This document shows, piece after piece, positions 1 through 36,983 of a stretch of DNA of 36,983 nucleotides. Where the stretch lies: positions 1 to 36,983 of the IMG/VR virus record IMGVR_UViG_3300047440_000111; one strand, 5' to 3'. Numbering within the stretch: position 1 is the stretch's first letter; the number at the start of each line of letters is the position of its first letter. This DNA comes from a virus. The translations under genes were made by a program, and so were the position numbers. The notes beneath the pieces were generated by a model. The model searched no databases, was not told the DNA's origin, and saw only the letters and a program-made list of their open reading frames with translations.

Positions 1-455
1 AATTCTTTATCATATTTAATCCAATCAATAGATTTTAACTTATCAATAGAATAACAATTAGCAGTAGTGACAGTAATAGGAGTAGCAGTATTGACTATAG
101 GTTTAGCTGGTTCTGGATCAAATGCTTCAGCAGGTTGAATAATACCAGCGAGTTTAGCTTGTTCATAGATTGATAGATCACTACCATCATTCTTATATAC
201 AATAAGGTTAGATGTAATCATCTCTTCTCCCCTCACAGTAGCTACATATTCTCCTTTAGGAATAAGATCTACCTTAAAGATATACTCACCATCTTTCATA
301 TTACCAAGAATATGTTTAAAACGTATAACATCATCAATGCCATGAGCATCTTTATAAATTTTTCTTCTTCCTTCAATATTAGAGATGTAACCACCCTCTA
401 ATTGTTCAATATTCGCTTCAATTGAATATCCTAAGTTTGTTTCTGTTTGATTCAT
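1..455 (-). CDS. Hypothetical protein, N-terminal 151 residues (runs off the left edge)
   Basis: An open leftward frame starts at an ATG read from 455 and has no stop before the window edge, so the C-terminus is missing. The visible part begins MNQTETNLGYSIEANIEQLE, is rich in beta-prone residues, and contains a Pro-rich stretch (PEPAKPIVNTATPI) near residue 115 that may be an interdomain linker. The start is supported by a CA-rich leader (ACACACACGC before ATG), the same style seen at several other leftward genes. It is the last visible gene of the leftward cluster. I do not recognise the family. Lack of a signal peptide or membrane segment suggests a cytoplasmic or virion protein, but that is inference. 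Confidence 0.6.
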   Translation of the reverse strand, partial: MNQTETNLGYSIEANIEQLEGGYISNIEGRRKIYKDAHGIDDVIRFKHILGNMKDGEYIFKVDLIPKGEYVATVRGEEMITSNLIVYKNDGSDLSIYEQAKLAGIIQPAEAFDPEPAKPIVNTATPITVTTANCYSIDKLKSIDWIKYDKE

Positions 456-467
456 GCGTGTGTGTTT

Positions 468-647
468 TTAAAATTTTAATCTTCTGATCATTACTCTTTC
501 AATACTGAATATATCTAACTGATAGCTTACTCTTTGTTTAGAGTCAGTTAATGCATACATCCAGTTCAGTGTCCTCTCTACAGTCTTATAAAACATGAAT
601 GACATCATAATAGTTATAAGTACTGGGTAAATAAATAATTTTTTCAT
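468..647 (-). CDS. Small single-pass membrane protein, 59 residues
   Basis: The frame starts with MKKLFIYPVLITIMMSFMFY, one hydrophobic N-terminal segment of about 17 residues, followed by a basic soluble tail ending RRLKF. The start overlaps the stop of the upstream 80-residue gene by 4 bases (ATGA arrangement), typical of translational coupling and a good argument that this short frame is real. The hydrophobic stretch could be a signal anchor or an uncleaved signal peptide. No family is recognised. It sits in a run of tightly packed small accessory genes. Confidence 0.5.
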   Translation of the reverse strand: MKKLFIYPVLITIMMSFMFYKTVERTLNWMYALTDSKQRVSYQLDIFSIERVMIRRLKF

Positions 648-886
648 GGTATTAAATATAAAAGTTTATAATAATATTCTCTAATTTTTTCAGGTTGATC
701 AGATATTTCATCATGAAAATCTGATAAATCCAATTCTCCTGCCAATATTGCAGATAAGTAATTAATCAACATAGCTAATCCTCTAGCTTCCTCTGAAGAC
801 ACTCCTTTGCAAATAATCAAAGATAATCTGGCTATTTCATTTACAAGTGCTTCATATAATTGTTCATTTTTTTTAAAGTTACTCAT
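644..886 (-). CDS. Hypothetical protein, 80 residues
   Basis: This is a small soluble, probably helical protein. The N-terminal half (NEQLYEALVNEIARLSLIIC) has amphipathic heptad-like spacing and the C-terminal half is acidic, then Tyr-rich (EYYYKLLYLIP). It overlaps the upstream 53-residue gene by 8 bases and the downstream 59-residue gene by 4 bases, so the three are probably translated from one message. No catalytic motif, signal or membrane segment is visible, and I do not recognise the family. Confidence 0.55.
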   Translation of the reverse strand: MSNFKKNEQLYEALVNEIARLSLIICKGVSSEEARGLAMLINYLSAILAGELDLSDFHDEISDQPEKIREYYYKLLYLIP

Positions 887-1040
887 CTGATTTATCGTTA
901 AATGTCATACCTAGCACTATCATTATTGTAATGAAGTACCCTAATACTCCTAACACTATACTATATTTATCAAAACAAAATTGAGATATCCATCCTAAGG
1001 ACATCCCAATGGCAAATATAAAAAATGGTTCTCTTTTCAT
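879..1040 (-). CDS. Small two-pass membrane protein, 53 residues
   Basis: The frame begins MKREPFFIFAIGMSLGWISQ. It has two hydrophobic segments (about residues 6-20 and 28-45) separated by a short FDKYS loop, and a charged C-terminus (NDKSDE). The stop overlaps the start of the next leftward gene by 8 bases, consistent with an operon. A positive N-terminus followed by a short hairpin of two helices suggests a small inner-membrane protein. Phage proteins of this type are often lysis or superinfection-exclusion factors, but nothing in the sequence identifies which. Confidence 0.5.
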   Translation of the reverse strand: MKREPFFIFAIGMSLGWISQFCFDKYSIVLGVLGYFITIMIVLGMTFNDKSDE

Positions 1041-1057
1041 GGTACATTAATATAGCG

Positions 1058-1255
1058 TTAAATTATAATAAAATCTCTATCAATAAACCATCCTAATATT
1101 TCACGTCTCAATGTTAGCTCAATAATATAGTCCTCTAGGACTTCACCAGTAAGTATTCTACCTTCCATAAAATATACATCATCAGTAAACTTAGGAATAA
1201 TATAATCTTCAGATATCCTAGAGATGAAAGTATATCTATTGAGTACATCACCCAC
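1058..1255 (-). CDS. Hypothetical protein, about 65 residues (start uncertain)
   Basis: The open frame extends upstream to a TTG at 1330, which would give 90 residues. That would overlap the upstream gene by more than 80 bases. I prefer the GTG at 1255, which overlaps the upstream stop by 8 bases like its neighbours; an ATG at 1303 is the other choice. The product is beta-rich and acidic with a C-terminal aromatic run (EILGWFIDRDFIII). No motif or family is recognised. Existence is moderately supported by packing between neighbours; the start is weakly supported. Confidence 0.45.
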   Translation of the reverse strand: MGDVLNRYTFISRISEDYIIPKFTDDVYFMEGRILTGEVLEDYIIELTLRREILGWFIDRDFIII

Positions 1256-1523
1256 CTTCCAATACAGCAAGACTCTCTTCACGTTCTTTGATTTTAAAAT
1301 CATTGCTTTTAAGCCTCTTATAATTTGCAAGCATAGTAGGAGTCAATCTTTTAAAGAACTCTTCATCTGTGCAAGAAAATGCAGCCTCCTTAACGTTTAA
1401 TAACATTAAGTTCATCAACTCTAATTGATATTTCTCAATAATCCTTGTAGGAACAGCGTGATCATGTAATGCATACACAACCACTCTGTCTCTAAAGGAT
1501 AAATAATAATGTTTCCTAGCCAT
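1248..1523 (-). CDS. Hypothetical protein, 91 residues
   Basis: This soluble, mixed-charge protein begins MARKHYYLSFRDRVVVYALHD and ends with a helical Lys/Glu-rich segment (KSNDFKIKEREESLAVLEGG). It overlaps the upstream B2 gene by 8 bases and follows it in the same message. The central part (LNLMLLNVKEAAFSC) looks helical. It occupies the place downstream of a B-family gene that A2 occupies after B1 at 4421-4639, but I see no convincing residue match to the A family. Function unknown. Confidence 0.55.
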   Translation of the reverse strand: MARKHYYLSFRDRVVVYALHDHAVPTRIIEKYQLELMNLMLLNVKEAAFSCTDEEFFKRLTPTMLANYKRLKSNDFKIKEREESLAVLEGG

Positions 1524-1848
1524 TAACGCTTTTTATTAAATCTTTTAAATAATTAACTCTAATTGGAGCTGTTGCTCTCTCTTGTGATATTGGTAACCAC
1601 CAAAATATACCATCCTTCCAAAATTTATGAAGGGTATATTTAGTGAATTGTTTATCACTAGGTTTATTGAGATAAAGAAATGCCTTAACATATTGTCTTT
1701 CTTCTGAAGTAATAATCTCACGATGCCATAAATTACTAATATGACCACAAATACCAGCAGATGATAGAGAATCTAAAGTCACTATACTATCTTGTTCAAG
1801 TTTGGTTATAACCAATCTTAATATTTCTATTAGTCTATCGTTCGTCAT
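1516..1848 (-). CDS. B2: GICG/FWW phage protein, 110 residues, paralogue of B1
   Basis: The C-terminal two thirds aligns with the protein at 4632-4952. Both carry GICG, a hydrophobic helix, NKP, then an FWW-x-P segment, an R-[AS]-T-A element and a closing R-[VI]-NYLK-x-[LV]-IK-x-V. The frame is open upstream to 1905. The ATG at 1848 is chosen because its context exactly matches B1: in both, the start overlaps the upstream stop by 14 bases, and in both it is the 20th codon of the longer frame. Small proteins with GIC-type and W-P-R-L motifs are common in phages, but no function is known to me. A helical DNA- or protein-binding role is possible. Confidence 0.6.
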   Translation of the reverse strand: MTNDRLIEILRLVITKLEQDSIVTLDSLSSAGICGHISNLWHREIITSEERQYVKAFLYLNKPSDKQFTKYTLHKFWKDGIFWWLPISQERATAPIRVNYLKDLIKSVNG

Positions 1849-2035
1849 TGTGTTGTTGTTTATCTTTAATACCTTGTGTAATGTAAAGGATATCAAATCC
1901 ATCATAACACTCTTTGTTCATTTCTAATGCTCTCATTTCAGCAGCATGTTGTCTAACCATACCTCCCAAGAAATAGAAGGTTGAAGCAATAAGCAAATTA
2001 ATTGCTACTACTATTAAAATATTTGTTTTGTTCAT
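1835..2035 (-). CDS. T3: small single-pass membrane protein with C-terminal Cys motif, 66 residues
   Basis: An N-terminal hydrophobic helix (about residues 5-25, ILIVVAINLLIASTFYFLGG) is followed by a charged tail containing KECYDGFDILYITQG. The same arrangement and tail pattern ([DE]-C-[YI]-[ND]-x-x-[DE]-[LI] then G) occurs in the proteins at 3949-4152 and 4133-4306, so these are a three-member family. Its leader is CA-rich (AAAACACACACA before ATG). It is followed by B2 with a 14-base overlap. The conserved Cys in the soluble tail could support dimerisation, metal binding or partner recognition. Topology and function are inferred only. Confidence 0.6.
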   Translation of the reverse strand: MNKTNILIVVAINLLIASTFYFLGGMVRQHAAEMRALEMNKECYDGFDILYITQGIKDKQQHNDER

Positions 2036-2049
2036 TGTGTGTGTTTTGT

Positions 2050-2565
2050 TTAGAATAATACTGTTAATCCAAATGTAACTTTGTTGAATGTATCAACACC
2101 AAGTTCTACTCCCCAATCATTTGTAATTGGATACATAGCACTCATTCCTACTAGAGGCATAGCTTCAAGGCATCTAGTTTTATTATAATAATAAGGTTCA
2201 TTGTAAGGGTTGGCAAAGTTCTGTTGAATATAATTAACACCAACACCTAATCTTGCTTTTATTAATAATGATTTATAATAGCCTAAACTACCTGTAACAT
2301 ATAATGAACACCAAGGTTCACTAACAATATTGGTAGCATATTGCATATCATAATCATTTATCTCTCCAGGAAGATATTTACCATCAGCTTTTGTTCTATA
2401 AAGAACACCACTAAATCCACCACCAAGATATGTAGACTCTGTTCCTCTAATATGTATAAGAGTTTCAGCACCTATATTCTGAGCAGTAGCATAAAAGAAA
2501 TGCATAGACATTTCCTGTGAATACCCAGTATAACCAAGTAAACACATAATAATAAGTTTCTTCAT
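2050..2565 (-). CDS. Predicted outer-membrane beta-barrel protein, 171 residues
   Basis: A Bacteroidota-style signal peptide (MKKLIIMCLLGYTGYSQ, likely cleaved near residue 16) precedes about 150 residues. These alternate short amphipathic strands with Gly/Tyr/Asn-rich turns: YLGGGFSGVLYR, WCSLYVTGSLGYYKSLLIKARLGVGVNYI, MPLVGMSAMYP, WGVELGVDTFNKVTFGLTVLF. The last residue is Phe, the C-terminal aromatic used by the BAM machinery to recognise outer-membrane proteins. Size suits an 8-stranded barrel of the OmpA/OmpX type. It lies directly downstream of the surface lipoprotein gene, past a terminator-like hairpin, so it may be expressed partly by read-through. A phage gene encoding a host outer-membrane protein suggests receptor masking or surface remodelling, which is inference. 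Confidence 0.65.
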   Translation of the reverse strand: MKKLIIMCLLGYTGYSQEMSMHFFYATAQNIGAETLIHIRGTESTYLGGGFSGVLYRTKADGKYLPGEINDYDMQYATNIVSEPWCSLYVTGSLGYYKSLLIKARLGVGVNYIQQNFANPYNEPYYYNKTRCLEAMPLVGMSAMYPITNDWGVELGVDTFNKVTFGLTVLF

Positions 2566-2581
2566 ATGATAAAGGGTAAAA

Positions 2582-2607
2582 AAGGTGCCACATTTCTATG
2601 GCACCTT
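2582..2607 (-). terminator. Rho-independent-type terminator after the lipoprotein gene
   Basis: A perfect 9-bp stem (AAGGTGCCA 2582-2590 with TGGCACCTT 2599-2607) encloses an 8-base loop. In the leftward direction the stem is followed by TTTT. It lies just past the lipoprotein stop and before the beta-barrel gene, so it probably sets the lipoprotein to beta-barrel transcript ratio. Confidence 0.75.
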
Positions 2608-2616
2608 GATTAAATA

Positions 2617-3657
2617 TTACTTACTAACATTAACAGTTTCTTGCTCATCCCATGGTTGAACAGTAAACTTAATATTATCCTCACCATCAAGATTAGTCAA
2701 TACATTGGCTTTACCTATTGTATAGTGAACAGTTTTAGATACAGAAGCCTCAATAGTTTCTCCTGTAAAGCTGTAAGAATACAATGGTGCAGTTTCCCAA
2801 TCATGTTGACCTTTCTCTCTAATTTCAATTCTGTATTTAATTACACCACCAGCTATTGAAGTTTCATCACTCCATTTTTGAACAGTAATATTTTTACCAC
2901 CAGCACCAGTTAAATCATGCTCTTCAGCAGAGAATAATGGTGTTGTGCTTGTAGAAGAAGCATAACCTGTACCAATAATACGTACAATATATGCTTGACC
3001 AAGTTCTCTATCAAGAGTAAATGCTGCAATTATTCTACCATATTGTGTAGATAAATTGAAATTAAGTCTATTAGTTTCAGGAGCATCTTTAGATATAACT
3101 ACACCATTAAGTTCACCAGTGTAGATAGCATATGGTACTTGATCTTTATTACCTTTTAATCCCCATTCTAATGCAGTATAGTTACGACCATTCCAGTTAA
3201 TTAAACTACCATCGTCAACTAAACCAGAGAAACCATGCCATCCACTAGTATTAGGTGTAGTAACTACTTTGAAATCATTAGTACCAATAGCTACATTATC
3301 TAATGTGAATTTAGAGGTAGTAGTTTGATATCTTGTGTAATCATCCCACCAGCTCAATAGATTAAATGTCTCAGTAGCCACATAATTAAAGCCTAATGAA
3401 GCATCTCTACCATTCCATACTTTGGTAGCAGTTACAACAATATCCTTAATTGCAACAGGTATTTCTCCTCTTTGTACTGTTTTACCAGTTTTACTTGATG
3501 CAGGAGCAGCAGCTAGTCCTAATCCTAAATTGACAGTTGTTTTCTCAATTGCAGATGTGTCAGGAGCATCATTGTCTCCATTATCTGTACATGATGTTAA
3601 ACCTAGCGTCATAGCTAATAACGCAATAATTGTGTGTTTTGTTGAAAAGTTTTTCAT
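2617..3657 (-). CDS. Fimbrillin-like surface lipoprotein, 346 residues
   Basis: The N-terminus is a lipoprotein signal: MKNFSTKHT, a hydrophobic core, and lipobox L-T-S-C at residues 20-23. The mature protein starts CTDNGDND, an acidic stretch just after the lipidated Cys as in Bacteroidota lipoproteins exported to the cell surface. The rest is beta-rich and lacks other Cys. The order of strands and the C-terminal IKFTVQPWDEQETVNVSK resemble Mfa/FimA-like fimbrillins, which end in a similar T-V-x-P-W motif. It has its own 38-base upstream gap and a downstream hairpin terminator, so it may be a separate, well-expressed unit. A role in host-surface modification or superinfection exclusion is inferred; a virion role is unlikely given the signal. 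Confidence 0.7.
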   Translation of the reverse strand: MKNFSTKHTIIALLAMTLGLTSCTDNGDNDAPDTSAIEKTTVNLGLGLAAAPASSKTGKTVQRGEIPVAIKDIVVTATKVWNGRDASLGFNYVATETFNLLSWWDDYTRYQTTTSKFTLDNVAIGTNDFKVVTTPNTSGWHGFSGLVDDGSLINWNGRNYTALEWGLKGNKDQVPYAIYTGELNGVVISKDAPETNRLNFNLSTQYGRIIAAFTLDRELGQAYIVRIIGTGYASSTSTTPLFSAEEHDLTGAGGKNITVQKWSDETSIAGGVIKYRIEIREKGQHDWETAPLYSYSFTGETIEASVSKTVHYTIGKANVLTNLDGEDNIKFTVQPWDEQETVNVSK

Positions 3658-3695
3658 AATATAAATTTAAAATTTGCTTACTCTGGTTCCAGTTT

Positions 3696-3968
3696 TCAGC
3701 TACCCTGGTTTAATAATGTTTTAATAAGCCCTTGGCTTATCTTTAATTGTTTATTAGCTACAGATACCTCAATATATCTACCTAATTGAAAGAAACTTTC
3801 AGGTGAATTATATATTTTAGTGTCTAAAACAAGCGTAATATTACCACTATGATCAATAGTAGCATCTGTTCCCTCCATTAAATTCAATTCCTCTAGAGGA
3901 AAATGATCAATACAAATTGAATTGTATATAATTATAATTGCTTCCATATTATTCTTGTGATTCTCCAA
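3696..3968 (-). CDS. Hypothetical protein, 90 residues (or 83)
   Basis: This acidic-to-neutral, beta-rich small protein (EAIIIIYNSICIDHFPLEEL, then VLDTKIYNSPESFFQLGRYI) has no signal or membrane segment beyond the short IIII stretch. Two starts are possible. The ATG at 3968 overlaps the upstream T2 stop by 20 bases, the same overlap seen between T1 and T2. The ATG at 3947 begins one base after that stop. I do not recognise the family. It is the last gene before the lipoprotein unit. Confidence 0.55.
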   Translation of the reverse strand: MENHKNNMEAIIIIYNSICIDHFPLEELNLMEGTDATIDHSGNITLVLDTKIYNSPESFFQLGRYIEVSVANKQLKISQGLIKTLLNQGS

Positions 3969-4152
3969 AGATTATATACTCTAGTTCATACTCATTAATA
4001 CAATCAATACCAATTTCTTGTGCTCTCTTCTCAATAAGTTTTTGATGATGAGATACTCCTATTAAATAACAACAAATCATAAGAGTGATAAGCAATAATA
4101 TGCCTATCACTATATTCTTAATTTCCTGTGAATTACTTTTTAACTTGACCAT
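3949..4152 (-). CDS. T2: small single-pass membrane protein with C-terminal Cys motif, 67 residues
   Basis: A charged N-terminus (MVKLKSNSQEIKN) precedes one strongly hydrophobic helix (about residues 14-33), then a tail with QEIGIDCINEYELEYIIFG. The tail motif matches T1 (KDCYNEQDLQIIVYG) and T3 (KECYDGFDILYITQG). Its start overlaps the T1 stop by 20 bases, so the two are translationally linked and likely arose by tandem duplication. The positive N-terminus suggests the tail faces the periplasm. Function unknown. Confidence 0.6.
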   Translation of the reverse strand: MVKLKSNSQEIKNIVIGILLLITLMICCYLIGVSHHQKLIEKRAQEIGIDCINEYELEYIIFGESQE

Positions 4153-4306
4153 AAACTATTATTTGAAGGTCTTGTTCATTATAACAGTCTTTTTGATGAG
4201 GCCATATTCTCTCACCAATGACATATTGTTCATAATACATTCCTAGAGAGAAAGAGCCAATCATAACTAATATGATACCTATTGCTGTTACTGTTCTATC
4301 TTTCAT
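4133..4306 (-). CDS. T1: small single-pass membrane protein with C-terminal Cys motif, 57 residues
   Basis: The frame reads MKDRTVTAIGIILVMIGSFS, continuing as a hydrophobic helix to about residue 23, then YYEQYVIGERIWPHQKDCYN and a short tail ending YGQVKK. It shares the membrane-helix-plus-Cys-tail plan with T2 and T3. The start shares one base with the stop of the upstream 30-residue frame (TAATG) and the stop overlaps the T2 start by 20 bases. Both junctions argue that this short frame is genuine. Confidence 0.55.
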   Translation of the reverse strand: MKDRTVTAIGIILVMIGSFSLGMYYEQYVIGERIWPHQKDCYNEQDLQIIVYGQVKK

Positions 4307-4398
4307 TATATACCAAAATTACTACGTTGATTACCTAATGATTTGTTCCCATATAACCATACACTGATTATGTCTATTATTCTACCTAATTTTCTCAT
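4306..4398 (-). CDS. Possible 30-residue micro-protein
   Basis: This short frame (MRKLGRIIDIISVWLYGNKS plus ten residues) is supported by its context, not its length. It has a CA-rich leader (ACAACAAAAACACAAACAAA before ATG) like other leftward genes, and a TAATG junction with the start of T1. It could be a coupling leader peptide for T1, or a small amphipathic helical peptide. No homologue is known to me. Confidence 0.35.
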   Translation of the reverse strand: MRKLGRIIDIISVWLYGNKSLGNQRSNFGI

Positions 4399-4420
4399 TT
4401 TGTTTGTGTTTTTGTTGTTG

Positions 4421-4639
4421 TTATTCTTCTTTGTAATGCTCTTTATAGATGTTATTAATGTATTCTTTGTAATACTTCCAAGAAGCTCTATGTAGAGTAC
4501 GTATTCTTGTTAACTCCTCAATCTCCTCTGGTTGTAATAATGATGGTTTCTTTAATAATGTAACTAACTTATCAGCTATTGATACATTTGTCATTCTACC
4601 ATCCAAGAATGTGCCCAATCGTTCATATTGCTTACGCAT
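4421..4639 (-). CDS. A2: basic helical protein, 72 residues, paralogue of A1
   Basis: The central and C-terminal parts align with the protein at 4939-5163. Both have ADKLVTLL- or HDKLIKLV-like starts, then an EELTRIR-[TS]-L-[HT]-R element followed by SAW/ASW and a Tyr/Lys-rich tail. It is strongly helical and basic, with no Cys. The start overlaps the B1 stop by 8 bases, giving the order A1-B1-A2. Basic charge would allow nucleic-acid binding, but no known DNA-binding motif is evident. Confidence 0.55.
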   Translation of the reverse strand: MRKQYERLGTFLDGRMTNVSIADKLVTLLKKPSLLQPEEIEELTRIRTLHRASWKYYKEYINNIYKEHYKEE

Positions 4640-4952
4640 TATTCTTTACATTTTTAATGACAGCCTTGAGATAATTTATTCTCACTTTAGCTGTAGATCT
4701 ATCATCTTTTACTGGTGTCCACCAAAATTGACGATTAATCCAAGATTTATGTTCAGTGAACTCAACATATCTCTGCTTATTAGGTTTATTATTCTTAATA
4801 AGATTTTTTATAAAATTATATTCATACTGATTTATCTTTTCAGATATGCATAATCTCCCTAATTCACCACATATACCTGTTGTATTATCATTGTAATATG
4901 TAATCTCGTTCTTAATCATCCTCAAGATGACAATAGTTCTAAGTTTGTCCAT
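4632..4952 (-). CDS. B1: GICG/FWW phage protein, 106 residues, paralogue of B2
   Basis: It aligns with B2 (1516-1848) through TGICGELGRL, NKPNKQRYVEFTEHKSW, FWWTPVKDDRSTAKVRINYL and a closing IKNVK. The open frame continues upstream to 5009. The ATG at 4952 is chosen because it overlaps the A1 stop by 14 bases in the same register as B2 overlaps T3. The N-terminal half is helical and the FWW-P-R segment may form the core of a small fold. Function unknown; one of two B copies flanking the exported-protein genes. Confidence 0.6.
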   Translation of the reverse strand: MDKLRTIVILRMIKNEITYYNDNTTGICGELGRLCISEKINQYEYNFIKNLIKNNKPNKQRYVEFTEHKSWINRQFWWTPVKDDRSTAKVRINYLKAVIKNVKNNA

Positions 4953-5163
4953 AATACTTTGTGTAACAATCATTAATAAATGCTCTATTTTTACTAGTAA
5001 TCCAAGCACTTCTAGTTAAGGATCTAATTCTGGTCAATTCAGTACGATGTTCTACTGATAATATAGATGAATTCATTACTAACTTAATGAGTTTATCATG
5101 AGTAGACATAACAGTATGTGCATTGCCTAAAGATATTCCTGTTTTACCATAATAATTTGCCAT
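4939..5163 (-). CDS. A1: basic helical protein, 74 residues, paralogue of A2
   Basis: MANYYGKTGISLGNAHTVMS is followed by THDKLIKLVMNSSIL, then ELTRIRSLTRSAW and a Tyr-rich tail ending YYGQT. The ELTRIRSLTRSAW core matches ELTRIRTLHRASW of A2. A 14-base overlap couples it to B1. It is the first gene of the A-B-A cluster; upstream lies a 70-base gap with a 14-base palindrome. No function recognised. Confidence 0.55.
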   Translation of the reverse strand: MANYYGKTGISLGNAHTVMSTHDKLIKLVMNSSILSVEHRTELTRIRSLTRSAWITSKNRAFINDCYTKYYGQT

Positions 5164-5182
5164 AATGCTATATTTATTAATC

Positions 5183-5196
5183 CCAACTGCAGTTGG
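5183..5196. promoter_or_regulatory. 14-base perfect palindrome upstream of the A1-B1-A2 cluster
   Basis: CCAACTGCAGTTGG is a perfect palindrome 20 bases upstream of the A1 start, in the gap between two leftward genes. CTGCAGCTG, sharing the CTGCAG core, follows at 5211-5219. Such a symmetric site could be an operator for a dimeric regulator or a short mRNA hairpin. This is suggestion only. Confidence 0.3.
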
Positions 5197-5232
5197 ATAA
5201 CCCCTTACCCCTGCAGCTGTCTATGGATTAAA

Positions 5233-5403
5233 TTATATTAATGATTTCTTTAATGGATATTTACCACCATTACGCCTGATATATAATCCTACTTGAACAA
5301 TAATATCACCATTCTTTCCTCTAGGATCAAGAACTTCATATTCTTTAGTAGTTTGAACTATATAAAAGCTCCCATTCTGCTTCATAACTAGATAATTCTT
5401 CAT
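5233..5403 (-). CDS. Hypothetical protein, 56 residues
   Basis: A small basic, beta-rich frame begins MKNYLVMKQNGSFYIVQTTK, continues EYEVLDPRGKNGDIIVQVG and ends KYPLKKSLI. It starts 2 bases past the stop of the upstream 51-residue frame. Alternating hydrophobic residues suggest a compact all-beta fold, possibly SH3-like. No family recognised. Confidence 0.45.
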   Translation of the reverse strand: MKNYLVMKQNGSFYIVQTTKEYEVLDPRGKNGDIIVQVGLYIRRNGGKYPLKKSLI

Positions 5404-5405
5404 AA

Positions 5406-5561
5406 CTATTGATGAATAGCAGTTAAAAACTCCTTACTCTTCTCTTCATTCAAGACAATATGTCTTGGTGTATCATCAATGTTTATAAGAACTATAACAA
5501 TACCATTAGCTGTGATAGCAAAGAAATATGCTTCTTTACTATCTAAAATTCTTTGTACCAT
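5406..5561 (-). CDS. Hypothetical protein, 51 residues
   Basis: The frame MVQRILDSKEAYFFAITANG continues IVIVLINIDDTPRHIVL and ends in a helical KSKEFLTAIHQ. It reads like three strands and a helix. The leader is the clearest CA repeat in the window (ACACACAAACACACACACAAAC before ATG), which supports translation of this short frame. No signal, motif or family recognised. Confidence 0.45.
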   Translation of the reverse strand: MVQRILDSKEAYFFAITANGIVIVLINIDDTPRHIVLNEEKSKEFLTAIHQ

Positions 5562-5582
5562 GTTTGTGTGTGTGTTTGTGTG

Positions 5583-5690
5583 TTAACTAAAAATTAAATA
5601 TCCTATTACAAGGATGATTGTCATTATTGGCCATGTTCTAAACATGCAAGCTGCAATAACTACCATAATAATTGTTGAAATAACTCCCAT
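5583..5690 (-). CDS. Small two-helix membrane protein, 35 residues
   Basis: The frame MGVISTIIMVVIAACMFRTW continues PIMTIILVIGYLIFS, which is almost entirely hydrophobic with one Arg in the turn. The same frame is open upstream to 5858, but that would lie almost wholly within the 73-residue gene. The ATG at 5690 begins 4 bases after that gene's stop and is preferred. Size and hydrophobicity resemble small phage membrane proteins; function unknown. Confidence 0.4.
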   Translation of the reverse strand: MGVISTIIMVVIAACMFRTWPIMTIILVIGYLIFS

Positions 5691-5694
5691 AATA

Positions 5695-5916
5695 TTAATG
5701 TTTAATGTATTTCTTTTGTTTCCAGGATAATATACCTGGATTATTAGTAGTATCATTTGATTCTTTTCTGCCATCATAATCAATAGCAGTATCATCAAAT
5801 CCCCAAAAAGATAAATCTCTAATGTATCTAGTCTTATTGATCTCTTCTTCTGATTCACCAGTCATAGACCAACCTATAACTATACCATCCTCATTCTTAA
5901 TTAGATTTACAATCAT
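5695..5916 (-). CDS. Hypothetical acidic protein, 73 residues
   Basis: This acidic soluble protein begins MIVNLIKNEDGIVIGWSMTG, followed by ESEEEINKTRYIRDLSFWGF and a polar Asp/Asn-rich second half, ending KQKKYIKH. It has a CA-rich leader (ACAACAAACAATT before ATG) and sits downstream of a long noncoding stretch with inverted repeats, so it may be the first gene of a transcript. No recognised family. Confidence 0.5.
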   Translation of the reverse strand: MIVNLIKNEDGIVIGWSMTGESEEEINKTRYIRDLSFWGFDDTAIDYDGRKESNDTTNNPGILSWKQKKYIKH

Positions 5917-5954
5917 AATTGTTTGTTGTTTTAATTGTTTGTGTTTAATAATTA

Positions 5955-6043
5955 AATGAAGTACTAATACAGTACAAGCGCAATTGAATGCAGTATGTCC
6001 AAAATGTATAGTCTAGAACTATCACTGTATTAGTATCTTCATT
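5955..6043. repeat. Long imperfect inverted repeat in the 5917-6194 gene-free stretch
   Basis: Left arm AATGAAGTACTAATACAGT (5955-5973) pairs with right arm ACTGTATTAGTATCTTCATT (6024-6043), with one bulged base in about 19 pairs. A second CTTCAATTTAAT at 6045-6056 could pair with the outer part of the left arm instead. The 50-base interior holds a smaller ATAGT/ACTAT hairpin near 6009-6022. It lies just upstream of the 73-residue gene, so it could be a structured leader, a small RNA or a terminator for the upstream gene. Confidence 0.55.
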
Positions 6044-6100
6044 ACTTCAATTTAATAATCTATTCTCCTGCAGGATTGTATATTGTTATTCAAACAAAGA

Positions 6101-6138
6101 AATAGAAGAGTCCATCAGCTAAATGAACTCTATCTATT
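6101..6138. repeat. Interrupted hairpin AATAGA...TCTATT
   Basis: AATAGA (6101-6106) pairs with TCTATT at the far end, and the interior AGT-x-CAT pairs with ATG-x-ACT around an unpaired CAGCTAA loop. Together with the inverted repeat at 5955-6043 it fills most of the 279-base gap between the genes ending at 6195 and starting at 5916. It has no U-run in the leftward direction, so a terminator role is unproven. Confidence 0.4.
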
Positions 6139-6194
6139 CTTCTCAAACAACACACAAATCAAACAATGCAGCCATTAAATGACCACAAATATCT

Positions 6195-6380
6195 TTATTC
6201 TTCCTCTACATAATCATCCATCTCATCAGGCTCACTACAAGCAACTATGTACATAAACATAACTGCTGCAGCCCCAATGATAAACATAATCCCAATAAAC
6301 TGTGATAGACTAAATAGATATGTACCTAATAGACTAAAAGCTATCATTAATAGTAGACCAATACTTATTTTCTTCCTCAT
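6195..6380 (-). CDS. Small two-pass membrane protein, 61 residues
   Basis: MRKKISIGLLLMIAFSLLGT opens a first hydrophobic helix (residues 7-24). A short SLSQF loop leads to a second helix (29-48, containing one Cys), then a very acidic tail (SEPDEMDDYVEEE). Positive N-terminus and acidic C-terminus fit a helical hairpin with both ends in the cytoplasm. It is isolated between two noncoding stretches. No family recognised; holin-like size and plan are noted but not enough for a call. Confidence 0.5.
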   Translation of the reverse strand: MRKKISIGLLLMIAFSLLGTYLFSLSQFIGIMFIIGAAAVMFMYIVACSEPDEMDDYVEEE

Positions 6381-6687
6381 AATGCTATAATATCTTTTTT
6401 GAACACTGTTTTTATACTCTTTTAATCCACGAGAATATAATGTAGTATGTATATCTCTACATTATTTTCTCACAAATCTTGACATAATCTAGTAAAAAGT
6501 TCATTTCTACTAGACAAAAAGTTCTATTTCATTCCTACATTTCATCATAAGCAAGAACATTCTTATAATAAAACACTGTTAATCTTCAATATTTACTCCT
6601 ATATATATATACTACATTTAGAAGCATATTTCCAACCTTTAATACTACTTAATCTTTTCAATTTCTTTTAAATTAGATTTATATATA
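6381..6687. other. Gene-free, repeat-rich stretch (candidate origin or control region)
   Basis: No frame longer than about 15 codons is seen here in the leftward direction. It holds a 15-bp inverted repeat with one mismatch (GAGAATATAATGTAG 6431-6445 with CTACATTATTTTCTC 6457-6471, loop 11). It also holds two direct repeats, CTAGTAAAAAGTTCATTTC (6489-6507) and CTAGACAAAAAGTTCTATTTC (6510-6530), and an AT-rich tract with an alternating TA run near 6600-6612. Such clustering of repeats and AT-rich DNA near the switch in gene direction is compatible with a replication origin, though no initiator sites are identifiable. Confidence 0.4.
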
Positions 6688-6706
6688 AAGGAGCAAGCTC
6701 CTCCTT
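6688..6706 (-). terminator. Possible terminator after the 135-residue gene
   Basis: AAGGAG (6688-6693) pairs with CTCCTT (6701-6706) around a 7-base loop, immediately past the stop of the 135-residue gene. In the leftward direction it is followed by TATATATAAAT, not a clean U-run, so this is a weak terminator or an mRNA 3' stabilising hairpin. Confidence 0.45.
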
Positions 6707-6708
6707 GA

Positions 6709-7116
6709 TTAAAGGAAAGAGCTTGCGCTTAGAATAGCATGAACAGAAGACTCATCAAGCTCAGCAGACTTAATTGCAGTCTCAAGCATTTGACGTTTCA
6801 TTACCTGTTTCTTGATCTCCAAAGAATAGTCAGCTAGTTCAGCTTTGATTAGTTCGTCCTCTGTTAGGAAGACGCTAGTAGCCTCAAGCCTAGGTGTAGG
6901 TGCCATTGGTACACCATTAGCGTCGAATGGTGTGATCATACGCTCACTAATCAATGCAAAGAATGGCTTGAATGTAGCATCGTTAGTGATGCCAATTGTA
7001 GCAACCAAAGCTTTGTTGATAAAGATTTGTTCTTTCTGAGCATTGTAAGCAGTGAAGTTTCCTTTGTTACCAGCTGATTTGGCAAAGTTTCCTTGGATAA
7101 TAGATGTTGATTTCAT
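6709..7116 (-). CDS. Conserved-looking phage protein, 135 residues, first gene of the leftward arm
   Basis: MKSTSIIQGNFAKSAGNKGN leads a Gly/Asn-rich N-terminus. A beta-rich segment follows (IFINKALVATIGITNDATFKPFF, then ERMITPFDANGVP), and a helical C-terminal half (EIKKQVMKRQMLETAIKSAELDESSV). Codons are richer in G and C than in the other leftward genes, suggesting high expression. It lies next to the divergent hub, with a structured element 33 bases upstream of its start. The beta part might be a small OB-like nucleic-acid-binding fold, a role common for early, abundant phage proteins, but I cannot confirm this and do not recognise the family. Confidence 0.65.
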   Translation of the reverse strand: MKSTSIIQGNFAKSAGNKGNFTAYNAQKEQIFINKALVATIGITNDATFKPFFALISERMITPFDANGVPMAPTPRLEATSVFLTEDELIKAELADYSLEIKKQVMKRQMLETAIKSAELDESSVHAILSASSFL

Positions 7117-7148
7117 AGTATTAAAAGTTTAAGTTGTTAATTGGTTAA

Positions 7149-7212
7149 GTACGGAGACTACCCCCACACCGCAAACTCTACCACGGGTTTCCAGGTGGAG
7201 TAGACTCTGTAC
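7149..7212 (-). ncRNA. Structured RNA element, likely 5' leader of the 135-residue gene
   Basis: In an otherwise A/T-only gap, this 64-base GC-richer block folds well. GTACGGAG (7149-7156) pairs with CTCTGTAC (7205-7212), allowing one G-T, and CTAC (7158-7161) pairs with GTAG (7200-7203). TCTACC (7177-7182) pairs with GGTGGA (7194-7199). The internal loop CCCC (7162-7165) could pair with the hairpin-loop GGG (7185-7187) as a pseudoknot. Its strand is uncertain; minus is listed because it would lie in the leader of the leftward gene. It does not fit a tRNA, hammerhead or any riboswitch I know. Confidence 0.5.
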
Positions 7213-7236
7213 CCATTCACATAAACCAAAAAAAAT

Positions 7237-7258
7237 TTATAAAAAAAAATTTTTATAA
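7237..7258. repeat. A/T-only hairpin in the divergent hub
   Basis: TTATAAAAA (7237-7245) and TTTTTATAA (7250-7258) form a perfect 9-bp inverted repeat with an AAAA loop. It separates the structured element from the rightward promoter-like box. It could be an easily melted site, a bidirectional weak terminator or an upstream promoter element. Confidence 0.45.
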
Positions 7259-7274
7259 TCAGCCTAGTTATTCC

Positions 7275-7282
7275 TACCTTTG
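7275..7282 (+). promoter_or_regulatory. Candidate Bacteroidota-type promoter -7 box for the rightward arm
   Basis: TACCTTTG matches the Bacteroidota -7 consensus TAnnTTTG and lies 17 bases before the first rightward ATG. No clear -33 TTG is present at the usual spacing; only an A/T tract is there. The position at the start of the whole rightward gene block is the main support. Confidence 0.4.
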
Positions 7283-7299
7283 TTCTAATCAATTACATT

Positions 7300-7731
7300 A
7301 TGGAAACAACAACATTTCAGAAGCTCGCTAAAAGCAATGATGATTCCCTTCGCTTAGCACAAAAGTACTATGCCCTGATTTCTGCCCTCAACGAACTTTC
7401 TCTTACTGAAAGAGAGGTGCAGCTTATAGCATATACAGCAGTGAAGGGATCCATCTCTTTCGCGAGAGTGAGAGAGGACTTTTGTACAACGTATAATAGT
7501 TCATTTCCCACCATTAACAACATGGTTTCCAAGCTGAAGAAGTCATTCATACTTGTTAAGCAAGGAAAGCAGATTGTGGTGAACCCACGCATTGCTCTTG
7601 ATTTCTCCAAACCCCTTGTATTACAAATAACGCTAACGATTAACGATAACATATCAAATGGAGAAACCAATCAGCATGCCTCTAAAAGAGTTCTTGGTAA
7701 AGAAGTTGAGTCTGAAGTTGAACGTGTCTGA
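7300..7731 (+). CDS. Helix-turn-helix-like regulatory protein, 143 residues
   Basis: This is the first gene of the rightward arm. Residues about 30-100 read as a winged-helix-like fold: ALNELSLTEREVQLIAYTAV, then FCTTYNSSFPTINNMVSKLK, in which the second helix of a helix-turn-helix would be SFPTINNMVSKLKKS. A wing-like strand pair follows (SFILVKQGKQIVVNPRIALDF). The C-terminal 40 residues are polar and probably flexible. Its place directly after the divergent promoter region and upstream of the packaging genes suits a late-gene regulator or a small DNA-binding accessory protein. Similar short proteins precede the structural block in crAss-like phages. The 3' end overlaps the next gene by about 56 bases. 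Fold assignment is inference. Confidence 0.6.
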   Translation: METTTFQKLAKSNDDSLRLAQKYYALISALNELSLTEREVQLIAYTAVKGSISFARVREDFCTTYNSSFPTINNMVSKLKKSFILVKQGKQIVVNPRIALDFSKPLVLQITLTINDNISNGETNQHASKRVLGKEVESEVERV

Positions 7732-8050
7732 GAGAATAATTGAAACAGTTATATCTCACCAGTTTAGCTCAGCCTTTCAGGCCACTTCACACCACAATGA
7801 AATAGAGCTATCTGGCTTTGGTAAGTTTATCTTTAGCCAGGTTAAAGCTCGAAAGCAAATGAAGAAATACACAGAGCAACTTGCAGCATATGAAGTTCTC
7901 CTCAAGGACCCTCTCAGTACACCTGAGAAAATTAGGAATACCCTTCTTAGGATAAGAACAACAAACAAAAACATTGAGCACTTAAAACCAAAGCTTAAAG
8001 ATGAAACTATCCGAGATTTACCAAGGTTGGAAGAATCACCTAGCCCCTGA
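7676..8050 (+). CDS. HU/IHF-family DNA-binding protein, 124 residues
   Basis: Residues 1-60 follow the HU/IHF plan: a two-helix N-terminus (MPLKEFLVKKLSLKLNVSER, then IIETVISHQFSSAF), then NEIELSGFGKFIFSQVKARK. This matches the family's V-x-L-x-GFGTF-x-V-x-x-R element (GFGKF at 47-51). The usual DNA-intercalating arm is replaced by a helical C-terminal extension (residues 64-124) with a Lys/Glu-rich coiled-coil character. An ATG 18 bases upstream (7658) is possible, but the chosen start fits the family N-terminus. IHF-like subunits next to the terminase are a hallmark of crAss-like phages. The protein may bend DNA during packaging or replication. It overlaps both neighbours by about 50 bases. 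Confidence 0.7.
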   Translation: MPLKEFLVKKLSLKLNVSERIIETVISHQFSSAFQATSHHNEIELSGFGKFIFSQVKARKQMKKYTEQLAAYEVLLKDPLSTPEKIRNTLLRIRTTNKNIEHLKPKLKDETIRDLPRLEESPSP

Positions 8051-8297
8051 GACTTACCTCCAGGACACGATCAGCACAACTGCTAAGGAGCGCTTGGCCA
8101 TTTGTCAAGCCTGTCCTTTTAATTCACATATTGCAGGGCCAGTTAATTCTCTGAGGTTTGATTTCCATTGCACTAAATGTGGGTGTACATTGGTGGCCAA
8201 GACTAAATGTCTTTCATGTGCTTGTCCTATTAATAAATGGGAAGCAGTAGTAACTCCTGAAGAGGAACAAAAGATAGAGAAAAATGAAAGACTTTAA
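8001..8297 (+). CDS. Zinc-ribbon-type phage protein, 98 residues
   Basis: Seven Cys in paired motifs define the fold: CQACP near residue 35, FHCTKCGC near 55-60, then KTKCLSCACPINKW near 68-80. This C-x-x-CP ... C-x-x-CGC-x-L-x-x-K ... CP-x-x-KW pattern is common in small zinc-binding proteins of many tailed phages. The N-terminal 30 residues are helical (EIYQGWKNHLAPETYL) and the C-terminus is acidic (TPEEEQKIEKNERL). It overlaps the HU/IHF gene by 50 bases and the next gene by 14. Zinc binding is well supported; function is unknown and may involve DNA or RNA contact. Confidence 0.65.
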   Translation: MKLSEIYQGWKNHLAPETYLQDTISTTAKERLAICQACPFNSHIAGPVNSLRFDFHCTKCGCTLVAKTKCLSCACPINKWEAVVTPEEEQKIEKNERL

Positions 8298-8565
8298 AAT
8301 AGAAAAGATACCTTTGGAATCACTGTTGGATCTTCTTATAAAGTTGTATGAGAGTGGAGTTGATTATGTGGATTTGTCTGCTGATAACTCTGATCCACAT
8401 CAGGATAAGTTGGTTATCATTACTAAGGAAGGTTATATAAATCCTGAGTACTATGATGAGGAAGCTCTTGATGAATATGAAAAGTTTGATGAAGAGCCTA
8501 AGAGATTGGGTCCTATTATTGAAACAAGGAAATTGTCTGATGATGATATAGAAAAACTGCTATGA
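8284..8565 (+). CDS. Acidic hypothetical protein, 93 residues
   Basis: This highly acidic protein begins MKDFKIEKIPLESLLDLLIK, then LYESGVDYVDLSADNSDPHQ, a strand pair (KLVIITKEGYINPEYY) and a Glu/Asp-rich tail ending KLSDDDIEKLL. It overlaps the upstream zinc-ribbon gene by 14 bases and the next gene by 4 (ATGA). The negative charge could mimic DNA or bind a basic partner such as the HU/IHF-like protein, but that is speculation. Family not recognised. Confidence 0.55.
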   Translation: MKDFKIEKIPLESLLDLLIKLYESGVDYVDLSADNSDPHQDKLVIITKEGYINPEYYDEEALDEYEKFDEEPKRLGPIIETRKLSDDDIEKLL

Positions 8566-8753
8566 ACAATCCCACCAAATATGAGGTTATGGCTTCCATC
8601 GATGCTAGGAGACTAGAGATTGAGAACATAGCCAACACTATTAGGGAACTAGAACATAAAATACATAAACTTAACCAGCATAAACAAGAGCTAAGGAACT
8701 TAAACTCTCTAGATATTGTTTTGCTAAGAGAACTAGAAGATGGCACTGACTAA
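8562..8753 (+). CDS. Short coiled-coil protein, 63 residues
   Basis: Nearly the whole protein is a single predicted coiled coil: residues 10-50 (SIDARRLEIENIANTIRELE, HKIHKLNQHKQELRNL) keep Leu/Ile at heptad positions. Its start overlaps the upstream stop by 4 bases and its end overlaps the next start by 14. Small coiled-coil proteins upstream of terminase are often packaging accessories, but there is no direct evidence for this one. Confidence 0.55.
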   Translation: MNNPTKYEVMASIDARRLEIENIANTIRELEHKIHKLNQHKQELRNLNSLDIVLLRELEDGTD

Positions 8754-9048
8754 AACTACATACATAAACACTGAGCTCAAATGGGCAGAGGAACAACTAC
8801 ATACGTGGAAAGCTTATATTGATAATCATCCTCTTGACCAAATGAAGGATAGAATAGAATGGAAACCTACTTCTAAAGGTGGTGCCATTCCAATGGTTAT
8901 CGCCTCTATTGAGGCTCAAGGTAAGTTTGTCCAAGAAACCATGAAGAACTATTTGGCTCTTCTTGAAGTGGTTGAAAGACTACGCAACTTAGAGGAAGCG
9001 AAGAAGGTGGCCAGAGGTGCCTCGACAGTTCCACATAGAATGCAATAA
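8740..9048 (+). CDS. Helical protein immediately upstream of terminase; small-terminase candidate, 102 residues
   Basis: This mostly helical basic protein begins MALTKTTYINTELKWAEEQL and continues through HTWKAYIDNHPLDQMKDRIE. A short SKGGAIPMVIAS turn leads to a long amphipathic helix (VQETMKNYLALLEVVERLRN). It ends 2 bases before the large terminase start. Phage small terminases are short helical oligomers in exactly this position, with an N-terminal DNA-binding part and a central coiled coil. No helix-turn-helix is clear here, and crAss-like phages have no agreed small terminase, so this is a positional candidate only. Confidence 0.55.
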   Translation: MALTKTTYINTELKWAEEQLHTWKAYIDNHPLDQMKDRIEWKPTSKGGAIPMVIASIEAQGKFVQETMKNYLALLEVVERLRNLEEAKKVARGASTVPHRMQ

Positions 9049-9050
9049 AT

Positions 9051-11084
9051 ATGGAAATAAAGTCCACAGAGTTCTTTAAGAACATAAAGAAATTACCCCC
9101 ACCAGGATCAGAAGAGTTTCGACAGTTAATCAAGTGGGAGGAAGAAAAAATTAAAGGAGGAGTCACCATAAATGGAGTTTTCATTTCTGGGTGGCTCTAT
9201 TGGCATACAAACCATTGGTGGATTAGGATTGATGAGCAGGATGAATATGGAAATGACATTCGTGTAACCAAACTTCCAGAGCTTAGAGACAATGAATGGA
9301 TAAGAGCTGAAATCCTGGAGGCCTGTAAAAAGGAGAAGGAAGGATATCTGGAAGTAGGCGCACGACAAGGAGGAAAGTCAGAGATGGAAGCATCCTACTT
9401 TGGGATGAATGCCACGCTCTTTGAAAACACTCAGAATGTAATTGTGTGTGGTAACGACTATGATTTGTCTCTCCTCAAGGATAAGGTTGACTTTGGGATG
9501 AAAAACTTGTGGAAAGGTATTGCCATTCCAAGGTTGGACAAGACCTGGAGGTCGAATCAAATCCGCTTAGGTTATAAGAAACCAGATGGTGAAGATGCCA
9601 TATGGAGTTATATTGTAATCCGTAATGCTAAGGATGGTAATGTAACAGAGGTTGCAGCAGGTACCACAGCCAAGTCATTTATTATGGATGAGGTTGGTAA
9701 GTATCCATTCTCTTCTACATTCAAAGCAGCTGAACCTGCCTTCAAGGGAAGGAATGGTTGGAGAGCAGTACCAATACTAGTTGGTACTGGTGGGTCTTTT
9801 GATAAAGGCCAAGATGCTGAGAATTTCTTTTACAATCCAAGAGCAAATAATTTCCATGTTTGTGTCGATCCAGATACAGGTAAAGAAACAGGACTATTCC
9901 TATCTGGTTTATATAGACAAGATTGTAAAATTATAACCACCCTTGGGGAGTGGTTACAAAAAGAAAGAGGCATAACATTACCAAAGAACAGCGACTTATT
10001 CAAAATGGAAATGCACGTAGCAGATAAAGAACTTGCACGTATAACTATTGAGAAAGAAAGAGTAGCTGCTAAGCTAAATCCAGATAGAACTATTTACTTA
10101 AAACAAATAATGTACTATCCTCTTATAGTAGAGGAATGCTTCTTATCTTCTGGGGAAAATATATTTGATATTGAAGGAGCTAAGCGCCAAAAGACTAGAC
10201 TACAGGAAGCAGATCATTCAGGCACACCAGTTATATTATATGAGGAGGGTGATGGTGTAGTTAAGCATGAGTTCACAGATAAGGAACCTATAACAAACTT
10301 CCCTACCAAGAAGGAGGATAACAAAGATGCACCAATAATTATATATGAATTTCCTGTGGAGAATCCACCATATGGATTATATGTAGCTGGGGTCGATCCA
10401 TATAGACAGGGTAAAGCTGCCTATTCAAGTTCATTAGGAAGTGTTTATATTTATAAGCGTATGCACTCTATATCAGGAGAGCGCTATCAGGATATGTTTG
10501 TGGCCAGTTATTGTGCCAGACCAGACAGGAAAGAAGTTTGGGAAGAACAAGCCAGATTACTTATTAAGTTCTACAATGCTAGAACCTTATGTGAAAATGA
10601 TGAAATTTCTTTCATAGATTACATGATATCCAAAGGTGATGCAAGATACCTAGAGCGCCAGCCTATTTGGCTTCAGGAGATTGTGCCAAACACCACAGTT
10701 AAAAGAGATTATGGAATACATCGATCAGCTGAGAAAATTAGATTATTTTTGCATGGATGTTTAAAGAAATATACAGAAGAAGTATTGGTGAGAGAAAGTC
10801 TTATTGAAGGAGAAAAACTTCCAGAGCTTAAAGGAATGACAAAGATATTTGATCCTTTACTTCTGGATGAAATGATAGCTTATAACGATGAAGGTAACTT
10901 CGATAGAATAATAGCAGCTGAGCTGGCCATAGCTTTAGCTATGAAACTGGATCCTATCATGGGATCTATTGGTAGTGAAGGTGATGTTAGGGTAAGAGCT
11001 TTATATTCTAAGGATAGACCAAAGAAAGGATTGTTTTCCCCTACAAGAAATATGTTTGTAAACAATAACAAATTATTTAGATAA
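9051..11084 (+). CDS. terL: Terminase large subunit, 677 residues
   Basis: This is the packaging motor and nuclease. The ATPase half has a Walker A-like loop GARQGGKS at residues 103-110, and a Walker B strand FIMDE at 210-214 with the catalytic Glu last. The motor-coupling motif is probably in the PILVGTGGSFDKG stretch (241-253). The nuclease half shows the RNase-H-like strand YVAGVDP with its first catalytic Asp at 449, further acidic residues in CENDE (514-518), and FDPLLLDEM near the C-terminus. Length is usual for crAss-like terminases. The N-terminal GWLYWHTNHWW element is typical of terminases from Bacteroidota phages. It starts 2 bases after the upstream gene and is followed 2 bases later by the portal. 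No intein or frameshift is seen. Confidence 0.93.
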   Translation: MEIKSTEFFKNIKKLPPPGSEEFRQLIKWEEEKIKGGVTINGVFISGWLYWHTNHWWIRIDEQDEYGNDIRVTKLPELRDNEWIRAEILEACKKEKEGYLEVGARQGGKSEMEASYFGMNATLFENTQNVIVCGNDYDLSLLKDKVDFGMKNLWKGIAIPRLDKTWRSNQIRLGYKKPDGEDAIWSYIVIRNAKDGNVTEVAAGTTAKSFIMDEVGKYPFSSTFKAAEPAFKGRNGWRAVPILVGTGGSFDKGQDAENFFYNPRANNFHVCVDPDTGKETGLFLSGLYRQDCKIITTLGEWLQKERGITLPKNSDLFKMEMHVADKELARITIEKERVAAKLNPDRTIYLKQIMYYPLIVEECFLSSGENIFDIEGAKRQKTRLQEADHSGTPVILYEEGDGVVKHEFTDKEPITNFPTKKEDNKDAPIIIYEFPVENPPYGLYVAGVDPYRQGKAAYSSSLGSVYIYKRMHSISGERYQDMFVASYCARPDRKEVWEEQARLLIKFYNARTLCENDEISFIDYMISKGDARYLERQPIWLQEIVPNTTVKRDYGIHRSAEKIRLFLHGCLKKYTEEVLVRESLIEGEKLPELKGMTKIFDPLLLDEMIAYNDEGNFDRIIAAELAIALAMKLDPIMGSIGSEGDVRVRALYSKDRPKKGLFSPTRNMFVNNNKLFR

Positions 11085-11086
11085 CC

Positions 11087-13672
11087 ATGTCAATAATTCG
11101 ATATACTAAAGATGCTACAATACGCTATGCGTACTTGAACATATTTCCTGATCAGTTCAAGACTACCAAGGAAAAAGAAGATGAGAGTTACATCAAAAAC
11201 ACTATGGATTATTTTGCCAACAAGGCCTATAGTGAATACACTAAGAACAGGGACACCTTTGTAGGGAACTATAATTTGATGAAAGGGATTCTTAATGCCA
11301 ATGACTTTTACCAAGAGCCTGATGTTAAGAGCTTTACAGATATCCTAGAACAAGATTTACAGTTACCTAAATATGTAAAACACTACTCCATTGTTACAAC
11401 TCCTGTCAATGAACTTGTAGGTGAGCTTACCAAAAGGCCAGATACCTACAGGATAAAAGCTTTCGATGATGAATCAAAATCTGAAGAGCTTAAATTTAAA
11501 ACTGGTATTCTTCAAGATTATATAATGCAGGAAGCCAAAGCAGGTATCCTGGAGAAAGCTGCTATGGAAGGGATAGAAGTTCCTGATGATGAATTACAGA
11601 AACTAACCTTAGAACAAGTACAAGATGAACTAATAGACTATACCTCTATGGCAGAGAAATGGGCTAACCATATTCTAACATGTGCCAAAGCAGAGTTTAA
11701 CCTAAAGGAAAAGTCTGAAGATGCTTTCAGAGATTTACTTATATCAAATCATGAATACTACCATATCTATGAGGATAACTCCAAAGTAGGATATAATATC
11801 CAAGTAGAAAACCCAAAGAACATATGGCAACTATCCACACCAGATGTAAAATGGAGTTCTGATCCATCAGGTAGAGCACATGGAGCTTATGCTGCAGGTA
11901 CTGTTCATGTAATGGAACTATCTGAAATCATAGAGTCTATACCAGATCTTACAAAAGAGGAGATAGACCACCTTAGATCCTCTCTCCAGGACTATGGTCT
12001 AATCAATGTGAGAGAGTCTAACTTAGGTAATCCTAATGCTGAACCAGGTATTAATAGTGTTATTTATGATACATATGATCCATTGGTTCTTCAGACTAGA
12101 ATGATGATTGAGTCTGAAATGAAGGAAAACAATGATGGCTTAAGAGACTTCCTAGGGCTTACCAATAATGTTTCCTCATTTGGATACAAGTATGTAGTAG
12201 TGAGAGCTTATTGGATAAGTAAAAAGAAAATTGGAAAACTTATATACTTAGATGAATTTGAACAAGTTCAATCTATGTTGGTTGATGAGAACTACAAATC
12301 AGGAACTCTTCCTTCACAATTATCTTTAGAATGGGGATGGATAAATGAGTGGTACCAAGGAATTAAGATTGGGCCAGACATCTATCACATGAAACCTTTC
12401 AAGATATTAGACTATTGTCCTATCATAGGACTAAATCATGAAATTAAAAATACAGACTCACAATCTTTGGTAGACTTAATGAAGCCTTTCCAAGTGATTT
12501 ATAATGTCTGTATGAATCAAATGTTTGAATTATTACAAAAAGAGGTTGGTAAAGTTCAACTTATGTCATTACGTCATGTACCTATTCCTAAAGATGGTGA
12601 TGCACAGGATGCTTTAGACATTTGGGAATTAGAAGCAAGAAAAAGAGGAGTTGTGTTTATTGATGATAGCCCAGAAAATCTTAAGTCACCATCATCATTT
12701 AATCAATTCACTGCACTTGATTTAACCAGAACTCAAGAAATGCAAACTAGATATAACATAGCTGTGCAAATCAAGAACGAGTGTTGGGAGTTAATAGGAA
12801 TGTCCAAACAACGTATGGGTAACGTTACAGCCTCTGAAAGCGCTACAGGTACTAATACTGCTGTACAACAATCATATACTCAAACAGAGCCCTTATTTGT
12901 AGCCCACGAATATACCTTAGGGCAATTATATCAAGCTATTGTAGATGCTTCACAATATATTGAAGCTTCTAAACCAGAAAGTACTATATCCTATGTTAAT
13001 AGTGAAGGTACTGCTTCATTCATCCAAGTTAATGGTACTGATATTAAATTTAGAGACTTAAAAGTGTTCCCAACAAATAGACCAGAAGATACTCAAATGT
13101 TCAATGACATTAGAGCCCTATCACAAGCTATCATTCAAAATGGTGGTAGTGTGTATGATATTGTGGAATTATATTCTAGTAAATCACAAAGACAACTTAA
13201 AAAAGTGTTCAAAGATCTTAGAGACAAACAAGATGCTATGCAACAACAAGCTGCTCAACAAAAACAACAAGAACTTGACCAAGCTAATCAAATTGCTCAA
13301 GCAGGTCTTGAACAAGCTGCTCAATTGAAACAAGCTGAGATTGAAAATCAAAACCATGAAAATGCACTTGATAGAATCAATAAAAAAGAAGTTGCTGTTA
13401 TTAATGCTCTAGCTAGAAATGAAAATGCCACTGCTGATGAAGATAATTCTGGAGTGGCAGATGCTCTAGAAATAAGTAATATGGCTGCTGAAGAATCTCG
13501 TGCTAACAAAGATCATGAGGCAAAACTTCGAGATATTGAGTCTAAAGAACTTTTAGGATACAATAAACTATCAGTTGAAAGAGAAAAACTACAAGTTGAT
13601 AGAGAAAATCAGAAAAATGACTTAGACATAGCAAAAATTAATGCTAAAAATCGAAACACAGGTAAAAAATAA
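11087..13672 (+). CDS. Portal protein, 861 residues
   Basis: It follows the terminase directly. An N-terminal alpha/beta region includes YVKHYSIVTTPVNELVGELT, which resembles portal clip/wing segments of P22-like phages. A mixed central domain follows, and then a very long C-terminal Gln/Ala/Glu-rich helix (about residues 713-861: KQDAMQQQAAQQKQQ, then repeated heptads to the Lys-rich end). That helix would form the barrel extending into the capsid, as in P22 and in crAss-like portals, where portal proteins are also unusually long. The Gln-rich tail is encoded by CAA-rich DNA. The start at 11087 gives MSIIRYTKDATIRYAYLNIF and has minimal spacing to terL. A 131-base gap with a small hairpin follows. 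The dodecameric portal is the docking point for terminase and the ring proteins. Confidence 0.88.
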   Translation: MSIIRYTKDATIRYAYLNIFPDQFKTTKEKEDESYIKNTMDYFANKAYSEYTKNRDTFVGNYNLMKGILNANDFYQEPDVKSFTDILEQDLQLPKYVKHYSIVTTPVNELVGELTKRPDTYRIKAFDDESKSEELKFKTGILQDYIMQEAKAGILEKAAMEGIEVPDDELQKLTLEQVQDELIDYTSMAEKWANHILTCAKAEFNLKEKSEDAFRDLLISNHEYYHIYEDNSKVGYNIQVENPKNIWQLSTPDVKWSSDPSGRAHGAYAAGTVHVMELSEIIESIPDLTKEEIDHLRSSLQDYGLINVRESNLGNPNAEPGINSVIYDTYDPLVLQTRMMIESEMKENNDGLRDFLGLTNNVSSFGYKYVVVRAYWISKKKIGKLIYLDEFEQVQSMLVDENYKSGTLPSQLSLEWGWINEWYQGIKIGPDIYHMKPFKILDYCPIIGLNHEIKNTDSQSLVDLMKPFQVIYNVCMNQMFELLQKEVGKVQLMSLRHVPIPKDGDAQDALDIWELEARKRGVVFIDDSPENLKSPSSFNQFTALDLTRTQEMQTRYNIAVQIKNECWELIGMSKQRMGNVTASESATGTNTAVQQSYTQTEPLFVAHEYTLGQLYQAIVDASQYIEASKPESTISYVNSEGTASFIQVNGTDIKFRDLKVFPTNRPEDTQMFNDIRALSQAIIQNGGSVYDIVELYSSKSQRQLKKVFKDLRDKQDAMQQQAAQQKQQELDQANQIAQAGLEQAAQLKQAEIENQNHENALDRINKKEVAVINALARNENATADEDNSGVADALEISNMAAEESRANKDHEAKLRDIESKELLGYNKLSVEREKLQVDRENQKNDLDIAKINAKNRNTGKK

Positions 13673-13803
13673 ACCAGTTTGATTAGAAAGAAAAGGAGTT
13701 AATGCTATATTACCGAAAATATATGGCTCTTTGGAGCCAAATAGCTTTGATACTATAACATCTCTCACTAATTTTACAGTATAAACCAACAATACAACTA
13801 CAT
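13673..13803 (+). promoter_or_regulatory. Portal-scaffold gap with a hairpin and a promoter-like box
   Basis: GGCTC (13725-13729) and GAGCC (13734-13738) form a 5-bp hairpin with a TTTG loop, not followed by a U-run. TAGCTTTG at 13742-13749 fits the TAnnTTTG -7 consensus, 54 bases before the scaffold start. The leader before that start is A/C-rich. A promoter boosting scaffold and capsid genes is plausible but unproven. Confidence 0.3.
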
Positions 13804-15051
13804 ATGGGAACAGAAGATTCAAATAATCAAGGAGGATTTGGCGACTTTGGTATTAAGGACACCATGGAAATGGGTCTTGGAAATGCTGAGCTTCTTAGAG
13901 ACTTATACTCTCCAGAAACATCAACAGCTACACCATCAGATATCACACCAATAATAAAAGAAACAAATGATCCACCTCCTGTAGATCCAGCAACTATTCC
14001 TTTAAAAGGAAAAGAGGTAACACCTCCTAAAGATGGTGAAGCTCCAGAAGTGAAAAATACTATTGGAGATTTCCTAGGTAATCACGAAGATGAAGAAGAG
14101 GAAGAAGAGGAAGACACTAACCTTCCAGCAAACACAGCAGGAACTGCTGATAAAGATGTACCTGAGTCTAATCAATTCACAGCTTTATCAAATGACCTAT
14201 TTAAATTAGGTGTATTTAATAAAGAAGAGGATGAGGAGGACGTAGTAATAACAACTCCCCAAGATTTCTTAGAAAGATTTAATTCTGAGAAGAAAAAAGG
14301 AGCAATAGACATGGTTAACCAGTTTATAGGACAGTTCGGAGAAGATTATCAAAATGCTTTTGATGCCATATATGTAAAAGGAGTTGATCCTAAAGAGTAC
14401 TTTGCAGCTTATAATGAGGCTGTTAACTACGCTGAAATGGATCTGACAATTGAAAGCAACCAAGAATCAGTGATGAGAAAATCATTAACTGATCAAGGCT
14501 TTGATAAAGAAGACGTAGACACAGAGATTGAACGATTGAAAAACTATGGTGACCTTGAGTCAGTGGCTCAGAAAAACCATAAAGTGTTGGTTAAAAGAGA
14601 AGCAATCAAAATGCAAGAGATGGAGCAAAAAGCTCAACATGAACTTGCTCAGAAAGCCCAAGTTAAAAACCAATTCATCAATAATGTTCAATCTGTTATA
14701 CAAGAAAAACTAAAAACAAAAGAATTCGATGGTATTCCTATCACACCTAAGTTGGCAGGAGAACTTCAAGACTTTTTATTAGTTGACAAGTATAAAACTA
14801 ATTCAGGAGAATTGCTTTCTGATTTTGACAAGGCTATCTTAGATTTGAAAAAGCCTGAGAATCATGCAAACAAAGTTAAGTTAGCATTACTGTTGAAAGT
14901 GTTGGAGACAGATCCAAATCTGACTACAATACAAAAGAAAGGTGTAACTACGAAAACTGATGCTTTATTTAGTGAGGTTGCAAGACAAGTGACAAAAGAT
15001 AAAACTGTTGTTGCTGCTGCTGCTAAAAAGAACAATTCATGGTTCCTATAA
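13804..15051 (+). CDS. Scaffold-like capsid assembly protein, 415 residues
   Basis: Position between portal and major capsid protein is the usual place for a scaffold. The first 135 residues are disordered and Pro/Thr/Glu-rich, with an uninterrupted acidic run (DEEEEEEED around residues 97-105). The middle and C-terminal parts are helical, with a clear coiled coil at about 260-310 (VLVKREAIKMQEMEQKAQHE, then LAQKAQVKNQFINNVQSVIQ). The end is basic (TKDKTVVAAAAKKNNSWFL), as in scaffolds whose C-terminal basic helix contacts the capsid protein. No protease motif is seen, so if it is removed from the prohead it is presumably by exit rather than self-cleavage. Assignment is by composition and position. 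Confidence 0.65.
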   Translation: MGTEDSNNQGGFGDFGIKDTMEMGLGNAELLRDLYSPETSTATPSDITPIIKETNDPPPVDPATIPLKGKEVTPPKDGEAPEVKNTIGDFLGNHEDEEEEEEEDTNLPANTAGTADKDVPESNQFTALSNDLFKLGVFNKEEDEEDVVITTPQDFLERFNSEKKKGAIDMVNQFIGQFGEDYQNAFDAIYVKGVDPKEYFAAYNEAVNYAEMDLTIESNQESVMRKSLTDQGFDKEDVDTEIERLKNYGDLESVAQKNHKVLVKREAIKMQEMEQKAQHELAQKAQVKNQFINNVQSVIQEKLKTKEFDGIPITPKLAGELQDFLLVDKYKTNSGELLSDFDKAILDLKKPENHANKVKLALLLKVLETDPNLTTIQKKGVTTKTDALFSEVARQVTKDKTVVAAAAKKNNSWFL

Positions 15052-15079
15052 ATATTAACAATAAAAACAAAGTAAAAAA

Positions 15080-16642
15080 ATGAGTACTCAAACAATCCCA
15101 GGATTAGTTGGGTTTACCTACGCCAGGGTGGCGTCAATGGACAAGCGTGCTGTTGGTAAACTCACAGATTCCAATCACTTGGAGTCTTTTCACTCGACAG
15201 AGCCTGCGGACTATGATAAAAAAATCATAAGTCTGTACACCCAGAGTTCATTGTACAGCAATGACTTCTTGGACATGATTAATAAAAGCACTCCATTCTA
15301 CATCGACAACAACAGTGATGCTTGGAAATGGGATATTGCAGTGCCTTACAAATTCCCTAAATTTATTGACGTACCACTTACTACTCAGAACTTATTAACT
15401 TCTGGTAAAGTAGGTATTGATGGTCAAGAGTTCCAAATGGTTATCGACACCAATGAGTTCTCTAAAAATGCCATCATCTCTGTAGGAACTCGTCAATATG
15501 GACCAAGATTCTATGTAGTTAAAGATCCATTACCATGGAACAATGGCTGGTTATACTCATTTACTTTGGTTTCTTCTAATCCTAGAGTAGATTTCGTAAA
15601 TCCAACTTTCTTGAAAATTGGTATTGAATTAGAACTTGTAGATGCTGCTATTGGAGAGTTTGACCAAGACCTTTTAGGCTTACCAAGATTGGGTGAGAAA
15701 ATCACAATGTTTGAGTCTTTGAGCTCAGGATATGGATTTGAACACAAAATCACTGAGTGGGCTGATGACAGAATGATGAAAGATGCTGATGGTAAAGCCT
15801 TAGACATCTTGGTGTATGCTCCTCAAAGACGTGCACAGTTACCTTTAACTCGTAATGATGTTAAATGGGAACCTTTCATCGAGTTTATGATGAGAAAATC
15901 TATGTTGGAACTAAAAGTTAAACGTATGATCTGGTCTCAACCAGGTACTGTGAAAACTAATGGTGGAAGACAAGAACTTAAACGTGTATCTGCAGGTGTT
16001 TACTACAGAATGCGTAACAATGGAAACCTTGTACAGTATAACAGAGGAGAATTCAACGCAAACCTTTTGCGCTCTGTATTCGGAGACTTGTTCTACAGAC
16101 GTGTGGATGTAAAAGACAGACGTGTTAAAATGTACACCAATGAGGCTGGATTCGATGTATTCCAACAAGCCCTTAAAACAGATGCTCTTAATTCTGGTCT
16201 TACATTTGTTGCTGACTCTGGAAACAGATACATGCAAGGTGAAGGACAACATATCACTTACAACTTTGCCTTTGATTCCATGATCACTCGTGAGACAGGT
16301 AAAATTGAATTGATCCACCTTAAGGAATTAGATTTACCACAAACTAACTTGGAATTTGGACAAAACAAGAAATCTACACCAGTTTTCTTCGTGTTTGACG
16401 TATCTCCTATGTCAGATGGTTCTATGGTAAATAACATTCGTGAGGTGAGAATGAAAGGTGCACCTTCAATGACTTGGGGTTATATTGATGGTACTCGTCA
16501 CCACTTAGGTTTTGCGAAATCTCAAGGTATGAGTTCAGCTAATAAATTCCCAGGTTATGAGTTATGGATGAAAGATAGATGTGATGTATTCATTGAAGAC
16601 TTGTCTCGTACAGTTTTGATTGAAGAAATCCCACAGTTCTAA
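15080..16642 (+). CDS. Major capsid protein, HK97 fold of the crAss-like type, 520 residues
   Basis: This long beta/alpha protein begins MSTQTIPGLVGFTYARVASM and contains RRVDVKDRRVKMYTNEAGFD, an extended IQ/Trp-containing middle, and a C-terminal strand set ending VEDLSRTVLIEEIPQF-like. Codons are richer in G/C and more uniform than in flanking genes, as expected for the most expressed virion protein. Position after the scaffold and length near 500 residues match crAss-like capsid proteins; so does the N-terminal segment SLYTQSSLYSNDFLDMINKS. A terminator-like hairpin follows 18 bases after the stop. The A-rich leader (AATAAAAACAAAGTAAAAAA before ATG) suits strong Bacteroidota translation. 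Confidence 0.87.
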   Translation: MSTQTIPGLVGFTYARVASMDKRAVGKLTDSNHLESFHSTEPADYDKKIISLYTQSSLYSNDFLDMINKSTPFYIDNNSDAWKWDIAVPYKFPKFIDVPLTTQNLLTSGKVGIDGQEFQMVIDTNEFSKNAIISVGTRQYGPRFYVVKDPLPWNNGWLYSFTLVSSNPRVDFVNPTFLKIGIELELVDAAIGEFDQDLLGLPRLGEKITMFESLSSGYGFEHKITEWADDRMMKDADGKALDILVYAPQRRAQLPLTRNDVKWEPFIEFMMRKSMLELKVKRMIWSQPGTVKTNGGRQELKRVSAGVYYRMRNNGNLVQYNRGEFNANLLRSVFGDLFYRRVDVKDRRVKMYTNEAGFDVFQQALKTDALNSGLTFVADSGNRYMQGEGQHITYNFAFDSMITRETGKIELIHLKELDLPQTNLEFGQNKKSTPVFFVFDVSPMSDGSMVNNIREVRMKGAPSMTWGYIDGTRHHLGFAKSQGMSSANKFPGYELWMKDRCDVFIEDLSRTVLIEEIPQF

Positions 16643-16660
16643 GTAACTGAAATAGAGATT

Positions 16661-16698
16661 GATTCCCTCCTTCCCCACTCTCCCACTTGGAGGGATTC
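16661..16698 (+). terminator. Terminator-like hairpin after the capsid gene
   Basis: CCCTCC (16665-16670) pairs with GGAGGG (16689-16694), extended outward by GAT/ATTC pairs with one mismatch, around an 18-base loop. It is followed by TTCTTTCTC. It would cap the capsid transcript before the HNH gene. Confidence 0.6.
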
Positions 16699-16706
16699 TT
16701 TCTCAA

Positions 16707-16747
16707 AAGATGTCAGATATGCTGTGGCCTTCGATGGCAAACATCTT
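16707..16747 (+). repeat. Inverted repeat between the capsid terminator and the HNH gene
   Basis: AAGATGT (16707-16713) and ACATCTT (16741-16747) are perfect inverted copies enclosing a GC-richer interior that holds GGCC and GGC pieces. It lies 25 bases before the HNH start. It could be a structured leader that delays HNH translation, as for some phage homing endonucleases, or a remnant of the insertion junction. Confidence 0.4.
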
Positions 16748-16772
16748 CTAAACCAAATTAAATCAACTAAAT

Positions 16773-17204
16773 ATGGCGAGTAGAAAAGATACTATACTTG
16801 TACTAAAAAATGAAGGCAAAACATGTAAAGAAATTGCTGAAATTTTAAAAATTAGTATACCTTTAGTTTATTATTATCTTACTCCTGAGGACTCTTTAAG
16901 TTATAAAAAGTCAAAGAGAAATAAAGAAAAGGCTTATGAAGCCATACAGGGGATTAAGAAAAGAAATAGAGGAATAGTTATAGAATACTTAAATACTCAC
17001 CCATGTGTAGACTGTGGAATTACTGATATCAGGGTTCTCCAGTTTGATCATGTTAGAGGAACTAAAATTGATAGTGTCTCTGTTGGAGTAAAAGATTCTT
17101 GGTCTGTAATAAAGTTACAGACAGAGATTGAAAAATGTGATGTGCGTTGTGCTAACTGTCACAAGATAGTAACAGACACACGAAGATTAAAAGTAAACCA
17201 ATAA
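16773..17204 (+). CDS. HNH endonuclease with N-terminal helix-turn-helix, 143 residues
   Basis: Residues 10-37 form a helix-turn-helix of the resolvase type (NEGKTCKEIAEILKISIPLV, then YYYL). The nuclease part shows a zinc-binding CVDC (78-81) and the core strand LQFDHVRGTK with Asp92 and His93. A second Cys pair and terminal His follow in CDVRCANCHK (C126, C129, H130). This is the classical HNH arrangement with a Cys4 zinc site. It stands alone between the capsid gene and the next virion gene, with A/T-rich codons unlike the capsid gene, as expected for a mobile free-standing homing endonuclease. The capsid frame is intact, so no intron is implied. Cleavage target unknown, probably the same intergenic site in related phages. 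Confidence 0.85.
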   Translation: MASRKDTILVLKNEGKTCKEIAEILKISIPLVYYYLTPEDSLSYKKSKRNKEKAYEAIQGIKKRNRGIVIEYLNTHPCVDCGITDIRVLQFDHVRGTKIDSVSVGVKDSWSVIKLQTEIEKCDVRCANCHKIVTDTRRLKVNQ

Positions 17205-17219
17205 CTAAATAATTATAAC

Positions 17220-18194
17220 ATGGGAAGTAATAAAATAGGCAAGATTGCTGTACTTAAAAAAGATATCAGCAGTTCAGGTATGCAGACAATGGAAGGTGGG
17301 TTAGCTACGAAAGGGTTAACTAGGATTCCTGGTACTGGAGTATTCAAGTTTCCTTATAAGGAAATAGATGGAAAATATAGAACAGGATTAGATCCTACAG
17401 CAGTATATATCCAAAGGATTCAAGATCCTACAGAGAAAGAGTTAGAGATTGAGAGAGTTACAAAACTTAGAGAAAAACTCCAAAATGCATTAGGTGAGAT
17501 TGATTTGGGGCCAAGAGCTTCATTTTGGAATTATGCCCTTGCTACCTCTTCAAGTGATAGTTCACATATTCAACCAGTAAAATTGTTGGATGGTGATAAT
17601 TACTTTGATTTGTCTATTCCTCAACAAGAGATTGCTTTTGCTTGGTTACGAGTGCATCCTACAATTGCTTCAAGTCACAGTGCTTGGGAACGAGGAGAAT
17701 ATCCTGCAGATACCCAATTCTTTGTAGAAGATGAAGAAATTGAAAATGCAGTTGTATTCAAGAAAAAACAACTTATCAACAAAGCTATTGTTAAGTTTGA
17801 ATCTATGTCAATAGAGAAAAAACGTAAGGTGGCTAGGTTGTTAGGATTACCAGTAACTGAAGCAACAATGGAAGAGGTTGTATATAACCAGATTGATACC
17901 TTGTTGAAACAGACAGAATTTGAAAAAGGTAAGTTTGCAGGATCAGCTCCTGTAGATGTCTTCAACAGATTCGCTGATATGAAAGAAGATTTACTTCACA
18001 TAAAAGATTTGGTTAAACAAGCAATTGCTCACTCAGTATATAGATTAAAACCTAATGGTAAGGTATATGAAGGTGAATTTGAGATAGCTGAAGATGAAGA
18101 AGCTCTTGTAAAAGAACTTATCAACGAGGATAATCAAGATTTACTACTGACCTTAGAAGGTAAATTAAAAACTAAAAAGCTGGCTTCTGTATAG
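17220..18194 (+). CDS. Conserved crAss-like structural protein, 324 residues
   Basis: An N-terminal Gly/Ser-rich segment (MGSNKIGKIAVLKKDISSSG, then MEGGLATKGLTRIPGTGVFK) is followed by GLDPTAVYIQRIQDPTEKEL and a long helical region with charged coiled-coil segments. The closing part is acidic (EFEIAEDEEALVKELINEDN). The plan of an extended basic head and a helical body matches a family that regularly follows the capsid gene in crAss-like phages and is found in virions. Its precise place (head completion or internal protein) is unknown to me. The final codons and the 3' gap carry the direct repeat AGCTGGCTT. The next gene starts 24 bases later after an A-rich leader. Confidence 0.6.
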   Translation: MGSNKIGKIAVLKKDISSSGMQTMEGGLATKGLTRIPGTGVFKFPYKEIDGKYRTGLDPTAVYIQRIQDPTEKELEIERVTKLREKLQNALGEIDLGPRASFWNYALATSSSDSSHIQPVKLLDGDNYFDLSIPQQEIAFAWLRVHPTIASSHSAWERGEYPADTQFFVEDEEIENAVVFKKKQLINKAIVKFESMSIEKKRKVARLLGLPVTEATMEEVVYNQIDTLLKQTEFEKGKFAGSAPVDVFNRFADMKEDLLHIKDLVKQAIAHSVYRLKPNGKVYEGEFEIAEDEEALVKELINEDNQDLLLTLEGKLKTKKLASV

Positions 18195-18218
18195 AAGCTG
18201 GCTTAAATAACAAAAAAC

Positions 18219-18950
18219 ATGATACCAGTAGATAGTTTATTGTATAAGATCGATCAAAAACTAAATAAATTATCATCTAACTCACATCAACAGATTGCCC
18301 TTGAGGACAAGATCCTAGCGCTCAATGAAGCACAGATCAAATTAATCAAGCAAAAAGTAGATGGGTTTAGTACAGTTTCTGGTATGGGAATGGATTCCTT
18401 TAAAAAACGTTATGAAGATCTAGAAAGATTATCAGTAACCTATGAAAAAGGAAAACTTCATTTAACTGAAGCAGATCCTATTATAAATAGATGGGCTGCA
18501 GATCTAGATCCTCTTAGACCAGAGTACATGCTTTATCTTGATTCTTATGTCTTAGCAGACAAAGGAAGATGTAAAAATCACAAGATATGGATTAATAAAG
18601 ATTTAGCCAAGCATGGAGATTTACAATACCTGTTACTTAATGATCACTACAAACCTTCGTTTGAATATCAAGAGACATTTAATTGGATTTCTTCAGATGA
18701 AATTAGTATCTTTACTGATGGAACGTTCACTCCTAAAGATATTTACATAATGTTCTTAAGATATCCAGTCTACATTGATAAAGAAGGATATATTAAGTTT
18801 GATGGAACACCATCAACAGATGTTGACTGTGAACTAGAGTTGTATTTGGAAGATGAGTTGTTAGATTTAACAGTGTTAACTTTAGCTACATACATTGAGA
18901 ATCAAGCAGCAGTTACCTCTTCTGCAGGACGAATACAAACAAATGAATAA
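18219..18950 (+). CDS. Ring/tail-adaptor protein, 243 residues
   Basis: An N-terminal helical hairpin (MIPVDSLLYKIDQKLNKLSS through LNEAQIKLIKQKVDG) leads to SFKKRYEDLERLSV, then an alpha/beta body. The body contains WINKDLAKHGDLQYLL and the strand-rich segment FLRYPVYIDKEGYIKFDG (about 178-195), and ends with a closing helix (LEDELLDLTVLTLATYIENQ). The RYP-x-x-I-x-x-x-GY-x-x-x-DG element followed by a terminal helix is characteristic of the ring proteins stacked below the portal in crAss-like podovirus tails, which correspond in role to P22 gp4-type adaptors. Exact ring number cannot be told. It is followed by the abundant virion protein after 23 bases. Confidence 0.6.
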   Translation: MIPVDSLLYKIDQKLNKLSSNSHQQIALEDKILALNEAQIKLIKQKVDGFSTVSGMGMDSFKKRYEDLERLSVTYEKGKLHLTEADPIINRWAADLDPLRPEYMLYLDSYVLADKGRCKNHKIWINKDLAKHGDLQYLLLNDHYKPSFEYQETFNWISSDEISIFTDGTFTPKDIYIMFLRYPVYIDKEGYIKFDGTPSTDVDCELELYLEDELLDLTVLTLATYIENQAAVTSSAGRIQTNE

Positions 18951-18973
18951 GTAACAATTTAAATTTAAATAAA

Positions 18974-20155
18974 ATGGCAGATTTTTCATTAACCACGCTT
19001 TTTGTAGTCCCTACAGGAACTACGTCATTACCACCAGTTGGTGTTAGTACGCAGGACTTAGGTGCAGGAGTATTTGGGTTTTTTGGGCCTGACTACAAAG
19101 GACTGCCTGCAGCTAGTGCTGCTGCAGCCCAATATTTCTACATTGCTCAAGGTAGAGCAAACACTTACTTGCAAGGAAGCAAGAGATCAGACAAAATCAA
19201 AGGTTGCCCTGCAGCAAACTGTAACACCAATGTTACTGAGTTTTACAAAGTTGTAGGTTGCCCTACTGCTGCTGTGCAAATCACTGATGTGTCTAACTGG
19301 ACAGTACAATGCGGTGATGTTGTGACTATTACTTTAAGAGCGCACTCATCTTACATTGACACACTGTACTTTAATGGATGGACTAGATCAATAACTGTAC
19401 AAGCGCCATGTTGCGATTGTGGAGCTGATCCTTGTGCTGATGTTGATGCTCAGGCATTAGTTGATGCATTTGTTGCTAAGTTTCAACAACAAGCTCCTGG
19501 TAATAATCCAGATAATTCTTCTTTCAATTCTTATTTCACGTTTGAAAGAGTTGGATCAGGTGCAGCTTCTATCTTACGTATTACTGGAAAAGCTTTGACT
19601 AAATATGGTGTACCATGTGATATTGCAGCTTTCCCTCATGAATATGACAGAATGTGGTTCAGAACTTTCGTTTACGAAGGTCCAGCTACAACTGCTGATT
19701 TCATTGTGGATGATAGATGTCAAGAAGTAGCAGATGCTGTTATTACTCAAAGATCTTCTTATCCTACAGGAACTTCAGAAGAGATTGCTCAACTAGAGAA
19801 AAATTACTACAGCTACCAAGCAGGTTATCTAAAACACTTGTACAGAATGGCAGGGTATAATCAAAACTTTGAGTCTTATGTGACTCCAGGGGCTAGTTAT
19901 ACTACCTGGTACATTAAGTACAATGAGTTTGCGAAAGATGCTTACAACTGGGGTGATTACATTCCTGAAGATCAAATGTCAATTATTGCTGCTAATACTG
20001 CTGATGCTGGGTTAGTTGTCTTAATTGATTCTTTCTTAGTAGCTGCTTTAGGAGCCACTGCTTCTGTTGCAATCAATGCTTGTATCACTACAACATCTAC
20101 CACAACTGGAGTGCCTCCTTCTACAACAACCACAACTTCTACTCTTATTCCTTAA
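18974..20155 (+). CDS. Abundant virion protein with Thr-rich C-terminal tail, 393 residues
   Basis: It begins MADFSLTTLFVVPTGTTSLP and has an Ala-rich segment (LPAASAAAAQYFYIAQGRAN). A Cys cluster follows (CCDCGADPC, Cys146/147/149/154, plus Cys78, 83 and 96), and then an alpha/beta body. The last 23 residues are an almost pure Thr/Ser tract (TTTSTTTGVPPSTTTTTSTL). Codons resemble the capsid gene, and a strong terminator follows, so high expression is likely. Candidates are an auxiliary capsid or decoration protein, or a tail component; I cannot decide. A Thr-rich end with nothing after it suggests a solvent-exposed tail, in contrast to the linker-plus-domain design of the neighbouring genes. 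Confidence 0.55.
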   Translation: MADFSLTTLFVVPTGTTSLPPVGVSTQDLGAGVFGFFGPDYKGLPAASAAAAQYFYIAQGRANTYLQGSKRSDKIKGCPAANCNTNVTEFYKVVGCPTAAVQITDVSNWTVQCGDVVTITLRAHSSYIDTLYFNGWTRSITVQAPCCDCGADPCADVDAQALVDAFVAKFQQQAPGNNPDNSSFNSYFTFERVGSGAASILRITGKALTKYGVPCDIAAFPHEYDRMWFRTFVYEGPATTADFIVDDRCQEVADAVITQRSSYPTGTSEEIAQLEKNYYSYQAGYLKHLYRMAGYNQNFESYVTPGASYTTWYIKYNEFAKDAYNWGDYIPEDQMSIIAANTADAGLVVLIDSFLVAALGATASVAINACITTTSTTTGVPPSTTTTTSTLIP

Positions 20156-20175
20156 GAAAGAAGCATTGTATAACC

Positions 20176-20219
20176 AATACCAGAGGTATGAGAGGATTCT
20201 CTGTCCTCTGGTATTTTTA
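20176..20219 (+). terminator. Strong rho-independent terminator
   Basis: AATACCAGAGG (20176-20186) pairs perfectly with CCTCTGGTATT (20205-20215). An inner AGAG/CTCT hairpin fills most of the loop, and the stem runs straight into TTTTTATTT. It ends the transcript of the abundant 393-residue protein. Confidence 0.85.
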
Positions 20220-20230
20220 TTTATAACAAA

Positions 20231-20794
20231 ATGGCTGCACTGAATCTAAAGATAATTGTACTTGATACTCATGATGTTAACACTATATGTGTAGCTGATG
20301 CTTCTGCATATCCTGATGAACCACCTATTGTAACAAGTCCTGTCTTACTATCGACTGCTCCTGGATTTAATCCAGTATCTATACCATTTAATGTACAAGG
20401 AAATACAATTATAACCTCTGGTATGCTTGGTATTACTCCTATTGGAGAGATGTGTGCTCTTCCAGATGGATTATATCATTTCAATTATTCTATTGCTCCA
20501 TCATTTTCTAATTTTACAGAGATTAGTATTATGAGGGTGGCAAGACTTCAGGAGAAGTTTGATAAAGCTTTTATGTCTTTAGATTTTATGGTTTGTGATA
20601 GTGCCGTTAAAACTCAAGCTAAAGTTACTCTTAACACAATATATCTATTGATTCAAGGTTCTATAGCAGCTGCTAATGAGTGTGCTCTTGTAGAAGCTAA
20701 TAAGTTGTATGACAAAGCCAGTTCTATGCTGGATGCGTTACTTAAAAAGAATTGTGGATGTACTGAAACTAATTTCATCGTAAACTTTAATTAA
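20231..20794 (+). CDS. Putative tail/fibre-assembly structural protein, 187 residues
   Basis: The N-terminal half is beta-rich (NLKIIVLDTHDVNTICVADA; PVLLSTAPGFNPVSIPFNVQ; GEMCALPDGLYHFNYSIAPS). The C-terminal half is helical with evenly spaced hydrophobics (ISIMRVARLQEKFDKAFMSL; TQAKVTLNTIYLLIQGSIAA; ANKLYDKASSMLDALLKKNC) and closes with CGC. This beta-sandwich plus helical hairpin plan recurs in small proteins that sit at the head of fibre clusters in crAss-like and related Bacteroidota phages. The start lies just past the terminator with leader ATAACAAA. A role as a fibre adaptor is inferred from position only. Confidence 0.5.
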   Translation: MAALNLKIIVLDTHDVNTICVADASAYPDEPPIVTSPVLLSTAPGFNPVSIPFNVQGNTIITSGMLGITPIGEMCALPDGLYHFNYSIAPSFSNFTEISIMRVARLQEKFDKAFMSLDFMVCDSAVKTQAKVTLNTIYLLIQGSIAAANECALVEANKLYDKASSMLDALLKKNCGCTETNFIVNFN

Positions 20795-20796
20795 TT

Positions 20797-20904
20797 ATGT
20801 CTAGTCAGTGTGCTTCCTGTGGGGTAAAGGTGGGCTGTGGATGTCAATTAACAAATGGCCTTTGTGCTACTTGTTTGGCTAAGCAACAACAATCAAAAAA
20901 ATGA
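20797..20904 (+). CDS. Six-Cys micro-protein, 35 residues
   Basis: The frame MSSQCASCGVKVGCGCQLTN continues GLCATCLAKQQQSKK. Six Cys in three C-x-x-C or C-x-C pairs (Cys5/8, 14/16, 23/26) indicate a compact zinc or disulfide knuckle. It begins 2 bases after the preceding stop and ends in an ATGA overlap with the next gene, whose own N-terminus also has a C-x-x-C. Both junctions support real translation. It may be a tiny structural or assembly factor for the Cys-rich fibre proteins. Confidence 0.65.
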   Translation: MSSQCASCGVKVGCGCQLTNGLCATCLAKQQQSKK

Positions 20905-21839
20905 TGCTGTCTCCTAAAATAACGAATTGTAAGGACTGTGCAGAGATACCTCCTTTGATTGCAGAAATCAATTGTAAGTTATTTGACACAAGTAAACGAC
21001 TATATAATAATATTGTATTCTCGTTAAACTTGCATATTTCCTATATGGCAATAGTAGATCTCTTGCATTACAAGAGAATTCTAGAGTATAAACTAGTTAA
21101 TCCTAAGTATGCTGGAGATTTCAGTGTAAATATGATAGCAAGTAAGGTTAAGTTGATTACTCTTGGCTGTAAAACTAAGTGTCCTTGTGCTTCAGGAACA
21201 GTATTAACAACAACTACAACTGTTCCTACAACTACAACAACATCAACACCTGCAATATCTACAAGCACTACTACTACAGATATTCCAACAACTACAACAA
21301 CTACATTAGCTCCTGTTACTACAACAACTACTACAACACTTGGTACTGGCTTTTTCTACAATGTAACTACATTTATTTGTGGAATTTGTTCAGAATTTGG
21401 AGCTGGAACTATATCTAATCCTGTGCCTTTGGTAGTAGGTAAATTCTACTATCATGTAGTATTAGATCTAGTAGTTAGTATTGATAGTTTTATAATGTCT
21501 AATAATACAACTCCACCAGAGGTTGTTTTCTTAAGTAGTCAACAGGATACTTGTGCAGGAGTGGTATGTCCTGTAACAACATCCACTACCACTACTGTTA
21601 CACCTTGTGTTGGTTATATGTATGCATATAATTCATATCCTTGTGCTACTTGTAATGCTACTGGAGGAGGACCAATAATTAACTCTGAACCTCTTACTCC
21701 TGGAAAATGGTATTATCACCCAGCAATAGGTCAAATAATAGTAATAAATAATTTTCTAGGTTGTCAACCTACTACTGATGCATCTATTTTAGATAGTACT
21801 AAAAAAGACACTTGTGCTGAAGTTGTATGTCCAGGTTAA
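20901..21839 (+). CDS. Modular display protein: helical head, Thr-rich linker, two Cys-bracketed domains, 312 residues
   Basis: Residues 1-97 form a mostly helical head with C-x-x-C at 10-13 and further Cys at 25, 90, 94 and 96. Residues 103-147 are a Thr-rich linker broken by Pro, Ala and Ile. Domain 1 (about 151-223) and domain 2 (about 239-310) are copies of one fold: aromatic strand, C-x-x-C, Gly-rich turn, a P-L-x-x-GK-[FW]-YYH strand, then DTCA-x-VVC at the end. A short Thr linker (226-234) separates them. The same domain closes the muzzle protein at 36589-36810. The design is an attachment head, a stiff extended stalk and terminal binding heads, which suggests display on the virion surface. 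Binding target unknown. Confidence 0.6.
   Translation: MMLSPKITNCKDCAEIPPLIAEINCKLFDTSKRLYNNIVFSLNLHISYMAIVDLLHYKRILEYKLVNPKYAGDFSVNMIASKVKLITLGCKTKCPCASGTVLTTTTTVPTTTTTSTPAISTSTTTTDIPTTTTTTLAPVTTTTTTTLGTGFFYNVTTFICGICSEFGAGTISNPVPLVVGKFYYHVVLDLVVSIDSFIMSNNTTPPEVVFLSSQQDTCAGVVCPVTTSTTTTVTPCVGYMYAYNSYPCATCNATGGGPIINSEPLTPGKWYYHPAIGQIIVINNFLGCQPTTDASILDSTKKDTCAEVVCPG
21207..21341 (+). repeat. ACN triplet tract encoding a Thr-rich linker
   Basis: About 135 bases dominated by ACA, ACT and ACC codons, interrupted by Pro and Ile codons. Similar tracts occur near 20090-20150, 28171-28264, 28790-28850, 34417-34440, 36076-36138 and 36559-36582. They may act as recombination sites between genes. Confidence 0.75.
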
Positions 21840-21882
21840 TTAGTAAAAGAGAATTATATTTAACAAAATAAAAATAAATAAG

Positions 21883-22974
21883 ATGGCATGTTCTAACTGT
21901 TTCAATGGTTGTGCAGATATAATCTCTGACCAGTGTGTAAAATATACAGGAATTGATATTCCTGGACTGGAAATAACTGCAGGAGATCCTCTTCTTGTTG
22001 TTGAGAACCAGATTATTAATAAGATTCTAACATTAATGACTGGGGAAGGTATTATTCCCATCATTGATACTGCAGACTTATGCCCTTTAGTTTCTAGTTT
22101 TCTTCCTGTAGCTGGAGATATTACACTTAATCATGTAATCTCTGCATTGTTTCAAACTGTTTGTGCTTTAGATACAAGATTAACAGCAGCAGAAGGAACT
22201 CTAAATACATTGAATGCTGATTATGTTATAGACTGTTTGGCTGGAGTGACACCTGATGCAGGAACACATGATATCCTTCAGGCTGCAATAGTCAAGTTAT
22301 GTGAAGTATCTGAAGATTTAGAAGATCTAGCTGCAGAAGTAGGTGCTAACTATGTTCTAATTGCTGATATTAATGATTATATAGCAGCTTATATTGAAGA
22401 TCAACCAGTAGCTACTCTTATGAATGCTAAGATGGTTCCTTATTCTGCTGTACCTTTCTTTGCTCCTCCTGAATATTTAGTTGGAAAATTTGATAGTACA
22501 GGAGCTGGATTAGGAGAATGGGAAAAGATTTACTTATGTAATGGACAAAACTTCACTCCAGATTTAAGAGGAAGAACATTAGTAGGTAATTCTACTATGG
22601 GTACCAATCCTTATGGAGCTAATGGAGCAGCTGATCCAGCTACATCAGGTAATCCTAATTATGCTCAAGGAGACTTGGTTGGTTCTAATTTGATTATTTT
22701 AACAGAGGCACAAATGCCTATTCATACACATACAGGAGATACTGATGCTGCAGGAACCCATACACATAATTTAAGTGAAATTAGAAAGTATACAAACGTT
22801 CAAGGTATTAATGGTTTCTATGATAGATCACAAACTTATGATAATGCAGGTTTAAAAACAGATCCTGCAGGAAATCATAGTCATGCTTTTATAACGAGAC
22901 CTGCTGGTTCAGGAGGAGGACACCCTAATATTCAACCTGTATACGCTACAAACTTTATTATTTATTTGCCATAA
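21883..22974 (+). CDS. Short tail fibre with collar domain, 363 residues
   Basis: The C-terminal half has the phage tail-collar signature: WEKIYLCNGQ (Cys219-Asn-Gly), FTPDLRGRTLVGN (227-236), and His-x-His motifs at HTHT (281-284), HTH (293-295) and HSH (332-334). The closing element is HPNIQPVYATNFIIYL (347-362). In T4 gp12-type short fibres such His-x-His sites bind metal along the trimer axis. The N-terminus (MACSNCFNGCADIISDQCVK) is a C-x-x-C dock also found on the giant fibre just downstream. It is followed by an ITAGDPL element and helical segments, so both fibres probably attach to the same platform. Trimeric receptor-contacting fibre is the likely role. Confidence 0.82.
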   Translation: MACSNCFNGCADIISDQCVKYTGIDIPGLEITAGDPLLVVENQIINKILTLMTGEGIIPIIDTADLCPLVSSFLPVAGDITLNHVISALFQTVCALDTRLTAAEGTLNTLNADYVIDCLAGVTPDAGTHDILQAAIVKLCEVSEDLEDLAAEVGANYVLIADINDYIAAYIEDQPVATLMNAKMVPYSAVPFFAPPEYLVGKFDSTGAGLGEWEKIYLCNGQNFTPDLRGRTLVGNSTMGTNPYGANGAADPATSGNPNYAQGDLVGSNLIILTEAQMPIHTHTGDTDAAGTHTHNLSEIRKYTNVQGINGFYDRSQTYDNAGLKTDPAGNHSHAFITRPAGSGGGHPNIQPVYATNFIIYLP

Positions 22975-22983
22975 ACCAATAAG

Positions 22984-25900
22984 ATGGGAAAACTATGTAC
23001 AAATTGCGTAGATCTAGTTAATGGCTGTGACCCTGTAGATACCAGTAGTGTTATCTATAAAGGGCCAAATTTGCCATGTTCAACAATCACTACAGGAGAT
23101 AGTTTAACAATAGCACTTCAAAAGATTGATGCTTTGTTATGCGTTGGTGGTGGAGAACAGAATAACTTTGTTAGAGATTTGTTTATAGATATAAATGACC
23201 TACCTGTAGATTACAGCCTTCAGGATATTTGTAACTATATACTGGCTTTACCAGAGGTGTTAAGAACTATCCTAGAGACAGACAGTAAATGGAATGTTTT
23301 AATATTAGAAGGGTCTCAAATAATAGAGATATATGAGATTCAAAATATAGGTAAAGGTATTATTACCACAATAGAACCAGATAATCTTTTACTCTTAAAC
23401 ATAAAACAGGATACACCTGGATGGCAAGATGTTCTTTCTGTTCAACAAGACATCACTACATATAATGGAATTAAGTTAACCACTGGGTCTATATACATGT
23501 TTACCACTAGTGAGTTTGGTTCCTATTTGGGATTATCTCAAAATACTGGTATCAATGCAGGTTTCCCAACCACATCTATTGGTATTAGTGATATTTTTGC
23601 CTTTACTTATAATTCTCTAGATTTCTATCAAGATAAAACTCTCTTTAAAGATTCTCTTTACTCTAAAGGAATAGAATATGCTGGTGATTATGAACCTAAC
23701 TTCACAGCAAGAAGTTTAATTACTCAACAATATCTTCTCTCTGTAATATCTGGTTCCATATCAGGAACTACCAATACAATACCTAAATTCATTACTCCTA
23801 ACTCTCTAGGAGATAGTTCTATTACTGATGATGGAAGTTTGGTTACTATTTCCAATCCACTTATAGTAGGAGGAACTATACTTCCATCTGCTGCAATAAC
23901 ATATAATGTTGGTAGTCCTTCTGTTCCATATGCTAATGTAGTTTCTGAAAATTTAAACGCTTCTAATATTATTGCTAGAGGATCTGCAATAACATTTTAT
24001 CATTCGAATATAAATCCTGTTGGACGTATTTTTACAGATACTGGTAATTTATTATTACAAAATGGAGGTACATTCATAAACAATGGAATAGACAGACTAC
24101 AAGTATCAGGTTCTGCTTTGGTGGATGGGTTGAGATATACTAGAGGGATTGATATTTCTGGTCAAGACTTAGATAGTGTTGTTACCGCTGGATTTTATAG
24201 TGGAAATCTTTTAATTAATGCTCCTAGCAATCAAGTAGGTTTTTTTTATATAACAGTAGAAAGATGGAGTGGAGATAGTAATTGGGCTCATCAAACTGCT
24301 ACAGCTTTTGGAACTGATGACAATATAGCTAATAAAATATATTCAAGAGTTAGAAACTTAGGAACTTGGACTCCATGGGTAGAACTATACACTACTGGAA
24401 GTTTAGTTGACCCTATCACTGGAACAGGAGTATCAGGTCAAGTTGCATTTTGGAATGGAACAAATTCTCAAACTGGAGACAATGGATTATTCTGGAATAA
24501 TACCACTAAAAATTTAGGTTTAGGAACTTCAAATCCACTTGCAAAATTCAATATAGAATCAAGTAGTGGTTATGAAATACTTTTTACTGGTTCAACTAAT
24601 ACAGACATCATTCATTATATTCCAGGAACGGAATTTCATATAAGTACTATTGGGACAGGATTGTTTTTAGGAGGCAGTGGAGATGCTAATCACTTAGCTG
24701 TTTATCCTACAGGAAATGTTGCAGTAAATTCAATAGATACTGGTGCTAGGTTTACTGTTGGTGGAACTGTTAATGCTACTTCTGGAATAGCTAGAGGTGC
24801 TTATATTAATAATAATTTAGTTGCTACTGCTAATAATGACTTTCTAACAGGTTTAGTAGTAAACCCTACTTTTAATAATGGTGCTTTCACTGGAGTTAAT
24901 AATTGGGCAATTAGTACAAATGGAAATATTCTTTTGACTGGTACTAATAGGACTATTGCTCATGCTTCAGGTAATCTAGCTTTTGGAGGTGGTTCAACTA
25001 TATTAACAGGAGGAGGAGCTATAATATTCACAGTAGGCTCTAATAATACAGCAGGAGTTTTCACATCTGGAAATTGGGCGTTTCAAACTGGAGGAGTACT
25101 TTCTGATGCTGGTTATAAAATAGACGTACAAGGTACTACAAGATTAGCACAAACAGTTACTCTAGGAACACAGCCAACTACGAGTATTGGAACCTATGAC
25201 ATTCTTACTAGAAATACAGGCACAGGGGCTATAGAGAAAGTAGTTAGTAGCACTTTTGAATTACTAGCCAATAAACAAAATTCAATGGTTGTGGATGGTA
25301 CTGGAGTCAAGTATCCAACTGTAGATGCTGTCAACTTTCAAACCAATTACATAGCTAGAGCTGTAGTAGCTACAGGATTTTTAGATACAACTGATCCATT
25401 TAGTATATCAAGATTTGATGATTTTACTTTACATATAAGTACTACTCAAGATGGTATTGCCTTTAGCCAAAGATTCAAGACTTTGCCTTATGCTCCTTCA
25501 GATGGCATCATAAATATAGTTGCCCAAAATGTTCCATTATCTGTTATTCCTTTAGCAGCTGATGGTACATATATCAGGTTTGTTGGAATCCAGATAGATG
25601 GTACAATAGTATGGTCACCAACACAATTTATCCAGTCTCCTTCTGTATGTCAGCTAGGAATTGTACTTGTTAAACGTATTGGTGGAGTAATAAGCTTCAT
25701 TGATGCTACTAGAACTGCTATCACTATTCCAGATGTTGCCGCTTATAGTAACTTAGATACAACGTCTACTGGAGTTAAAGCTACTACAAGTATAGCTGCT
25801 ATTCCTGGTACACTTAGTCACACTAATACTCAAGGTAAATTAGTTGGAATATCAGTGGCATGGGGCACAAGTAATACTGACAGTAAAGTCATACCATTAC

Positions 25901-27828
25901 ATAATCCTGCTCCTACTCCATTTACAAGACTACATCCAGGTAATGCATTACCTGTTGCGCCACCACCTCCTACATTTACTGTATTGGATCCAACTCAAGC
26001 TTATATTGGAGGAGTATTTGGCCCTATTGCTGGAAGTCCTAATCAAGCAACTGTACAGAGATTAGGATTTAATGTTAATGGTAATTTTGTTTGGCAGTAT
26101 GGTGAAAAAATATATTCAAACCTTATTGCAGCCCAAAATAATGTATTACAAGCTCCTTTTACAGACATACTTCCTGAAGGAACATTTGCTGAAATAGGTA
26201 GAATGGCTATAACAGTTGGTTGTACAGACTTAAATAGTTCTAGTGCACAATACTATCCTACAGGAGCATCGGGTGGTGGTGGAACTTCTCCTATCCTACC
26301 TACTGCATGGGGAGCTATTACAGGAAATATAGACGACCAACTTGATTTAAAAGCTAAGTTGGATGATAAAGTTTCTATATCACTAGCTAATACAATTTCA
26401 GGTGTAAAAACCTTTTTAAATGGAACACTTGGATTAAGAAATGTTGCTAATAGTTTTACATCATCTTTTACAAATTCTGTAACAGCAGCTAGAACTTGGA
26501 CACTTCCAGATAAGAATGGAATTGTTGCAATGACTTCAGATATACCAGTTCCTTTAAATGGAACAGTCAATAAATTAATAAAATTTGGGACTACATCTAC
26601 TGGAATTGATAGTAGGGTTGTAGATAATGGTTTATTTTTAGGTATTGATTCAATATCTCCTGTTGGATTGTATATGGATTTACAACTTGGAAGACAAGGA
26701 AATAAAATAATTGGAATTGAGCAATCTAATTCATTAAATAAAGGATGTGATTTAACTGTTCAGGCAGGAAGAACAATCAATACGACAGAATCTTCGCTAT
26801 TTGTTTCAATGAGTACTGGTACTGTATTAACCACTCTTGGAACCGCTGTTAATGGTGATAATTACGGAGGGTCAGGAAGAATATTCTATGGAGAGAATAA
26901 TAGCCCTGGCGATATATACAAACAGATAGGCGGCTCGGGCCCTTTTATTGCCATGGGACAGGCTTCAAGATCATGGAATGGATTTACAGGAGCAACAGGC
27001 GGTAATATATATGCAACAGTATGGAACGGAGATATTTACATGCAGACAGCTGGAATAGGTGCTTTCGTGGGATTAGGAGCAGGAAACAGGTCTTGGACTT
27101 CTATCATAAGAGCAAGCAATAATGATATTTATGCCTGCGTATTAGGTGGAGATATTTACAAACAAACCAATGGGATAGGTGCTTTTACGGCATTGGGTCA
27201 AACCGCAAGACAATGGAATGGTTTTGGAGTACACACAAACGGTGATGTTTATGCGTATGTAACAAACTCGGGGCATATATATAAACAGGCTGGCGGAGTT
27301 GGAGATTTTGTAATTATTCCAATAAGTTTTTTGTCATATTGGAGCGGAGTGACAATTGCAAGTAATGGAGATTTATATGCTTCAAGATCATCTGGAACAC
27401 CTAACGGATCTATGTATAAATCTATTGGCGGAGTAGGAGCATTTATAGCTACTGGTCAAGTTCTTAATTACAGTTCAATGACTGGCAATATTAATGGGAA
27501 TATATATACCGCTATTCCTAACGACAATGTTTATTATTTACAATTAAATGCTATTGGAGAGCCTAATTTAGACGGTGGTATTTTAAAATTAAAATCTGGC
27601 ACAGGAAAAGGGATTGGAAAATCTAGAACTCAAATTATTACCGGACAAAAAACAGTTTCAGGTACTGATATGCAAGTTGAGACTGTTAGAGCAGAATATG
27701 ATGAAAATGGTAATTACAAAAGATTTGGAACACCTGTTTATGCTGATAATGCAGAAGCTTTAGCAGGAGGTTTAACAGCAGGAATGGAGTACAGAACAGC
27801 AATAGGAGTAAAAATGGAAGTTTATTAA
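22984..27828 (+). CDS. Giant tail fibre, 1,614 residues
   Basis: The N-terminus (MGKLCTNCVDLVNGCDPVDT, then YKGPNLPCSTITTGDSL) matches the dock of the 363-residue collar fibre. A long beta-rich shaft follows, with Gly/Asn/Thr turns typical of trimeric fibres, including a W-x-P-W-x-E-L-Y segment near residue 475 of the pyocin-knob type. Residues about 1303-1520 hold five tandem 40-residue repeats (GDIYKQ-x-GG-x-GAF-x-ALGQ, then W-[NS]-G, then NG-[DN]-[IVL]-YA), a beta-propeller-like unit. The C-terminus ends with an EYDENGNYKRFGTPVYADNA motif and GMEYRTAIGVKMEVY, a tail shared by many fibre proteins of Bacteroidota phages. The repeats are encoded by DNA richer in G/C than the shaft. This is probably the main host-recognition fibre. 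Confidence 0.75.
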   Translation: MGKLCTNCVDLVNGCDPVDTSSVIYKGPNLPCSTITTGDSLTIALQKIDALLCVGGGEQNNFVRDLFIDINDLPVDYSLQDICNYILALPEVLRTILETDSKWNVLILEGSQIIEIYEIQNIGKGIITTIEPDNLLLLNIKQDTPGWQDVLSVQQDITTYNGIKLTTGSIYMFTTSEFGSYLGLSQNTGINAGFPTTSIGISDIFAFTYNSLDFYQDKTLFKDSLYSKGIEYAGDYEPNFTARSLITQQYLLSVISGSISGTTNTIPKFITPNSLGDSSITDDGSLVTISNPLIVGGTILPSAAITYNVGSPSVPYANVVSENLNASNIIARGSAITFYHSNINPVGRIFTDTGNLLLQNGGTFINNGIDRLQVSGSALVDGLRYTRGIDISGQDLDSVVTAGFYSGNLLINAPSNQVGFFYITVERWSGDSNWAHQTATAFGTDDNIANKIYSRVRNLGTWTPWVELYTTGSLVDPITGTGVSGQVAFWNGTNSQTGDNGLFWNNTTKNLGLGTSNPLAKFNIESSSGYEILFTGSTNTDIIHYIPGTEFHISTIGTGLFLGGSGDANHLAVYPTGNVAVNSIDTGARFTVGGTVNATSGIARGAYINNNLVATANNDFLTGLVVNPTFNNGAFTGVNNWAISTNGNILLTGTNRTIAHASGNLAFGGGSTILTGGGAIIFTVGSNNTAGVFTSGNWAFQTGGVLSDAGYKIDVQGTTRLAQTVTLGTQPTTSIGTYDILTRNTGTGAIEKVVSSTFELLANKQNSMVVDGTGVKYPTVDAVNFQTNYIARAVVATGFLDTTDPFSISRFDDFTLHISTTQDGIAFSQRFKTLPYAPSDGIINIVAQNVPLSVIPLAADGTYIRFVGIQIDGTIVWSPTQFIQSPSVCQLGIVLVKRIGGVISFIDATRTAITIPDVAAYSNLDTTSTGVKATTSIAAIPGTLSHTNTQGKLVGISVAWGTSNTDSKVIPLHNPAPTPFTRLHPGNALPVAPPPPTFTVLDPTQAYIGGVFGPIAGSPNQATVQRLGFNVNGNFVWQYGEKIYSNLIAAQNNVLQAPFTDILPEGTFAEIGRMAITVGCTDLNSSSAQYYPTGASGGGGTSPILPTAWGAITGNIDDQLDLKAKLDDKVSISLANTISGVKTFLNGTLGLRNVANSFTSSFTNSVTAARTWTLPDKNGIVAMTSDIPVPLNGTVNKLIKFGTTSTGIDSRVVDNGLFLGIDSISPVGLYMDLQLGRQGNKIIGIEQSNSLNKGCDLTVQAGRTINTTESSLFVSMSTGTVLTTLGTAVNGDNYGGSGRIFYGENNSPGDIYKQIGGSGPFIAMGQASRSWNGFTGATGGNIYATVWNGDIYMQTAGIGAFVGLGAGNRSWTSIIRASNNDIYACVLGGDIYKQTNGIGAFTALGQTARQWNGFGVHTNGDVYAYVTNSGHIYKQAGGVGDFVIIPISFLSYWSGVTIASNGDLYASRSSGTPNGSMYKSIGGVGAFIATGQVLNYSSMTGNINGNIYTAIPNDNVYYLQLNAIGEPNLDGGILKLKSGTGKGIGKSRTQIITGQKTVSGTDMQVETVRAEYDENGNYKRFGTPVYADNAEALAGGLTAGMEYRTAIGVKMEVY
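26899..27530 (+). repeat. Five tandem propeller-like repeats in the giant fibre
   Basis: Each unit of about 40 residues begins G-[DH]-IYKQ (or GSMYKS), has a G-x-GAF-x-x-[LT]-G core, a Trp or Tyr-Ser in the middle, and ends in an NG-[DN]-x-YA strand. The third-position bases are visibly richer in G and C than before 26880 or after 27560, for example GGCGGCTCGGGCCC near 26930. Confidence 0.65.
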
Positions 27829-27931
27829 AAATTAAAATCATAAGCCATGACAAAAATATCCAATGAATCAATATACAGCAATGAAGTTGTCACTAAGTAA
27901 TTTTAAGTATATCACCATCAACTTAATTTCA

Positions 27932-27939
27932 TAAATTTG
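27932..27939 (+). promoter_or_regulatory. Promoter-like -7 box upstream of the first GPF-head gene
   Basis: TAAATTTG fits the Bacteroidota -7 consensus TAnnTTTG. It sits only 4 bases before the ATG at 27944, so initiation would be almost leaderless, which weakens the call. The 115-base gap (27829-27943) otherwise holds only a 17-codon frame at 27847. Confidence 0.25.
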
Positions 27940-27943
27940 TACT

Positions 27944-28543
27944 ATGACAGTATATATAACATTTACTTCCTTTGGCACTGATGTTGGTCCATTCAATCTA
28001 TTTTCTAATGTAGATGGATATGCTAATGCTTTTGCTGCTGGAGTATCCAAAGCTCAATTACTAGCAGGATTTCCTTCCAATAGTGTACCTAATGGTACTA
28101 CTATTGTGAGAGCTAAGTCTTTTGGAGTTTGTAATAATTTTGTGGATTTAGTTTTAATCCCTGCATCTACTACAACTGCTCCTCCAACAACTGCGCCACC
28201 TACAACTATACCTCCAACTACAGCTCCTCCTACAACAGCTCCACCAACTACAGCTCCTCCTTTGCCTACCTTTAGAGCATGGCACTTTAGTAGTCCTGGA
28301 AGGTCAAGTTCAGGATTAGCTTGTAATAGTACTAGTTTTACCAATACATGGTATACAAATTACCAAACAGGAATTACACCAGCAATGGGATCCACACTAT
28401 ACTCATCTTCAGCATTAACCAATCCACCAATTAATGGTGCTAATCTATGGTTTAATTTAAAAGAAGCATTTGATGATGGTAACCCTGTTGCTTATCAGAT
28501 AGGAACAGGTGGTACTTTAAATAATTTCTTTAATTGCCCTTAA
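27944..28543 (+). CDS. GPF-head display protein 1, 199 residues
   Basis: Residues 1-72 form a compact beta head (MTVYITFTSFGTDVGPFNLF; TTIVRAKSFGVCNNFVDLVL). Residues 75-106 are a Thr/Pro linker of near-perfect APPTT repeats. Residues 110-199 form a C-terminal domain with aromatic strands and two Cys (AWHFSSPGRSSSGLACNSTS ... NNFFNCP). The head is shared with the next gene (TAGLDTGPFDLYSDLD, VVRVQSKEICTSFVDITL) and with the gene that starts at 36822. The C-terminal domain resembles that of the next protein, with an LY-S-S/TSG segment, a hydrophobic LWF/LWY strand, and Y-Q-I then Cys at the end. Head-linker-tip design suggests virion display. No signal peptide, so it is not exported by the host Sec route. 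Confidence 0.6.
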   Translation: MTVYITFTSFGTDVGPFNLFSNVDGYANAFAAGVSKAQLLAGFPSNSVPNGTTIVRAKSFGVCNNFVDLVLIPASTTTAPPTTAPPTTIPPTTAPPTTAPPTTAPPLPTFRAWHFSSPGRSSSGLACNSTSFTNTWYTNYQTGITPAMGSTLYSSSALTNPPINGANLWFNLKEAFDDGNPVAYQIGTGGTLNNFFNCP

Positions 28544-28553
28544 CACTAAAACA

Positions 28554-29099
28554 ATGACAGTACTCTTAACATTAACAACAGCAGGTTTAGATACAGGTCC
28601 TTTTGATCTGTATTCAGATTTGGATTCCTTTGCAGTTCCTTTTGAGGTAAATGTGAATAAGTTTGGTTTACAGAGTGGCTATCTCACTGCTTTGGTGCCT
28701 GATTATGCAAATGTAGTTAGAGTTCAATCTAAAGAGATTTGTACAAGTTTTGTAGATATAACATTAACTAATGCATCAATAACTACCAGTACAACAAGTT
28801 CTTCTAGTACTAGTAGTACATCTTCTACTTCTAGCACCAGTAGTACAACTGCATTACCAGTACATTTCTGGTTCTTATCAAATGGAATGGGTACATTTCC
28901 TTTAGGTTGTGGAGAAACTACTTTTCCTATTCAAGTATTTTCACATACATCCCCAATAAGTAGTACTTCTGTATTATATACTTCAGGTAGTTTTACTACT
29001 ATTTTTCAAGGAGGACTTTTATGGTACAAAGCTCAAGGTCTAAGTGCAGTTTATCAAATAAATAATTCAGGGACAGCAGATGCAGCAAATCCTTGTTAA
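28554..29099 (+). CDS. GPF-head display protein 2, 181 residues
   Basis: This is a paralogue of the preceding gene with the same 70-residue head (MTVLLTLTTAGLDTGPFDLY; VVRVQSKEICTSFVDITLTN). The linker (residues 75-100) is Ser/Thr-only (TSSSSTSSTSSTSSTSSTT) instead of Thr/Pro. The tip domain (102-181: VHFWFLSNGMGTFPLGCGET, then SSTSVLYTSGSFTTIFQGGL, LLWYKAQGLSAVYQINNSG) keeps the Cys near its start and the terminal Cys. The swap of linker type with conserved head and diverging tip is good evidence of modular evolution. It is the last gene before a strong terminator. Confidence 0.6.
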   Translation: MTVLLTLTTAGLDTGPFDLYSDLDSFAVPFEVNVNKFGLQSGYLTALVPDYANVVRVQSKEICTSFVDITLTNASITTSTTSSSSTSSTSSTSSTSSTTALPVHFWFLSNGMGTFPLGCGETTFPIQVFSHTSPISSTSVLYTSGSFTTIFQGGLLWYKAQGLSAVYQINNSGTADAANPC

Positions 29100-29143
29100 T
29101 TAGTAATAAGAGTTAATATGTTTATTGGTTTTCATATTAGCTA

Positions 29144-29188
29144 GGTTATTCTCCAGGGATAAAGTCCTGGAGGATAATCATTTTGATT
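29144..29188 (+). terminator. Terminator hairpin closing the fibre cluster
   Basis: A 14-bp stem (GGTTATTCTCCAGG 29144-29157 with CCTGGAGGATAATC 29166-29179, two G-T pairs) has an 8-base loop and is followed by ATTTTGATT. It lies 45 bases past the last fibre-type gene and before a promoter-like box. Confidence 0.75.
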
Positions 29189-29222
29189 AGAAATAATATT
29201 AGAGTATGTGCTAACTATTTTT

Positions 29223-29230
29223 TAACTTTA
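29223..29230 (+). promoter_or_regulatory. Promoter-like box upstream of the tail-barrel genes
   Basis: TAACTTTA differs from TAnnTTTG at the last base and lies 16 bases before the ATG at 29247, nearly the same spacing as the box at 7275. The strong terminator just upstream implies that a promoter is needed here. Confidence 0.35.
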
Positions 29231-29246
29231 CCATATTTTATATACT

Positions 29247-29972
29247 ATGTCAACACTAAGATCTTTAGTTAGCGATGTGAGAAGTACTCATAAGTTACTA
29301 TCAACAGACGCAAGTATTACAGATAGGGCTATAGCTTCAGAGATAAGAAATAATTCTCTTCTTTTAATAAAAAGAGAAACAAATCTTAGAAAGCTTTGGG
29401 CTACTGACACCATATTTACCACTATACCCTGTCTCGAGATGATTGAAGTTTCTATCTCAGAGTGTTGTAATTATGTTGATGATTGTACTATAGCAAGAAC
29501 TAAACTAAAACTCCCTAAGATAGCAGAAGGTAATTACCAATATGTTATTCAGGGAGTTTATTCTATAAATGCCATGAGTGGAAGAGGTAAAAAACTGAAA
29601 GAGATTTCAGTGAATAGATACCTCAATCTAGTCAAACTTCCAATAGTTAAGAATGAACATTATTTCTGGATAAGTAATGACTATCTTTATGTAACTAATC
29701 CTGATATTCAGGCTGTAAGATTGGTAGCTTTATTTGAAGAACATATCTCTAATGAACTAATGTATCCTGAATGTTGTTGTGGTGTTGAACCTACTACAGA
29801 AGATTACTGCAGAAACCCATTAGATAAAGAATATTCTATTCCTGGATACCTGAGAAAGCAAGTGTTGGAATTGACCTCCAGGACTCTTCTTCAAACTTAT
29901 TACAGTATAAAAACTGATGCTACAGACAATGGAATAGATGGTCAAGCTTCTAATGCACCTAATCAATCATAG
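29247..29972 (+). CDS. Ring/tail-adaptor protein, 241 residues
   Basis: A helical N-terminus (MSTLRSLVSDVRSTHKLLST; IASEIRNNSLLLIKRETNLR) leads to a Cys-containing beta part: CLEMIEVSISECCNYVDDCT, KLPKIAEGNYQYVIQGVYSI. A strand region follows (YFWISNDYLYVTNPDIQAVR), then CCCGVEPTTEDYC and a C-terminal helix (IPGYLRKQVLELTSRTLLQT). Strand pairs followed by a P-x-YLR-x-QV-x-E-L helix are typical of the second ring protein in the crAss-like tail barrel. The TAG stop lies one base before the ATG of the HU/IHF-like gene. Eight Cys is high for a phage structural protein. Confidence 0.6.
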   Translation: MSTLRSLVSDVRSTHKLLSTDASITDRAIASEIRNNSLLLIKRETNLRKLWATDTIFTTIPCLEMIEVSISECCNYVDDCTIARTKLKLPKIAEGNYQYVIQGVYSINAMSGRGKKLKEISVNRYLNLVKLPIVKNEHYFWISNDYLYVTNPDIQAVRLVALFEEHISNELMYPECCCGVEPTTEDYCRNPLDKEYSIPGYLRKQVLELTSRTLLQTYYSIKTDATDNGIDGQASNAPNQS

Positions 29973-29973
29973 T

Positions 29974-30450
29974 ATGTCAAGAGTTAGTGTCGAGTGGAGA
30001 TCAGCAAGTAAGGAGAATTATAAAGTATTCTGTAAAAAGTTTCCTCATATAAAACTTACTTACATTGAGTGGGAGAATATAATTTACTTGTATAATGAGT
30101 CATATAAAGAATGGCTCCTAGAGACAGGAGATAAAGAGAGACTTCCTCTAGGATTAGGAGAGTTTAGTATAATTAAAAAGAAAAGGAAAAGAATGACTGG
30201 GAAGAATGATGAGTACATTAATCTTCCTATCGATTGGAAAAAAACCAAGGAGAAAGGAAAAGTCATCTATAACTTTAACTATCATACAGAAGGATTCTTC
30301 TTTGGATGGCATTGGTTTAGACAATCAGCAAGGTTTAAGCATTCAGGATTATGGCGCTTTAAACCAAGCAGAGTTACCTCAAGATTGTTAGCCCATTACA
30401 TCAAGGTGGATACTAAGTACCAGCACATCTATAAGGAATGGCTTGTTTAA
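29974..30450 (+). CDS. HU/IHF-like core protein in the tail module, 158 residues
   Basis: The N-terminal helices (ASKENYKVFCKKFPHIKLTY; IEWENIIYLYNESYKEWLLE) lead to GDKERLPLGLGEFSIIKKKR (about 52-71). This follows the HU/IHF pattern G-D-x-V-x-L-x-GFG-x-F-x-V-x-x-R, with LGLGEF replacing GFGTF. LPIDWKKTKEKGK resembles the family's late I-P-A-x-K-x-x-K-F-x-x-G-K segment. The C-terminal extension is basic and aromatic (GFFFGWHWFRQSARFKHSGL). The frame is open from 29938, but the ATG at 29974 avoids overlap with the ring gene. Proteins of this type are conserved between the tail genes of crAss-like phages. Whether it binds DNA, or uses the fold as a structural part, is open. Confidence 0.6.
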   Translation: MSRVSVEWRSASKENYKVFCKKFPHIKLTYIEWENIIYLYNESYKEWLLETGDKERLPLGLGEFSIIKKKRKRMTGKNDEYINLPIDWKKTKEKGKVIYNFNYHTEGFFFGWHWFRQSARFKHSGLWRFKPSRVTSRLLAHYIKVDTKYQHIYKEWLV

Positions 30451-30467
30451 CATAAATATCAATTACC

Positions 30468-31421
30468 ATGTCATACTACTATAAATATAAATTCGTGTCT
30501 CCTGAGCCTGTTTTTGCCACAATCAAAGAGGAATTTAAGAGCTATTTTGACACAGGTGCAGTTGATGACCTACTCTTTCCTACTTATCTTGATAAGTGCT
30601 TAAAGAAACTAGGTAGAGCTACCTACACTATTACTCCTGCTATATTGGATATATGTGATTTTGAAGCAAGACTTCCTGATAATTTCTATGCTGTTAGAGA
30701 AGCTTGGCTATGTACAGAGATTCCTCTAAACCCTTATCCAAATCCTGGATCTTTTTATTCTCAAACTGCTACAGCTACATCTATTCAGATTGGCCCAACA
30801 ACAACAGATCAAAATAATTCTTGTACCAATGATGCATGCTCTAATGTAGATTGTAATGGGGAGTGCTTACCTACCTTGATTCAAGTAGTTTATAAACATA
30901 ATAATGAGATTGCTAGAAGTTTACATAGACAACACTTGCTTAAACCAGGAAATATAGCTGTAAAAAGTCACTGTGATTTGCAGTGTGCAAACTTTGGTTC
31001 CAGTTCTGCTGATAGTTTTGACATTAGAGATAATAAGTTCTTCACTAACTTTAGATTTGGAACTGTTTACTTAATAATGTATGCTACTGATTATGATGAG
31101 GTTGGTAATCAACTTATTCCAGATAACTACAGAATCAGAGAATTTGTTGAAGCTTTCATTAAGTACAAAGTTATTGAGATGATGACTAATCAAACTAATG
31201 ATGAAACCTTCAATCAACTTCAACAAAAGCTTATGTACTATAAGCAACTATGTGATGAAGCTTATATCATGGCTGATATTGAAATTAAGAAACAAGATGT
31301 ATATGCTAAGCAAAGAAGAATTGTCAAAGATTTAAACAGGCTTAATATGTACGAACTTCCTAGAGTAGTTAATAGAGCTGATGGTAGAAACTCTATTGGT
31401 CCATTCAGAAATAATCAATAA
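30468..31421 (+). CDS. Ring/tail-hub protein, 317 residues
   Basis: MSYYYKYKFVSPEPVFATIK leads into a helical segment with DDLLFPTYLDKCLKKLGRAT. Strands of the tail-tubular type follow (ILDICDFEARLPDNFYAVRE), then a flexible insertion with a Cys knot-like run (CTNDACSNVDCNGEC, residues 119-133). The second half has YLIMYATDYDEVGNQLIPDN and a closing long helix pair (EFVEAFIKYKVIEMMTNQTN; LMYYKQLCDEAYIMADIEIK). The LPDNFY-x-VREAW and P-D-N-Y-R-I-x-E-F-V-E motifs are typical of the tail-tubular/ring protein preceding the stabilisation protein in crAss-like phages, as for T7 gp11-like and P22 gp4-like parts. The following gene starts 2 bases later. Confidence 0.65.
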   Translation: MSYYYKYKFVSPEPVFATIKEEFKSYFDTGAVDDLLFPTYLDKCLKKLGRATYTITPAILDICDFEARLPDNFYAVREAWLCTEIPLNPYPNPGSFYSQTATATSIQIGPTTTDQNNSCTNDACSNVDCNGECLPTLIQVVYKHNNEIARSLHRQHLLKPGNIAVKSHCDLQCANFGSSSADSFDIRDNKFFTNFRFGTVYLIMYATDYDEVGNQLIPDNYRIREFVEAFIKYKVIEMMTNQTNDETFNQLQQKLMYYKQLCDEAYIMADIEIKKQDVYAKQRRIVKDLNRLNMYELPRVVNRADGRNSIGPFRNNQ

Positions 31422-31423
31422 TT

Positions 31424-34400
31424 ATGGCAGAAGATAAATCATCTAAGGGTGAAATTAATAATGAGTTTGGCCAGGCATTTAAAGGGCTCAATATGGATAG
31501 TATTCCTAATCAGATTGATAAGGGATCGTTATCTTATGCCTTAAATGCTGCTATTGAAAACTTTGACTCTAATAGTATAACATACCAAAATGAACCTGCT
31601 AATGAATATTGTTTAAACTTTCCAAAAGACTACATCCTAATAGGTAAATACCTTATTCCAGAACAAGCTAAACAGATCTTCTTCCTTGCTAATCCCTCTA
31701 CAGGAGATAGTGAGATTGGTTTTATGTACAACAATGATTGTAAATACCAAACACTAGTCAATGCAAAATGTTTAAACTTTGATCCAAAGTTTCCTATCCA
31801 TAAAGCAGTTCACAAAACAAGTAACTGTGGTACAGAGATTTATTGGGCACAACCAAATGCTGATAGAAGATATATCAATCTTGATCCAGATAAAATACCT
31901 TATTTAGTACATCCAGATAGTACACCTTGTGATGAACAATTCATTGAACCAAAGCTATTAGATTGTAATCAACTAAGAGTACAACCTAATTATGACATTC
32001 CCCAAGTAGATGTAAAGGATGTTCTTATTGGAGGTAACGTTATTGCTGGTACTTATCAGTTTGGTGTTCAGTATTCAGATGCTTTAGGTAATCCTCTTTC
32101 ATCTGTTCACTCTATTACCAATCCTACACCTATAGCAGATACAGGTCTTATTACTCCTAATTTTGATTATCCTGTAGGTAAGTCTATTGTTGTTAGTGTA
32201 TCTAACCTAGAGACTGGTGGTCAGTTTGATTACTTCAATCTAGTTGTAATCAAAACTATTAATGCAATTACCTCTGTTGAGTTAGTAGGTACTTATGGAG
32301 TAGATGGAACAACCAAGGATATTACATATGCTGGCCAGAATGTAACTGCAATAAAACTATCTATAAATGATGTCTTTGAGAAGTTTCCTTTCTATGGTCC
32401 TGCTGATGATGTTACAACAGCTCAAGATGTCTTAATATGGAAAGGACTTTCTGCTCCTGAAAGAGTAAGCTATCAAGGTATAGCTAATCAAATAAGAATA
32501 CTATGGGAAACAGTTAGAGTTCCTCCAGGAAAAAATTACTCTGATGAATTACTTGCTACAAACTATAGAGGTTATTTAAGAGATGAAGTATATCCTCTTG
32601 AGTTTGTACCATTATTAAGAAGTGGTCATCAAGTAGATGGGTTCCATATTCCTGGAAGAATGCTAAGTCAAACAGAAATTTCTTTACCTAATATTCTTCC
32701 TTCTGATGATGATTTTATCGAGGATCCTGATAATCCAGAGTTTGCCAGTGGAGCTCCCTATTGGAAGATATATAATACAGCTGTAGTACTAGGATCTTCT
32801 GCACCAAATCCTGATATGGAATATCAACCATATCAATATGGTTCTATGGCATATTGGGAATCTAATGAATTATACCCTTGTGATAAGGAAATGTGGGGAG
32901 AATTAGCTAATACACCAATCAGACACCACAAGTTCCCTGATGTTAATGTATCTCCTATTATAGAGTCTAGATCATATACTCCAGGATCTCAACCTATTAT
33001 GGGTAATGATGCTATATTTCCTATTGGTATAAGAATAGATGTAGATCAAATTAAAGCATTGATACACACATCCTCTCTTACTGAAGAGCAAAAAGCAGAT
33101 ATTGTTGGCTTTAAAATTGTTAGAGGTGATAGAACTGATAACAAATCTATTGTTGCTAAAGGTATGTTACGTAATGTTGGTAGATATACAAGAGATCAGC
33201 AAGATTTTTACTATCCAAATTATCCTTACAATGACTTACATGCTGATCCTTTTCTGAATAGTTCTAATAATGCCTTTGGTGAAATTGCTAAAACTTGGTT
33301 AATAATTTGTACTGAAGATGGAACAGTACAGATAGGAGATCCTAATTCTAATAAGAATACCACCATAACAATGACAGCTGGAACTACCCAAGAAATTTGT
33401 TCTACTTCTAGACCTTATAGGTTAAGTGGTAAAGCAACTATAGGTCCTGCAGAGTATGATGTGTTTCATTGTTATGATGATGGTTTTGCAAATGGTGGTG
33501 TTGGTTGGCAGGATCCTTTTACTGATGATAATACTGAATTTACTTTTAGAATAGAAACTTTATTCTCTGATTATTATGTGTCTCAGAATAGTACTTATAC
33601 TAGAGTTGTAGTTGGAGGAGGTGTGGAATTTGAATGTTATAGTGGTTATGCTAGTAATAGTGTTTTTGGTTGTAAACACAATCAAGTTGCTATGCCTAAC
33701 ACAACACAAGCTAAACTTGTTATAGATTTAGATGGAGGAGATATTAATCATCCTCATGTTGGAAGAAGAACTACTATTGATTGTAGTAGTAATGTACCTA
33801 TTGCTCCAATCACTGAACCTTCTTTAGCTTATAGACAAATATTCAATTCTCCAGAGACTTCTTTTGGACAACCTTTCTTAGGAGATGTTCTTAAGTTAGA
33901 GAGCGTTATGTATGGTGGAGGATTAGCTCATTTTGTTGAAGTAAAAGATAATGCTAAATACAGACTTTTAACTGCAGAAGCGCAAAGAGATGCTTTAATA
34001 AGTTCAGGAGAAGCAGGTGGAGGAGATGCTGCTGCAACTTTCACTGCTTATCAAGCCTATCTTGAGATATACATTAATGGTATTACTAGAAAGAATTATG
34101 CTTACTCATTCAATTCAATAGCTGATTATAACTATTCAGTATCTGTTCCTAATGGTCAACAGATTAAACAAAGAAGACTTGACTTAGCTAGATACCTTAT
34201 ACCTGCAGTACAAAATGTAGGGGAGGATGATATTGCTATTAATAACTATCAGAGAGAATCTTCTGTTTATTTGAGAACAGAGGGTAGTGATGATGGAGAT
34301 CCTACAGCACTTCCTTATCCTCATCAAAGTCCTAATATGATTCCTCTTAATATTCAGGATACTTCTAGATTTATTTTAGGTTGTAGTGGGGTTAATCCTT

Positions 34401-36811
34401 GTGAAGTAGCAGAAGGCACAACTACTACAACTACTACACTTGTTCCTGGATTTTGTCCAGGGTCTTGTGGAGCTCCTGAAGAGAAGCATGATATTAAAGT
34501 AGTATCTTACTATGCTTCTTTGAAGAATACTTTCAGGGGGCAGTGGGGACAAATCTATTCTTATCAAACTATTGATACTGGGTTTCAGATTGATTTAGAT
34601 ACAGAGACAGCTTCTACTAAGATAGTTTTTGGTGGAGATACATTTATTACGAGGTTTGCCTATAAAACTAAGTTGCCTTTCTTTATTGATAATAGAGTAG
34701 GAGCTCCTGATGATAGTGAGATATTTTATGATGAATTAGGAAATATAGGTTATCCTAAGTACTGGCACTCAGCTAGATCTGTATTAGAAGATTTCTTTGT
34801 TCCTGGTTTAGATCAGAATATGACTAATATTATTAGTTATAAAGCTCATAATTTTGATTGTCCTAACTGTCAGGAACCTCCATCCACTTCAGAGAATCCT
34901 AATCCTAATAGAACTTATTATGATGGTATATTCTATTTGTTTGCTTATGGTATTCCTAACTTCTATGTTGAGACAAGTTATAATGTTGATTTAAGACAAG
35001 CCTATAATAACAAAGAAGGTGAGTTCTGGCCACATGTTAGTAACGGTATACCTGATGATTGGGTACAAGAGAGTTTTGTTTCCATAGTTAATGATAATAC
35101 TTATTATTATAATGGAACATTTTCTAAACAGAATATAGAGAATTTCTTCTCTCATATACCAGCAAACTGGCAATTTGAAACTTGTGAGTATATATATCCA
35201 TTTAGAGCAATCTTCTCAGATCCACAAGTAGCTACAGCAGACACAACAGTTAATAACTGGTTAACATATAGAGCAGGAGCTTATTTTGATTTCCCTCAAA
35301 ACTATGGGGCTTTAACCTCATTGGATGGAATTGATAAAGGTCAAGTGTTAGCAAGGTTTGAGAATAAGTCATTATTGTACAATGCATTATATACAACACA
35401 AACTAATACTAATGGCCAAGTTTACTTGGGACAATCCTTGTTCACTAGACAACCTCCACCATTGGATTATGCAGAGACAGATTTAGGTTATATTGGTAGT
35501 CAACACAAATTCTTACTTAAGATTCCTCCTGGGCAAATATCTGTAGATGCTAAAAGAGGTCAAGTCTTCTTGTTATCTGGTAACAATGTAAAAGATCTTG
35601 CAGCTCCTGGATCAGGTATGAATAGATTCTTTACTGATCACTTAGCATTTGAAATACTAAGATATTTCCCTAATGCTGAAATAGATAATAACTTTAATGG
35701 TATTGGTCTACATGGTGTGTATGATAGTAAGTTCAACAGGGTGATAATAACCAAGCTTGACTATGTTCCCCTCAAGGACAATATTCATTATGATGATGTA
35801 AATCAAGAATACTTTATTAGAACAGTAACAGGAGAATCAGAAGATGGAGAAGATATTTACTTTGACACACAAGTGTTTTTATCTGATGAGGATAACTTCT
35901 GTAATAAGTCCTGGACATTGTCCTATAGTTTTGTTACAAGTAGTTGGTTATCATTCCATAGCTACTTACCAAACTGGTATATAGGAGAGAATAACTTCTT
36001 CTATTCTGGTAAGAAAGATTGTTGTTCACCATTTGATTTTAATCTTTTAGTGGGTGAATTGGTTCCAAATCCACCAACCACAACTACCACAACAACATTT
36101 CCAATACCAGTATCTACAACATCCACTACAACAGTAGGATATGATTGTGCCATGAACGGTGGTATTGCTATTGAAACTACTTGTGAGCTTGCTGGAACAG
36201 GAGTAATTACAATACCTCCAGTACCTCCACCATGTACTAGACCAAGTGGATTAATCTCTTTTAGTCTTCAATCAGGCTATGCTGTTATTGCTCCACCTTC
36301 TACAGTTGTTTCAACAGGAAGTGCTTTAGCTGCTTGTAATGCTAAGACTTTTGTCTTTACAAATCCATTAAATGTTACTGGATCTTCTATAGGAGTTCAA
36401 GGATCTACTTTATCTATTGGTGTAACTTTGTATTTAATTAATGGAACCAATGATTGTACTGTAGCTCCTAATGGATTCTATTTTACCACTGATGCTTTAG
36501 CAGGTATTTATGAAGTAGTAGGAGGAGTAATAGTTAATATAAGCCCTTGTGCTTTTGTAACAACTACAACTACAACAACTTGTGCTATGTATTTATACTC
36601 AGTAGAATTTTATGCTTGTGGAACATGTTCTCCTACAGGAGCAGGAAGTATAGGAAACTCTCAGTTATTAACTGTAGGTAAATTTTATTATGATAGTGTT
36701 ACTATACAGAGAGTGAAAATTGTTACTTTTAATGGATGTAGTGGAGGATCAGATAGATCTATATTAGATAGTACCAAACAAGATAGTTGTCCTGCAGTAA
36801 GCTGCCCTTAA
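31424..36811 (+). CDS. Tail stabilisation ('muzzle') protein fused to Thr-linked display domains, 1,795 residues
   Basis: Residues 1 to about 1540 match the large tail-end protein of crAss-like phages. The N-terminus has FGQAFKGLNMDSIPNQIDKG and SYALNAAIENF, the usual start that places it on the ring stack. The body includes ADIVGFKIVRGDRTDNKSIV, and beta-rich segments end with TSSWLSFHSYLPNWYIGENN. One Thr linker (near 998-1004) interrupts the body. After about 1550 come a longer Thr linker, a domain of about 140 residues (to NISPCAF), another Thr tract, and a terminal copy (1724-1795) of the domain doubled in the 312-residue protein. This places binding domains at the tail tip, an addition not expected for the core family. 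Assignment of the body is confident, function of the added domains inferred. Confidence 0.75.
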   Translation: MAEDKSSKGEINNEFGQAFKGLNMDSIPNQIDKGSLSYALNAAIENFDSNSITYQNEPANEYCLNFPKDYILIGKYLIPEQAKQIFFLANPSTGDSEIGFMYNNDCKYQTLVNAKCLNFDPKFPIHKAVHKTSNCGTEIYWAQPNADRRYINLDPDKIPYLVHPDSTPCDEQFIEPKLLDCNQLRVQPNYDIPQVDVKDVLIGGNVIAGTYQFGVQYSDALGNPLSSVHSITNPTPIADTGLITPNFDYPVGKSIVVSVSNLETGGQFDYFNLVVIKTINAITSVELVGTYGVDGTTKDITYAGQNVTAIKLSINDVFEKFPFYGPADDVTTAQDVLIWKGLSAPERVSYQGIANQIRILWETVRVPPGKNYSDELLATNYRGYLRDEVYPLEFVPLLRSGHQVDGFHIPGRMLSQTEISLPNILPSDDDFIEDPDNPEFASGAPYWKIYNTAVVLGSSAPNPDMEYQPYQYGSMAYWESNELYPCDKEMWGELANTPIRHHKFPDVNVSPIIESRSYTPGSQPIMGNDAIFPIGIRIDVDQIKALIHTSSLTEEQKADIVGFKIVRGDRTDNKSIVAKGMLRNVGRYTRDQQDFYYPNYPYNDLHADPFLNSSNNAFGEIAKTWLIICTEDGTVQIGDPNSNKNTTITMTAGTTQEICSTSRPYRLSGKATIGPAEYDVFHCYDDGFANGGVGWQDPFTDDNTEFTFRIETLFSDYYVSQNSTYTRVVVGGGVEFECYSGYASNSVFGCKHNQVAMPNTTQAKLVIDLDGGDINHPHVGRRTTIDCSSNVPIAPITEPSLAYRQIFNSPETSFGQPFLGDVLKLESVMYGGGLAHFVEVKDNAKYRLLTAEAQRDALISSGEAGGGDAAATFTAYQAYLEIYINGITRKNYAYSFNSIADYNYSVSVPNGQQIKQRRLDLARYLIPAVQNVGEDDIAINNYQRESSVYLRTEGSDDGDPTALPYPHQSPNMIPLNIQDTSRFILGCSGVNPCEVAEGTTTTTTTLVPGFCPGSCGAPEEKHDIKVVSYYASLKNTFRGQWGQIYSYQTIDTGFQIDLDTETASTKIVFGGDTFITRFAYKTKLPFFIDNRVGAPDDSEIFYDELGNIGYPKYWHSARSVLEDFFVPGLDQNMTNIISYKAHNFDCPNCQEPPSTSENPNPNRTYYDGIFYLFAYGIPNFYVETSYNVDLRQAYNNKEGEFWPHVSNGIPDDWVQESFVSIVNDNTYYYNGTFSKQNIENFFSHIPANWQFETCEYIYPFRAIFSDPQVATADTTVNNWLTYRAGAYFDFPQNYGALTSLDGIDKGQVLARFENKSLLYNALYTTQTNTNGQVYLGQSLFTRQPPPLDYAETDLGYIGSQHKFLLKIPPGQISVDAKRGQVFLLSGNNVKDLAAPGSGMNRFFTDHLAFEILRYFPNAEIDNNFNGIGLHGVYDSKFNRVIITKLDYVPLKDNIHYDDVNQEYFIRTVTGESEDGEDIYFDTQVFLSDEDNFCNKSWTLSYSFVTSSWLSFHSYLPNWYIGENNFFYSGKKDCCSPFDFNLLVGELVPNPPTTTTTTTFPIPVSTTSTTTVGYDCAMNGGIAIETTCELAGTGVITIPPVPPPCTRPSGLISFSLQSGYAVIAPPSTVVSTGSALAACNAKTFVFTNPLNVTGSSIGVQGSTLSIGVTLYLINGTNDCTVAPNGFYFTTDALAGIYEVVGGVIVNISPCAFVTTTTTTTCAMYLYSVEFYACGTCSPTGAGSIGNSQLLTVGKFYYDSVTIQRVKIVTFNGCSGGSDRSILDSTKQDSCPAVSCP
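36589..36810 (+). repeat. Copy of the Cys-bracketed display domain at the end of the muzzle gene
   Basis: The encoded YLYSVEFYACGTCSPTGAGS ... LLTVGKFYYDSV ... SILDSTKQDSCPAVSCP aligns along its length with both domains of the gene at 20901-21839, including the SILDSTK-[KQ]-D-[ST]-C element. It is therefore a dispersed, diverged repeat about 15 kb from its relatives. Confidence 0.7.
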
Positions 36812-36821
36812 TAAAAATATC

Positions 36822-36983
36822 ATGTCAAAAACAATAGTCATAAAGTTAACAGAAGGAGGTGAAGGGATAGGTCCCTTCAACCTCTATGAAATTAATGGAG
36901 ATTTAATAGAGGCAAATATACCATTCAGTGAGCTGAAGATTGGTAAGGCATTTGTTGTGGATGATGATGTTAATACTATTATT
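36822..36983 (+). CDS. GPF-head display protein 3, N-terminal 54 residues (runs off the right edge)
   Basis: The frame begins MSKTIVIKLTEGGEGIGPFN, then LYEINGDLIEANIPFSELKI, and is open to the end of the window. The GPFNLY element with preceding beta strand matches the heads of the proteins at 27944 (GPFNLF) and 28554 (GPFDLY). By analogy a Thr/Ser-rich linker and a terminal domain should follow beyond the window. It starts 10 bases after the muzzle stop. Confidence 0.6.
   Translation, partial: MSKTIVIKLTEGGEGIGPFNLYEINGDLIEANIPFSELKIGKAFVVDDDVNTII

Follow-up and report, generated by a model that had tools for sequence, protein, structure and literature searches.

Thr-rich stalks with exchangeable tips in the virion proteins of a crAss-like phage, and their proposed glycosylation by the phage family phrog_4417

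Extensin- and mucin-type proteins contain dense O-glycosylated Thr/Ser/Pro tracts that act as stalks between globular domains. The phage proteins considered here differ from these in being cytoplasmic. The virion of Bacteroides phage crAss001 (PMC10172136) has the same gene order, ring proteins, muzzle and auxiliary capsid protein as the DNA analyzed in this work, a stretch of 36,983 bases referred to below as the window. The crAss001 auxiliary capsid protein (AUX) is present in nine copies per asymmetric unit (PMC10172136). However, there is no strong Thr tract in the part of the crAss001 virion block that was read and no member of the unannotated family phrog_4417 in its genome, whereas the AUX and muzzle of the window are extended by additional Thr tails and tips.

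Gut crAss-like and other phages also carry modular Ig-like and BACON adhesins, interchangeable surface domains that are thought to be adhesive (PMC13370021). In the window, by contrast, several virion proteins carry Thr stalks with small Cys-containing tips, and none of the window's proteins has an Ig-like or BACON match in Pfam. In mycobacteriophages such as Maravista, phage-encoded glycosyltransferases have been suggested to glycosylate capsid or tail proteins (PMC11256854). The likeness to the present case is a phage-encoded enzyme proposed to act on virion proteins; the differences are that an unannotated family is tied here to C-terminal poly-Thr tails and that the glycan is putative. Both modular phage adhesins and virion glycosylation by phage-encoded enzymes are known kinds of system (PMC13370021, PMC11256854). 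No account of a dedicated family tied to C-terminal poly-Thr tails in unrelated phages, or of its elaboration into stalks with exchangeable tips, was found in a literature search that had most subscription journals outside its reach.

The virion block and its Thr-rich tracts

The window comes from a crAss-like phage and is a fragment that covers its virion block (Table 1). Its membership in the Crassvirales is indicated by two ring proteins (PF25702 and PF24228), a muzzle (phrog_37948) and a gene order equal to that of crAss001. The best match of the muzzle among cultured phages is 32% identical. Near position 7200 the sign of the GC skew flips and there is a switch from small minus-strand open reading frames (ORFs) to the plus-strand virion block, which is likely a divergent transcription boundary. 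Two ORFs, one after the major capsid protein (MCP; 16773-17204, with a CxxC/HxxxC pattern) and one between the ring proteins (29938-30450), resemble homing-endonuclease-type or inserted genes.

Table 1. Features of the virion block; positions are nucleotides of the window, and residues are those of the Thr/Ser/Pro tract within its protein.
Feature	Position	Strand	Tract residues	Remarks
TerL	9051			Named by place in block and sequence reading
Portal	11087			Named by place in block and sequence reading
MCP	15080			Named by place in block and sequence reading
AUX (crAss001 gp36-like), 393 aa	18974..20155	+	372-393	C-terminal Thr tail 20087-20152, no tip
Virion protein, tail-hub A position	20231..20794	+		No linker; phrog_31752, E 0.0014; gene order as crAss001 gp38
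ORF 20901	20901..21839	+		Hub-position anchor, residues 1-101
ORF 20901 Thr linker	21207-21347	+	103-149	
ORF 20901 C-tip 1	21348-21566	+		
ORF 20901 short linker	21570-21605	+	224-235	Between tips
ORF 20901 C-tip 2	21606-21836	+		
Tail fibre/collar-type protein	21883..22974	+		No linker in window; phrog_8763, E 7e-22
GPF-head protein 1 (ORF 27944)	27944..28543	+	75-105	Head 27944-28165, Thr/Pro linker 28166-28258, family-3 tip 28259-28540
GPF-head protein 2 (ORF 28554)	28554..29099	+	75-99	Head 28554-28775, Thr/Ser linker 28776-28850, family-3 tip 28851-29096
Tail ring protein 2	29247..29972	+		Landmark; PF25702, E 3e-19
Tail ring protein 1	30468..31421	+		Landmark; PF24228, 30.7 bits against a cut-off of 27
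Muzzle, 1,795 residues	31424..36811	+		phrog_37948, E 2.4e-106; C-terminal extension from about 36060
Muzzle internal Thr tract	34418-34447	+	999-1008	
Muzzle Thr linker	36065..36133	+	1548-1570	Ahead of mid domain
Muzzle mid domain	36134..36553	+		Kept in 21 muzzles; remote GPF-tip relative
Muzzle 7-Thr linker	36560-36580	+	1713-1719	Precedes C-tip
Muzzle C-tip	36581..36808	+		Homologous to both ORF 20901 tips

A preliminary description of this DNA, made from its letters alone, had proposed a set of stalks and exchangeable tips on six proteins with Thr/Ser/Pro linkers. The ORFs it listed are all present at the same positions and lengths, and the tracts are there, in five proteins; no sixth was found. 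Apart from the tail of ORF 18974, the linkers join a head or body to a tip, as had been claimed, with the exception of the internal muzzle tract, which lies inside the body and has no tip after it. The tracts are real and not an accident of composition. When residues were shuffled within each protein, the Thr/Ser/Pro density of ORFs 18974 and 20901 was reached in 0 of 2000 shuffles each, and the longest Thr run was reached in 10, 1 and 0 of 2000 shuffles for ORF 18974, ORF 20901 and the muzzle, respectively. Thr codon use in the linkers of the whole set (ACA 0.44, ACT 0.37, ACC 0.17) is near that of the window background (ACA 0.41, ACT 0.44, ACC 0.15), indicating that selection maintains the tracts as peptide and not as a DNA microsatellite. 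ORF 27944 has a weak Pfam match, to Extensin_1.

Anchors, tips and their exchange among relatives

ORF 18974 has no PDB match by sequence, and its comparison with gp36 by sequence alone was not significant. Its AF2 model, of moderate confidence (mean pLDDT 66), has 7qof_a as the sole significant PDB match in Foldseek (E 1.8e-9, probability 1.00, TM about 0.4). This is an icosahedral capsid chain of crAss001 with 333 aa, the same length as the auxiliary protein gp36, and the position of the gene is also that of gp36. By its predicted fold, ORF 18974 is thus a gp36-type capsid auxiliary protein. The Thr tail is kept in 30 of 30 relatives, always with no tip attached; bare Thr tails also occur on other anchors. 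If the nine copies per asymmetric unit of crAss001 are conserved, several hundred Thr tails would be spread over the head.

The remaining anchors are named more loosely. ORF 20901 has the position of the small tail-hub protein gp39 of crAss001; the positions of ORFs 20231 and 20901 fit gp38 and gp39, but hhalign comparisons were not significant. The same holds for the head-fibre-like gene of relatives against gp21 and gp29, so that homology to any of these crAss001 proteins was set aside and the names follow synteny or layout only. The head-fibre-like genes belong to a second cluster of short Thr-tailed genes and have a 'KAYVRYDGTGR' N-terminus; the label itself rests on their layout. ORFs 27944 and 28554 share a common head, GPF, that occurs in at least 147 viral contigs. 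Neither GPF nor head-fibre-like domains were found in cultured phages. An apparent MSNSALC start in the GPF proteins had raised stop-codon recoding or a frameshift, which was ruled out as the true starts are GTG.

The Cys-bracketed tips noted earlier were borne out and form two families of three copies each. The first has two copies in ORF 20901 and one in the muzzle, whose last 76 residues are 38 and 49% identical to the tandem domains of ORF 20901. The second comprises the tips of ORFs 27944 and 28554, with the muzzle mid domain as a remote third member (hhalign E 6.8e-5). No tip of the window matches a known fold. The C-tip model has high predicted confidence, no PDB match and a single significant match in the viral library, to an unnamed viral protein. 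Some tips of relatives are known binding folds (C-type-lectin-like, ice-binding), and those that can be named are mostly of adhesion type: Fib_succ_major (three times), Ice_binding, Lcl_C, PARCEL repeats and PKD. In contig G002, the ORF after the muzzle bears an Ice_binding tip (PF11999, E 6e-49; L008:9853-10494) on a Thr linker, and the family of this tip is also found on a head-fibre-like protein.

The tips differ between close relatives. Contig G001 is closely related to the window (TerL 91%, MCP 97% and muzzle body 74% identical), yet its muzzle carries an unrelated tip, and the C-tip is instead carried by a GPF protein and is 54% identical to the muzzle tip of the window. A relative of the GPF-head protein 2 tip sits on GPF-head protein 1 of G001, and the homologue of ORF 20901 has 88 residues and neither a linker nor a tip. 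The head-fibre-like protein of G001 (L094:4659-5258) has about 90 residues of Thr repeats followed by an Asp/His-rich C-terminus. The sister phages G006 and G007 share a head-fibre-like N-terminus, which ends in a bare Thr tail in the former and a lectin-like tip in the latter. About 90 relatives yielded 204 anchored linker proteins with 203 distinct tips, which single-linkage BLAST clustering groups into 63 families (an approximate number); 15 of these families occur on more than one anchor type. Among pairs of GPF heads at 60-70% identity the last tip is common to about 1%, compared with about 60% at 90% identity or above; by these sequence comparisons, anchor and tip evolve apart.

Most of the crAss-like loci are metagenomic contigs and low-complexity tracts are prone to misassembly, so the modular architectures could be assembly chimaeras. 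This is extremely improbable, as identical head-tip combinations recur in independent samples and the pairing of Thr tails with phrog_4417 described below is found in bacterial genomes and in phages that were cultured and sequenced one by one. The tracts could also be mainly recombination sites or expanded microsatellites in which Thr is incidental. In 342 of 388 pairs of anchors with different tips, similarity stops within the linker, and exchange at linkers is a plausible by-product. These break points do not prove recombination in the linkers, since the comparison was restricted to pairs whose tips differ and the alignment of linkers follows composition, and low-complexity alignment pushes break points into them. 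The near-background codon use, the lack of repeat-type homogeneity, and the bare tails and the link to phrog_4417, which would be left unexplained, make this very unlikely. A diversity-generating retroelement target was ruled out by a profile search, which found no reverse transcriptase (PF00078) in 17 contigs.

The exchange between the window and G001, the tip families shared across anchors, the step between G006 and G007 and the adhesion-type tips are the reasons why the idea of stalks with exchangeable tips holds, and a check for tips with no common fold and no linker association in relatives did not find this to be the case. Modular display is very probable. The earlier suggestion of multivalent binding would fit the folds of the relatives' tips; for its mucus-binding part, nothing specific was found.

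phrog_4417 and the modification of the tracts

In relatives, the head-fibre-like Thr-tailed genes adjoin an unannotated gene with a DxD motif, which belongs to phrog_4417. Each of the seven contigs of about 98-121 kb with Thr tracts carries phrog_4417 beside a poly-Thr-tailed gene, and it is also present in G009. It is absent from phi17:2, Lbo-JY46 and contigs G010 and G011, as it is from crAss001. Strong Thr tracts are likewise absent from the whole of G011, from the GPF loci of G010 and G011, and from the virion blocks read of phi17:2 and Lbo-JY46. The window and three Thr-linker fragments of 63-68 kb do not contain phrog_4417, but fragments are not decisive; since the closest relative of the window, G001, carries the gene, it is presumably part of the window's own genome as well. 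Among Bacteroidota viral loci with enough downstream sequence, a head-fibre-like gene lies within 1.5 kb of phrog_4417 in 72 of 78. Conversely, where enough upstream sequence was available, 49 of 50 distinct head-fibre loci have a Thr tail and phrog_4417, and the fiftieth has phrog_4417 and a shorter Thr tail; this count covers the 80 closest loci and leaves distant relatives unsampled. In crAss-like phages it is the head-fibre-like gene that is directly paired with phrog_4417, so an action on the AUX, GPF and muzzle tracts would be an extrapolation.

Unrelated phages of Enterococcus, Lactococcus, Lactobacillus, Staphylococcus, Arcanobacterium and Chryseobacterium show the same pairing, mostly with a major virion protein as the partner. 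The major tail protein of phiFL1A ends in NGTTTTTSTTTTTTSSTTTTTTTQASSK and orf13 of Lactococcus phage 1706 ends in TTTTTTTTTTHHD; in both cases the next gene is phrog_4417, which is gp51 in phiFL1A. Poly-Thr ends are also found in orf50 of Lactococcus phage bIL285, where phrog_4417 is orf45, in the major tail proteins of PMBT8 and TPWB06, and in the gene preceding phrog_4417 in Semele. Firmicutes prophages have Thr tails that match between the capsid and tail proteins of the same phage. Across 64 dereplicated loci, the ORF preceding phrog_4417 has a strong Thr tract in 47%, compared with 0-13% at other offsets save -6 (36%), the place of the capsid protein in Firmicutes. In Bacteroidota genomes, distant cellular homologues are mostly without the pairing. 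Two further observations concern the ends of these proteins. In Arcanobacterium phage TPWB06 (L512:4164-4926), an overlapping ORF in another frame continues the poly-Thr end with a much longer Thr-rich tail and is possibly a frameshifted extension. In Firmicutes siphophages (L377, L406, L411 and others), the last 4-8 residues of the capsid protein recur at the end of the major tail protein of the same phage, also where there is no Thr tail; in one example both have TPTEPEGA. This raises the question of a shared C-terminal signal.

The association was also followed in 71 distinct homologues of one major tail protein, a set chosen independently of phrog_4417. The tail and phrog_4417 are both present in 16, both absent in 55 and discordant in 0 (16/0/0/55; Fisher 3e-16, uncorrected for relatedness). 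On the tree of this protein, phrog_4417 changes at least four and probably nine times, each time with the tail. Taken alone, the phylogenetic sign test falls short of significance (p 0.125), since only four independent pairs lie on strong branches.

The tracts might be plain, unmodified flexible tethers for modular adhesins, with phrog_4417 directed at the host envelope or DNA and placed nearby by chance or common regulation. Every result on tip exchange is compatible with this, and the other glycosyltransferase genes of the same phages could have other uses. However, a tether carrying nothing, such as the conserved bare tail of AUX, requires some other function. Furthermore, tail and phrog_4417 co-occur perfectly in the major tail proteins, the pairing recurs in phages of three phyla, and relatives that lack phrog_4417 (G010 and G011) join the same GPF head to tips without a Thr linker. 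Plain tethers are therefore unlikely, and sugar modification of the tracts is judged probable from these sequence associations. O-glycosylation, a mere alternative in the preliminary description, is the part for which the association of tracts with phrog_4417 now provides the strongest independent support.

As to the class of the enzyme, searches of phrog_4417 against Pfam profiles and PDB sequences gave no convincing glycosyltransferase match; a match to 7uek (E 0.0024) covers a short repeated stretch only and was discarded. The HPAT profile of the plant enzymes (PF23452; peptidyl-Ser transferases) was not matched either, a difference from the extensin system, but the control genomes likewise gave no match to it. 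On this account, phrog_4417 could be a Thr-directed modifier that adds something other than sugar, or a tail-specific chaperone or assembly factor. Against this are a Y-D-s-D motif (Y-D-x-D) conserved in 56 representatives, a fusion to Glyco_transf_7C in a single homologue, and the presence of GT6 or GT2 genes nearby in several relatives, which make such a role improbable. The same three features indicate that phrog_4417 is probably a GT-A glycosyltransferase. The general periplasmic O-glycosylation of Bacteroidota uses the motif D(S/T)(A/I/L/M/T/V). Such sites are nearly absent from the linkers (2 among 6800 S/T), which speaks against this system as the source of the modification.

Proposed role of the stalks and its meaning

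The reading that best joins these results is one of O-glycosylated mucin-like stalks with exchangeable adhesive tips, for which phrog_4417 would be the enzyme; its probability is put at roughly 0.7. AUX, the hub-position protein, the two GPF-head proteins and the muzzle end in flexible Thr-rich stalks, presumably displayed on the virion surface. Most stalks bear small Cys-containing tips that are swapped between anchors in evolution, which may provide an evolvable multivalent adhesive surface. The phage-encoded phrog_4417 would add O-linked sugars to the Thr tracts in the cytoplasm during infection, and the sugared tracts may become stiff, protease-resistant, shielding brushes of mucin type. 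The tips would bind ligands on the cell surface.

More broadly, the evidence leans towards phrog_4417 and C-terminal poly-Thr tails being a portable module for glyco-tagging virions in unrelated tailed phages. In this crAss-like clade it may have been extended from simple tails, such as that of AUX, to mucin-like stalks with exchangeable adhesive tips over the whole particle.

The analysis results in a predicted function for a widespread unannotated phage family and for the poly-Thr tails of major capsid and tail proteins, which are easily taken for low complexity. It also yields an inventory of the modular stalk and tip parts of crAss-like phages. Many tailed phages, cultured Lactococcus and Enterococcus phages among them, are predicted to have glycosylated virion proteins, and such glycosylation would affect antibody recognition, stability and adhesion.
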